64,000 bases of DNA from Tomocerus qinae. Its lineage: Eukaryota; Arthropoda; Collembola; Entomobryomorpha; Tomoceridae. Below the pieces are notes generated by a model. It had not been told where the DNA came from, did not search any database, and saw only the letters and a list, made by a program, of their open reading frames with translations. Made by a program: the position numbers and the translations under genes. The stretch lies in the NCBI GenBank assembly GCA_020055645.1, contig CM034546.1:80104001-80168000 (forward strand). Direction: 5' to 3'. This document shows positions 1-64,000 of the stretch, one piece after another; position 1 is the stretch's first letter; every line of letters starts with the position of its first letter.

Positions 1-397
1 CATAATCAGTACGCCAAACACCTGTAAAAACGCCCGTGTTTCCACCTTTGAGAGAGTGGGGGTTGATTGCGGCATTTTCAAGTGCCTCCCAAGTAACTTC
101 TAATAAAAATCTCTGTTGGGGGTCAATTATTTCCGCTTCTCTTGGACTAATTCCAAAAAAACTTGCGTCAAATTCATCAACTGGGCAACTAAGGAAGCCA
201 CAATTGAACCCAGAGACATTAAGATAATCAATTTGCAGAATTCGGGCACGTTCTTCTGGAAAAGGACATATTCCGTCGCCTTCGTTTGCCAGCAGATCCC
301 AAAATTCGTCCCCGTTATTAGCTTTTGGAAAGCGACAGCTATAACCTATAATTGCAATTCCATTGTCATTAAAATTTCTGGTTGTGTTTTTCTCCAT
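1..397 (-). CDS. Type I polyketide synthase, N-terminal ketoacyl-synthase (KS) part, partial
   Basis: Read on the minus strand from the ATG at 397-395, an intron-free frame runs off the left edge (132 codons seen). The start is immediately followed by the typical KS opening: an I-A-I-I-G-Y-S-C-R-F-P motif at residues 14-24, then D-E-F-W-D-L-L, and the textbook block FFGISPREAEIIDPQQR followed by F-L-L-E-V-T-W-E-A-L-E-N. In this family the domain catalyses decarboxylative Claisen condensation of acyl units; its active-site Cys-His-His lies beyond the window edge. Because the KS is the first domain right after the start Met, this is the 5' end of a PKS or PKS/NRPS-type gene rather than animal fatty acid synthase; FAS remains the alternative, but the D-P-Q-Q-R spelling favours PKS. 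Downstream domains, and whether the gene is intact, cannot be seen. PKS identity is strong; type and origin are inferred. Confidence 0.88.
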   Translation of the reverse strand, partial: MEKNTTRNFNDNGIAIIGYSCRFPKANNGDEFWDLLANEGDGICPFPEERARILQIDYLNVSGFNCGFLSCPVDEFDASFFGISPREAEIIDPQQRFLLEVTWEALENAAINPHSLKGGNTGVFTGVWRTDY

Positions 398-680
398 TTT
401 AAAATTGCAACTGAATCTTCGTCGTTATAAGTTGAATAGCGGTTTTTGATTAGCAATCCAGAGAGATGTCCAATTATTTTTCTAAAGCATATTACAAACA
501 CACAGAAAATTCAACACTTCAATACGTACAAAATTTACTAAGGGGTTTCTTCCACTATAAAAGTGATTGATATTAACTTAATTACCTTAGAATAGCTTCA
601 TTCATTCTCCACTGAGCCAACATAATTAGATTTATAACGACGTTCGTTCTATTAGAAATCAGTTTCATGTGTTATTGAAT
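398..680. other. Upstream region of the PKS gene
   Basis: AT-rich, non-coding on both strands. It should contain the 5' UTR and promoter of the minus-strand PKS gene, but I see no convincing core promoter element. Confidence 0.3.
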
Positions 681-2140
681 CTGTGTAGACAGATATTATT
701 TGGTATAGAAAAATGTGTGTGCACTTTAGTGATATAGTGAACCGACATCTTTTGTCAAAAAAAATCATTTTTCAGTATTTCAGGGCCAATCAGAGATAAC
801 ACCAAAAAACCGAATATGAAATAACTCCGAAACTACCTGACCGATTTGGATGAAACTTAAAACAGAAGTCAACAATTGCTACGCTGTATCTCGAGATGCA
901 TTTTAATCTTTAAAATATTCGAATTTGTTTCCTTTCAAAATGACGAAATAAATTTCAAAATAGGCAGTGTTTCATATAAGCATTTGTTTAATCAATTTTC
1001 AGCCCGATTAAAAATAAAGCCCATATAAAGTTATGGTTTTGTAACGAGAAACCATATTTCAAAACTGTTGACCTCTACAAGACGTCAGAGGTCAAATTTT
1101 TCGTCGAAAAAAGTCGATGTGAGTTGTCATTCAAAAGGTGAAGGTCAAATGTGATAAAGGCCAAATGGCGTCAAAGGTCAAGTTTGTGAAAATTGGAATT
1201 TCGGATTTGCTTTGAAGATAGATTTGAAGAATTTTGCTGCCAGAAGATTGCGTTTTCGTTAAAAAACGTCGTTGATATTACCATAATTTTTGGTTTATAG
1301 CCAATATCATGGTGTGTTGTTTACAAAACGTGGATGTGACAGAGTAAAACACGTCACAACACAGTATCGCAAACAACGTTCCCACAATGCGAATCCGATG
1401 TTGTATTACGACGTGACACAGGACACGTCACATTCGCTGCATCGTCTCAAGAAGGGACCTCGATCTGACGAATGTCAGGCAGGGAAGTAGAGTAAGAGTA
1501 AGAAGGGTTTCGTTCTTCTTCTCTAATATCTTGCCAGCGTAGCCGAGGTGAGTAGATAGGCTGGACTGAGACACTAGGAACGAATCCTGGGTGGATTATT
1601 TTTTGCTTATTGTCGCACCATGGTCGCAAATCTCGCAAAGCGAGATGTAGTTCACGTTATCGTCCAATGTAACAGCCTACATGTAAATAAGGGGCACGAC
1701 GTCCACAAAACGGACATAGCGACGTCGTCGTTTGGTTGATTGTGACCTCCCGAAAACGAGGTTTGGCAAGGCTCTTGCAAGTTTAGCTCAACTAACTAGG
1801 TTTGTCGGGGTGGGCTTTATTTTTAATCTGGCAGAATTTTGATTAAGCAATTGCTTATAGGAAAAACTGCCTATTTCATAATTTTAAAAAGGGACATATT
1901 GGAAATTTTTACAAATTCAAAAAGCACCCCGAAATACAGAGATTTTAGACTTACGAAGTTGCGAGGTTTCATCCAAATCGGTCGGACAGTTTCGGAGTTA
2001 TTTCATATATGGATGTTTTTTGGTGTTATTGCTCATAGGCCCTGACATACTGAAAAATGGATTTTTTTGACCCAAGATGTAGGTATCCACTGAAGATCTA
2101 CTTTTTTTTCCTTTATCAAATAATATCTGTCTACAGTGTT
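681..2140. mobile_element. Inverted-repeat DNA element (MITE/foldback type), about 1.46 kb
   Basis: The ends are inverted: the left end reads CTGTGTAGACAGATATTATT from 681 and the reverse complement of the right end reads CTGTAGACAGATATTATTTG. The inversion continues inward: the block around 780-870 (paired with 1940-2060) has inverted matching phrases such as the 'gaaactacctgaccgatttggatgaaac' type motif and its complement. The interior has CG-rich stretches (1650-1760) and no transposase-like frame, so this is a non-autonomous element. Target duplication was not resolved. Confidence 0.6.
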
Positions 2141-3021
2141 TGGCAATAAAGTAGTTACAATTAACAATAGGACCTTTCAACCTCGTATTCTCTTTAATCA
2201 TATTTGCATTGCATCGCTGTGTGATGTTGTGATCGGCAACAGACACCACCCACAGCGATGCCCTGCTTTTAAAACTTATTTTAAAAGGATTGTTATTGAC
2301 TGGTCCTTCGTTATAACAATGTTTGCTTATGAAGCCATTCTGACGTAATTTAGTTTATAAACATGCATTTTATGGTTAAATGAGGGGTGAGTGGTTATAA
2401 ATTATAAATATAAATCATTAAGAGTGCCCTTTTTCATGTATTAAAATCATGTTCGACTAGGTCTCATACTCTGAGACGATTTTCAAAATATACAATAGCT
2501 ACAAATACGAATTATGGCTCAAAAAAAAGCCAATCGCATTTGGGGGTTACTCAAAAGGGGAAATTTCAAAATTTTGTTTATATCGCTAACTGTGAGGACA
2601 CTTGCAAAGGTTATCTTTACGGCTTTCCCAAAACGGATATCCAAAATCCGCCTCTTTGTGTAACCAAGTCATTAGATTATCTTTTTTTTGACCTCTCGCA
2701 TGACACCCTAGCTAATGTAGAATTGGCCCTGCATCACAAATAAATTTCGAAAATAATTACATGTAATTATGTACAATTAACTCGCTCTGTGAGTTCGATC
2801 TTCCGTTCGTAGGTGCCTCAATGGTATGACCGTTAGAAATGACGTCAGATTGTGCGCGATATTATGAATGTATGTTATTGTTTCCTGACACTTACAAAAC
2901 ACAAACATACCGTCTGAGTTTGGTGGAGGAAGTAATTGGACAAGTCAGTGACTAGTAGAAGATAAGTACCAGAAAGGTAGCCTGGGGACTTTTCCCTCAT
3001 TTTTCATTTTTCCCTCATTTT
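2141..3021. other. Intergenic, no gene seen
   Basis: Only short spurious frames. No domain-like translation and no convincing splice-bounded exon on either strand. Confidence 0.4.
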
Positions 3022-3132
3022 CCCCTCCCCTTCTTTTCAGAATAAATTGGTATTCTTCTATAGTGATTATCACTATGTACCACTGTAAGGTATACAGTTT
3101 TGTGTCAATTTATTCCAATGAGAAGGGGAGGG
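3022..3132. mobile_element. Short palindromic MITE-like element
   Basis: The left arm CCCTCCCCTTCT...AATAAATTG near 3023 is repeated in inverse near 3105-3131 (CAATTTATTCC...AGAAGGGGAGGG), giving arms of about 27 bp around a loop of about 55 bp. Boundaries are approximate. Confidence 0.5.
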
Positions 3133-5100
3133 ATTTTGAATTAAAATACTTCCTATCCAAAGTGATTGAAAAAAAATTTTACTCAGGCTCTTGATTCTCT
3201 TATTATGAAATAATAAGGATAATAATAATAGAATACAGGAAGTTTTTTGGAATTGCGTTGACTTATGCCCTCGGATATTCCATCAAAGGTATTAGGGTCA
3301 ACCTCCATTGCATTTAAAACTCATCATAACATCTGCTCCTCCAATATCTCTTCTGCTTCGGATTAGTCCGATTTTTATAGGACCTGCATTTTTGGAATCG
3401 TACCAGGGACAAAAGGGAGTTCCTGGATTTTTGATATAGTTACATTTAAAAAAATCAAATTCCCAAAAAAATGAGTCAGTTTCAGTTTTTGTAAAACGTT
3501 GATGTTTTTTGTACCAATTTATAGCAGTTTGCACTTATAGATTCTTAATTTTTGTCTTTATTTGTGCGGGTTATTGCAAATTTCCCATGGAAACCGGAAA
3601 CATTATTATCCTGTAACCAGAGGTAAAAATTAGGAATCAAAGTGTAATTCGTTATAAATTGACATTTTCTGAGTTTTTAGAGATCAATTTGGTCTTTCTA
3701 CGACTATTATTCTAGGACTAGATACAAGTTTTCCAAAAAAAAAACGTCATAAAGTAAATTTCTATGACTGTATTTTTAAATCCAAGCCATACCATAGATA
3801 TTACCCCAGAACCTGCCCCTCATTGAATTTAGTATTTTGAACCACCCCTGAACCTTAATAATATGCGTAATCATTTTGAAATTCAGAATTAGTACTGTGG
3901 AGGCCTAGTGAAATAATAAAATATGTCCAAATGGAGGAAAAAATGTGGTGTGAAATTGCATAAAAAGATTGAACTAATTATCTGACGTTACATGACGTTT
4001 TTAGTGAATTTTTTCAATGACCTTTGACCTTTTGACATGTGTGACTGACCTTGACATGGCCTAACGAATAAAATTTTCGAACAAGCTATCCCATGACGTT
4101 CTACAATGTCAATAACAAAGTTACACCAATTTTTAATTTTTGGACCACGCCCACAGGCAGGGGTGTGTCCGATTTAGTCCATTTTCGAACTGGACCTCGC
4201 TTTTCATCCCTACATCACGTACAGTAAATTTGAGTTGATTATCGCAAAACGTTTTTGAGTTATCGTACTAACAGACAGACGGACAGACAGACGGATCAGG
4301 CATTCCTATAAAGCGGTGTTGCATACCACTTAATCAGAATGGAATTGAGGAAGTCTTAGTATGATGAGGTGTGAAATCACACAAAACACTCATCGTATGG
4401 CCCAATGTATTAAACCTGCCACCAGTCGTATCTGGATTTTTATAATGTTTGCGCGGGCCTATTCTATGGTGTAAAATCTTAATGGTTAAATGGGACGAAA
4501 TTAACTAAAAGAATTTTCAACATGCAATGGACCCGCTCAAGCATTATAAAAATCTACATACGTCTTGTGGCAGTTTTAATACATTTGGCTATACGATGCG
4601 TCGATGCGTGTTATTTGTGTGTGAAATGGCTTCACTGTGCCATTTTGTCTAATACAACAAATCAAAATGTGGCTGGATATTGTGTTGTTGTATTCATATC
4701 GCGATATCGCACGGAGGAGTGGTGTGGTGGAGGACCAGAGCGAGGCCACAACAGTCCACACTTTCCTCCGGGGCAGGAGCTATATTATTTACGATCCTCA
4801 CTCCTAACTCATTGACCCCATGCGCCATTTCGAGAGATTTCCGAACTTCTTGAAGAAGTTTAATCTCTGAGCTCTGCACTGTTAATCTACAATACGACAC
4901 CTGGAAAATAATGCGGCAAGTCTGTAAAGACGGCCTCCTTAATGAACCCAGCAAAGCGACACATACAAAATTAAGTAAAGCTACTCATGCCAGTAATGCG
5001 CTTAACACTAAACACTCCTACTGAATTTTAAGAGATTTGCGAGGAATATTTGGTTTAAATTCAATAATGCATTGAATAAGCGCTTGAGCATTTAGGATGT
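3133..5100. other. Intergenic; includes a dispersed-repeat segment ending in a GACAGACGG run
   Basis: No supported gene. At about 4020-4300 there is a conserved-looking non-coding segment ending 'gttatcgtactaacagacagacgg' in type, with GGACAGAC repeats at 4268-4292. A related motif (gttatcgt then gacagacggacgtacgga) recurs at about 28230-28264. This looks like the end of an old dispersed repeat of unknown class. Confidence 0.35.
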
Positions 5101-7060
5101 CCTACTAGACATTCATAGATCTCTTTATATTATAATCACAGAATGAGATAAAGCAATAAATTTACCAACCTATCTATGTCTCTATGTGTATGCGTGGTAG
5201 GAGATCCTAGGGAATGTGCATATATTAAGTAACGAAAAATCCCCTCCCCAATGTGTAACGCAAAACGCAAGTGCTGACTGCAACACTTTTGTATACCTCC
5301 TCCTCCCATTAACTGCACAGGTAATATATGCAGGTTCCATAAAAGCAAAATGCGCATGCTCATGCATTTCCTCTAAACCACCGAAATGAATAACATTACA
5401 ACAACAATACTAGAAATGTACTTAAGTTGATTATTGGTGATGAAGTGTAATTGATTAGCGAAGGGCACATTTCGTAAGGTTCAGGGTTTTTTAAAATACG
5501 GGAAATTCAATAAATAAAGGTCAAGTACAGGTTATGGGGAAGTATCTGTGACTACAAATTACTAATTTCGAGATATTGCGAATTTGAAATTAAAACCTTA
5601 ATACCTCTAAATTGGAGATGAATATGAATAAACGCAGAATACCACACCTAAACCAGGTTTTTCTGCGATTTTGGAGACCAATTTTGTCATTCTACGACCA
5701 GAATTCTCGCAGGAGTTTCAAGTTTGCCAAAAAAAGTTAAGGGCTAATTTGATAGTCGTGGTCATGTACCGTGACTTTGGACGCAGGGAATCTAAATTAG
5801 CATTTCAAAAATTCTAATAAAAATTGGTTCTGCTATTGTCTCAGTCGTCTGGTGGGTAGTCAAGATGTATTTTCTCACGGTCTAAAACAAACTGGGGACA
5901 AAAAATTTCCACCAATGGGAGGGCCTTCTGGTCCTTGAGAAAATTCATCTTGACAACTGACCGGACGACTTGACTGGGTCAATATATCGACAAACTTATT
6001 TAGCATTTTTGGTAAACCTGGTGTTACTTTTATTGCCCCCTTGATTTCTTCGCACCAGTTTGTACACCTTTTTTGTAGAATTAAATAACAGTTGTGATTA
6101 ACATAATAACTTAAGGGAAACACCGATTTTTTTGGAATAGGCGTCTTTTCAAGGCATAAAAAAGGTTGCCTTTTTGTGCTTTTTGCCTTTTTGGAGTAGT
6201 CACCGCCACCTGTGATACTTCATTAAAGCTAACTTTTGTATAATGTATTTGTGACAAACCGTGTAATAAAAAATGAGCCAGGTCGAACATCTGCGTATTG
6301 TGTACAATATTATATGAGGTATATCAGCTGCCAAAATATCCAGTATTTGACTGTTACTGGTTTGGTTAGAACAGCTTTAGGTTCTTGTTTTTTCCTCATG
6401 TTTTTTTAAAATTGCTTTCAATGTTAGTTTGTTGTTGTATGAAGTCGTGAATGTGGGAGAATGAATAAGTCGGAGTGGATCAATGACTAGATGTGAGAGA
6501 ATGAATAAGTCGGATTTGGGGGAATGATTAGAGGTTAGGGAATGAATGACTAAAAGTAAAGGAATAACTAGAGGTTGATTGACCAGAACTGGAATTGCAT
6601 TATATAGGTATTGACTAAGAATTGTCGACTTTTTAGTTCATAGATCTTTACCTCTTGATCACAGATATCAAGTATATGGTATTTTTGGAACCAGGAGATT
6701 AAGCCCTTTCGATTGATATGCTACACGTAGGGGGTTGTCAGGAAATGACATGTCGACCTTTGATCCCATTTATCTCGTAAAGGGACAACATTCAGAGCAA
6801 ATCCAGTTTCACTTTTGACCACCATACAAATGTCAACATTGTACATGAATATGAGAACTTGTACACTTCTACTACCGTCTCGGATAAACTACTTCAGAGA
6901 CACTGTTCCCACCAAAATAATTTTGAATATATTCATCAAGTACAAAGCCGTTGCGTTAGAATGCGGTAATATGGAAAGACACCTATTGTATTTACTGTGA
7001 TGGGTGGCCAGCTGAAATTCTCTTGAGTGCTAGGTTCTTCACCCCTTAGCTGGGTTTACT
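5100..7060. repeat. Dispersed repeat family, copy A (long)
   Basis: Three separate blocks are shared with 25346-25985 in the same order: (i) around 5120-5460, including GATAAAGCAATAAATTTACC and a GGTAGGAGA..CCTAGG motif; (ii) around 6050-6140, including TTTTTTGTAGAATTAAATAA; (iii) around 6997-7050, TGTGATGGGTGGCC...TTCTCTTGAGTGCTAGG. Copy A holds extra sequence between blocks ii and iii, including a short degenerate repeat of a GAGAATGAATAAGTCGGA unit (6450-6540). No coding capacity is evident. Confidence 0.55.
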
Positions 7061-7230
7061 AGCAGATAAATAAATACAATAAGTTGGTGAATTTACTGCT
7101 TTGTCTCAGACTGTGGTTATAATAAAGGGTTACTTTCTGATTTTATTCCTTGTGAAATTCATGTGATTTTCGCTCAAAAATTTTGCGACTAGTTTTCTGA
7201 GCTCTAATCAGTAATACCAATTGCACCCTT

Positions 7231-7440
7231 GCATTGGCGGCTCTAGGATTTGCGAGGCCCCATAATAATAATTGACAAATATGCAAATTATTATATTAAT
7301 TCAAATCTACGAATTTTTCCCGTTTTCAAATGAATTTGGCATATGAGTAATTGGCGTGAAAATTTTTTATGGTTTTTTGAATGTTATTGAAAACAAAACA
7401 AGTACGTGTATAGAAGTGAGTTTCGGGGAAGTTCATATGA
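7231..7440 (+). mobile_element. hAT-like element fragment (5' end only)
   Basis: The stretch starting TTGGCGGCTCTAGGATTTGC matches the 5' end of the hAT-like element at 32123 and stays similar for about 200 bp (including AAAACAAAACAAGTACGTGT). The first bases of the terminal repeat are mutated and the 3' end is absent; it runs into a 31-bp tandem array. Confidence 0.6.
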
Positions 7441-7764
7441 ATATAATATCGGCAAATAAATCTAAGAATGAATATAATATCGGCAAATAAATCTAAGAAT
7501 GAAAATAATATCGGCAAATAAATCTAAGAATGAATATAATATCGGCAAATAAATCTAAGAATAAATATAATATCGGCAAATAAATCTAAGAATAAATATA
7601 ATATCGGCAAATAAATCTAAGAATGAATATAATATCGGCAAATAAATCTAAGAATGGATATAATATCGGCAAATAAATCTAAGAATGAATATAATATCGG
7701 CAAATAAATCTAAGAATGAAAATAATATCGGCAAATAAATCTAAGAATGAATATAATATCGGCC
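7441..7764. repeat. 31-bp tandem repeat, about 11 copies
   Basis: The unit contains ATAATATCGGCAAATAAATC and recurs every 31 bp from 7443 to 7753 with very few changes, indicating recent expansion. It directly abuts the truncated hAT-like fragment. Confidence 0.9.
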
Positions 7765-8104
7765 AATATTGTTTTCCCTTTTTCATTGTGGACATTCAAT
7801 GCTTGATTTTCAATCATTTTTTAAGTCATTTTTCATTGTTATGTTATCAAATACGGATCCTTTGCAATTTTTCTTATGTTATGGCATGGATATCAATGCT
7901 ACCAGTTGGAGCTTAGCCAAAAATGCAATGTAGTTCCTCTTTAACATCCCAGAATTCTATATCGAAACTTTCAGCTATCAGTAAACGAACTTGGCTGAGG
8001 TGATTATTTCGAAGTAATTTGTTTTCGATAATGTTCCCAAAGCAGTTTACCTGAAATCCACCACACGCAATAAGCCTATGTGGAGTAACTTTGGAAGGCA
8101 AAAG

Positions 8105-8700
8105 AGCTTACCTCCTTTTTTCGTTTGGCGGTAAAACGAGCCTACATCTTTTTTTCGTTCGGCAGTAAACAATGCCTAACTCTTTTATCGTTTGGCAATA
8201 AAAAGAGTCTACCTCCTTTTTTCGTTTGGCAGTAAAAATAGCCTACCCCCTTTTTTCGTTTGGCAGTAAAAAGAGTCTACCTCCTTTTTCGTTTGGCAGT
8301 AAAAAGAGCCTACCTCCTTTTTTCGTTTGGCAGGGAAAAGAGCCTACCTCCTTTTTTTGTTTGGCAGTAAAACTAGCCTACCTCCTTTTTTCGTTTGGAA
8401 GTAAAAAGAGTCTACCTCCTTTTTTCGTTTGGCAGTAAAAAGAGACTACCTCCTTTTTCGTTTGGCAGTTAAAGAAGCCTACTTCCTTTTTCCGTTTGGC
8501 AGTAAAAATAGCCTACCTCCTATTTTATTTTGGCGGTAAAACGAGAATACCTCATTTTTTCGTTTGGCAGTAAAAAGAGCCTATCCGTTTTTCGTTTGGC
8601 AGTTAAGGGCCTCAATCCAATTTTGGTTTAGCAGTAAAAAGAGCCAACCTCCTTTTTTCGTTTGGCAGGGAAAAGATCCTCAATCCACTTTTCGTTTATG
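8105..8700. repeat. Minisatellite of about 35 bp with a TTTCGTTTGGCAGTAAAAAG core
   Basis: About 17 degenerate copies of a unit made of CCTCC, a T-run, CGTTTGGCAG and AAAAAGAGCCTA. Short frames across it are a by-product of the repetition. A close relative of the unit (GTTTGGTACAGGAAAAAGCC) forms the arms of the foldback element at 19624-20458. Confidence 0.88.
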
Positions 8701-10507
8701 GATGCAATCAGTGGGGCATAGTGTTAGGAATAAATATTGGTTTGTTAAAAAGTTTAAAATAATTAACTAACTTGCGTAATGTAACCAATTCCTTAAGACA
8801 TTGACTTTAACCTTTCTATTAATACAATTTGTTCCCAGAATTGGACTGCTTACTTACGAGAAGTGAACAGATACGTTTAAAAACTATAGCCACTACATAT
8901 TATGAACTACCACATAAATGCTTCAAGTATGCAAATCTTGAATAATATTTATTGTTAATTATGTAAAGACGATTTTTTGGTAGTCAATAAGTGCACAATG
9001 GAAGGTTTATAGTTATAACTAATAACTTCTAATCAATCAGAAATAGAGCGGTTGGTTTCGACCTTATAGTAATAAAGCTCGTGATTATATTGTTGGCTTG
9101 GTTTGATATTAACTGCTTTCCCATCCCATACCCAAAATAACATTAAAGTAGGGGATGGGTATGGATATGGGTCATATTTGGATGATTAAAGTAGGGATGG
9201 CGCCCACCTCTGGTCGGCTGAAGTAAAGCTGAAGGAAAAATTTTAAAAATCGCGCCATGAATTACACAGGGGATGCCAATACTCAATTTCGAGGGACCTA
9301 ACCTTACCTAATTAAAACAATAACATAGATAGGTTAGGATTTACCCTCTGCTTTATTCGAGCCTGATTGTTAGTAGGTTGTATGTAATTAGTTTTGTGTC
9401 TTTTACACTTATTGTTACTAATAGGAATTATTACTTCATTTCTCAATATCGCACATAATATTTCTATTGCTGTACTGTACTGACAACCACCAGATGTGAA
9501 GTGAAAACAGACATCTATGAATCTGACGTTTTATAGATCATTAATTTGAAAGAATTAATAGGTTTGTGGTAAATTTCTTTTATCCTAGAAAATGTAAGTT
9601 TAGAGGGATTCAGGATTAGAAGAAAAGTTGGAAGTAGACTTGTTAGTACGTACAAAAAGTATGTGTACAAAAACATGTCTGGTTGATCAATTAAAAATGA
9701 TATTGGAATCGAAGCGGGATGATATGTTTATTTTTTATTGATGTAATTGTGTTTTGATATTATTACTAGTTAATAATGTATATTTATATTATGACTGTTG
9801 GTGAAGAGCGGTGATAGTTTTTATTAACTATCGCCGATTTCGATTCGTGTAATTGAAGGGTCTAACTTGTCACTTGAATAAAGCTGAACTCTGAACAGAA
9901 ATCATTATTTTTGTGTCTCTCTCATCAAAGGTTTTCGAGTGCCTATCTTACAAAGTGAAACAAAACACTACCATTAAAACTAATTACATTAAGCTAATTA
10001 AAACTAAATTTTGTTTATTTGGAATCAATAAAATTCAATACTAGTGTTAAGATGCGTAATTGTGCAAGTATCATATAAATTTCTTTGGGCCGGCCAAGTT
10101 ATTTATTTCCGTTAACTATACTGAACTGAAGTTGCTATCTGTAAATGAACCGAGGTGACATGTAATTAATAATACCCAATTAGTAGTAGACTTATTCGGG
10201 GCATTAATAGTGTATTACTGTTGCAAGAAGACGACTGTGTACATAATAATTGCCGCATGTCGTAAATTGAATTAACACCTTTCGGTATTCCCGGCATGCC
10301 GTACATTTAATGTAGGCCATTTGAGATTTAGCGACATGCCATAAAACATTTTTGTTTTTTAACAGCCTTTATATGCATCAAAAATTGATACGAAAAAAAT
10401 ATTTGTCAAAAGACTTTTAATAAATATATTTGAATTCGTAATCATTTTCCCTCAAAAAAAGAATTATATTATGAAGTCCAAGGGTGGAATCATATAAAAT
10501 CATAATT
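8701..10507. other. Intergenic, no gene seen
   Basis: AT-rich sequence with no protein-like frame, no splice-bounded exon and no strong repeat. The GTAGGGGATGGGTATGG wording near 9120-9200 repeats once, only loosely. Confidence 0.35.
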
Positions 10508-10865
10508 TTATATTGCTTTTATAGTCTCCCGCCAAGATTTCAAACCAAAGACTGCCACATATTTAGCTCCTAAAAATTTATTCATTTTAACACTAAACCA
10601 CAAATTGCGGTCCACAATAAAACCTATCTGTGTTCCAGTGCCAGTCACATCCAGGAAACTTAAAATCGTAAAAATTGCCAAAAGATTACCGCTAAAAAAC
10701 ACCACATAAACGAAACTGACATACTTTGCGAGCTTCCCTTGGAATGCAAAAACAGATGATACACAATCATTGCAATACGGACAGACAGCAGCAAAATAAA
10801 AGAAGCCGACATTTACAAAATATTCAGACTCAAATGTTCCAAAATCAGGTATATGCTGCAAGAAA
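10508..10865 (-). CDS. Candidate coding exon of an unrecognised membrane protein
   Basis: Minus-strand open frame of about 117 residues preceded by a good acceptor (TTTTCTTGCAG, exon side beginning near 10859). The translation has two hydrophobic stretches (about residues 15-35, with C-P-Y-C, and 47-70, Y-V-S-F-V-Y-V-V-F-F-S-G-N-L) and a basic C-terminal end. I do not recognise the family and found no partner exon, so it may be a terminal exon, a relic, or chance. Confidence 0.3.
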
Positions 10866-10911
10866 ATACTCCTTTTGCGGAAAGAATAACGCGGAAATCC
10901 GTAATCTCTAA

Positions 10912-11890
10912 CATGTTTTGGGGTGGCAGGTCCTATGTCTAATTAATAAATACATACATAAAAATATTGCTTTTATATTGAATTTATTCTATTTATAAAC
11001 AGGGTCTTTACCCTATACATGAAACATCCAATTTATATTTCGCTTTTTATTGGGCCCGCCAAATTTTGATGGTGTTTATGCACACTTGACATAAGATTTC
11101 TGCATTAACGCCAAATTAGATGAAAATGGCGGCCTTTCAGAAACTGGTCTATTTTTACCAACCGAGCCAGTTCCGTTGCAATGCTCTAAGTAATACTATC
11201 CAAAATTTACATTTCTACACCCAGTATGCAGGAAACCCGAAAAATCAGATTTTATTTAAAACGGCTAACCCTTACGCCTCGATACTGATGTATTCAGGGA
11301 AGATCTTCGAGCGATGATAACTTCAGTTTCACTCTTGCTGGCTAAGCATACCTCAAATTACGTATTCACGGTGCTAAAGGGCACTTGTATTACACCTTCG
11401 TGACTTCAACAAAGCGTCACTGTAAATGCAAATTTCAATGGTTGAAATTATTATTTTTTGTCTTTTTCAAATTATCCCCTTTTAACTTAGCGAGTATTTT
11501 TATCGAAGAAATTATTATTATATTATTTTTCATTGGGATTTTAAATTATCTTATTCATCCATTAAATAGATCCATTTGTTTCTAAAATTTCCATGCAAAA
11601 ATCTTCCCTTTGAATTTACATCTGACAAATTATTTGATAACAGTAAAAAACCCAAGGTGATCTAAAACAGTTTTAGGCACCTTTTTATGTCTGCAGAAAC
11701 GGTCGAAGGAACAATGTAAGTTACCCTGGTTTCCTCTTTAGCTTTAGAAGAGTATAATCTCATTCAATTATTCTAATAGTTCGTCAAAATGTAGTTATCA
11801 CTGTAGCTACACATAATTAATTTAAGACATTGTAAATATAATAGCAGAGACGTTTATTTGAGATACTGAAAAACGTTAGTCAATTTATGA
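10912..11890. other. Intergenic, nothing recognised
   Basis: AT-rich; only short frames without protein character. Confidence 0.35.
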
Positions 11891-11895
11891 AAGTC

Positions 11896-12165
11896 TCATA
11901 ACTTTTCAGCTGCCATACGGGCTATTTCACGACCAAGTGTAACGAATTGATGGAGTGCAGTAAACGGGGCCTGAAAATTAGAGTTTATTTTGCAATATTT
12001 ACGCATGGCACACAAATGTTTCGTGGGATATTTATCGGATATAACTTGGAGGTCACATTTCCACAATACACACCCCCAAGAGGGTCTTGTGCAAAATGAG
12101 GATCCATCGGATTTGATCATCGATTTACATCGTTTTTCAGTTTTTAACAAGGCAGTGTATGCCAT
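11896..12165 (-). CDS. Candidate Cys/His-containing coding exon, unrecognised
   Basis: Minus-strand frame of 89 residues. It contains C-T-R-P-S-W-G-C-V-L-W-K-C and, further on, K-H-L-C-A-M-R-K-Y-C, spacings that could suit a small zinc-binding fold (FLYWCH/BED-like at best), and an amphipathic C-terminus ending E-I-A-R-M-A-A-E-K-L. An internal TAATTTTCAG could be an acceptor for the last 25 codons, so the frame may be two exons. No function assigned; a transposon-derived exon is as likely as a host gene. Confidence 0.3.
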   Translation of the reverse strand: MAYTALLKTEKRCKSMIKSDGSSFCTRPSWGCVLWKCDLQVISDKYPTKHLCAMRKYCKINSNFQAPFTALHQFVTLGREIARMAAEKL

Positions 12166-12179
12166 TTTTTAGGTTGTAG

Positions 12180-13790
12180 GATTAACTTATTCACCTGTGC
12201 GTAATGGGAGAAACGGGAAAATTGTGAAAAACTGAAGAAACTAAGACCAATCCTTGGAAACTTCGCGGTTATCTTAACAACGATGGGTATAACTGTGTAC
12301 TCTTTGCATAGATTTAACACTGCATAATTTCGATAATCATATTTTACTGTTATCTAGTAGTAAAATCGTGTTAAATCCACCCAAAATTTAAAATTTTTTA
12401 GTATTCTCCCGTTTCTCCCTTTTCTCACACTCCTACCTTCTTTAATGCACACCAACCCCACCTCCCATATCCACCGTGAGAGTGTACACTGTTACCAGGG
12501 GTGCACATCGGATAAAACTGTTACTGTTAACAATAAAAGTAGTTTTATACATGAATGAAATCAATTTTTTTCACTTTTATCTAAGACGAAATTGTCCAGA
12601 AATAAATCTTTTGTCCACTGCTATTGGTAGTACCACAAATCCTAATTGTCCCCCATTTTCCCTGTCGGCGGTGTCTGCTACTATTTAGCAGTTATCTTTT
12701 TTTTCAAATTAACTATTGCACGACTTTAAACGATATTTCCGAGATTACATAGATTTTCAATATTTTTTGAGCCCCCCTAACACTCCAAAGATGTAGCAGA
12801 TCTTGCCCAACTACGGACTAGGTGTTTCTATTCCTCGCAGATTGTACCCTGAAAATTTGAACATTTTAACTCAAACTGTTCGAAAGTTATCGTGCACTGG
12901 GAGTTACACACTAACAAACGCTTAAACAGAAACGGTATCGGAGATAATCTTTTCTAAGCCTTTATACTAACTAAAATATTAACTACAATATCCAGATAAT
13001 AAACCTTCGACGCTCTGTGGTTAGCTTTCTTAGATCAACTGAACGTCAAATGTTCATTATATCAGAAACGAAGCACCATACATATTAAGCTATCTGAACC
13101 GAACCTTTGTCCTATAAAATTTTGAGATACTCTCTAGAGACTCGAACATTAGTCCTCTGAGCGCGGCGAACCCGAACTGAGCCAGAGTTTTTATAAATGC
13201 AATCGAACATAACCAGAACCATTATCTGCAGCCAGTCGAAATCCATCTCCATAACATCTATATAATAATAGCAATTCATTTCCACTTTAACATCAATCTA
13301 CGACTTTCAAATTTTTACTGGATGTTCATATCATAGTCAGAACCCCAAACCTCAAGTTTAAAAACGATATCTTTCATAGAAATCGTTTTATGATTTTTTG
13401 AATTTCGAATTTTAACATTGAAGGAGTGGGAGAAAACGCTCCGATCTGTCACGTTTTGTTCAAATACTCCTCCTACAGTTTTCATCCGAACTTTACCAAA
13501 CTTTTTCCTGACTTACTCGACTTAATAATGAAGACGGTAGCCACTCCAGTTTTTTATTTTTTAGTAGAAAATATTTTGCCAGTGAATTTCAAAAATTTGA
13601 CAAAGTCCTACTCTTTAAGCAGGCAGACCTCCGCTATGTAAAGGAATGTAAAGGTCCCTTTCACCTCGAACGGAGCGACCGCAGCGGAGTCAAACTATTA
13701 ATAGCAAGGCAACGTTTATTTAGTTAGTATGATTTGGTTGTGGATTGAATAGGTTGACTTGACTTGACATAGAATTAGTTAGTTAATGTA
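12180..13790. other. Intergenic, nothing recognised
   Basis: No supported genes on either strand; short frames around 12476 and 13426 lack protein-like composition and splice context. Confidence 0.35.
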
Positions 13791-13799
13791 ACGGGGTAA

Positions 13800-14360
13800 G
13801 AAAATCGGTAGAAATAACGAGGACGATTAAAATAGTGGTAGCAAATTAAAATAACAGAGCTACTTAAAATGAAGAGGTGAAATGATGGAATATTTAAGAT
13901 GACGGGAATATTTAATATAAAGAGATTATTTAAAATGACAGGAATGTTTAAAATGACAAGGTTATTTAAAATTACGAGGTTGTTTAAAATTACGAGGTTG
14001 TTTAAAATGACGTTTATAGATTTAAAACAACGAGGTTAATCAAAATGAAGGGGTGATTCTAAACGACGAAATTATTTAAAACGACGGGGTCATTTAAAAC
14101 GACGGGGTCATTTAAAACGACGGGGTCGTTTAAAACGACGGGGTCATTTAAAACGACGGGGTCGTTTAAAACGACGGGGTCATTTAAAACGACGGGGTCA
14201 TTTAAAACGACGGGGTCATTTAAAACGACGGGGTCATTTAAAACGACGGGGTCATTAACAATGACGTCTGTTTTAAATGACGGGGTCATTAACAATGACG
14301 TCTATTTTAAATGACGGGGTCATTAACAATGACGTCTATTTTAAATGACGGGGTCATCAA
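13800..14360. repeat. 18-bp minisatellite (TTTAAAACGACGGGGTCA) with degenerate shoulders
   Basis: The core at about 14080-14250 holds about 10 near-identical 18-bp units. To the left (13900-14070) is a degenerate TTTAAAATNACGAGG version, and to the right (14250-14350) a 35-bp higher-order unit with AACAATGACGTCT. Because 18 is divisible by three, the minus strand reads as an (N-D-P-V-V-L)n frame, which is almost certainly not a gene. Confidence 0.9.
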
Positions 14361-15720
14361 CAATTACGCCTATTTTAATTACGTTTACATTTACTTTAAT
14401 TTCGCTGTTTAGTTAAATGATGTTGAATTTGGTTTTCACCATTATTATGTTGATTTGATTTGTATTGTATTTGGTTACCCGTCCGTAGGATGTTGTAGCA
14501 ATGCAGCAAGCAATTTTTTAAACATTTTAATCTGTTAATTTTCATACATTTTTTAATGCTTAATGCATACTCATGATCTACCGTCCCCATTAAGGGGTTA
14601 CCCATTTCCCGTTCGGAGAACGGGCCTATTACTAGTATTTAATAAGACGTACTCAACCCCCAAAATATTCGAGCCAACCGTGCAGAACCAGACCACCAAA
14701 ACAATTGATGTTAGTAACCAAATACTTTAGTTAATTGAATGATCTGTTATAAGAGGTGGACGACATACTATACTATAGATAAGATGTATGCCGTTCAGGG
14801 TTCAACTGAAACGAGTCTATTCTATTGTCCATCATTGAATGAAATTATCACCTAAATCAATTTTTATTTGACTTATATTATTAATTAAATAATTTAATCA
14901 GTTGAACGATACTAATATTTAAATAAATTTATTAATTAAAAAATATTATTAATTAAATGACTTAATTATATTTAATTACATCAATTAAGCCATTTTTAAA
15001 CCCACTAATTAAGCCAATAGTAAAAACTAAAAAAAGTAAACGTTTAAGGAGTTGTGGGGACTTTCAGTCAGTGAATATTGCTTAGAGAAATCTGCTGAAC
15101 GTACAGTAATGCGGTTTTCAGTTTCAGATTCTACCAAGACTTTTAAAATCAGCATAAACGCCCGATTTTCGAAAATTATTTTTTAACAATCATCGAAAAT
15201 TCTATTTGAAAATTTTGAGTTGGTGTAGGGAAATACATGTAAGAAATATCTTGAATTTTTGTTTACATTTACCGAAACAAATTCAAAAAAGGCCCCTCAT
15301 GCTCGCCCTCATTTTCTGTCCTCTTTTTTATGGAATATGTTTTATACTTTTACGACTTACCAACATCTCGGAATCATTTTTTTTCGATTATACATGTTAA
15401 TTTTTGGTAACGATGGTAATAATTGAAATTTTACTACGGGACGTGAGACAATAGCTACCACCTACGCCCACGATGCAATAGCTCCGCGTTGTACATCTAT
15501 TGTTGTGCTTCCTGTAGTAAATTACCGGTTGGCATGGAAACTAAAGTCCCCACACGCCCTTAAATACATAGTATTATGATGCAATTGCAAATAAGAAGTA
15601 AATTGGAAATTTAAAGGTCATATTGTCAGACATCATTAATTGAAGAATCATGGGTCCGCATGAAACTGGTTTCCAGTACAGGTATTGGATACTCGACAAC
15701 TAGTAGGCACCCAGTACCGT
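14361..15720. other. Intergenic, nothing recognised
   Basis: Very AT-rich (for example 14870-15010, TTAATTAAAT-like). No gene-like frame. Confidence 0.35.
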
Positions 15721-15819
15721 AATGCAACTATGTGGTTGTAGGTTAAAACATCGAAAGCCATTTGTTCGAATGAATTTTATGGGCAAAAAAGATAGAATAC
15801 ATAAAGATAGAATGCAAAA

Positions 15820-16140
15820 ACAAATATTCGAATACCGAATACCAAATTATACAATGCAAAAACAAATGTTCGAATACCGAATGCACAAAGATAGAATGCA
15901 AAAACAAATGTTCGAATACCGAATGCACAAAGATAGAATGCAAAAACAAATGTTCGAATACCGAATGCACAAAGATAGAATGCAAAAACATATGTTCGAA
16001 TATCAAATACACGAAGATAGAATACAAAAACAAATGTTCGAATACCGAATGCACAAAGATAGAATGCAAAAACAAATGTTCGAATATCGAATGCACAAAG
16101 ATAGAATGCAAAAACAAATGTTCGAATACCGAGTACAAAT
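15820..16140. repeat. 42-bp tandem repeat in the left foldback arm
   Basis: About 7 copies of a unit with AATGCACAAAGATAGAATGC and AAAACAAATGTTCGAATACC. It is in frame on both strands (plus reads M-H-K-D-R-M-Q-K-Q-M-F-E-Y-R repeats). Confidence 0.9.
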
Positions 16141-17089
16141 TAGCAGAATTAATTCGATCTAGGCTATGTGGACTGGGAATGGTAGGTGTTTATGGATAGA
16201 AAGATTAATCTGTCCACTGATGTTGCTGTGAATGTTCTTATAATTTAGATCCTCTTAAAATGGAAGTTTGTATTGTAGTATTAGTGTACTATCTATAAAG
16301 GGATACCATCTGCACTATAATAATATAAGGTGCGACATGCGCACTGGGGAGACTGACGTATTGTATTCGTCGAACTTAGCGAGACGAAAGGTAGGAAAGA
16401 GATTGTAAAGTCAATAGTTGAGATCAGTAGCAATTGGGAGATGGGCTAGCTACTCGATCAGTCGTTTGAGTCTCGGTCTGCGAAGCAAGTCTGCACCGAC
16501 ATGGCAGAAATAAAGAGAGACAATTAAGAAGTACTGTAGATTGTCCGTCTAATTATTCCGTGGCATCCTCATCCTGAACCATACTTCTCCCGGCTATTCC
16601 TATCTCTAATCTCTACCATCCGGGTTCACATCTGCATCACAGTATTGTTATATTATAATATTACCCATAAAGTTTGTAAAATTGCAAAAAGATAGATAAA
16701 TTAACGCTGTGTAAATGTGGTCAGCCTGGGATAGGGTAAAGCAAAAGGGTAATAATTCTTGGAGGGGAATCATTTACGAGTAGGTCTACATTTCGAAGTG
16801 CATCTACGGCCATACAGTAAATTTTAAAAATTTCTTCAAACCCTATTCTTCAGTAGTCATATTGAAAATTTCACATTTTGGGCTTTGACATGAAGATATA
16901 AATTCGCAATATATAATATATATCCTTCGGTGTCGACTGGAGTTTCGTTAGGGTCTTTCGATATGGGGGCTATAGTAACACAAATTGCTTTTTCTGTTAG
17001 TATGAGTATAGTAGTATTAATAATCTATATGGGTCGATCCCCCTGAGGATATCATTTATGTTCTAACAATTCATGTTTTACCAATTTAC

Positions 17090-17255
17090 TGTCTGTATAT
17101 TATATTAGAGGCTCTTTTTTCTTTACTGTTTTTTGCTTCTAATGTAATATCTCAATTTCCCCTATCCTTACACTTTATGTAAGTTTGGATCAGGGCTCAT
17201 TACATCCTCGAGCACAATGGTCTATTGAATAAATAAATAATAATAATAATAATGC
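17090..17255 (+). mobile_element. Possible LINE 3' tail
   Basis: The segment ends with AATGGTCTATTGAATAAATA followed by (ATAAT/AAT)n, the kind of simple-repeat tail left by Jockey/I-type non-LTR retrotransposons. No reverse transcriptase frame precedes it, so it would be a severely 5'-truncated copy inside the foldback element. Confidence 0.35.
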
Positions 17256-17880
17256 ACAAAAAACACATTTTTGGGTTTCAAACGATGATATCTTCAAGTC
17301 GAAGACAAAAATGTAGAATTTTCAATATAACTACTATAAAATAAGTTTCGAAGAATTTAAAAAAAATTATTGTATGGGTGTAGAACCAGTGGTCTTAGAT
17401 CCTTAGGGAATTTCCAAAAAAAGTACGAATTTTTTCGATTCCCATTTACCCTCTATGATAATTTTTGCTGGTCACCCGCAACATCCTCATTTGTGGCAAA
17501 AACAATCTGAGTCTTTTCAAACATGCACCATTACCTTAATATGAATATTTTACCATGACTGAATAAGTGTTATTATGACTGACTGCATAAGTCTATGATT
17601 TATTATTTGTAATAAAATTATCTGTCATTTTGAATTCGATATTCAAACATTTGGATGTCACATTCTATCATTTAGCATTCGGTATTCGATATTTTGTTTT
17701 TGCATTCTATTATTTAGCATTCGGTATTCGATTTTTTTATTTTTGAATTTCATCATTTACCATTCGGTATTTGATATTTTGGTTTTGCATTCTATCATTT
17801 GGTGTTCGGTATTTTGTTTTTACATTCTACCAATCATTCTAACAAATGACTTTCGATATTTTGGTTCCACGCCAATTATG

Positions 17881-19620
17881 TGACTCACATAATAATATAG
17901 GTTTACTCTTTTCGTTTAAAATTACGTATTTCATACATCTGATACAATAGTTGTAATAATTCTAGTAGTGTCCAACCAGCGCCGCAACCAGATTCGAGGG
18001 CTCCACTCCACCGAAAAATATCACATCGTCCCTTAAGGTTGGTTTTACGGGTTTCCATTACGTTTCGCATAATCCTCCTACCTCCATTACCACAAGGTGT
18101 ACGAACCCAAATTTGAAATTGAAGATTCTTCGACTTATTATCTAGTGAACCTAGTCCTTAGAATTTTTTGAGTCATTTTCTGCAAAAGTAATAACATGCA
18201 AAAGAGCCTGTCAGACAGATACATTTTATCGGTAGTCGTTACTAATGGTGTAATTGAGAAAAGTAAGCTCTAGGTTCACTAGATATTTTTCTTCTCTTTC
18301 TTTTTGGTATATTTACAAAATCTCCAAAAGTGACCCCAAAAGGTCAAATCACGATTTTCAGATATTAGATGAGAGGGTTGATATCATTGAGTAGGATGTC
18401 ACTCTATTACCATAACAGCAAATAGGAAAACCTGAAATGAAAAGTTTTGCGGCTCATTTGTGATTGCGCTTGCCAGTTATAATACCCAAAATGTTACAAT
18501 ATTATGCTTAGCATAATGTGTACGTAATAAAATAACGAGCATAATGTTTTTGTAACAAGGTGGTTTTAAATGTTCAATATTATGTGGTACTAGTGAACCC
18601 AGCTAAGGGGCGCAATCACAGTAATAAAAACAATTCCCAAAAATCATCGGTATTTCCCTTAGGTTATTATATTTGTAAATACAATAATTTAAATATAGTT
18701 TTAGTTTCTACAGTGGTTGGAAAAATTAACTGCAGTTCCAACTTCCTGATAAAAAGGATTTTACTAAACTACAACAATAACTGTAGATCGTAGCACCAAA
18801 TACAGGGGACAATGAAAGACTCCATTTTTAATAAACAGCCCAATAAGTTACCAAAAAGCTCCCATATAAAATCAGAAAAATAAGATTCCCCCTGGGATTT
18901 TGGAAAAACGTACAAATCCCATCAGTGCAACTTGCGAATTAATATTTTTGAAGGATAAATAGTGGCCCCCAGTACTGTTATTTAATTCTACAAAAAGATG
19001 TGCAAGCTGGCACAAAGGAATCAAGGGGGTCTAGGGGGTAGTAAAAAGTAAAACCAACGCTACTAAAAAATGCTAAATAAGTGTATAGATTTAACAGAAC
19101 CAATTTGGATTAGGAGTTTTGAAATGTTAATTAATACGCACATTACGATCATAACGAAATGTTCCCTTCCACCAATCATTTCCATCACAAAATAATCATC
19201 TTATGTAAATTTCTATTTTTGTTTTGATGTTATAATAATATTGGCACCCAGTACCATTGCTGAATTTCAAAATGATTATGCATATTATCATTGTCTAATT
19301 ACGAAATAAGCTAATGTTAACCCATATTGGACTTCCTTGTTTTATGAAACATGTGTTTTATACGCGCATGTGCATTGCAACAAAATGCCGCATCGTCCAT
19401 GGCATAGATAGATACATAGATAATTACCTGCAACATAGGAAGAAATAATTTTATTATATAGAGATAAAAATTGATTCATTTTGTGACACGGAACAAAACA
19501 GAGTAAGTATTATACAATACACTACCTACTATAACATGAAATTATGAGGAGTTCATGTTTTATGTTGCTCTACGGCGCGAGAGTGAGCAATATTTAGTAA
19601 AAGGTGAAAACCCGTAGAGC
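17881..19620. other. Intergenic, nothing recognised
   Basis: No gene-like frame. 18590-18610 contains GTGAACCCAGCTAAGGGG, the reverse complement of the block shared by the dispersed repeats at 7030-7060 and 25960-25975, so a fragment of that family may sit here. Confidence 0.35.
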
Positions 19621-19623
19621 CAG

Positions 19624-20458
19624 CCTTAAGGATAGAATAAGCTTTCACTTTCAGATTGGTGCAGGAAAAAGCCTAAATCCATTTTTTGTTTGGTACAGGA
19701 ATAAGCCTAAATCCATTTTTTGTTTGGTACAGGAAAAAGCCTAATATCCAATTTTCGTTTGGTGCAGAAAATAGCCTCTATCCTCTTGCAGCTTTGCTTG
19801 TAAAGTTATAGGGGCGTACAAGGAACAAGAGGAAGACCAGCTTAGGCTTCTAAACGTCTCCCAAGTATATCTCTCATCAAGAGTTTCTTGCTGTTGCTAC
19901 AAGGTACGCAGCCGTTTTGCTATTGGTCGGACGCAGCCGCTCTCTCATTGGCTCTCGTATGTACCTACGTGTATTCTAAGTGTGGACCATTTCTCTTATG
20001 GAAGCTGGTCTTCTATAGTGAAGCGCCAGCTTCACAGCCACCATCGGTATTCTATGGGGGCGTATTGATACATAGTTAATATTGGCGGCGGAAGTATTGA
20101 AATTTTATTCTTCCTTCCAGCCAGTTCAGTTTTATTTATCCATTATCAAAATACGAATTCGTGTCATTAAAAGTTTTGTTTTTGTTTTATTGTGTAATTA
20201 GCTAAAATTTTATAAATCTAAATTTAATTTTATAAAGAATCAATAAAAATAATAAATACGTCATTCAGTCAACTTGTTTATTCTTACTGTGCCCCTACAA
20301 CTTTACGTAATGCTGCAACGCTGCAAGAGGATATAGGCTTTTTCCTGTACCAAACAAAACATGGATTTAGGCTTATTCCTGTACCAAACAAAAAATGGAT
20401 TTAGACTTTTTCCTGTACAAATCTGAAAGTGGATACAGGCTTATTCTATACTTAAGGG
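19624..20458. mobile_element. Foldback element with repeat-bearing arms, about 835 bp
   Basis: Arms of roughly 190 bp: left 19624-19813 (CCTTAAGGATAGAATAAGC, then three GTTTGGTACAGGAATAAGCC-type units, then CTCTTGCAGCTTTGC and AAAGTTATAGGGGC) and right 20289-20458, the same order in reverse complement. The 475-bp centre has no coding frame I would support. The repeat unit is a relative of the 8105-8700 minisatellite. Confidence 0.8.
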
Positions 20459-21400
20459 ACGATATTTGGATTTGAGAGTGTAATTTTCACAAATTCACAT
20501 GCACCATAAGAAACATAATAAACTGCAACATAAATAAGTATTCAAACTTTCTTTTTACGACCTCAAGGAGAAAACGATTAAAATAAATCATTTTTAATAA
20601 TTGGCACTGGCAGTCAGTTAAAAGGATTGTTTCTTTCAAGAGGAATTACATAATATTAAAGGATGGCAGAATAACTGGCAGGAAACTCAATTATATTCTG
20701 CATCTCATAGGTATTAAACTTTATTTATTCATAGCCCATCATTCATGCAGAGCCGTCGACCGTTAGTTTATCGTGATAATATCTTACTTAAGTGGATTCG
20801 ATTGAAATAATTTCTACTCAGAAAATCAACTCCTCGTGCATGGCATAAAGTTTTATTTATGCACTTTGACAGACATCTCTCTACCCACTCAATTTTATTC
20901 CATTTACCGCTTTACATTTACAAATGTAAAATCCAAAGTGATTTTATTAAATACTAGTTGAAACCTAGCACATCTTATGTTGTTGAAAATGTAATATTCT
21001 AGCGACTGCATATTGGCCCGAAATTCAATGACAGGCCGAATACTTCAACGGCATAAAAGTCATAATTCCCTGCGCCGGCGTACTGACACGAATTTCAACC
21101 ATCCGTCTATTTATTGCGCAATTCACCTCAGCATTATACTATTGGTATGATATAAATAGGTAGGGCATTGATGAATATCATTTGATAAACATCCCATCCA
21201 ACCCATCATGACATCCGGATGACAATCAAAGATTTGAAGCTTAAAGGATATTTCTTAACAAGTATCTATATACAGGTTGCTTAATTAGAACATTTATTAG
21301 TATTTGTTTGAACGGGAATTAGAAAAATAACATGTCATTTCTTACGGTCGGTTATTTCAAAACTTGTAGCTGTAAAAATAAACTTCTTAGATATTATGGT
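20459..21400. other. Intergenic, nothing recognised
   Basis: AT-rich, no supported genes or strong repeats. Confidence 0.35.
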
Positions 21401-21439
21401 GCATTTGTTTGCCTAAACACATTCGATACACTCCAAAGG

Positions 21440-21640
21440 TGACAAACAAACCCCATTCCATCCAGCTTATCACGACCATCCAAGCTACTGTACCCATCCC
21501 ATCCATTTTATCACGACCATCCAAGCTACTGTACACATCCCATCCAGCCTATCACGACCATCCAAGCTACTGTATCCATCCCATCCAGCCCATCATCAAC
21601 ATCCAAGAAATTGCCTCCATCCCATCCAGCCTATTTCCGA
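21440..21640. repeat. Tandem repeat of about 39 bp (CATCCCATCCAGCCTATCAC)
   Basis: About five degenerate copies of a unit with CATCCCATCCAG..TATCACGACCATCCAAGCTACTGTA character. It has weak inverted similarity to the following CATCGGGATGGGATGGTGG segment. Confidence 0.75.
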
Positions 21641-21668
21641 CATCCAAGTAAATGTCTTTCCAGCCCAT

Positions 21669-21862
21669 CCAAACATCGGGATGGGATGGTGGATGGCAAT
21701 GTTTACATCTATGGTGCGTTGGTATGCAACATACTTACAAACATGGAATATTTCACTACGCATGTCCAAACATCGGGATGGGATGGTGGATGGCAATGTT
21801 TACATCTATGGTGCGTTGGTATGCAACATACTTACAAACATGGAATATTTCACTACGCATGT
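21669..21862. repeat. Perfect or near-perfect 97-bp direct duplication
   Basis: The 97-bp unit beginning CCAAACATCGGGATGGGATG occurs at 21669 and again at 21766, with the start of a third copy (CCAAACTTCGAG) at 21863. I see no differences between the two full units, so the duplication is recent or recently homogenised. Confidence 0.9.
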
Positions 21863-22047
21863 CCAAACTTCGAGTTTATACTTTAAAAATGATATTTATC
21901 AGCGGCCGCCGGTAAACCTCGGTTAAGGTGGCTCTGCTGATGAAAATTGGGGGATAAGCCGCCGCCGCCACTAAATGTCACGGCTGGGGGCTCTGCTCAT
22001 GTGTACATACGAACACACAAACATGCATTCATACAAAAGTATTTAAT

Positions 22048-22176
22048 AATGTACCCCAAAGTAGTTTACCCGACGTCCACCACACGAAACATGCTTTTGT
22101 CGGGTGCCTCCCGAAGTTACCCGACAAAGACACTTTGCTGATAATTGACTTCGGGTAAACTTCTTTGGGGTACATT
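22048..22176. mobile_element. Short hairpin MITE
   Basis: Terminal inverted repeats of about 26 bp: left AATGTACCCCAAAGTAGTTT, right the complement of AATGTACCCCAAAGAAGTTT. A second inner inverted pair surrounds GTCGGGTGCCTCCCGAAGTTACCCGAC. A related but diverged sequence (CCCAAAGCAGTTTACC, then ATCCACCACACG) occurs at about 8035-8070. Confidence 0.75.
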
Positions 22177-22613
22177 AATAAAAACATTAATTATTCGATG
22201 CGTGTGCGCCAGTTTACGTTTATACTTTAACTTTAATAATCATGAGTTTTCACTCCCATTATTCTTGCAAATGGATTATCAGAGTCGATATTTAAATCTC
22301 TTCAATTGTCGCAGTAAATACCATCATAATAATAGTTTATTTAGACAAAATAATGAGTAAATGCACTAGCCTATATACGAATTACAAATTATTCATGAAA
22401 CCTGACTTTTCCGTTACTTAACAAATCATTTCCAGGTATACCGACATATAAAAGAGAAGGCATTCAATTCCCTTACATTTTAGTATTCTCGTTTTTCGAA
22501 GAAGTGTTTATAAACAAGTATCTAGTTCATTTATTCGAGTATTTAATCAATTTATTTACTTCTTCCCTTCCTAATACTTTTAACAATTCAAAAGTTTCAT
22601 TATAATATGCGTC

Positions 22614-25318
22614 ATGCCAAGTTGTTACATTACATTTTTCAATAATATGCTTTTATTTAAATCAAAAATGGCTAGTAATCATTTCCACTGGATTGGATTT
22701 TATGTGAACCTTGCATCATACTTTGGCCTCATGCCATTTTATTGGGACAATGAAAACGAAATATTTGTTACATCAAAAAAGTCTCGTACTGTCTTAAATG
22801 TCATTGTTATTATGAGTGCAGTATTTACTTCCACAACTGCTGGACAAATAATTTCAGCTTTGCGATTAAATAATATAAATACATCTGATATTGCTGCACT
22901 GACTCAGGTTTTTGTGGTTTCAATATTTCACTTTGGTACCGGTTTGTACGTTCTCAGTGCTTCAACAAGGGGGGAACAAGTTCGAGCAGTTTTGAACGTC
23001 TTATTTCTTGATAGCACTTTCTACCAAAATGGCAAGTATTTTAATGATTAAACACTTAAAATTTCCAATTTTTAGGCAGTTGCACAATAGTTCTTATTAC
23101 GAAATAAAATGTCGCGATTACATTTTTATAAATTTGGAGCTAGATCGACTATATAGTTGAAAGGAAGCCAAAAACCATCTATAAAATTTATTTGACCCTT
23201 ATCCCCGAATTCGAGTTTTTCATAAAAAGGGTTGCTTAGCAAGTCATAACTTGCGATTAATTAACAACTTGTATTGAATACGATTTTTGCTCATGATACG
23301 CAAATCGCGCGCTAGGCAACGGGGTTGCCTTTTTTGAATACTACCCTTACCCTGCTATTAATTATAGGTGCATATGTTAATCTGTATTTTGTCCAATGCT
23401 ATTCAATTTACACTATTATACTGTTATTTATTTGTGACAATTAGACAATTAAAATTATCTGTTTATTTCTTTAAAGATGGTGTGCGTGTCAATACTAAAC
23501 AATCTTCGGCTCATCACACATTGGAATCCTTGCTCAGTATGTTCTTCATTCCAGCCATTGTAATCCCAATAGCATCAGGCTCACTATATGTTATCTTTTT
23601 TCAGCAAGATAGTTATCAACTGACAAGCACAATTATTGTTCCTGACTTCATTTTCCAAATTGGTCTGAGGATAATACAAACTGCAGTTCTGGTGGCATCT
23701 CTGTCTACGACATACATACTTCTGCTGTTCATTTTCATTAATGTCATCCGAATTACGTATTGGTTAAAGCAAATCAGGTTATAAAATCTTGTCTCTTAGA
23801 TAGATACAAAGGTGTCACGTAAACTCGTCCAAGTAAACTGGTCTTTAGGGTCAAACGTAAACTGGTCTTGCTAAATACCAACTGGTCCTATACCAAAAGT
23901 AAACTGGTCTTAGTCAATTACCAACTGGTCCTCCCGCATTAGTAAACTGGTCTTGGTCAATTACCAACTGTTTCTATGCCAAAAGTAAATTGGTCTTAGT
24001 CAATTACCAACTGGTCCTCCCACTTTAGTAAACTGGTCTTTCTGAAATAAGTGAACGTAAAATAACTGAACTACCACGTATTGAGACACACACCGCATAT
24101 TTATTAGGATTTTTTTTCATCAAGTATCATCATTCATCAGTCAGTAAATTTATAACCATTAAAGTAGTCAGTTAATCAAATCTATGCAATAACTTTTTTC
24201 TTTTGACTCATTCTTCTTTTCTGAAGGGTAAGGTATGCCATAGTTTACTTAGTAATACTTACCTTGATGTTTCAGGATTGTGTGAATGTTCGGTTATTAA
24301 TTCAGCTCCTGATCCTTCGCTGTAGATTAGCCTTCTATTGCAATTTTTCCCATTTTCACATCTTCATGTGGTCCTTCCATCTTTAGTAGTGGCTGTAAAT
24401 TTATAAGCGTTGCCTTGCTGCACTAATTTATCTTTTCCTCTTTGAGATTTTACAAATGTCACAGCCATAGTGTTCTACTCAAAGTTCTGCAGAAGACTAA
24501 ACTTGACGTTAAAGCTCATAACTTAGGTACTGAGTTGTACGATTGAATAAATTAGTTCTACATACCATACCATGTACCTCAACTCATCAAACTTAAAGAT
24601 ATAAGGCGCTTATTTTTATGAGAAGAACAATCGTAGTGTTTGACCAAGACCAGTTTACTTTTGGCATAGGACCAGTTGGTATTTAGCAAGACCAGTTTAC
24701 TAACGCGGGAGGACCAGTTGGTAATTGACCAAGCCCTGTTTAATTTATACCTAAAATACCAGTTTACTAGGACCAGTTTACATAGAACCAGATACAAAAT
24801 CATTAAAAAATTATAGCATTGACAATAGATAATTTTTTCTTCCAAACAGAGAGACAAAGGCGGATTTTCAATACGAAGTTCATATTTTCAACAGGATGAG
24901 GGTGCTGAACATTTTATTCCACGAAAGTTTCGTGCCCATTGTATGGCCCATGGGTCTCATCATTTTGTCCCTATCAGTCATATTTTGTGCTTGTGCTTCA
25001 ATCCAACTCTACAACGATATTCCATTTGTTACCTACTTGACCTTTCCAATTTTTGGTGTCCTGATGTTTGTCGACATAGTACTAGTGTTAATGTGCTGCT
25101 CAAAAACGTGGAAAAACTCGTGTGAATTCTTGAGAATATTATCTTTAACGGCATCTTGTGCAAAAAATAACACATTATTGAATCGGAAACTTCTAATATC
25201 TCTGAAGCCATTTGGCATTAAGGTAGGACCAATCCGTAACATTAAACATGACCGAATTTTCGATTTTTATGGATGCTTAATTTCATGGATAGTAACGCTA
25301 CTTGTTGTTTTTGAATAA
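22614..25318 (+). CDS. Seven-transmembrane chemoreceptor-like protein (gustatory-receptor type), four exons
   Basis: Exons: 22614-23031, 23368-23433, 23477-23777, 24895-25318; phases 1,1,2; about 402 residues, the usual arthropod Gr length. The translation is strongly hydrophobic, with successive membrane segments. It ends shortly after I-S-W-I-V-T-L-L-V-V-F, resembling the last helix of insect Gr proteins although the T-Y-x5-Q-F signature is not intact. Intron 1 appears to start with GC (G|GCAAGT), intron 2 is only 43 bp (GTGACA...TTTAAAG), and intron 3 (1117 bp) hosts a foldback element. The start is supported by the aligned start of the minus-strand paralog at 36716. In the family such proteins are plasma-membrane ligand-gated channels of sensory neurons; ligand unknown. 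Exon 2 is the least certain part; an uninterrupted frame through 23368-23784 is the alternative. Confidence 0.7.
23816..24792. mobile_element. Foldback element in intron 3 of the chemoreceptor gene
   Basis: The left arm (23816-24050) is built of alternating AGTAAACTGGTCTT and TACCAACTGGTCCT words. The right arm (24640-24785) carries the reverse complements (AGGACCAGTTGGTA, AAGACCAGTTTACT). The centre is about 590 bp with no coding signal. Target duplication not resolved. Confidence 0.75.
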
Positions 25319-25345
25319 TACTGGGTCCTAAAATAAAGAATTGTT

Positions 25346-25985
25346 AGAATCTCTTATATTATAAACACAGAAAAGATAAAGCAATAAATTTACCAATCTA
25401 TCTATGTATGTATGTCTGGTAGGAGAGCCTAGGAAACCTGCATACATTACGTTACGCAAAACCCTCTCCCCCTCCTCCTTCCACAACAACATATGTAATA
25501 TTATATGCATGTTCCTTAAAACCAAAATGTGTATGCTCACTTCCTCTAAACCACCGAAATAAGTTTTTTCATAAATTATTATAACATCAAAACAATAATT
25601 TAGACATTTAAATTTTATTATTGGTAATTGAATGGAAATGATTAGCGAAAGGGACATTTTGTAATGATCGTAGCGTGTGTATTAATCAGTATTTCAAAAC
25701 TTATAATCTAAATTAGTTCTGCTACATCGACAAATTATTTTATATTTTTAGAATTTATGTACAGTTGGTGTTACGTTTTACTGCCCTTTTGGTTTCTTTG
25801 TGCCAGTTTGCACACCTTTTTTGTAGAATTAAATAACAGTAATGTAGTACTGGTTGAAAAAAAACCTTAGTGAAGTACCGATGATTTTTTGGAATTGTTT
25901 TTGTTACTGTGATGGGTGGCCTGCAGAAATTCTCTTGAGTGCTAGGTTCCCCCCATTAGCTGGGTTCACTAGTTAATTATAAAAT
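25346..25985. repeat. Dispersed repeat family, copy B (short)
   Basis: Carries the same three ordered blocks as 5100-7060 but with the intervening sequence shortened. The final block is TGTGATGGGTGGCC...TTCTCTTGAGTGCTAGG at 25910-25945. It starts only about 30 bp after the chemoreceptor stop codon, so it probably forms that gene's 3' flank. Confidence 0.55.
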
Positions 25986-27300
25986 GAATTTCAAGTTATC
26001 ATTACCAATGCATTCAAAGTTAAGGATTCGAAAGAGTAGTACAGTAGTATAATGACCAAACAAACTCACAACCGAATTTTGGATGTCTAGCGGGAGAACC
26101 GGTCCTCCGACAGAATTGTTGAATTAAAGCCCACTCTGTCGAAAAATGATTTGCGAATTTTGTCTCTACAATTTTTGCCCCTCAGTTTCAGGTTTCCGAG
26201 GCATGCTAGGTAAGGATTTTCAAATCCCAAGCTAACTTCATATACTTGGAGATTGACAAATCCTGCTGAGACCAGTTAGCCTGTTTCAAATGTCTCCCTA
26301 TAAAAATCTGTTTGGGTTAAAATTTTCTGAATTTTTCTGGACTGGGCACAATAATAAAATAGGATTTTTATATCTTTTTATAAAATCCTGTGTAGAATTA
26401 TTCCACCAATTTTTAATAAAATCGGGCAGAGTTTCTAAATGTCTCAGTTCTTAGGATATTGTTATTTTGATATGTCTCTCTTATGGTGTGTTGTGTGATA
26501 TGGTGCTCTTATCATGATTTTATTGGCTGATATGTTGTGTTTTGTGTTACGATGCAATTTACTTACTCTATTCAGTTGGCAATGTTGTTTGAACTGCATA
26601 GAATTCCTGTGTATTATCTCTGTGAAGTATAAAACAATACAGAATAATATACTTGTCTAGTTGGATAAATGACGAAAGTTTGACGCCGGTGAGTATAGGT
26701 AGTAAGTGCACTTGAATACGATCCGATCGGATGTATTGCAGGAAAGAGTTCGAGTAGTGATAATTTCAGTACAGAAATCAAAGTTATGAAATAAAAAGTA
26801 GGTTTGATGGTGCTGTGGTTAGCGTGTAGAAACTCACGGTTGAATATTTATTTGTAGAATTTTAAATAAGCTTAAGGAAGAAATCTAAAAAAATATATTA
26901 TAAAATCTACATTACACATTCACACAAAATGGTATTTTCAGTCCAATAACAGGTAATCCAGCCGCTAAGAGAACTTACCAATCCAGGCTAAAACGGAATG
27001 GTACAAAATGAAAAAAAAGACAGCGACTACTCCAATTTGCGATTTTACGCTTTAAATCGGGACTTAACGAAGACTATCTTAAAGCATACGAGTTGTGATT
27101 AGATACACACAATAACAATAGTATTGTTACGAGCGCGTCAATATACCCAGGCGGTCATTTTACTCTGGCCTTAATAAAAATGTGAATAAATTCGCACAAC
27201 AGGATTCTAGAGAGATTTGGCTGAAAAACCCAACCTCCCCTATTTTCTCCCACCCAAATCCAGGGAACAGTCCGTGTCCGGTTTATTAATTTTTACAGTA
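25986..27300. other. Intergenic, nothing recognised
   Basis: No supported genes or repeats. Confidence 0.35.
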
Positions 27301-27425
27301 TTTAACATCAATTAGGCCGTGTATATTTGACCAACAAATAGGCCATGTATAGTTGATCAACAATTAGGTCGTTTATATTTTACCAAAAATTATGCCTTGT
27401 ATATTTGACCATCAATTATGCCGAT
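27300..27425. repeat. Short tandem repeat, about 4 copies of a 30-bp unit
   Basis: Degenerate copies of AATTAGGCCGTGTATATTTG followed by ACCAAC. Confidence 0.7.
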
Positions 27426-27554
27426 ATAATGATTGTAACTATAAGTGACCAATTAAAAACCTACAGCAAGCCGTAACAGAAGGTCGCCTGAGTAAAGGGG
27501 ACCGTGTGCACATTTTGGTTGTTATCTAACAATAATAGAAATAAATTTATTTTG

Positions 27555-27925
27555 ATCAAAATATATCAAGTCAAAATAGATTGATATTGATTATCAAAAT
27601 CAACAGCAAATCAAAATTGATTAATATTGAGTATTAAAAACATCACATAATCAAAATTGATTGATATCGATTAGTATCATAATCAACAGAAAATCAAAAT
27701 AGATAATTGTTGACTATGAAAATCAACAGAATATTAAAATGGATTACTGTTGATTATGAAAATCAACAGAAAATCGAAATTGATTAATGTTGATTATGAA
27801 AATCAACAGAAAATCGAAATTGACTAATGTTGACTATGAAAATCAACAGATATTCAATCTTGATTGATTATGAGTATTAAAATCTACAGAAAATTAAAAT
27901 CGGTTAATAATGATTATCAAAATTT
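27555..27925. repeat. 40-bp tandem repeat (AATCAACAGAAAATCAAAAT)
   Basis: Unit starts recur exactly every 40 bp at 27721, 27761, 27801 and 27841, with more degenerate copies on both sides. It is largely self-complementary (TGATTAATGTTGATTATGAA versus its complement). Confidence 0.85.
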
Positions 27926-29401
27926 AAAGGAAATTTTTTTCCATCGTCTAATAGTTATTTTCCGGTTTAATTTGTTTTATTATAAAATCTTAAATTTGGT
28001 AGAAGCGGATTGAAATATTTTATACTATCAGGCTAACAATTTATAGGAAACCCCATTCAACTTTTTAATGTCCATTTAATGCCAAATTTTCATTTTGACT
28101 ATCAAAATGAAGACAAAGTGAGCGCGCGGTATCTCAGCAACCGATTTACCCCCCATTCAATCGAAATCGTCAGTGGTCCATAGGCATTGTTTTTGCCAAG
28201 TTTGGTCAATATCCGTCATTGCTTTCGAAAGTTATCGTGGGGACAGACGGACGTACGGACAGACTGTGCGGTTCAATAAGCTGCCTTATTCAGGCGAGCT
28301 AAAACTATTGCAAATGCATAGTAAAATTTTACCAGCAATGTATTATAGCCGTGTATACTCAATATGCCAACGATTGGGCTAATTTTGTGCCCATATTTGA
28401 GGTCGCCATAGTCTCTTACACCGCAGGGATAAATACCAATTTCCTAATCCAATATTTACATTTTCCCGATATAAGGGTAAACCCCTTATATAGTGGGGTA
28501 TCAGTTTATAACAATAGCAGTGTCCATTTTTGAGTTCGCCATATTCTTTTACTCCGTAGGGATGAGAACCAATTATTTAATTCTGAAGTTTTCAAATACC
28601 ACGTTTTTAATTTTTTTTCTATAAAAAAATTTGCAGCATGACCATATGACCAGGTTTACTTTGAAATTGTAGATATCAGATTTTTCATCACATCGAAGTG
28701 GTTTAATGGCAATGAACGTCTATCAGGAATGCTTTCATTTGGCGTGCTTATGAAAAATAGAAAGAATGACAAACAATTCGAATTTGTTTTTTGAAACATA
28801 GAAAATTTTTCAGGCTTTTTTGATAACGCTAGCTTATTTTAACAATGCTCAGCCGATTGTATAAAGTCCCCAAAAAGGTCACATATAAACTTATAATTAT
28901 ATTTCACATTTTGGCGGGCCGTTCTCGGCGCTCTAACCTGGCAAGCTGCCGTGTGTGGAAAAGGCTCACATAATTGCAAATTTGTGGCATTTTACCTGTG
29001 CGAGGGATAGCAGGCTATCCGTGCACAGATATCATGCTACAAAATCTTCAATTGAAGGTTGATTCTAGGATTAGATGCCAACGAAGTAAACATAATGTCA
29101 AAAATTTACCCCTGAAAAGTACATTACACATCGTAACCGAAATCCCCATGGTAGCCTATCCGATGTCCATTGCATTGACTATTTCACATTGACGTCAATG
29201 TGTTGTAAAATATTCGATGATTTTCAAAAACCAAGTGAAAAGGGGTGAGCAATGTGATTCGAACGTTACTAATGACATTGACGACAATGGAAATCTATTT
29301 CGTACTAAAGCAATGGCATTGTTGCTAATTTATAGTGTAAAGCTCTCTTCTACTAAATCATCAATCATAAACTTGCATCTTGTTTCCTAGAAAATATCTT
29401 T
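27926..29401. other. Intergenic; includes a GACAGACGG-type repeat remnant at 28230-28264
   Basis: No supported genes. The remnant resembles the 4020-4300 element end. The tract 28085-28270 reads like the flank of the same repeat family. Confidence 0.35.
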
Positions 29402-29757
29402 TTGAAAGACTGTCGTTACATCTGGCATTCCTCTAGAACCAAGCATTTGATTTTGATGGTACTTACAGATTTGGAATCCAGGAATATCAAGTAACAGATT
29501 CTATAATTGTGATGTTTGACATTGTTCCTTTAAATAGTTTAAAAAATCAAATTCCTAAAAATAGGACGATTTAAATTTTCTTTTGATTTGAATTTGATTT
29601 TTTTTAAACTATTTAAAGGAAATGTCAAACATCAGAAAATCAGAATTATAAAATCTATTACTGAATATTCCTGGATTCCAAATCTTTAAGTACCATGAAA
29701 ATCAAATGCATGGTTCGGGAGGATTTTCGCCAAATGCAAATGTAACGACAGTTTCAA
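29402..29757. mobile_element. Nearly fully palindromic MITE, about 356 bp
   Basis: Arms of about 150 bp. The left end TTGAAAGACTGTCGTTACAT pairs with the right-end complement TTGAAACTGTCGTTACATTT. Inner matches include GGAATCCAGGAATAT and GACATTNCCTTTAAATAGTTT. The loop lies around 29560-29590. Confidence 0.8.
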
Positions 29758-31086
29758 CATTCATTTGATACTCCCTTGTGGTTGCTATGTAGGTATGGAA
29801 TCCATACTTAATGCATATTAATTAATTTTGCATGAGGCTCAAAGTATAATACCATTGCAATAAGTGTCGCAGTCTTTTTCAGCTGTATGAGCAGCTTACT
29901 ACTTGGGCTAAAGAGTGCGAGTAATGTTGACGTGAATCGAAGATTATGCTTATGCCTACAATAAACATACTTTTCTCTCTCTTCGTTCTGCAGCACATGT
30001 ATGTGCGCATGTATGCCACAAACAGGCATCGAGTACAATTCTGTTAGTAGTACAACAATATTTCATACTCGGGAGCGCATGCATAGAATGCTCTAAACCT
30101 CGTGATCGTGGTTGCCCGTCACTGACCAATTATACTCATAATCAAAATGATGGCAAGGAAACCTGTGCGCAGGATGTCTAGCTATTACCTGCCATCTAAT
30201 GCGTGCCCAGAATTCCATTCCATTAAGTATTTATTTCTTATGCGGCTACAGGGCTACACATGGCACACGCATACTACAAACCTTTTTATCGTGTTAGAGA
30301 TAGTTAATAATAGGGAATAATCTTGAATTGAACAAAATCGTTCCAGAAGCAACATTATGTCAAGTAGTGAATAGTTGTATAATGTCATTTGAGAGGTGGG
30401 TAGTCAGTATACGGTTTACACTAGGCGCTTAGTAGTAGGCTCATGTTAAATTTCATGTTCTGTGGCAGTTAGATTATCTTCATTTAAAATTGGACTTTTC
30501 ATTAATATTAAAATTTTTGACTCCTTAAAACTCTGAAAATGGACCATGTACCAGAAATCAAAAAATTTGATAGAAATGGTTTGTTGCATTGCAGTGATGA
30601 AACGGTAATAATATTAAGGTTGGACTTGGTTTTAATAATTCTAGTTCTTAAGATCGGGAGACATTAAAGCCATTATAAACACTGTATATCATAACAAAAA
30701 TATTTTAAATAGGCACGAAATAACTTTCCACAAAAACAAAAGAAACTTTACTTTTATACATCTTTATTTATCATACAAATACTTAGATGGAGAGAAACTT
30801 TCACCTAATTAGATGTTACCTATACTGACAAACATGCAATTAGGTGTTTGAATTTCTCGAATATATTTATGGTTAAAACAAGAGGTCTTCAGTGCTGAAA
30901 TTTTAAAAAATTGAGTCGCGCAAAAGAATTGAGCGGGCAATAAAGATTTACATTTAACAATAAGTTCTACAATTAAGCTTAAAACATTTCTTCTTTCCAC
31001 TATACAATATATGAGGCACACACGTACCCATCGCTTACTTTCAAATCAAAAATATTTTATACGCACAATAAACTGTTATATGTTAC
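29758..31086. other. Intergenic; the last exon of the minus-strand receptor copy is not found here
   Basis: I looked on the minus strand for a counterpart of the plus-strand gene's final exon and found none. A 70-residue frame at 30809-31021 has no clear similarity to it. Confidence 0.35.
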
Positions 31087-31644
31087 CTGATTTGCTGCAT
31101 CCAATAAGAAATCCGAGTCACGGTAATGAGAATATAGAGCAGAAGTACGTAGGTAGTGAATAAAGATTTCATTATAGTTACAGTTTGCAGTATCCTCAGT
31201 CCAAACTGGAAAATGGGATCATGGATAAATGTGCCTGGCAATGGATAATTGATTTGGTCACCAAATATTACAAATGTTGAACCAGTCGCTACTGGCAGAA
31301 AAATAACTGGAATAAATAGCACAGTTAACCATGACTCCAATTTGTGGTGACCCGGCAATTCACTACCACACTTGAGTCGAGAACCATCTGCCAAAATTAC
31401 AAATCAAATTAAATCAACATTATTTAATCAATGTTTTAATTGTTAGGTTACAACATTTTTTTTATTTGAAAATGTATTTCTGACGGTACAAATAAAAATA
31501 CGGAATGAATAAAATTGCACTGTCATTTTTTGACGAATCGAAAACATTTGATATTTAATTTTTACAAACGTAGTAGGTAGGTAATGCAGTTAAGATAAAT
31601 ACCTGAAAGGTTTAATAAAAAGCTTATTATGCAGGATATGAATA

Positions 31645-33257
31645 CCGTAATAATCGGACGCGGAATTATTTCGATTTTACTTCCCCTTTTTGGTTGTTAA
31701 TGGTAATAGTTCCCCGTATCGAAATAATTCCGCGTACCTGTACCTAAAAAATTACGAAGAGTAAATGTCGACTCTGCTGTCATCCAAGGATGTACTAAAT
31801 ACATCCAGCCAGCAGATGTCAGCTGAAACAAGCCGTTCAAAGATTCCATCAGGAAACAATACAATATGTGGGTATCCACTCCTGGAAACTTTGAAACTAA
31901 AGGTGGTAATTCAAAGCCACCCTCTTTGAGTGTGGTCTGCTGCTGCCAATTTGAGTTGGATCGTCGAAGCCTGGGATTCCTTAACAGCAGACGTTATTAA
32001 AAAATCCTTCTTCTCTTGTGGAATTTTAAATGCCACGGATGGAAGTCAGGAAAATTTAATAACGGCCTTCAAACCAGGCAAGGATTGTAAAGAAGAAGGG
32101 CGTGAAATGCTACAGCGGCAGTCAGTGGCGGCTCTAGGATTTGCGAGGCCCTGGGCAAAATGTTCGCGCGAGGCCCCATAATAATAATTCACAAATATGC
32201 AAATTATTATATTAAATCAAATCTACGATTTGGCATATGAATACTTAGCGTGAAAATTTTTTATGGTTTTTTGAAGGGTATTGAAATTGAAAACAAAACA
32301 AGTACGTGTACTGAAGTGAGTTTCGGGAAGGACTATATTATGTGATACTTAATTATATCTCAATTACATATATTCGCGCCCAGCGCGAAAAACTTTGTCA
32401 ATTTCAATCCAAGAAAAAATATTTTTTTTGGATTTTGGGGTGGGGCTTTAGCCTATAAGGGTTTCCACCTCAATACGTCCTTTATTCAAAATAAGACCCT
32501 AAAACTCTGTTAAAGACTATGTAGGCGCTACCCGACATTTTAGAATTTGGATATTTTATTCATTTTATTAAAAGTTCTTTATTTCTTTTAAAATTCAAAA
32601 AAAAACAATTAGTGGAAACATAATTGTCTACATCTACTCCTACTGCAATTACGCAGTTTTAGTATCGCAAAATGCTACAAATTTGTGGATTGAAATGCAT
32701 ATAGTAATTCTATAATAATTCTGAGAGATGCTGGCACTTTCGTGTCACCAAAATGTTTTTACTAGATTGCGCGATGTCTACTTTCGGTATACTTTTCTTC
32801 CTTGAATTCTAAAAATTGTTCTGTAATAAAGCTGTAACAAAACGCAAAACCAGTATTTCTGAAGGGAAATCGACACCGACAAGTTGAAATTCTTTCTTTG
32901 TCAAAGCTCTGCGCGAGGCCCTGGGCAACTGCCCAGTCTGCCCATTGGGAAAGCCGCCTCTGAGCGGCAGTACATGCAAATAGAACAGCCCTTAATTCAT
33001 GAGGACGATATTTTATTGCCTTCGGACGAAGAAGACATGGACCTCGATTTAATCGATCCGTTAAATATATATCCCTGTCTTCAGATGATGACCTCTAAAT
33101 ACATTTTTTATAAAACATTTTATCCCATGTATTGAAAATAAATTAAATATTGACTTAATTAAAAGTGCGGAATTATTTCGACATTTTTGGCCTTTTCAGG
33201 AAGTTTTTTATGTGCTTGAAACAATAATTCCGCGCGGAATTATTTCGATTATTACGG
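31645..33257 (+). mobile_element. pogo/Tigger-type element, internally deleted (copy A), split by a hAT-like element
   Basis: Terminal inverted repeats CCGTAATAATCG / CGATTATTACGG, flanked by TA on both sides (31643-31644 and 33258-33259), the target duplication of the Tc1/mariner-pogo superfamily. Subterminal palindromes of CGCGGAATTATTTCG type are at both ends. On the plus strand it retains the C-terminal part of a DDE transposase: K-Y-I-Q-P-A-D-V-S...K-P-F-K-D-S-I-R, then W-I-V-E-A-W-D-S-L and K-S-F-F-S-C-G-I-L-N-A, then an acidic tail (S-D-E-E-D-M-D-L-D). The N-terminal DNA-binding part and the first catalytic Asp residues are missing, so it is non-autonomous. The hAT-like element occupies 32123-32962. 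Confidence 0.85.
32123..32962. mobile_element. hAT-like non-autonomous element nested in the pogo-type element
   Basis: The left end CAGTGGCGGCTCTAGG pairs with the right-end complement CAGAGGCGGCTTTCCC. The same 8-9 bp (AGCGGCAGT) stand on both sides (32114-32122 and 32963-32971), and the empty site is visible in copy B at about 39109-39117. No transposase frame. The 7231 fragment belongs to the same family. Confidence 0.85.
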
Positions 33258-33379
33258 TATTTGTTTTTTACGAAAGTTAGAATTGTATAGAATTTTTTAA
33301 ATTCAATTCTCTCCCACTTTACTGTGCTTGTTGTTTGAACCACTTTTGTGTGAAATTCCAGTACTATGTGCAGAGTTGG

Positions 33380-35290
33380 GATAATCTAGTTTAAGGATTA
33401 AAGGATTACAAATCGTTTTTACGGATTAACTAATCCCCAATCCCTAATCCATAGCTAATAATTATGCGTGATAAATCCATAATCCAGCCCCTTTTCTACA
33501 AAAAAATTGGCTAAATCCTAGTATACCGACGCTTAGAAAGTTATGGTCGGTTCAAGTTGAAAATATGACTATTTCGATGCCTATATTTTTAGAAAACGAA
33601 GAGTTACAAGTTCTTTAGGACATCGTTGTTTTGCTCTTCATGGTGAATTTACTTGTAACTATGGCAACGTAGCTAATAACAACATGCAGGTTTGGTTTTG
33701 TAAAATTCTAAATTACACTTTAACTTCTATTTTGGGTTTTTTCATTATGCTACCTTCGATTTTCATCATTTTTAATTAGTTAGTTTTAAAAAAAATGCTA
33801 ATTGTGACCACGTTCCATGTTTAATTTTCGTCAATTTTAATTAGGTTAGGTTTTAAAAAAATGCTAATTGTGACCACGTTCCATGTTTAATTTTCGTCAA
33901 TTTTAATTAGGTTAGGTTTTAAAAAATGCTAATTGTGACCACGTTCCATGTTTAATTTTCGTCAATTTTAATTAGGTTAGGTTTTAAAAAATGCTAATTG
34001 TGACAACGTTCCATGTTTAATTTTCGTCAATTTTAATTAGGTTAGGTTTTAAAAAAATGCTAATTGTGACCACGTCCCATGTTCGATTTTCATCAATTTT
34101 AATTAGGTTAGGTTTAAAAAATGCTAATTGTGACCACGTGCCATGTTTAATTTTCATCAATTTTAATTAGGTTAGGTTTTAAAAAAAATGCTAATTGTGA
34201 CCACGACCCATGTTCAATTTCCATTAATATTAATTAGGTTAGGTTTAAAAAATGCAAATTGTGACCGCGTGGCCCTAACTAAATCAAAAAGGATGAAAAT
34301 TGAATTTAAAAAATTAAATTATTACACAATTAAAAAACCCAAAATAGAAGTTAAAGTGTAATTTAGAATTTTACAAAACCAAACCTGCATGTTGTTATTA
34401 GCTACGTTGCCATAGTTACAAGTAAATTCACCATGAAGAGCAACAACGATGTCCTAAAGAGCTTGTAACTCTTCGTTTTCTAAAAATATAGGCATCGAAA
34501 TAGTCATATTTTCAACTTTAACCGACCATAACTTTCTTATTTGGGGGGTTAACCAATACCATATTCGTGATGTACTCGACGAGATCTTTCGAATAAGCTA
34601 TAAATCGGTCTATTCCGTTGTGCGTCGGTATAATAGGAATGTTCCAAAAAATTAATCCATAATCCTATAATCCCTTAATTATTTTCTTAATAATTAATCT
34701 GTAATCCATAATCCCGTACTTATTCCGCACAATTAATCCATAATCCATAATCCCGTATATTTTGTATGACAAGTCCGTGAGCGATTTTTGAGACTGAGGG
34801 TTATGGTGGATTCAGTTATATTTTCACTAACAGTCTCTAAGATGAAATTTTTATTGCATTTTGTTATTTTAAAAGGTTAATTTATGGTTTAAATAAACGA
34901 TTTATAAATAATATGGTATAAGTGACTTGATTTGTGCGAAATTTCTCCTCATTCTGTTGTAACAACATAGTGTTGATAATTAATTAATCCAACAAAATAA
35001 TTGCGTTATTTTTTCCTTAATTCAACAAAATGATTGAGTTATATTAATCCGTAATCCTTGATCCCACAAAATTTTTGCGTTACATTAATCCCTAATCCTT
35101 TAATCCAATAAAATCATTTCGTTATAATAATCCCAATCCAATTTTAATCCCAAATAAATTTTAATCCCAATCCCTCATAATAATCCAAGAGATTTATGAT
35201 TCTAATCTACAAGCCGTAATTTTAATCCAAGAATTTAATCGTGTTAATCCGTAAACAGTAATCCAACACCAAAATGCCATTAATCCCCCA
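33380..35290. mobile_element. Large foldback element with a central tandem array
   Basis: Inner arms of about 235 bp at 33525-33765 and 34325-34560 are near-perfect inverse copies (for example ACTTTAACTTCTATTTTGGG and its complement). Outside them lie inverted families of ATTAATCCGTAATCC-type words (33390-33490 versus 34640-35290). The centre is a 65-bp tandem array. No coding sequence. Confidence 0.8.
33765..34270. repeat. Tandem repeat of about 65 bp containing TTAGGTTAGG
   Basis: About 8 copies of a unit with GCTAATTGTGACCACGTTCC and AATTTTAATTAGGTTAGGTT. Each unit contains two or more TTAGG words. Confidence 0.88.
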
Positions 35291-35492
35291 AATCTGACCA
35301 TGTGAATATGAACTTAAAATTTAATTTTGTAAACAGTTTTTAAATTTTAAATAAGAACAGGTAAAAGTAAAATTATTTACCGGTCTAAATTCCCAACGAA
35401 CAAATAATACATTATAAATCTGTATCAAATGAGTCAAACCTTGCCAAGAAACTAAATTAACGCAGCTAGCGCCGAAACTATGTGTCAAGTAT
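35291..35492. other. Short spacer, nothing recognised
   Basis: No features seen between the foldback element and the 35493 repeat remnant. Confidence 0.3.
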
Positions 35493-35590
35493 GGTTGTAG
35501 GTTAAAACATCGAAAGCCATTTGTTCGAATGACGTTTTATGAGCAAAATAAAATAGAATACATAAAGATAGATTGCCAAAACAAAATATC
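35493..35590 (+). repeat. Remnant of the 15.7-kb foldback family end
   Basis: GGTTAAAACATCGAAAGCCATTTGTTCGAATG and the following ATAGAATACATAAAGATAGA closely match 15740-15815. The tandem array is absent. Confidence 0.75.
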
Positions 35591-35747
35591 AACCTGTGAA
35601 CTATCGTACCAGATAATGCTGAATGGTAACGTTACCTGTTTTAAATCTAACGTCATCAAGGGAACACTATCGTTTTACGTGTAATCCTTATTTAGGGAAT
35701 GGTTAATTTTAAATTATTACAGGAACAAAGTTAGATAGGTACTTTAC

Positions 35748-35871
35748 CTGTTTGGTAGAAAGTGCTATCAAGAAATAATGAGTTCAAAACTGATTCAACA
35801 CGTTCTCCCTTGATTGATGCACTGAGTACGACTGTGCCAGAACAGATATGAAAAATTGAAACCACAAAAAC
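35748..35871 (-). CDS. Duplicated receptor exon with intact splice sites
   Basis: 124 bp, minus strand. It is preceded by TGTTTTTATTGATTTAG and followed by the donor G|GTAAAG. It encodes V-F-V-V-S-I-F-H...L-D-S-T-F-Y-Q-T, homologous to the end of exon 1 of the plus-strand gene (22912-23031), and is in frame, unlike the copy at 36425-36310. Joining codon-complete exon 1 (36716-36426) to it would keep phase, but the donor there (CAG|GTCTTT) is weak. Confidence 0.55.
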
Positions 35872-36716
35872 CTAAATCAATAAAAACAGCAATAAACATT
35901 GCGGTTTCTAATTTTAATTAGTAGCTTTGAATGCGGGTTCACTCATTCATGTAATCTCATTGTAATGATCGTAATGCTCCACCCACCATGGGTAAAATTT
36001 ATAAATCAGTATTGCTTCTGTACTATTTCATTACATGACTTTTTCTGCCAAAAAGTCTAAAACTTAAAGAATTGGTTATAATATTGAAACTTGCGGTTTC
36101 TAGACAATGCATATGCATGTAATCGTGTGCGTGTAATCTAGGCAGAAAAATAATACCCCCCAAATTAACTTATTAAAATTATCAAAAGATTTTAATCTTA
36201 CAAAAAACCGAATGGACTACTGTAATGCAGTATTTAAAATTATGATGTGCTAAAAGTGCTAATATAAATTATTTAACGAAATTTCTATAGGCATATCTGC
36301 GAGACTTGCCATTTTGGTAGAAAATGCCATCAAGAAATAAGGAGATCAAACCCGATTGAACAAACTCTCCCATAGTTGAAACACAAAGAACGAATACAAA
36401 AGTGAAATATTGAAACTACAAAGACCTGGGTCAGTGCAGCAATATCAGATGTATTTAGATCATTTTGTTGTACAGATGAAATGATTTGCCCAGCAGTTAT
36501 GGATGCAAATACTGCGCTCAATGTCACAACTATATTTAAGCTGTAACGAGACTTTGTCAAAACAAACAACTCCTTTTCATAATCCCAATAAAATGGGATG
36601 CAGCCGAAGTAAGATGCAATGTTTACATAAAATCCAAGCCAATGGAAATGATTATTTTCCATTTTTGATTTTAATGCAAGAATTTTTTTGAACGGTGTAA
36701 TGCAACTATTTGCCAT

Positions 36717-38586
36717 TGCTCATGTATAGATAAACTAAAAATACAAAAGTTAAAAGGAATAATAAGCTGAATGGGTTTGCAGCTAATTGCGCAAAACTTT
36801 TTTTAACATAGCTACTTCAAAGAATAAAATGAGAATAAAAGCAATGCTTTCCCTTTTATTAATCTACCAAACCAAATACTTTCCAAGGACTGCGGGTGCG
36901 GCAGTGGTTCTAAATAATGACGGCCTCCCTTTGGCTGATCAAAATCAAATACGTTTAATTACCACGCGGTCATTTTCTCTGCTCATTATGTTGTCAATTT
37001 CCTAATACACTTCGTAATTATAGTACCATTTACAATTAATTGTAGCGCTTATATTAAATTTCGACCCTGAAAATTGAATTGCAAGAATAATATTACATTT
37101 GGACTTCGGTAGTTACAATAGCAGTTAATATACTTCCATTTTAGGTAACGCTTCAAGAATATTATATAATCGTAACGCGGAAGCGGAAGTATAAGAATTG
37201 TCTTTGGTAGCGAATTTTAGGTAATAATATATATAATAAGGCAGAGTTTGGAACAATATATTATTTAATTTTTTTATGTCATGTCAGCGTTATGGGGCAG
37301 TACAACCCTATTGTAGAGAAAGAGTTGATACTAGTTGGTGAGAAATGGAGTATACAATATTATGGACCATAATAAATGTAGTGCTGTATGTTTCATAATT
37401 TATATAATATATCACATACAGATGGAAGAATTCTACTAATTACTGCCAATGCCATGCCAGTGAAATTCTGCATTGACTTGAGTTATCTCAGAATGCCCAT
37501 CTCGAAATATTTTTAGAATGTATTCAATTAAATATCGGCTGCTTAATATTACAACGTAACAAACCAAATTACCATGGCTGCTACAAAGTAACAAGCCATT
37601 TTATCATGACTACGACAATGTAATAAATCATTGTATCAGGAGAAAGGTTTTCTATATTGTCGCAGCCATGATAATTTGGTTTGTTACGTTGTAATATTAA
37701 AAAGACGATATGTTTGTAATGCCCATAGAAACCTAATAGGTAAGTATATCTATTTTAATCATAATCATGTTAATTGATTTTTTTAAATTTTAATTACTTT
37801 TTGTGCTTGACATAACTTCGAATTAACTTAATATTGCATATAAGCAGTTTAAAATGGTATAATTTCAGTTATGGTCAAACACAATGAATATACCTGCATT
37901 TGTGTTTACAATAAAAAGCATATTCCTTCGAACAGGTTTTAAACAGGGTATTGCGTCTGTATTATTTCTGTATTGTCATAATTTATTGTGTTTGGATTAT
38001 CTGTCTAGCTTTAATATAGGATTTCATTCTAAAATTGAAGTGGTTGTTATTGTTTTCTTTGCATCTCAATTACAAGGTTACATTTGGCATTTGAACCCAA
38101 CACCTGCAGGCAAAGAAACATCTAGTAACAATTAGGTATTAATAGAGATACTCCTTTATTTTTAGTATATATATATATATTATAGTAGACTCAAATCGTA
38201 ATCGTAACTTCTACTGACTATGTGTACAAAGTACAGAAGTAGCATTTAGCCATCCAGAACAATGTGTGCTTAAAGTCGAGCTTTGAATCCATATTGGACC
38301 TTAATTAATAGGAAGGAATATAATTTAGAATTATAAAAAACATTATTTATTTTACTATTTTTATCATTTTGCTGTTATATTGTAAAGAAATGACATGATG
38401 TTTTAGTGCCTTGTGTGGCTATATGTAAAATTACGTGAAATGAGCAACAGTCATAAAATTCAACAGGTGTAAGAGTTCTACAGAAACATAGCATACTAAC
38501 TAATACATCTTAGTATAGCACATATACCTTAGGTAGCTGCATAGTTAGAAGAAACTATAATATTGAGTAGTTCTTTCATGCACTAT
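36717..38586. other. Intergenic between receptor copy and Copia element
   Basis: No supported gene (83-residue frame at 37884-38135 has no recognisable features). Contains the MITE at 37545-37698 and a short (TA)n run at 38168-38180. Confidence 0.35.
37545..37698. mobile_element. MITE with about 37-bp terminal inverted repeats
   Basis: Left AATATTACAACGTAACAAACCAAATTACCATGGCTGC in type; the right-end complement is the same with one change. 154 bp in all. Confidence 0.8.
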
Positions 38587-38616
38587 TGTGATTACATATT
38601 ATTTACAGAACAGATA

Positions 38617-39426
38617 CCGTAATAATCGATATAATTCCGCGTACTGAAATAATTCCGCGTACGCGGAATTATTTCGATTTTACTTCGCCTTTTTGGTTGT
38701 TAATGGTAATAGTTCCGCGTATCGAAATAATTCCGCGTACCTGTATCTAAAAAATTACGAAGAGTAAATGTCGACTCTGCTGTCATCCAAGGAGGATGTA
38801 CTAAATACATCCAGCCAGCAGATGTCAGCTGGAACAAGCCGTTCAAAGATTCCATCAGGAAACAATACAATATGTTGGTAACCACTCCTGGAAACTTTGA
38901 AACTTCTAAAGGTGGTAATTCAAAGCCACACTCTTTGAGTGTAGTCTGCAGTTGGATCGTGGAAGCCTGGGATTCCTTAACAGCAGACTATTAAAAAATC
39001 CTTCTTCTCTTGTGGAATTCTAAATGCCACGGATGGAACCCAGGAGAATTTAATAACGGCATTCAAACCAAGCAAGGATTGTAAAGAAGGGCGTGAAATG
39101 CTACAGCGGCAGTACATGCAAATAGAACTGCCCTTAATTCATGAGGACGATATTTTATTGCCTTCGGACGAAGAAGACATGGACCTCGATTTAATCGATC
39201 CGAAAAATATATATCCCTGTCTTCAGATGATGACCTCTAAATATTTTTATAAAACATTTTATCCCATGTATTGAAAATAAAATAAATATTGACCTAATGA
39301 AAAATAATTCCGCGTATCGAAATAATTCCGCGGGCGCGGAATTATTTCGACATTTTTGGCCTTTTCAGGAATTTTTTTATGTGCTTGAAACAATAATTCC
39401 GCGCGGAATTATTTCGATTATTACGG
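38617..39426 (+). mobile_element. pogo/Tigger-type element, internally deleted (copy B), inside the 5' LTR
   Basis: 810 bp. CCGTAATAATCG / CGATTATTACGG termini with TA on both sides (38615-38616, 39427-39428); the intact 3' LTR shows the empty site with a single TA. On the plus strand it keeps the transposase C-terminus (G-C-T-K-Y-I-Q-P-A-D-V-S-W-N-K-P-F-K, W-I-V-E-A-W-D) in broken frames and lacks the rest. It has the uninterrupted site corresponding to the hAT insertion in copy A. Confidence 0.9.
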
Positions 39427-39622
39427 TAAATGTAATATGATTAATGCTATGAGTAATGACATTCTGTAGAATACATGAATCATTGAGTTTCAGGAATATG
39501 ATGAGTGTACCCTTCTTACAATCAACCAAGAATCTATCCTTGGAATAGAACCCAACCTGAACCTGGAATGGTACAAGCAAGCTCATTGGTTGAGTTTAAC
39601 TTCCAACTTACTCACGACCCAG

Positions 39623-39631
39623 GTATAAATA
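39623..39631 (+). promoter_or_regulatory. LTR TATA box (TATAAATAC)
   Basis: Located in U3, about 90 bp before AATAAAACC at 39711; the same pair is present in the 3' LTR. Confidence 0.6.
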
Positions 39632-39792
39632 CTGGTGCCTACCCTCTGTTAAAATACACTTGCTCACAGACTGTTACTCTGTTAACTTCTTATGTTCTCT
39701 CAGTTGTCTTAATAAAACCTATGTACTTTATTTGACTTATCATCTAAGGTCGTTCTACTTGAATATTCATCATTTATTGAGTATTCATCACA

Positions 39793-39804
39793 TGGTAGCA
39801 GAGC
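39793..39804 (+). other. Primer-binding site, complementary to initiator Met tRNA 3' end
   Basis: TGGTAGCAGAGC begins immediately after the 5' LTR and is complementary to the 3' end of animal initiator methionine tRNA (GCTCTGCTACCA). This is priming from the intact tRNA 3' end, as in plant Copia elements, rather than from an internal half-tRNA as in Drosophila copia. Confidence 0.88.
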
Positions 39805-39955
39805 GTGGTTGATCTCTATTTGCTTAAGGATCGACTCTGTTGTGTGAAGTTTTAATTGACAATTGTAGGACTAAAGTGTGGGACTCTCAGTTCTAAACTG
39901 AAGATACGAACTAATAGTAATTGTTGACAGTTGTAGTGACAATTGCGGTATTACA

Positions 39956-42900
39956 ATGGCAGCGAAACAACGATCTGAAACAATTGAAAAATTGGACGGG
40001 ACCAATTTCAATCGTTGGAAATTCCAGTTGACTCTATGCCTAAGAGCCAACAAACTGTGGGGAATTGTTTCGGGAACTGAAGCACAACCAGCGGACCAGG
40101 GTGCACGTGAGAAATGGGACCAGAATGATGTTGAAGCCATGTCAATCATTTCGTCAACTTTAAGTCCTGCTCAGATGAATCACATCTACACTTGTGATAC
40201 CTCAAAGAAAATGTTTGACAAACTTCTACTAGCCAACTCAGACTCATCATCTCTCAACAAACAGCACACCCTGACGAAGTTTATGACGTATACCATAGCG
40301 AAAGACCAATCTCCTGTGCAAGCCATGGAGGAAATTGAAGAATTGGCTCGTTCATTGAGCGAAATGGGGCTCAAACAGGCAGAGGAAACAATAGTGACAA
40401 AAATTGTGTCGGCTCTTCCTAAACAGTATGCAGCGTTCCAAACTGCATGGGACAGTGTTTCTGTCAAGGAGCAAACGATTGTTAGTTTGCAATCTCGGCT
40501 CAAGCGGGAAGAATTTCGACTAAAAAATGGCAGTGCTGACAGTGCTGGTGTCGACGAAGAAGAAGCTGGTGGGACCAAGGCTTTTCGTTTTAATGCCAAG
40601 GATAAACATTTTAAGGGAAAAGGGAAGGACAATCACCCTAAAGGTAAAGTAAAGTGCTTCTATTGTGATAAGGAAGGCCATTTTAAACGTGACTGCAGGA
40701 AGCTCAAAAGGGACCGTCAAAATCGCAATAATGATAACTGGAATAAAAAAGATGACTCCCGAGGCAGAAGAAATGGTCAACAAGGCAAAAACGACGATGA
40801 ACATATTAATGCATTTACGGGTTGCAGCCAAAACAATATGGTCAATTTAGAGTGGATCAGTGACTCAGGGGCGACTTTGCATGTTTGCGGGAATATGGAA
40901 TGGTTTACGTCTTTTCAATCATTTGATGACTCGAACGCTCCAAGTAATATGTTGGCAGACAACGTTACAGTAAAGCCTGCAGGGAAAGGAGTTGTTACTG
41001 CTGCAGCTCGATTAGGAAGAACTTGGGAAATCGTGACTTTAAGTGATGTCTTATATATTCCTGGAGGGGCTAATTTATTTTCTGAAATCGTGATGGCAAA
41101 GAAGGGATATACGATTGTCAGAAAAGGTGATACTACTCGATTCTTGCGTGACGACAAGAAGCCAGGGCCAATTGCCAAATTTCAGAACAATGCTTATATC
41201 ATGCAATTTCTACCAGTATATCAGAATATACGAGCAAACTTATCTACTTTTCTGTCGAAAACATCATGTTCTAAGCTTTGGCACAGGCGCTTAAATCACA
41301 TCAATCACCGATATATTCAGGATACAGCCAGAAAACAAGCAGTTAAAGGGCTCCCTATCTCTGAAGTTAGTGAAAAGTTTCAGTGTGAAGATTGTCACTT
41401 AGGAAAGCAGTGTAGAAACTCATATCCAAGAATCACTGATGGAAAAACGTCAAAGGTTGGTGAAATTATTTATGCAGACTTAATGGGCAAAATGCCTGTG
41501 GCATCTCTTGGTGGCGCAAAGCATGTACTACTTCTAAAGGACCATGCCTCTACATTTCGTATGGCATATTTTCTAAAAACCAAGGATGAAACTGCTGCAG
41601 GGGTCAAGAACTTCATCAACTTCATCAAAAATCAAACCGGGAATACGGTAAAAACTTTTGTTTCTGATAATGGTCCCGAATTTGTAAACAAGGAATTGAA
41701 CTCACTCTTTTCTGAATATGGTATCGAACATGCTAAGTCTGCGCCTTACTCTCCTCAAACAAATGGAAAAATTGAGAGAGAGAATAAAACAATAAAAGAT
41801 TCTGCCAGAACAATTTTGCTGGCATCTGGTTTGACGGAATTTATGTGGGCTGAAGCGTTAGCTACTACTGTTTATATCCACAATCGGATGTTAAACAGTA
41901 AATGCAAAGAAATTACTCCTTATGAAGCAGTATTTGGGGACAAGCCATCTATGGAACATCTTCGAATCTTTGGCTCACTGGCTTACGCACATATACCTAA
42001 AATAAAAAGGCGCTGCTGGAATCAGAAAAGTAAGCAATGTTTTTTGGTGGGATACTCTAGCAAGATGAACTACACCTACAGACTCTATGACCCGACTGAA
42101 AGAAAGGTTTTCGAAGCTCACGATGTTATCTTTTATGAGGAAAAATCCATAGTTCAACGAAGAACTGCTAACAGTGATACCACTTCAACACCTCAGGTTA
42201 CAATTCGGTCGTTTGATAATACAGTGACTGACAATAGTGCGCAGGAAAATCTTAACAATGTTGCAAATGACAATGCCAATAATGATGCAAGTGACATTGA
42301 AGATGAAGAGAAACGTTTAAACGTAAATGATGATGCAGGTGACATTGAAGATGAAGAGAAACGTTTAAACGTAAATGATGATGCAAGTGACATGGACGAT
42401 GAAGCGGAACGATTGAACGTAAATGATTTTCTTAGTCCTTCATCCTCATTCAACATTAAGAGAAAGCAAGGATCCACATCCAAACATCAGATTCGAGTGC
42501 AAACGCCGGACGGCGAGTTTGTGCCCGACGTTCCAGAAGGGGTTTCAGAAATTGTCATCCCGAAAACAAAATCCAAGGGAAAGAAAGGATGGTTTATCCC
42601 GGAAATTCTGGACTCAAAACTACGTCCGCGCCCACAGCCGTCAACGTCTCTAATGGCTTCTAGATTGATTCAAGAACCTCTTAGTTACAAGGAAGCGTTA
42701 GAGTGTCCACAGTCAAATGAATGGGAAGCTGCCATTGCTGACGAATTTGCAAGCCAAGAAAGCAACAAAACATGGGAAATCGTTGACCGCAAAGAGGGTG
42801 TTAAACTATTAGACACGAAGTGGGTGTTTAAAATCAAAACACATGCTGACGGGACAATTGAACGATACAAAGCAATAGTTATTCGCGGCTATCTACAGAA

Positions 42901-43939
42901 ACACGGTATAGATTATTTTGAAACATTTGCATCTGTGTGTCGGTACGAATCAATCCGTGTACTTCTCTGCATTGCTGCATCAGAGAACTTCTTCATCGCT
43001 CAGTTTGATGTCAAAACAGCCTTCTTGCATGGGGATTTAGAAGAGGAAATCTATGTCAAAATACCGCAGGGATATCAAGTTAAAGGAAACAAAGTGTTAA
43101 GACTCCTCAAAACTATTTATGGTCTAAAACAGTCACCTCGCGGTTGGTATGAAAAATTCAAGAAATTCTTAATCGAACAAGGGTTAAATCCATCCCAGAG
43201 TGACCCCAGTGTTTTCATCGGAAGTTTTGAAGGGGCCATACTATATATAGCTCTCTACGTCGACGATGGTTTAGTAATGTCGCCTAGCGAAGAAAGTGTA
43301 AACTCACTACTACAAACTCTTTCACAAACATTCTCTATCACTAGTAATGCTCCAAACACTTATGTGGGACTTGAACTATACCGTCACAACTCGGGGGCTA
43401 TTACTATTACTCAACATAAATATGTTAGGAACTTACTTCAAAAGTTTCATATGGAAGAGTGCAATCCAAGCAGTGTTCCCATTCAACCTTACACTGAACT
43501 GAATATTCCTACTGAAACAAACGATGAGTTACCATACAGACAATTAGTTGGATCGTTGATTTTTCTCGCCAAATGCACTCGGCCCGATATTTCATTTGCA
43601 GTGTCCAAACTGGCGCAATTCATGAGTGCTTATGATGAGTCACATTGGACAGCTGCTAAAGGAGTCCTAAGATATCTAAAAGGAACCACCGACTACGGAA
43701 TCACCTATAAACCAGGGGGTCAAGTCATTCTTGAAGGATACACAGATTCTGATTACGCAGGTGATAAAATCTCTCGGAAATCGACAACGGGTGTGTTATT
43801 CAATGTCAATGAATCACCTGTGTCCTGGACTAGCCAAAAACAACCGTGTGTCGCCTTATCCTCTACAGAAGCGGAGTACATTGCTGTTTCCTCAGCTGCT
43901 CGGGAAGCAGTTGGCTTAGATTTTTTCTGCACGAATTGA
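39956..43939 (+). CDS. Copia Gag-Pol polyprotein, frame-broken near its end
   Basis: 1327 residues. Gag N-terminal region (residues 1-220, starting with the L-D-G-T-N-F-N-R-W motif of Copia Gag), CCHC zinc knuckle at about 234-247 (C-F-Y-C-D-K-E-G-H-F-K-R-D-C), aspartic protease D-S-G at about 303, integrase H-H-C-C finger (L-W-H-R-R-L-N-H.., C-E-D-C) followed by the DDE core (A-D-L, S-D-N-G-P-E-F, N-G-K-I-E-R-E), a repetitive acidic linker (three D-I-E-D-E-E-K-R-L-N-V-N-D units at about 42288-42424), reverse transcriptase with Y-V-D-D (about 43257-43268), then RNase H (T-D-S-D-Y-A-G-D, S-T-E-A-E-Y-I-A). Usual Copia order and length. The frame ends in RNase H because of a one-base shift near 43912; the rest of RNase H continues in the next frame. 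Confidence 0.95.
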   Translation: MAAKQRSETIEKLDGTNFNRWKFQLTLCLRANKLWGIVSGTEAQPADQGAREKWDQNDVEAMSIISSTLSPAQMNHIYTCDTSKKMFDKLLLANSDSSSLNKQHTLTKFMTYTIAKDQSPVQAMEEIEELARSLSEMGLKQAEETIVTKIVSALPKQYAAFQTAWDSVSVKEQTIVSLQSRLKREEFRLKNGSADSAGVDEEEAGGTKAFRFNAKDKHFKGKGKDNHPKGKVKCFYCDKEGHFKRDCRKLKRDRQNRNNDNWNKKDDSRGRRNGQQGKNDDEHINAFTGCSQNNMVNLEWISDSGATLHVCGNMEWFTSFQSFDDSNAPSNMLADNVTVKPAGKGVVTAAARLGRTWEIVTLSDVLYIPGGANLFSEIVMAKKGYTIVRKGDTTRFLRDDKKPGPIAKFQNNAYIMQFLPVYQNIRANLSTFLSKTSCSKLWHRRLNHINHRYIQDTARKQAVKGLPISEVSEKFQCEDCHLGKQCRNSYPRITDGKTSKVGEIIYADLMGKMPVASLGGAKHVLLLKDHASTFRMAYFLKTKDETAAGVKNFINFIKNQTGNTVKTFVSDNGPEFVNKELNSLFSEYGIEHAKSAPYSPQTNGKIERENKTIKDSARTILLASGLTEFMWAEALATTVYIHNRMLNSKCKEITPYEAVFGDKPSMEHLRIFGSLAYAHIPKIKRRCWNQKSKQCFLVGYSSKMNYTYRLYDPTERKVFEAHDVIFYEEKSIVQRRTANSDTTSTPQVTIRSFDNTVTDNSAQENLNNVANDNANNDASDIEDEEKRLNVNDDAGDIEDEEKRLNVNDDASDMDDEAERLNVNDFLSPSSSFNIKRKQGSTSKHQIRVQTPDGEFVPDVPEGVSEIVIPKTKSKGKKGWFIPEILDSKLRPRPQPSTSLMASRLIQEPLSYKEALECPQSNEWEAAIADEFASQESNKTWEIVDRKEGVKLLDTKWVFKIKTHADGTIERYKAIVIRGYLQKHGIDYFETFASVCRYESIRVLLCIAASENFFIAQFDVKTAFLHGDLEEEIYVKIPQGYQVKGNKVLRLLKTIYGLKQSPRGWYEKFKKFLIEQGLNPSQSDPSVFIGSFEGAILYIALYVDDGLVMSPSEESVNSLLQTLSQTFSITSNAPNTYVGLELYRHNSGAITITQHKYVRNLLQKFHMEECNPSSVPIQPYTELNIPTETNDELPYRQLVGSLIFLAKCTRPDISFAVSKLAQFMSAYDESHWTAAKGVLRYLKGTTDYGITYKPGGQVILEGYTDSDYAGDKISRKSTTGVLFNVNESPVSWTSQKQPCVALSSTEAEYIAVSSAAREAVGLDFFCTN

Positions 43940-44223
43940 TGTATCCACAGCTGGACCCTACTACTTTACACGTGGACAATCAAAGCGCTATACGATTAGC
44001 AAAGAATCCAGAAATGCACTCACGAACAAAGCATATTGATGTGCGATATCATTACATTCGCGAGCAACTGGAAAACAAGGAGATTGCAGTGTCTTATCTA
44101 CCTACAACTAAACAACCAGCGGATGGTCTCACGAAAGCTCTTCTTAAGGGAAAGCAAGAGGAAAGTCGCAGCAGACTCGGTGTTACAGCCACAAAGCTAC
44201 GGGGATCTCTTCATCCAAAGTTG
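43912..44223 (+). pseudogene. RNase H C-terminal part, displaced to another frame
   Basis: From W-L-R (43912) onward the conserved RNase H tail is readable: L-H-V-D-N-Q-S-A-I-R-L-A-K-N-P, then H-I-D-V-R-Y-H-Y-I-R, then A-D-G-L-T-K-A-L. It runs without a stop into the env-like region, so in the undamaged element pol and env may have been one reading frame. Confidence 0.85.
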
Positions 44224-45582
44224 ATGTATGGAACTCTACTTTTATTTTTGGCAATGTTTGCTGCTCCCACTACAGCATCTGAAATAACACCAGTACTTTG
44301 GCGAAAAAGTGATGTGCCTATCACCACCGGTCATTACCAAGTCAATCTACAAATTAATTTAGTCAACCCTTGCGATGTTCTGCTGATGAACACTCTTCAT
44401 TTGGATTTAAAATATAAAGCTTATTCCCGCTGCCAGGATGACTACCAAAGCATCGTGTTGGATCATCTCCATCAAATGTGCCCTCGGCAGTGGACGCAGA
44501 TGTCAACTCGGAACAAGCGGTTTGCAAATATACTGATAGCCGTACTTGTTATTTCCATTGTGGCTAGCATCGGTCTTGGAATAGCAACCACATCGATGGC
44601 ATCCATAAACTCAGGAAAAATTTCTTCCCTAGAAACACGAAGCGACGAACTTGGTCACATGGCAAACACTATGGAAGGCCAGATAAAGGCCAACTATGAC
44701 AAAATACAAGAACTCACAACTAGTTTCAACCAAGCCATAGAAAACATGTCTGTTTTGCAAAATGATCACGAAGAGTTTAAGGGAAAGAGTATTGCGACAA
44801 ATTATGTTATCTCCCATCTTGTTAGCAGATTTCACATTGGAAAAACGGTGATCCAAGAAGCACAGCATCTCTGGAAACAAGGAAAAGTTAGTTCCTCATT
44901 TTTAGATTACTTTAAAGGGACGCTACCATGTGGAGATGACTGTCCAATTCATTTAGCACAACCTCAGAAATGCGCGATATCAGAAAATGGGAGAAAACTT
45001 CTGCTGGATTTTACCGTACCTCTGGTTAGCAAGGATCTCACCCTTGTCGACGCGGACTCATTCGATCTTATGATGCGGCATGATCAACAAACATGTAGGG
45101 TAACATACAATGGACCGAAGAACGCTATTTTGTCGGCTAAGGACCAGTGCATCTATTCTGTGAACATAAAACACCCGAATAGACATGATTTGATTCTGGC
45201 ACCAACTCGTGGATGCATGCCAAGACCGGAACAGCGTATCCAAACAAAACACTTCCGAGTGGAAGAATGTCAAGACACACAGGAATTGGATCATTTAGAT
45301 TTCGTTCAAATCAAGCCCCACAATGGACAATATTATATTTACTGCCCTGACTCCAATCTAACAGTAGAAGGTATTCAAGAAAAGTGTCCTGACGAAATCT
45401 TCTCACTACCACTTCGTTCCAACTTCAGCATCAATAATCTACAGTTTAACGGCTCCCGGATCAGCCTATCGCGTCATGCAGCAATCGACCCAATCCTTAC
45501 AGTAAAGACCAACTGGCATCTCCAGCCAAAAGTAAATTGGACATCTCTAAAAATAAAGAAAAATGCCACCGAGAAATTTTAA
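44224..45582 (+). CDS. Envelope-like glycoprotein ectodomain (class I fusion-like)
   Basis: Begins at an internal ATG coding a signal-peptide-like leader (M-Y-G-T-L-L-L-F-L-A-M-F-A-A-P-T-T-A-S). Then a Cys-containing N-terminal part, a furin-type site R-N-K-R (44509-44520), a hydrophobic Ala/Gly-rich segment right after it (44521-44600; fusion-peptide-like), and a heptad-like helical stretch (about 44600-44770), the layout of a class I fusion protein. The second half is Cys-rich with N-glycosylation sites (N-M-S, N-L-T, N-F-S, N-G-S, N-W-T, N-A-T). It would mediate membrane fusion if functional. I cannot assign a known env family: the errantivirus/baculovirus-F spelling after the cleavage site is not matched. 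Ends at an in-frame TAA (45580-45582) before the membrane anchor. Confidence 0.78.
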   Translation: MYGTLLLFLAMFAAPTTASEITPVLWRKSDVPITTGHYQVNLQINLVNPCDVLLMNTLHLDLKYKAYSRCQDDYQSIVLDHLHQMCPRQWTQMSTRNKRFANILIAVLVISIVASIGLGIATTSMASINSGKISSLETRSDELGHMANTMEGQIKANYDKIQELTTSFNQAIENMSVLQNDHEEFKGKSIATNYVISHLVSRFHIGKTVIQEAQHLWKQGKVSSSFLDYFKGTLPCGDDCPIHLAQPQKCAISENGRKLLLDFTVPLVSKDLTLVDADSFDLMMRHDQQTCRVTYNGPKNAILSAKDQCIYSVNIKHPNRHDLILAPTRGCMPRPEQRIQTKHFRVEECQDTQELDHLDFVQIKPHNGQYYIYCPDSNLTVEGIQEKCPDEIFSLPLRSNFSINNLQFNGSRISLSRHAAIDPILTVKTNWHLQPKVNWTSLKIKKNATEKF

Positions 45583-45765
45583 GAAGTTCACATTGATGAT
45601 TTTCACCACGTATATAATTATTGGTCTACAGTAGGATGTATTACTGTAATTTTTATTTTAATAATAGTACTTTACTGCCTGGCTAAGAAAAATAAGAAGC
45701 CAATGAAAATATCTGTAATTGCTAAACCTGCTGAAAGCATTCCAATGCAAGTATTAAGTGAATGA
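45583..45765 (+). pseudogene. Env-like membrane anchor and tail beyond an in-frame stop
   Basis: The same frame continues 60 codons after TAA. It contains a transmembrane segment (G-C-I-T-V-I-F-I-L-I-I-V-L-Y-C-L), a basic stop-transfer K-K-N-K-K and a short cytoplasmic tail ending at TGA 45763-45765. This is what a type I envelope should end with, so the TAA is most likely a nonsense mutation; readthrough is the alternative. Confidence 0.75.
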
Positions 45766-45942
45766 TATTTGCATGTGAAAACTTATTAGGTTAAGAATAT
45801 GAATTAGTATTGCAATAATTTGTTCTCGTATAATCTCTTCGTAATGATGGTTTCTTTTACTGGTAATAGTTGTTTGGGCATACAGACATTTACCTTTCCA
45901 ATTTTTTGTAATTTCATAGTTCTAATTGATTCTTAATTGATT

Positions 45943-45951
45943 GAGGGAAAG
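45943..45951 (+). other. Polypurine tract
   Basis: GAGGGAAAG directly before the 3' LTR TGTG start; plus-strand priming site. Confidence 0.75.
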
Positions 45952-46345
45952 TGTGATTACATATTATTTACAGAACAGATAAATGTAATATGATTAATGC
46001 TATGAGTAATGACATTCTGTAGAATACATGAATCATTGAGTTTCAGGAATATGATGAGTGTACCCTTCTTACAATCAACCAAGAATCTATCCTTAGAATA
46101 GAACCCAACCTGAACCTGGAATGGTACAAGCAAGCTCATTGGTTGAGTTTAACTTCCAACTTACTCACGACCCAGGTATAAATACTGGTGCCTACCCTCT
46201 GTTAAAATACACTTGCTCACAGACTGTTACTCTGTTAACTTCTTATGTTCTCTCAGTTGTCTTAATAAAACCTATGTACTTTATTTGACTTATCATCTAA
46301 GGTCGTTCTACTTGAATATTCATCATTTATTGAGTATTCATCACA
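45952..46345 (+). repeat. 3' LTR of the Copia element, intact
   Basis: 394 bp, TGTG...CACA. Only one difference from the 5' LTR seen (A for G at about 46095). Carries the same TATAAATAC and AATAAA signals. Confidence 0.95.
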
Positions 46346-46437
46346 ATTATCATGAGCAATAGCAACCTTTAACTGTGAGATAAAGTACATTCATAAAGTT
46401 AAAACAATAAATGATACTTGCTCCAACTAGTTATTAT

Positions 46438-47254
46438 CACACATGCTAGTTTCTGGCTCGGCGAGCCAGGCTGGTTCGATTTTTCAGCGAGCCGAGCCGA
46501 GCCACTGGCTCGGCTCGGCTCGGCTCGCTGAAATTTTTTTATAGACCTGGCTCGGCTCGCTGAAATTTTTTTTATAGACCTGGCTCGGCTCGCCCTATTG
46601 GATGATGTGGCTCGGCTCGCCCTATTGGATGATGTGGCTCGGCTCGCCCTATTGGATGATGTGGCTCGGCTCGCTCAAAAATTTTCCCGCCATTTTTATT
46701 TTAAACCTACAGGCTTCTTAACCATTAGTGGCTCGATTTTTCAGCGAGCCGAGTCATGGACCCGGCTCGGCTCGGTCGAAATTTTTTTAATGACCTGGCT
46801 CGGCTCTGCTCGGCTCGCCAAAATGTTTTTTAATTGCTGGCTCGGCTCGCCAAAATGTTTTTTGAGGATCTGGCTCGGCTCGGCTCGCTCAATGTTGTTG
46901 GAGGTCAGTGGCTCGGCTCGCTGAAATTTTTTTTATAGACCTGGCTCGGCTCGCCCTATTGGATGATGTGGCTCGGCTCGCTCAAAAATTTTCCCGCCAT
47001 TTTTATTTTAAACCTACAGGCTTCTTAACCATTAGTGGCTCGATTTTTCAGCGAGCCGAGCCATGGACCCGGCTCGGCTCGGTCGAAATTTTTTTAATGA
47101 CCTGGCTCGGCTCGGCTCGCCAAAATGTTTTTTAATTGCTGGCTCGGCTCGGCTCGCCAAAATGTTTTTTGAGGATCTGGCTCGGCTCGGCTCGCTCAAT
47201 GTTGTTGGAGGTCAGTGGCTCGGCTCGGCTCGCTGACCTAAACTAGCATGTGTG
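46438..47254. mobile_element. hAT-like MITE packed with GGCTCGGCTCG repeats
   Basis: Terminal inverted repeats CACACATGCTAGTTT / AAACTAGCATGTGTG with an exact 8-bp target duplication GTTATTAT (46430-46437 and 47255-47262), diagnostic of hAT-type insertion. The interior is a GC-rich array of GGCTCGGCTCG words separated by T-rich spacers, arranged as a higher-order repeat: 46566-46910 is largely repeated at 46929-47230. Frames across it are repeat artefacts. Confidence 0.88.
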
Positions 47255-47570
47255 GTTATTATTATGCATTATAGAATGTATAAGGAAAACAAGTTGAGAC
47301 TCGAGAAGTTTCTCACTATGGTCCATGGCCATGCGATGCAACAAAACTTGTTGCGTCAGGTTTTATTTGAGTTTAGCACTAGTGAGATATACATGTGAAA
47401 ACATGTACTACTCATGTTATAATATTGATCGTTTCACCCCAAGTCCTGTAACTTTATCTTCCTTCGCCACTTATTTCACAATGTGAATCAGTATACAAAG
47501 TCATTCTAACGCATTCAGTCAACTTAAATAATTATTCTCCCCAAAATTCTTCCCTTTAATTCGGCCATAA

Positions 47571-50438
47571 ATGGTTGTTTCAACAAAACTAGAAGGTAAA
47601 CAGTGTATATTTTAAATTTTAACAACGGTAGAAACGCAATAGCAATATTGTATGCATAATTGATAATAATTCAATTCAATGTAAGCTAAATGTAATGTTT
47701 TGTCTATTTCATTCATTCCACAGTAAAATATGTGTCGGACTTGATACGTATTCTGCTTCGTTTCCCAACGTTTATAGCCCTTTTGAACAAATTTGGAGTA
47801 GTTCTTTTGGAAAACTATAAACTATCTGAAGATATTGACCACTTGCAAATTCGGCCCAAGCAGGAATTATGGACCCAATGCTACTTATGAAAAAATTGTT
47901 AAGGTTCTCAACCTACTTGGACTACAGTCAGTTTCAGGTATGTGTACTTATTGTATATGAAATTCATAACTAGTAGTTAGTAGTAATACTTATAATTTGC
48001 AGAATATCAAAATAGCAATATTTCAGAATTTTAAAATTATATTGGGTTGATAAACTCTATACCACATATTATTATTATCCTTATCATTTTTATTTTTACT
48101 GCAACTTCAAATTGACCCCATGAAAAACATACAAAAAGCATCCATATATTTTATAATGCATTAAAATGTTGGGTTCGGGGTAAAAGGATAGAGATTTTCC
48201 TTTATTGATGAATGACATTCTATTGGGTCTTCCAGTACTGTATTACAATGGCAATGGTATAGTGTAACTAAACTTAATTATTTTTTTCTAAACCAATATT
48301 ATTATTGATTTTAATCAGGCATTCATCAAATCATCAGCAACGTTTCATTTTTAAAAACTTACATTTGCACAGTGCAATTGCTTAACACTTAAAACTAGAT
48401 TTATTGACTTTGAGTAGACATTGGTATATATATAGAGATTGATAGTCAGTGTCTGATCGAATAGATTTACATAATTAATTCATTATTATTAATCCTCACA
48501 CTCTCACTACTCATTATCCTCATAGTACTATTAAATCAATAATTTGGTCTCTATTTAAGTGGATAGAAATAAACACCCTCATTGGTCCTACCATCATACA
48601 TCATACATCATATAATCATACATAATCAAAAGCATATTTCCAAAGTATCAATATCACCATTTGGTACCATGGGCTAAACGAAATCCTGGCTAATCATTAA
48701 TCATTCATAGACTAAGTATTCATAGCAGAAAAAAGCTTTTTTCTGCTATAAGACACACAAAGTCCATTTACCAATCTGAAGGCAAATTTGAATGTCTATA
48801 CTGCCAAACTATTGCGCCACGAATTGGCGCCTGTTCTCAAACTCCAATCCACCTGAGGTGGTCATAATTTAGTCATTGTCATTGGCTGTCAACTAGCCAA
48901 TAGTAATGATTAAATTATGAGAGATGGCATCAAATATAACAAAGACTTTGGGCATATTAAGCTGTTTCAGGCTTAATCTTAGTATATGTTAATCATTAAG
49001 CAAAAAAACAAAGAATAAAACAAATTGTGAATAATTGTATCGACTTTATTTATAGATGAGGTTGAAGAGAATAGAAGAAGGTTGATGGATGCAGAAGGCC
49101 GAACAATAAAGTCAACAAAAATTGAATGTAATAATAATAAACTAAACCACAAATACAAAAACTTCATACAAAACAAACAGTTGTAAGTTTTATTCCTATA
49201 TTATAGACAAGGACATCCTCGAGATAAGAAAGATCTTAATGAAAGATTTGAAATTCACTTCTGAGCTTAACAAATTTGCCCAATTAATGGGGATTGAGAC
49301 AGCAAACGAGTTACCGAAGACAAATTGCAACAAAATTTTGTACAAGTTTCATGAACGGTTTCCAGAACGTGCAGTATTTAAACACTTGATTGACGTTTTG
49401 AAAAACCAGATGGGTCATACTAAATTGGCTGGTAAGGGTGACTGGAGAGTGGAGACTTGCAACTCCACAAATAAATATCCATAAAAATCAATTTTTCTTA
49501 TCCTAGTTTGCTCTTTTTAAATTCCAGATGATATTCAGGCGAAATTTAATGTTCCTAGAAAAACAAACGTGACACCAAAATTTGAAACGAAATATTCTCA
49601 CGGAATTCTTCCTACGCCACCAAAAATCGAACCCCATTCTAAGAAAGTTACCACTTTTAAAGATCAACAATGTCAAACCGTGACAGTTACTGATTCAACA
49701 CCTTCCACCTCGAAAGCAGCTAAAAATGCCCAAACTTCCAAAGTTCAATTTTATGATTATTTACCCGGAGGCTACAAAAATCAATTTGAAGAGATGGGGA
49801 AATCAGATTATGAGCCAAAATTTATTGAAATTAAAGATAATGAGAAAGGATATTCTTATGAAAAATTGTTTGGTAAATTCCTAACTGAATTTACTCACAA
49901 AATCGAAATTCAAGATCCCTACCTATCAGGTAATCCAAGTTTGCAACTGAATTTTCTATTTAGTATTAAAATTAAATTGGGTCTGGTCATAACTGTATTA
50001 TTGTCTGCATTTATTTTCAGGTCAACAATTTTGAAATATTACTCACGCTTATATCCAAAAACTGCCCTAACCTGAAGGAACTTTCAATTATAACTACCAA
50101 TTTTTCCATCAAAAGATTTAATAAACTAAAGAAACACTTGAACATTAAAATCAATTTGGAACATAGCTGTATCATCCATGACCGTTATCTCAAGTAAACA
50201 GTAATAATTTTGATATTAAGAACTTTAGTGAATGCTTACTGTTAAGTTGGTAATTAATTTTTATGTTAATTTACTTTGCAGGATTTGGTATTTGAAAACT
50301 GTCGCAGTAGCTTTAGGACGGGGTTTAGATATTTACAAAGGAAGAAATCCAGGCAAATTCAGTGCAATTAAGAATTTCCACTGCCTCGGGATGACAGTGA
50401 GAGATGCGAAATTGTCTGTTTATGACAATGTTGCTTAA
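47571..50438 (+). CDS. Death-fold plus MIT_C (PLD-like) domain protein, with two apparent frame breaks
   Basis: Exons by eye: 47571-47595, 47724-47937, 49056-49127, 49207-49431, 49528-49929, 50021-50175, 50282-50438. The first five joins are phase 1 (G|GT-type donors), the last phase 2. N-terminal helical death-fold-like (CARD/DED type) segment in exon 2; a death-domain-like segment in exon 4 (F-A-Q-L-M-G-I...F-P-E-R-A-V-F-K-H-L-I-D-V-L, ending K-L-A-D-D-I); a disordered linker; then MITD1-type MIT_C motifs Y-S-Y-E-K-L-F-G, I-E-I-Q-D-P-Y, V-N-N-F-E-I-L, I-H-D-R-Y-L and L-G-R-G-L-D-I-Y-K. The MIT_C fold is a PLD-like membrane-binding domain. No MIT domain is present. Two breaks: near 47863 within exon 2 (one base) and at the 49929/50021 join (phase mismatch). 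It may be a pseudogene, a mis-assembled base, or mis-modelled splicing. Confidence 0.6.
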
Positions 50439-51072
50439 AATAGAGTAAACGGACAATTCTCCGTCTGATTTTCGCATCCCAAGTCCAAACACCTTTAAAG
50501 AAGTGGAATTTCTTAATTGCCGTCATGTCTGCAGTGACAACTCAAATTTCAGTTTTCAGACTACCCTTTGTCAAACGTTGTTACAAGAGATGTTTGCTAA
50601 TTTTCTTAATCATCGATTGAAAATTATGAAACCGTGTTAAACTAAACTAAACCTATGTTAAAAGTAGACTTTAAAAAAATTTAAAAATGGAAGATAACTA
50701 TCTTCGAGAATTTCGATTATAGATCTATCATCAAATTTTAATTGAAATGCTAAATTACTTAAGTGAAATCTAAATATGTCTTGACAATTTTTATTTTACT
50801 TCCCTAAACACATTTTAAAATTATAATGGGACTTATTTAATTATATTTCTTCCAACTTTCTGAGGATTGTTTGTAACCAATACAGTAATTAAAATTGCTG
50901 TCCATTTATTTAAATGTAATTAAGTCTATAATCACAAACATGTTAAAATGTTATTTAAATAATAAAAACGACGGGTTGATGCCTTTTAAATTGAGAAACG
51001 TACCTTATTTAATATTGGGGTATTCATTTACAAGCAAACAGAGGTAAAATTGGGCGTTGTGCATATTATTAC
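50439..51072. other. Intergenic, nothing recognised
   Basis: 3' flank of the death-fold gene; AT-rich. An inverted echo of exon 7 text (AATTCTCCGTCTGATTTTCG) was considered, without a clear structure. Confidence 0.3.
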
Positions 51073-51341
51073 CAGAGTTCAGTTTTAGCCGGCTAAAACT
51101 ACATTTGCCCACCCACCCGGGTAAAAGGGGCAAAGTGGGTAGTGGGCAAAAGGGGCAAAAGTACCTAATATTCATAATTTTGCGCCAATTTTTTACATCC
51201 TTTAGAGTATCTATTAGCCCCATTTTGACTTTTGCCCACTTTTGCCCCTTTTGCCCACTAGCCACCTATCAATTTACCCGCCCACTAGCCACTTTTGCCC
51301 CCTAGCCACCTAGCCACTACCCACCGGCCAGTTGAACTCTG
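51073..51341. mobile_element. hAT-like MITE, 269 bp
   Basis: Ends CAGAGTTCA / TGAACTCTG with an exact 8-bp target duplication ATTATTAC (51065-51072 and 51342-51349). The interior is built of GTGGGCAAAAGGGGCAAA words and their complements (TTTTGCCCCTTTTGCCCAC), so it can fold back along most of its length. Confidence 0.88.
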
Positions 51342-51349
51342 ATTATTAC

Positions 51350-52477
51350 CATGATATTAATGACAGCATTGGCAGCGTTCAATCACAGTACAATGTATGC
51401 GTTGGTTCGTTGGAATGGATGTTTACATTTCAGTTACAATTTCACTAAGTTATGAGATCCAAAATACACTTTATACGTTGAAAGACATTTTCCGTCAGAG
51501 TAATTGCTTTCAAAAAATTGTTTCAAAAGGATAAACATTGTGGTCTATAGAAAGAAATTTCGTTTTAATACTTTTGGCTAAGTCTCACAATACCCATTAT
51601 CTCAAACAGAATTTCCATGCCTTTACTATACAATACAGGCATGGAAAGTTTTCTACTAAAATTACGTGTATGCATTATTTGGGTTGCTTTGAGCAGTCTA
51701 AAAACTGTTTAATAATGATCTTCATAATATTTCTATATAATATGTAATACAGATTTGAGTATACAAAAATCATGGCACAAAACTGCGAAAGTAACTCAAA
51801 AAATGGGATAAAGTGTCCAAAATCTGTAGTATCTCCTCAGTTGGAGTGTATAGTGGAGTCGTGGAGTATAGAGTGTATGAATATGAAGAGAAAAGGAGTG
51901 AGCAAACTGAGACAGTATTTATTATATTAGTATTGCAGAGTTTTCTGCTGACTAGTGACTAGACTCTGTCTCACATACAAGTGCTAACTGAGACAGACAG
52001 TGTAGTGTATTTTTGGTATATAAATTGCATTGCAGAAGTTTGGGTTTTCTGCTGACTAGAGTGTCTCACATGCAAGTTTCTCAAGTTTGTGAATGTTCAC
52101 AGTATCACTGAACGAAAGTCTAGATATCATGTTGGTTGCTTTTGGGTACATATTATTATACAACGAGTTATATTATACAAAACGTAGGAGTAGGTTTGTA
52201 GGTGTCTGTTCTGTATCTCTATAATAATTTGAATGTTATGTAGGTGTAAGTGTATACTCTCAGTACGTGTATATTCTCTTATATGCATCGCATATATAGG
52301 TAGTCCCTGAAAAGCAATGTGGGTTGAATGAAGTTGAGCTAGTAGACTATGAGGGAGTCTAGGTGTATAAAGCGTGGTGTTTATGTGAACTATATTTGTA
52401 TCTACTCTATCTCTATAAATATGTACCTAAGTAGTCTATAGAGGAGTTGTTCAGCTGAAAGGATTCAATCTTTTGCA
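51350..52477. other. Upstream region of parvin
   Basis: AT-rich with repeated short words such as GAGACAGA, TTTTCTGCTGACTAG (51945 and 52045) and GTAGTCTATAGAG. Presumably contains promoter and 5' UTR; no clear core element assigned. Confidence 0.35.
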
Positions 52478-55362
52478 ATGACTACTCCACGGACCAAATC
52501 TCCAGGACCTGTGACCCCTCGAAAAGACGATAAGGATGAATCCTTTTGGGACAAATTTGGTACTATTGGAAGAAAGAAGCGAATGAAAGAAGGTAGAACT
52601 AAAAATTCATTTCATTTGTACCTTTTTTTGACTATTTTGTTATCAGATGGTCACTTAAACTGTACAAGTATAATATAAAAATAGGCGTTAAAATGAAATT
52701 CTATAGGTACTTCCATCACTCAAAATTACTAAAATATTATTTTTTAAGGTTTTTATTGTTTTCTTAATTGCAGTGCAAGCCTTTGAAGAAGAAGGGAAAA
52801 ATGCAATCGATTCACCAGGAAGCCCGATGTCATTTGATATTCCCCCTGAGGACTACGACCTTTGTAAGTTCACATTTCCAAATATGAATACAATAAATAT
52901 CCGTTTGTCCCAAATAAAATCCTCAAGCCTGTAAACCTGTATGTAGTCTCCATTTTAAATATATTGAACATCAATGATTCCTTCAAAATAATTTTAAATG
53001 TGCTGAATGTAGTGTAAGATATGTATCAGGAAATTATCAAAAAATAACAAACCTAAGTAATTTGATTCAGAGTAATTTTATTACCTATCAATATTGGCAT
53101 TAGAAAATTATTTCGTAAACGTTTTGATGATGATAATTTTGGATAATGCTAATATAATATACTTCAAAATTGTTATTAAAACCATACCATACCCCCAACC
53201 CAACCACATTTACAAGCATCTCATCAGTTAACTATTGATTTATTGCAATTATATTTAATTTTTCTTATGCGTAGCCGTTTAGTGAAATATATTTTTAAGT
53301 TGATGCTGATTTTCTAGAACTAAAAAATTAGTGTCATTATTGAGGCGACAGACATTTTTATAGACATTTTCAAAGTTTATTATTAAGAGTTAATCCAAGC
53401 GTCTCATAATAACTCATCGACGGACTATAATTCCAGAAATAGTAGGAAAATTTTATTTAATATACACGATAGAAAATAAATGAACATAAATAAATAAATA
53501 ATGTAAATTTTTGATTGAAAATTTTATTACTACAGCCGAAGGGGAGGAACGCTCATTAATTGAAAGACGCAGTTACGCTGACCCTAAGTTACAACAGTTG
53601 GTGGCTCTTTTAATCGACTGGATAAATGACGAACTTGCAGATCAACGCATCATTGTCAAGAGCATTGAAGACGATGTCTATGATGGACAAGTCCTGCAAA
53701 AATTACTCGGTAAAATATTATTAGTAGGATTCATATGCAAAAATTTCCTAAAAGTAATTTAACTTCTCAGTTTATTTGATTTGATATTTTTGTCTTTGTT
53801 ATAATTTTTCAAAATATAGAAAATTCAATTTATCCTAACAAAAATAGCGTGGTGTAAGTATTTGTCTGAATATTGGTTTCATATAACTAAATTTCATATA
53901 ACTATGCTAAAAATTGCCAAAAGAACAAAAATATGTAACAATGGTTTTCTGAAATCGTAGTTTTCTATAAAAAATGACCGCTAAAAAGATGTTAATTGTA
54001 ACAATACCGAAATATACATTTTAAATCCAGAAAAGCTGACTGGGCAAAAGTTGGAAGTAACTGAAGTGACACAGTCTGAAGAGGGCCAACGGACCAAACT
54101 ACGAATAATTATTGGTGCAGCTAATCAAGTACTTGGATTCCCACGTTGGTCCCAGTCGAAATGGAGCGTTGATTCCATCCATTCTAAGAGTCTTGTTGCA
54201 ATTTTATATCTTTTGGTTCATCTAGTCCGGCACTTTCGAGCTCCACTTCGCCTTCCGGAGAATGTCAACGTGGAAACCGTCGTGGTCAAAGTAATTACAA
54301 TTGTATTCACGTATTTTACCATTACTAGACTTCTGCCCGTCCTCTTGGCACCTAAATGTTATTCATCAAAACAAAATGTACCTACCTACTCGGCTATCCT
54401 TGCCTACTCGGTATGAAATAGGATACCGTATATAGTTTTGTGTCATACCGAAAAACATTTTTTTTCACGCAGCATTTTTTGGAACTGATGTGAATTGAAC
54501 TATAGTATTTTTCATTGAAAATCTTCTTGAATTTCAACAAATGACGTTATAGCACAATTTAATCTCTTTTCAAATGAATTAATGCAATTTTCTTTAATAG
54601 GAGTTTATATTAATAGACACAATACTTGTGTGTACAATATACTTGCAAGTTTTACTCATATTTATACGTATCTAATAGAAAAAGAATGGAAAATTGGAAT
54701 ATCGACGGGTGACAGAAGAGATTACTTCAACGTATGACGAGTTTGGCATGCGATGCGAAAGAGATGCTTTTGATGCGTTACTGGATCACGCTCCTGACAA
54801 GTTACAAGTTGTCAAAAAGGTAGGCCCCTAACAATTATGGGGTTCACTTATATACTAAAAGGCTTTTAATATAATATTTTTTAATTTCCTTGCAGAGCCT
54901 TGTAACTTTTGTCAACAAGCATTTAAACAAGATAAACCTGGAAGTTTTGGACATTGACAGCCAGTTTCATGATGGAGTTTATTTGACTCTAATGATGGGC
55001 CTTCTGGAAGGATATTTTGTGCCCCTATCTGAATTTCATCTGACCCCTAAAGATTTTGAACAAAAGGTCTACAATGTATCCTTCGCATTCGAATTAATGC
55101 AAGATGCTGGATTAAATAAGCCAAAAGCCCGTCCAGAAGGTGAGGATTTGTTTCTATTTACCACAACCTAATTAATTTGTGTAATTTATTTTTATCGTTA
55201 TAATAAAAAATTGTGTTTGTTTAGTAATAATGCTGTATAGAGCATAAATAAAGCCATTTTAATATTTACTTTATTTTGGGCTTAGATATCGTCAATTTGG
55301 ATCTGAAATCCACTCTTCGAGTTCTTTACAACTTGTTTGCCAAGTACAAGAATTTGGGTTGA
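52478..55362 (+). CDS. parvin: Parvin (focal-adhesion actin-binding protein), seven exons
   Basis: Exons 52478-52592, 52774-52863, 53536-53709, 54031-54290, 54679-54819, 54896-55139, 55286-55362; all joins keep frame (phases 1,1,1,0,0,1), giving 366 residues, close to vertebrate parvins (about 372). Order: basic/Pro-rich N-terminus; a conserved linker with a D-P-K-L-Q block; first calponin-homology domain (L-I-D-W-I-N-D-E-L, V-D-S-I-H-S-K-S-L-V-A-I-L); linker with E-R-D-A-F-D-A-L-L-D-H-A-P-D-K-L; second CH domain (L-V-T-F-V-N-K-H-L-N-K, G-V-Y-L-T-L-M-M-G-L-L-E-G-Y-F-V-P-L, F-A-F-E-L-M-Q-D-A-G-L); end L-R-V-L-Y-N-L-F-A-K-Y. Family role: binds integrin-linked kinase and PINCH (IPP complex) and paxillin at integrin adhesions. 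All splice sites are GT-AG. Nothing looks damaged. Confidence 0.95.
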
Positions 55363-57089
55363 GGTTTCATTTTTATACAGTGTACACCAACAGCGTAAAA
55401 CAAAGGCAGCTTTAAAGATTTCTCGTTGCCAAATTGAAGAAGGCCTTAACTCAACTAATGTGTTCTCAGTGTCTTACTAAAACTATAGTATTAATATTTA
55501 AACCACAAATGTATTACTGACTGCAATGTAGTCGTTATTTATACTATAAGTCCGTGTTCATTCAACTATTTGCAGCATTATTCGTATAAAATTAATTATT
55601 ATGCAATAACAAATCTCCTAGTATTACGTAGTAATTTTACGGTTTTAATTACAAACGTAATTACAATTTCTATCTAATAAAACGATTAGGGCTGCAGCTA
55701 GGAAATAATTTTTGGGGAGATACATCTCAGAAATATTTATACCTTATATGTCGTTCGAGGCACGAAAATATTTTAATTTTGCATTTAAAAGCAAAATGTT
55801 ACTACTTGTATCACCGTTTGGGATTTTGGCGCCGACAAGCCTTATATATCTCCTTTTGGCTGCTCTTAAAGCGTAACATTTAAAGAATCTAATTGCAGCA
55901 TTTTATCAGATCTTATTTGAGTCTAAAATATACACTCATTCATTGTTTTAAAAGTACTACTAATAAATATTAATTAAATTGTTATAATACAGTAAAATTG
56001 TTTAGACGTAATAAAATATTTCATTCACTGTTAAAACTTTCGAAATCATTGTCATTTATTATTTTCATATAGATATTATATTATTTACTATCAGGCACGT
56101 ATCCAGGAATTTGGTCAAGGGGGGGCGCAACCAAAAATAATGTTAAAAATGTGACATTCGCGCGAAGCGCGAAAAATTTTTGACCAATTTTGGAAAAAAT
56201 CTTCTCTTTTTCTCAGATTTAGGGGGCCGCTGCTACTGGATACGTGCTTGTTTATTATTTTCATGTTAAGTCTACTTTCTAATCTAAAGTATTAGATTTA
56301 ACTGGTTTATGTGTTAAAATAAGGACATTAGACATTGTGTTTTCAAATGCAATAGGGGTACTATCATAGTTATCAGTTGGTACTTCGGACAAATTAGAAA
56401 ATACATATTCAAGCCTCTAACAGGCCTTTCAGGCACCCAGGCCTGAGTCATTGTTTTCAAAGTCATTGCTAATTGGGTATCCGCGTTGAAATATTTATAC
56501 GCATACTTAGTAATATTGAATTCAGTAAAACTGCTTTATGCAGATACCAAAAATAAACTAATTTAAATCGGCATATTTGGGTGGGTTTTTTGACATTGAT
56601 AATATATTGATATATACGCATTTATCTTTTTATTCCTCTTTTTAAGTTATAGTATTTCTTTGTTCTTATTGTTACTCGTATTTTCAATAATATCAATACA
56701 TTTCCAGTCCGAGGTTGAAATTATACTTCCTTACTTAATTATTATGTTTGCCTATTTGTCATTATTATTTTTTTTGGCAATATATAGCTTTTAAAAAAAT
56801 CCTTCAACAAAATTACAAAATTCGCTTCTCTTCCGGTAGATCTGAGGCCTGAGGAATTCCAATTTCTAAATCTCGTTTGCTTCCACAACAGATATTGGCG
56901 GATGCATTCAAATATTCTTATTGGACACCTTTGGACTCAGTACAATAGTTACATAGTTACATAGTTACTTCAATTGGACTCCCTGGATATGGCACTGGCA
57001 TTTATTTATACAACATAATTTACATACAGTTATATTTTACGACAGTCTACAAGAATTTATTCTTACTAAATTTCGACTCTGAATTCCTT
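55363..57089. other. Intergenic between parvin and the phosphatase pair
   Basis: AT-rich; only the MITE at 56092-56250 stands out. AATAAA near 55672 is one of several possible polyadenylation signals for parvin. Confidence 0.35.
56092..56250. mobile_element. Short hAT-like MITE, 159 bp
   Basis: Ends CAGGCACGTATCCAG / CTGGATACGTGCTTG. Flanks TTTACTAT and TTTATTAT agree at 7 of 8 bases. Contains a GCGCGAAGCGCGAAAAA hairpin word, similar to one in the 32123 element. Confidence 0.75.
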
Positions 57090-58991
57090 ATGACCTCTAT
57101 TGAAGCAACATCGATTATATTATATCTGGCCCGGCAGTAAGTAAAGTCTATAATTTTTAGTACTAAGCATCTACGTTAATGGGTTGGGTTGCTGCAAACG
57201 GGACGCAGTAAGCGAAAATTTTTTAAGTTTTTTTCCCAATGGAAAATCATACCCAAATTTTTCTAAGTTCTTTTCCGAATGTAAGAATTACGAATTTAGT
57301 CTTCGGTGTATATGCTATATAGTCACTTTATAAGCCAGCCGTCATTATTTTCGCCTTTTTTTAACCTAACCGAATAAAAATAAACAATAAATGTTTAGTT
57401 GTTTAAATTTTATTAGATTAGGTCAAAAAGGAAACAAATAGTGACCGGTTTTGAAAAAATTTAGAAATTTGTTGCCTGATTTTTCCATTGAGAAAAAAAC
57501 TATTTTCGCTTACTGCGTCCCGTTTGCAGCAAGTTAATAGTCAAAATAGTCACATCATAATTATACATATTATACAATCATACTCATGCGAGGGAATTAT
57601 GGCTAAAAGTGACCATAACAATATTTTAAACTTCCAACGTTCCAACCCTCTACTGTTGGCAGTTGCTTTCGGAAATTAATAAAAATCGGCCTTAGTAAAA
57701 GCCGACGACCGAGAAAAACTTAATATTTGGCTCAATAATGAATTGTCGTTTTTTTACATCTTAATTTTGCTTTGGTCCTTCTAGTATTGTACTTTTGACT
57801 ATTTTGACACTCATCCACAAATCCTCAATATCTTCATCTTCTTCACCACAACTCTTCATTCATAGAAAATTTCGCAAGCAATTAAAAATGGCCTACCTAT
57901 GCCGTATATTCACTTATAATATTACTGATTATTGTAAATATTATTTTTGTGCCACATTCCATGAGACTTGTGACATAATAAAAATTGTAAAGATTTGCAT
58001 GTACTCTTGAGCTACAAAAAGTTTGTTTTATACCTGTTTTTAAAGCTGTATTGTAATTATACTTCTAGCAATTTGGTTGACTCCAAATAATTCCTACGTA
58101 CTAAAAGTACGTTTCCCATTTCATGTAGATTATTTTTTTAAATATGCATACATTTTATTTTTGTAGTGGAGAAACATTTGGAAATGTCGAAAGGGTAGTG
58201 AAGGATCCAGCTACAGACTGCCTGACAAATACTGGTGTTTGTCAAGCAATTCAACTCGGGAGTCATTTGTCAGATGTTAAATTCACTAGAATTTATTGTA
58301 GTCCTTTACGGAGGGCTGTACAAACTGCTGACTATGCAAAAGAAAGACTTCAAAATGCGCCGGAGACTGTCACTCAAGATCCCAGGATAAAAGAAATTGT
58401 AATTTTCTAGATAATTGATAGTTAAAGGTTTCTAATTGATGTTGATGTTGATGATTGGGATTTGAATTGATTTGTAGGAGGACATGCCATTCATAGAACA
58501 GCCGTATGAAATGAAGATTTGGGGGCAAGGATTGGATGAAAGCCATCCATTTTATGATTACGTGGAATTTCACGCAGAAGGCTGTGAACCAGTTGAGAAC
58601 GTATATGCCCGTCAGGACTCTTTTTTTGAAGTTGGTTACCAAAAATTGCATTTTGTATGTTGAATAATCTTTTAATGTTTAAAGTATTTGCTAATTTTAT
58701 TATTAGGATTTATTTGCGCAACTCGACAACAATGACGCTCCAGATACAGTATTGATCCTATCCCATGGGCGTCTAATTAGCTTTATAATGAAGCACTTTA
58801 TGGCGAGTGATAAATATGAATTGCTCAACTTTCCCCAGGAATGGAAATCTCCATTGAAAGGCCTTCAAAACTGTTCTTATCATAAATGCCTAGTATCCAA
58901 ATGCAGTAAGGTTGGTGCAGAAAATAAGACAAACCCACGAACCGTGAAGTTTCTGCAGGTACACCAATCTGAACATCTTCAAGATTGTTAA
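57090..58991 (+). CDS. Histidine phosphatase (PGAM superfamily), copy 1
   Basis: Exons 57090-57136, 58167-58398, 58478-58630, 58707-58991; phases 2,0,0; 238 residues. The catalytic R-H-G motif is split by intron 1: the His codon is CA in exon 1 plus T in exon 2, giving L-A-R-H-G-E-T-F-G-N. The second motif Y-C-S-P-L-R-R-A-V-Q-T-A supplies the phosphate-binding Arg. The C-terminal catalytic His is in L-S-H-G-R-L-I (exon 4), and an E-D motif opens exon 3. These residues define a phosphohistidine mechanism; substrate (sugar phosphate, phosphoprotein or other) cannot be told. A single-domain protein without signal peptide, probably cytosolic. Intron 1 hosts a MITE. Tandem duplicate of the next gene. 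Confidence 0.88.
57189..57532. mobile_element. MITE in intron 1 of histidine phosphatase copy 1
   Basis: Terminal inverted repeats of at least 29 bp: TTGCTGCAAACGGGACGCAG at the left, its complement at the right end. Further inverted matching inward (GAAAATTTTTTAAGTTTTT, CCAATGGAAAA). 344 bp; no coding sequence. Confidence 0.82.
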
Positions 58992-61039
58992 AACTAAGTA
59001 AAAATGTAACTGAATAATTAAGTCATTGCAAAGGGAATTTTCCAAAGCCTGATTTTGTTTTAATTGTAACAATAATGGTTAATTTGTATTCTAAAATTAT
59101 TATTTTTGGCATCATACTTTGTATTAAGTTAGGTGTTTCAACACACATAATCAGTTTCTCTTTGCGGTGTTCTGTTACATATTTTATCGTCCGATAACTT
59201 ACTATGCTAGAATAAAAATGCCAAATTAAAAACTATTCATGTATGCACTGTGATAAATATTTTGAAAGTTAAAGAAATAAAAATATTATATAATAAAGAC
59301 TAAACACTAATGACAGTATATTGTAACTTTGCGTGGTACATATAATACTAAGTATCGTTCTATGACCAGTAAATCGACTAAGTAGGCTAAAATTATTAGA
59401 TGATTTTACATATCAGACCTTTTGGAGTCGAATTAGGGGTGGGCTATTTTTTGAATGGGGATACTCCTTCCCGTCTCCTTCTGAGGGCACATTATATGGG
59501 GGATATTACTAATTTTAGCCTTTTTAGTCGACTTTACATAAAACAGTAAAAAAATAAGTTGCCAACCCAGACATCGCTACTCTCTGCATGCCCAACCAAC
59601 ATAAACATACTACTAGGTATGCTAGTGCTAAAATCATGTATATTGGAATAATATCTTACTCTGTCTATCTAGAATCTATTTATGAATCATTACCTTTAGA
59701 TACATAAAATATTATCATTAAATTACAGAGATCATTCAAAAGATTAATGGACTTTTAACCTCTAGCATGAATTTTCAGGGAGTGTTTCTTTAAAAGTCGA
59801 AGACAAATATTCGCTGAAGTTTTAGTTTTGATGGAGTTTTTCCAGTAAAGAAAGCTTTCTAATGTTATTAATGTAGGTAGTTTTTGCAATATCCTGCACG
59901 TTACATAATTCAAAGTAATTTTATTTTCCTTCGTGGAACAAGAAAAGATGTTTCGTTTTAAAGCTTCCAACTTCCGAAGGATGCTTCGATGGTGAAGACA
60001 GACAAGAAAGCTAATACAAAGACAGCCGACAGAAAACTACTTATTTTACGATATGATGTTTTAACATGTTTCTTACAAAAAAATGGCCCTATATACCTTA
60101 TACATCATGTTATTATATTGAAATATATAAAATTTCGAAAGTTACGTCATAAGGGGAAGCTATTAATTAGTTGTTACTTAGTCAGGGGACTGACCAAGCG
60201 ATATTTAAAATCCCGCTCAACAAAGTGACTTATTTTCGAAAATAAAACGTAAGAGCGATAAGGGGGATTTCCATTTACAACGGGAAAGTCGAGAAAAAGT
60301 TGGAGACAGAATTTGTCTCCCGGAGACTAAATTTGGAGCACAGTCCTTTTACTCATACGTACTGATTCACAACGTGAAGTGAAAAGTTCGTATATGAGTA
60401 TAAAAACTTTAACTAGTTGTTACTGTGTTCCTGTTCCTGCTGACAAAGTTGATTGTTAGGTAAAATGGTATATAATATTCTGATTTGATGATTAATATTT
60501 CAGATAATGTGGCAAAATATCTTGTTAATAGACCTATGACATTTCCTGTGAAACTTTAAAAACATGTTCTATAATAGAACAGTGAATTGTTAGGCTTGCT
60601 TTATTGCCCTAAATAGGTAACATTATGTAAAACAATAATGCTTTTGAAGTCATCATGTTAAAAATTTCAGTCCAGAAAACAATAACAAATGGTTTTCTGT
60701 CGGCTGTGTCATCGTTCTGGCTTTCTTGGTTGTGCATAAAGTAGATTTGTACCGGGGGCTTTTTAGAGAAAATTCTATTCGGCGCGAAATTATTCGAATC
60801 CTTATTCTACTCACCACCGCGAATGAAATTGAGTTGACTTGAAAGTTAAAGGAGTGACAGCAGTGCAGTTGCAGTAACCATTACTACCTCTACTACGACT
60901 ACTACTACGACTTACGTACGGGTGTACGACTACTGACTACGAGTACGACTACGACTCTACGACTGAGAACACAACTATTATTGAGGTTGTGCTTTAATTA
61001 ACTTAATACCGGTTTAATTTATTTATCTCCGGATTTGTC
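58992..61039. other. Spacer between the phosphatase copies
   Basis: No gene supported; two small frames (59755-59970 minus, 59989-60228 plus) lack protein character. 60885-60970 is an (ACTACG)n-like simple repeat about 70 bp before the copy 2 start and could affect its 5' UTR. Confidence 0.4.
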
Positions 61040-62308
61040 ATGACTTCTGAGGAAAGTACATCGTCAATTATTTACCTGGTCCGTCAGTAAGTAATTCGGT
61101 AACAAAATTTTTATTACAATGTTTTATCCTTGGCAGTGAAGGTTTCCTTCCGTTTAAGATTGAAGATTATGACTTGATATTATGATGATGCAGGAAAAAA
61201 TTCAATTCCAAATTTGGGACTATGCATTAACCAAGTTTTAGCTTCAAATTTGATTATGTGATAACTTTTTTCCAGTCAAATATATTCAATTGAAAAGAAA
61301 CAACTAAAGTTTATTTTTTTAAATCAAAAGTATGACCCGCCCATCAATAATCATAATATATATCATATTATACTGACAACGATGGTTATGGACGTTCAGT
61401 CAGATTTTGAATAATATAATGTTTACGATTCTAGGATGAGAATTGATAATTATTTGTAATATGCAGTGGACAAACCTATGGAAATGTTGAAGAAGTAATA
61501 AAGGATCCTGCCACAGATAGACTTACAAAAAAAGGAGAGGAGCAAGCACTTCAGCTAGGAAATCATTTGTCGGATGTCAAATTGACAAGAATTTATTGCA
61601 GTACCTTACTCAGAGCAGTAGAAACTATTAAGATTGCAAAGGAGAGATTTCAAAATGCACCGAAAACTGTTGTCTACGATCCCAGAATCAGAGAAATTGT
61701 AATTTAAATATATTATTCTTATTCTTATTATGAATTTCATTTTATATTTCATTTTAGTTTTAACTATGTGCTAAAATATTAATATTCAGGAGGACAAACC
61801 ATTTATCGGGAAGCCTTACAGCGCGAAGAATCTTGTGTGGGGAAAAGGAATGGACGAAAATCATCCGCTATTTGACTTCGTAGACTTTCACGCTAAAGAC
61901 TGTGAGCCAGTGGACGAAATATTTGCACGACAAGATTCCTTTTTTGAGGTTAGTATGGCTAATGGCTACCCCTAAAATTCATATTTTAAACTTTAATCAA
62001 TTAACAGTTTTAAATACTTCTAGGATTTATTTTCACAACTGGACCGTAGTGAAGCCCCCGAGACAGTATTAGTCCTGACCCACGGTGTACTAATTCGCTT
62101 TATAATGAAATCATTTATGCTGAGTGATAAATACGATGTGCAAGTCTTGGACCCGGATACTACTTCTTTATTGGAGGGGCTTAAAAACTGTTCCTATCAT
62201 AAATTTGAAGTTTCCAAACGTGGAAAATATGACGCTGGAAACAAGTCTAATCCACGGATCGTGAAATTCTTGCAGCTGTGTCAGACTGAACATCTTCAAG
62301 ATGGATAG
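61040..62308 (+). CDS. Histidine phosphatase (PGAM superfamily), copy 2
   Basis: Exons 61040-61086, 61467-61698, 61790-61948, 62024-62308; same phases as copy 1 (2,0,0), with exons 1, 2 and 4 of identical length (47, 232, 285 bp) and exon 3 six bp longer; 240 residues. R-H-G is again formed across intron 1 (L-V-R-H-G-Q-T-Y-G-N). The second motif is Y-C-S-T-L-L-R-A-V-E-T-I, so the usual Pro of the S-P-L-R core is Thr, and the distal His is in L-T-H-G-V-L-I. Catalytic His/Arg/His are kept, so it is probably active but diverged. AATAAA at about 62424 may be its polyadenylation signal. Confidence 0.88.
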
Positions 62309-63368
62309 TACCTCAATGATTGAAAATTGCCTTGCAATAATGAATTAGATTCAGATAATACGATATATTATATATTATATTGTTTATATTATAATATTGC
62401 TTTAATACATTTTTCAACTCGTCCAATAAATGAACTTAGATAATCAACTTGATTACCAGAAAAAGAATATAGATGTTATTGACTGCAGCAATGTACATGC
62501 ACATTTTATTTAATTTTTTGTAGAGTATCAAGTATTCCATATTTATTACAAATGTAGTTTTCGTATTAAGAAACATCAAATTCAAATTGAACGACATCAT
62601 AGCTCTAAAACCCCATTTTGACAGAAACTATTTTAAGAATGTAAATCATGGCCCTAATATGATAGTGAAATACTAATCTAAATAGTCAATTTTAAGCGTT
62701 TTGAAATAAGAATCACGAGAATTCGCATTCGCAAACATATTCCGTGAATACCGAAACTTTTTGAATAAAATGTCAATATCCCTTTTGCTCAATTTATTAT
62801 TAAAATTGCCACTACGTTAAAAAATCAATTACTACAGAAGGTGCGTATAGGAACTTATGTTACCAGTTAGGGCGTAACAACTCTAGACAATTTGGAAGGG
62901 ATGGACAAAATACATTCTTTAAAAGCTTTAGGATTTGGTTATATACGATAAAAATCATATGCCCGAAAGAATTAAAACGGATACCAGTAAATTAATAAAC
63001 TTAGAATACTGTTTTGATGTTATACTTCATAATAAACTCTATGTAAGTGGAATAGAAAGTATGAAGTTAATATTATTTTTTTAATATTGTAATGTTATTT
63101 ATTTTTACTTTGAGTACACGCGTAACATAATAATTAAAATTAGTTGGATTTAAGATAGAATTGGTTTATTCTGGAACACGTTATAGTAAATAGTTGTAAA
63201 TACTAACCCACACTTGCCAAAGCGCGGGGTGGATTGCATTAAACATCTATAAGAGAGTCTGGAAATAGAGAAACAAATGATAAATAAAAGTGAACGAACC
63301 CCTAATAAGCAAAAATTCAATTATGAGAAAATAATGTTATTATTAAATATTATTTAAATTAATTACGG
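62309..63368. other. Intergenic between convergent genes
   Basis: 3' flanks of the plus-strand phosphatase and the minus-strand gene. AT-rich; nothing recognised. Confidence 0.35.
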
Positions 63369-64000
63369 TTAAGCGTATTGGTTAATTTCAAAGTGTGTTG
63401 GGTTGTCAACAGTAAAAGGTGGTGAAGGGAATCTTCTATTGATATTATGAGACCACCGATTAGGGACAACGCGAGTCTGTTGAGCGGTTCTGCCAATGGA
63501 GGATCTTCCGGCCTTTGGAAGGGCACTCTGTAAACAATCCCATATCATTCACTTTACAAAATTGTAAACCAATACGATGAATTCAATCTTAAATGTTTTT
63601 TATTATGAATTATAATATCACTTACTCTTCCCCAGGTATAAATTTCATGATGTCCAACACCTTTGTTTTTATTATCCATTATCACTGCGTCCAAAGGCTC
63701 CAGATCCACACTTCCAGTTATTCCCGTGGGTGTTAAGATGTCGATTTCTTTTACGACGTCCACAGCCGGTACTGCAAGTTGATTATTTTGAAAGATATTA
63801 AATAATAAACATTAATAATGCAAATCTGCATAAATATTTCCCTTATACTTAAAAACTAATAAAATAGACTTAATTTTAGTTACTTACATCCAGAGATTGG
63901 CAGAAGTGGATTTACTGGATTCTGGAGCAAGAATGGATTCAGAAGGAAGGGGTTATAAAATTGGTTGGCCAGTCCTAACCCGCCGAAGCCTTGAAGTTGT
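63369..64000 (-). CDS. Unrecognised Pro/Leu/Asn-rich protein, 3' part (three exons seen)
   Basis: Minus-strand exons: 64000-63889 (runs off the right edge), 63771-63626, 63527-63369, with donors T|GTAAGT and A|GTAAGT, acceptors TTGCAG and TTTACAG, phases 1 and 0, stop at 63371-63369. The visible 139 or so residues begin with a repetitive F-Y-N-P-F-L-L-N-P-F-L-L-Q-N-P-V-N-P-L-L stretch, continue with an acidic segment (V-D-V-V-K-E-I-D-I-L-T-P-T-G-I-T-G-S-V-D-L-E-P-L-D-A-V, given here as single letters of two adjoining short parts) and end basic. It looks secreted or structural (cuticle- or silk-like) but the N-terminus and any signal peptide are outside the window. No family recognised. Confidence 0.65.

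What the first reader, a model, noticed from the sequence alone, without database searches (positions are those of the whole stretch)
38587..46345. Copia-type retrotransposon that has gained an envelope-like gene
The element has the Copia domain order (integrase before reverse transcriptase) and canonical LTR, PBS and PPT. It also has about 1.5 kb after RNase H with signal peptide, R-N-K-R cleavage site, hydrophobic fusion-like segment, heptads, glycosylation sites and a C-terminal anchor. Env capture is well known for gypsy/BEL elements in animals and for Sireviruses in plants; in animal Copia it would be an independent origin of a retrovirus-like element.
Basis: partly seen in the sequence, partly recalled or inferred. 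Interest (0 to 1): 0.9.

Follow-up and report, generated by a model that had tools for sequence, protein, structure and literature searches.

The report
Animal Copia retrotransposon carrying viral fusion gene
A mobile element of the Copia type in an animal genome, and many relatives of it, carry a conserved gene that looks like the cell-entry (fusion) protein of paramyxo-like viruses, so a group of genome parasites thought to stay inside one cell seems to have become virus-like.

Summary
Window 38587-46345 is a Copia element: 394-bp LTRs with 1 difference, Copia gag, integrase before RVT_2 reverse transcriptase, then about 1.5 kb encoding an Env. Of 120 listed pol relatives, 27 carry this Env in frame behind RNase H; with the window they form one side of a branch in the RT tree (28 rows, 86/86). 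In the window's own genome 64 of 72 merged RT loci have an Env within 3 kb downstream. Env dN/dS is 0.03-0.12 in five comparisons of diverged copies. The predicted structure matches paramyxo-/pneumovirus F (351 of 452 residues aligned); among viral models arthropod-virus glycoproteins rank first. The window copy is broken (frame breaks in RNase H and before the anchor); another copy has an unbroken 1970-aa frame and identical LTRs. Cleavage, fusion and infectivity are inferred, not shown. Ten paper searches listed no report, by title and abstract start, of an Env in animal Copia elements.

The parts
38587..38616 (+). 5' LTR, first part
   Evidence: matches start of 3' LTR at 45952
38617..39426 (.). 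810-bp insert in the 5' LTR with terminal inverted repeats and a TA duplication (DNA-transposon-like), not part of the element
39429..39792 (+). 5' LTR, second part
   Evidence: 1 difference from the 3' LTR
39793..39804 (+). primer binding site TGGTAGCAGAGC (initiator-Met type; the tRNA assignment is recalled)
   Evidence: sequence
39956..43939 (+). gag-pol reading frame (1327 aa): Copia gag, CCHC, integrase, RVT_2; leaves its frame inside RNase H
43940..44190 (+). remainder of RNase H, in the frame of the 43846-45582 ORF (limits approximate)
   Evidence: resembles the start of P0004, by eye
44224..45579 (+). Env ectodomain (452 aa), F-like class I fusion protein
44509..44520 (+). R-N-K-R cleavage motif (Env residues 96-99)
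44521..44598 (+). hydrophobic fusion-peptide-like stretch (limits approximate)
44644..44877 (+). long helix, heptad-repeat core by analogy with F (Env residues 141-218)
   Evidence: AlphaFold2 model
45583..45762 (+). juxtamembrane, membrane anchor and tail of Env, in another frame in this copy
   Evidence: in frame in relatives
45940..45951 (+). polypurine tract
   Evidence: sequence
45952..46345 (+). 3' LTR (394 bp)

Best explanation
This is a recently inserted, now broken member of a lineage of animal Copia (Pseudoviridae-type) elements whose ancestor acquired an F-like class I fusion glycoprotein gene and has kept it by selection. In relatives gag, protease, integrase, RT, RNase H and Env form one reading frame. 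The Env part begins with a signal peptide that sends it into the ER. A furin-type protease cuts it at R-x-K/R-R into an F2-like part of about 80 residues and an F1-like part of about 410 residues. The new N-terminus is the fusion peptide, the following long helix is the heptad-repeat core, and the C-terminal segment anchors it. The protein would coat Copia particles and let them enter other cells (for example germ line from soma) or new hosts. Shown: anatomy, homology, in-frame linkage, purifying selection between diverged copies, predicted fold. Inferred: cleavage, fusion, particle envelopment and spread; also whether Env is made from the full polyprotein or from a spliced RNA.
For: Copia identity: (best PDB match Copia VLP protein, 8.2e-17). 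Env in frame behind RNase H in 27 of the 120 listed pol relatives, including Folsomia candida P0114 and Orchesella dallaii P0061. One clade: the 28 Env rows are one side of a branch, 86/86; with one Env-less-looking row, 100/99. Env and RT trees of 24 rows share 8 of 21 splits; 5 of 6 starred RT groups and 7 of 8 starred Env groups recur in the other tree. 12 cysteines in 26 of 26 rows with those columns filled; R/K-x-K/R-R site in 25 of 33 rows; hydrophobic anchor in 27 of 35 rows. Own genome: 95 Env matches, 73 merged Env loci, 64 with RT upstream; 14 of 95 matches lie in open frames of 1600 aa or more. dN/dS 0.058 (window-L003), 0.053 (window-L005), 0.115 (window-L004), 0.033 (L006-L007), 0.035 (L006-L008). 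Fold: the 50 listed PDB rows are paramyxo-/pneumovirus F in both programs; the viral library is led by an arthropod-virus glycoprotein, with baculovirus F and paramyxovirus F among the first ten.
Confidence: 0.87

Rival explanations
1. The Env is kept for a role other than cell entry, such as blocking superinfection by receptor interference, or aiding vesicle-like transfer of Copia capsids between cells of one animal.
For: No infectivity was shown. Copia capsid transfer between cells is described for Drosophila (PMC11835246, start of the abstract in the listing).
Against: The fusion machinery, including cleavage site, fusion peptide and anchor, is conserved at a median 34% pairwise identity; a receptor-blocking role alone would not need these (inference).
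Confidence: 0.1
2. Chimera: an Env from a gypsy or BEL element, or from an endogenous RNA virus, lies by chance behind a Copia element, or the assembly is wrong.
For: The window copy has frame breaks and a nested insert.
Against: 64 of 72 merged RT loci in the genome have Env downstream, other contigs and two named springtail proteins show the same fusion in one frame, and LTRs bracket both parts.
Confidence: 0.01
3. The extra region is an 'env-like' ORF of the plant Sirevirus sort, with general features but no fusion fold.
For: The window Env alone has no significant Pfam or PDB sequence match.
Against: Profile search puts 21 F chains on top; the predicted fold matches F over 351 of 452 residues; Foldseek E 5e-10.
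Confidence: 0.02

Closest known systems
Copia / Pseudoviridae elements of animals (Copia, GalEa and others)
   Same: gag, protease, integrase before RVT_2, RNase H, LTR, Met-type PBS
   Different: Those described carry no Env (recalled; PMC3587641 has no occurrence of env). Of 77 Env-less rows outside the clade, 42 end 84-98 residues after the RT/RH match; here about 500-600 residues follow
Atlas virus and nematode belpaoviruses (PMC9094657, passages read)
   Same: LTR element with a single Gag-Pol-Env polyprotein frame and an Env related to RNA-virus glycoproteins
   Different: BEL/Pao backbone and a class II phlebovirus-like Env; here a Copia backbone and a class I F-like Env
TelKA elements of bdelloid rotifers (PMC5408684, passages read)
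   Same: Env of paramyxovirus F type (Pfam Fusion_gly) captured by an LTR element
   Different: A retrovirus-like rotifer lineage, Env described as ORF3; no sequence comparison with it was made here
Errantiviruses (gypsy and relatives) and baculovirus F
   Same: F-type class I Env (recalled); baculovirus F models are among the best structural matches
   Different: Ty3/gypsy backbone with integrase after RT (recalled)
Glycoproteins of arthropod mononegaviruses (lispiviruses and others)
   Same: Best structural match in the viral library (Sanxia water strider virus 4, E 1.2e-9)
   Different: Free RNA viruses; only 11% identity over the structural alignment, so the donor is not proved
Plant Sireviruses (Copia with env-like ORF)
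   Same: Copia backbone with an ORF after pol
   Different: Plant hosts; whether such plant ORFs encode an envelope is described as unclear (PMC5408684); not compared here

Membership tests
Pseudoviridae / Copia | integrase N-terminal to RT in one polyprotein | tested here: met
   rve 500-600, RVT_2 937-1177
Pseudoviridae / Copia | Copia-type RT (RVT_2) and gag (Retrotran_gag_2) | tested here: met
   8.1e-59 and 3.3e-25; Copia VLP protein 8.2e-17
Pseudoviridae / Copia | paired LTRs, PBS, PPT, target duplication | tested here: met
   394-bp LTRs, 1 difference; duplication has one mismatch in the window copy and is exact in the second copy; PBS and PPT by reading
Retrovirus-like element (class I Env) | signal peptide, basic cleavage site, fusion peptide, heptad helix, C-terminal anchor | tested here: met
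   in the window copy the anchor is out of frame
Retrovirus-like element (class I Env) | membrane fusion and spread between cells | not testable with these tools
   needs experiments
Paramyxo-/pneumovirus F fold | overall F fold | tested here: met
Pfam Fusion_gly (PF00523) | score above the curated cutoff | tested here: not met
   P0053 15.3 bits against 29.8; 2 of 34 members match at E up to 0.1
Errantivirus / Metaviridae | integrase C-terminal to RT | tested here: not met
Belpaoviridae (Atlas-like) | class II phlebovirus-like Env on a BEL/Pao backbone | tested here: not met
   Copia backbone; class I F-like predicted fold
Sirevirus | position in the Sirevirus RT clade | not tested
   no labelled Sirevirus was put in the tree

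The most novel reading that the evidence does not exclude
A whole group of infectious, enveloped retrovirus-like viruses arose inside animal Pseudoviridae: one capture of an F-type fusion protein (perhaps from an arthropod mononegavirus of lispivirus kind), kept since then in a single Gag-Pol-Env polyprotein with an internal signal peptide, and still active in springtails and other hosts. It would be an origin of retrovirus-like viruses independent of those in Retroviridae, gypsy/errantiviruses and BEL.
Probability: 0.55. Interest if true: 0.92.

Novelty: new variant of a known kind. Interest (0 to 1): 0.82.

Why it matters
Capture of an Env is the step that turns an LTR retrotransposon into a retrovirus. 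It is documented for gypsy and BEL elements; for Copia I know only of the disputed plant Sirevirus ORF. A Copia lineage with a conserved F-type fusion protein under strong purifying selection gives an independent replicate of this transition, with recent copies in a held genome, so that timing, donor and expression strategy of an Env capture become testable. It also bears on how Copia elements could move between species.

Tried and rejected
Single-sequence searches of the window Env in Pfam and PDB gave nothing significant; NCBIfam with four of the proteins neither. Scans of viral contigs and genome contigs found no relatives, so Env-carrying sequences came only from the protein database and the window's own genome. 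Splice sites: one donor-like site at 40107 and weak acceptor-like sites at 44221 and 44276, too weak to decide how Env is expressed. A Met within 15 residues upstream of (or at the start of) the signal core is present in 18 of 30 rows; this does not decide between a polyprotein and a spliced RNA, since a Met may lie inside the core or farther upstream. The Mantel test is weaker than the shared clades: r 0.58, 30 of 5000 permutations as high. A test of one clade did not run, as the rows already form one side of a branch. Chimera was rejected. The host was not identified: the genome has no name; ORFs with a CH domain (parvin-like by my reading, below Pfam's cutoff) and MIT_C fit an animal. A genome-wide LTR copy count could not be obtained. 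In one search minus-strand loci were not turned round, so its rows for L002, L004, L006 and L007 are void; redone. Rows dropped: for the 112-row tree 9 of the 120 listed relatives and P0007, whose RT/RH match is short; for the 75-row tree also P0054, P0056, P0057, P0058 (they end 0-4 residues after the RT/RH match, so Env cannot be judged) and 33 distant rows (plant, algal, oomycete and one pseudoscorpion). P0077 was kept and counted as Env-less. The 112-row tree, with the truncated rows counted as Env-less, needs 6 label changes.
Full report
What is there. Window 38587-46345 holds one LTR element. The 3' LTR is 45952-46345. The 5' LTR carries an 810-bp insert with inverted ends and a TA duplication; outside it the LTRs differ at 1 of 394 sites. 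The 1327-aa ORF 39956-43939 matches Retrotran_gag_2, zf-CCHC, Pol_BBD, gag_pre-integrs, rve, SH3_retrovirus and RVT_2 in Copia order; the best PDB match is the Copia VLP protein. The frame then breaks inside RNase H; the next ORF (43834-45582, stop to stop) contains the rest of RNase H and, without a stop, the Env ectodomain. The anchor and tail follow in another frame at 45583-45762. The element is therefore young by its LTRs but broken in this copy (or in this assembly).

Env is real and conserved. A search with the 452-aa ectodomain found 6 proteins, and with their alignment 7, among them P0007, in which RT, RNase H and Env are one 870-aa protein. A search with pol residues 900-1327 listed the best 120 of 5818 proteins; an Env profile hits 27 of these 120, C-terminal to RNase H in each, E 1e-21 to 1e-226. 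The start of the Env match lies 74-146 residues after the end of the RT/RH match in these rows and P0007. Of 77 Env-less rows outside the clade whose match reaches the end of the query part, 42 end 84-98 residues after that point, 4 earlier, and 31 run 110 residues or more beyond it without an Env match; the 31 are named plant, algal, oomycete or pseudoscorpion gene models. Two Env carriers have organism names: Folsomia candida (P0114) and Orchesella dallaii (P0061), both springtails; the other 25 carry none.

Architecture. Across 35 Env rows, 12 cysteines are present in 26 of 26 rows where all these columns are filled; 25 of 33 rows have R/K-x-K/R-R at the cleavage site and 32 of 33 have K/R/E-R there; 27 of 35 have a hydrophobic anchor (the other 8 end earlier or, in the window, leave the frame). 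Counted from window residue 20, the part before the cut is 80-82 residues in the 7 rows measured; the part after it is 408-423 in the 6 relatives among them.

One capture. In the careful RT tree of 75 rows the 28 Env rows (27 and the window) are one side of a branch, 86/86; together with P0077, which ends without an Env, 100/99. Rows P0054, P0056, P0057 and P0058 were left out as truncated. In the quick tree of 112 rows with them the clade has 33 rows (28 Env), support 99. Env and RT trees of 24 rows share 8 of 21 splits; 7 of 8 starred Env groups and 5 of 6 starred RT groups recur in the other tree (among them window-P0018, P0061-P0073, P0037-P0053 and the four-row group of P0050), and the two that do not recur conflict only with unstarred forks. 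Env evolves faster: median pairwise identity 34% (540 pairs) against 50% for RT/RH (378 pairs).

In the window's genome (334 Mb, 115 contigs) the Env search gave 95 matches and the RT search 102. Merged, they are 73 Env and 72 RT loci; 64 of 72 RT loci have Env within 3 kb downstream and 64 of 73 Env loci have RT upstream, median distance 384 bp. 14 of 95 Env matches lie in open frames of at least 1600 aa. A second copy of the window's family is 99% identical in Env with a 1970-aa open frame, identical LTRs and an exact 5-bp duplication (AAACC). These counts are lower bounds, since only the best candidates are scored.

Selection. By a Nei-Gojobori count in my own script, Env of window against L003 has dN 0.072, dS 1.24 (329 codons), against L005 0.069 and 1.31 (292), against L004 0.197 and 1.72 (402), L006 against L007 0.044 and 1.34 (439), L006 against L008 0.049 and 1.39 (438). 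Ratios are 0.058, 0.053, 0.115, 0.033 and 0.035, so Env is kept by selection. Close pairs do not show it clearly: L003-L005 0.053 and 0.080 (ratio 0.66), L007-L008 0.005 and 0.032 (0.16), window-L002 5 nonsynonymous and 1 synonymous difference, as expected for copies after insertion. Window against L006-L008 and the other cross pairs had saturated dS. dS above 1 is only roughly estimated.

Mechanism. The most likely reading is an entry protein: ER targeting by the internal signal peptide, cleavage, fusion peptide release, heptad trimer, anchor. That relatives read pol, and many gag, through Env in one frame suggests a single polyprotein; the search by pol would miss Env in another frame. Atlas virus, a belpaovirus, has such a polyprotein with a class II Env (PMC9094657, passages). 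A spliced RNA is not excluded (weak sites).

Known and new. F-type Env capture is known in bdelloid TelKA elements (PMC5408684, passages); errantiviruses took an Env likely from baculovirus (stated in PMC12440569, passages). Ten searches listed no paper on an Env in animal Copia by title and abstract start; two of them listed nothing at all and several listings were cut (for example 15 of 2,513). The passages shown of PMC12440569, PMC12992720, PMC13172572, PMC2774666, PMC3587641 and PMC11673190 do not mention one. Subscription papers, preprints outside PMC and repeat databases were not searched, so prior notice is possible.

Noticed in passing
38617-39426 and 31643-33259: DNA-transposon-like insert (TA duplication, inverted ends CCGTAATAATCG) inside the 5' LTR; two parts of it match a longer related sequence at 31.6-33.3 kb at 87-91% identity.
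   Followed up: partly
46472-47233: Array of repeats rich in GGCTCGGCTCG units shortly after the element.
   Followed up: no
37532-37711: Inverted repeat with 69-nt arms and a 42-nt spacer.
   Followed up: no
42278-42427: Short direct repeat in the pol linker between integrase and RT (54 nt, 87% identity).
   Followed up: no
53985-54416 and 49521-50075: Exon-like ORFs: weak CH domain (parvin-like by my reading, below Pfam's cutoff) and MIT_C; they fit an animal genome.
   Followed up: partly
22584-25318: Several ORFs that look like multi-pass chemoreceptor exons by my reading; no Pfam match for the two that were tested.
   Followed up: partly
window genome G000, for example C1:78859222, C3:48933383, C1:64430205: Further Env-carrying Copia families at about 31-44% Env identity, with groups of copies of equal score and open frames up to 1995 aa, hence probably several recently active families in one genome.
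   Followed up: partly
P0077 (database protein): RT in the Env clade (basal) but the protein ends 115 residues after the RT/RH match without Env: possible ancestral or lost state, or Env in another frame.
   Followed up: no
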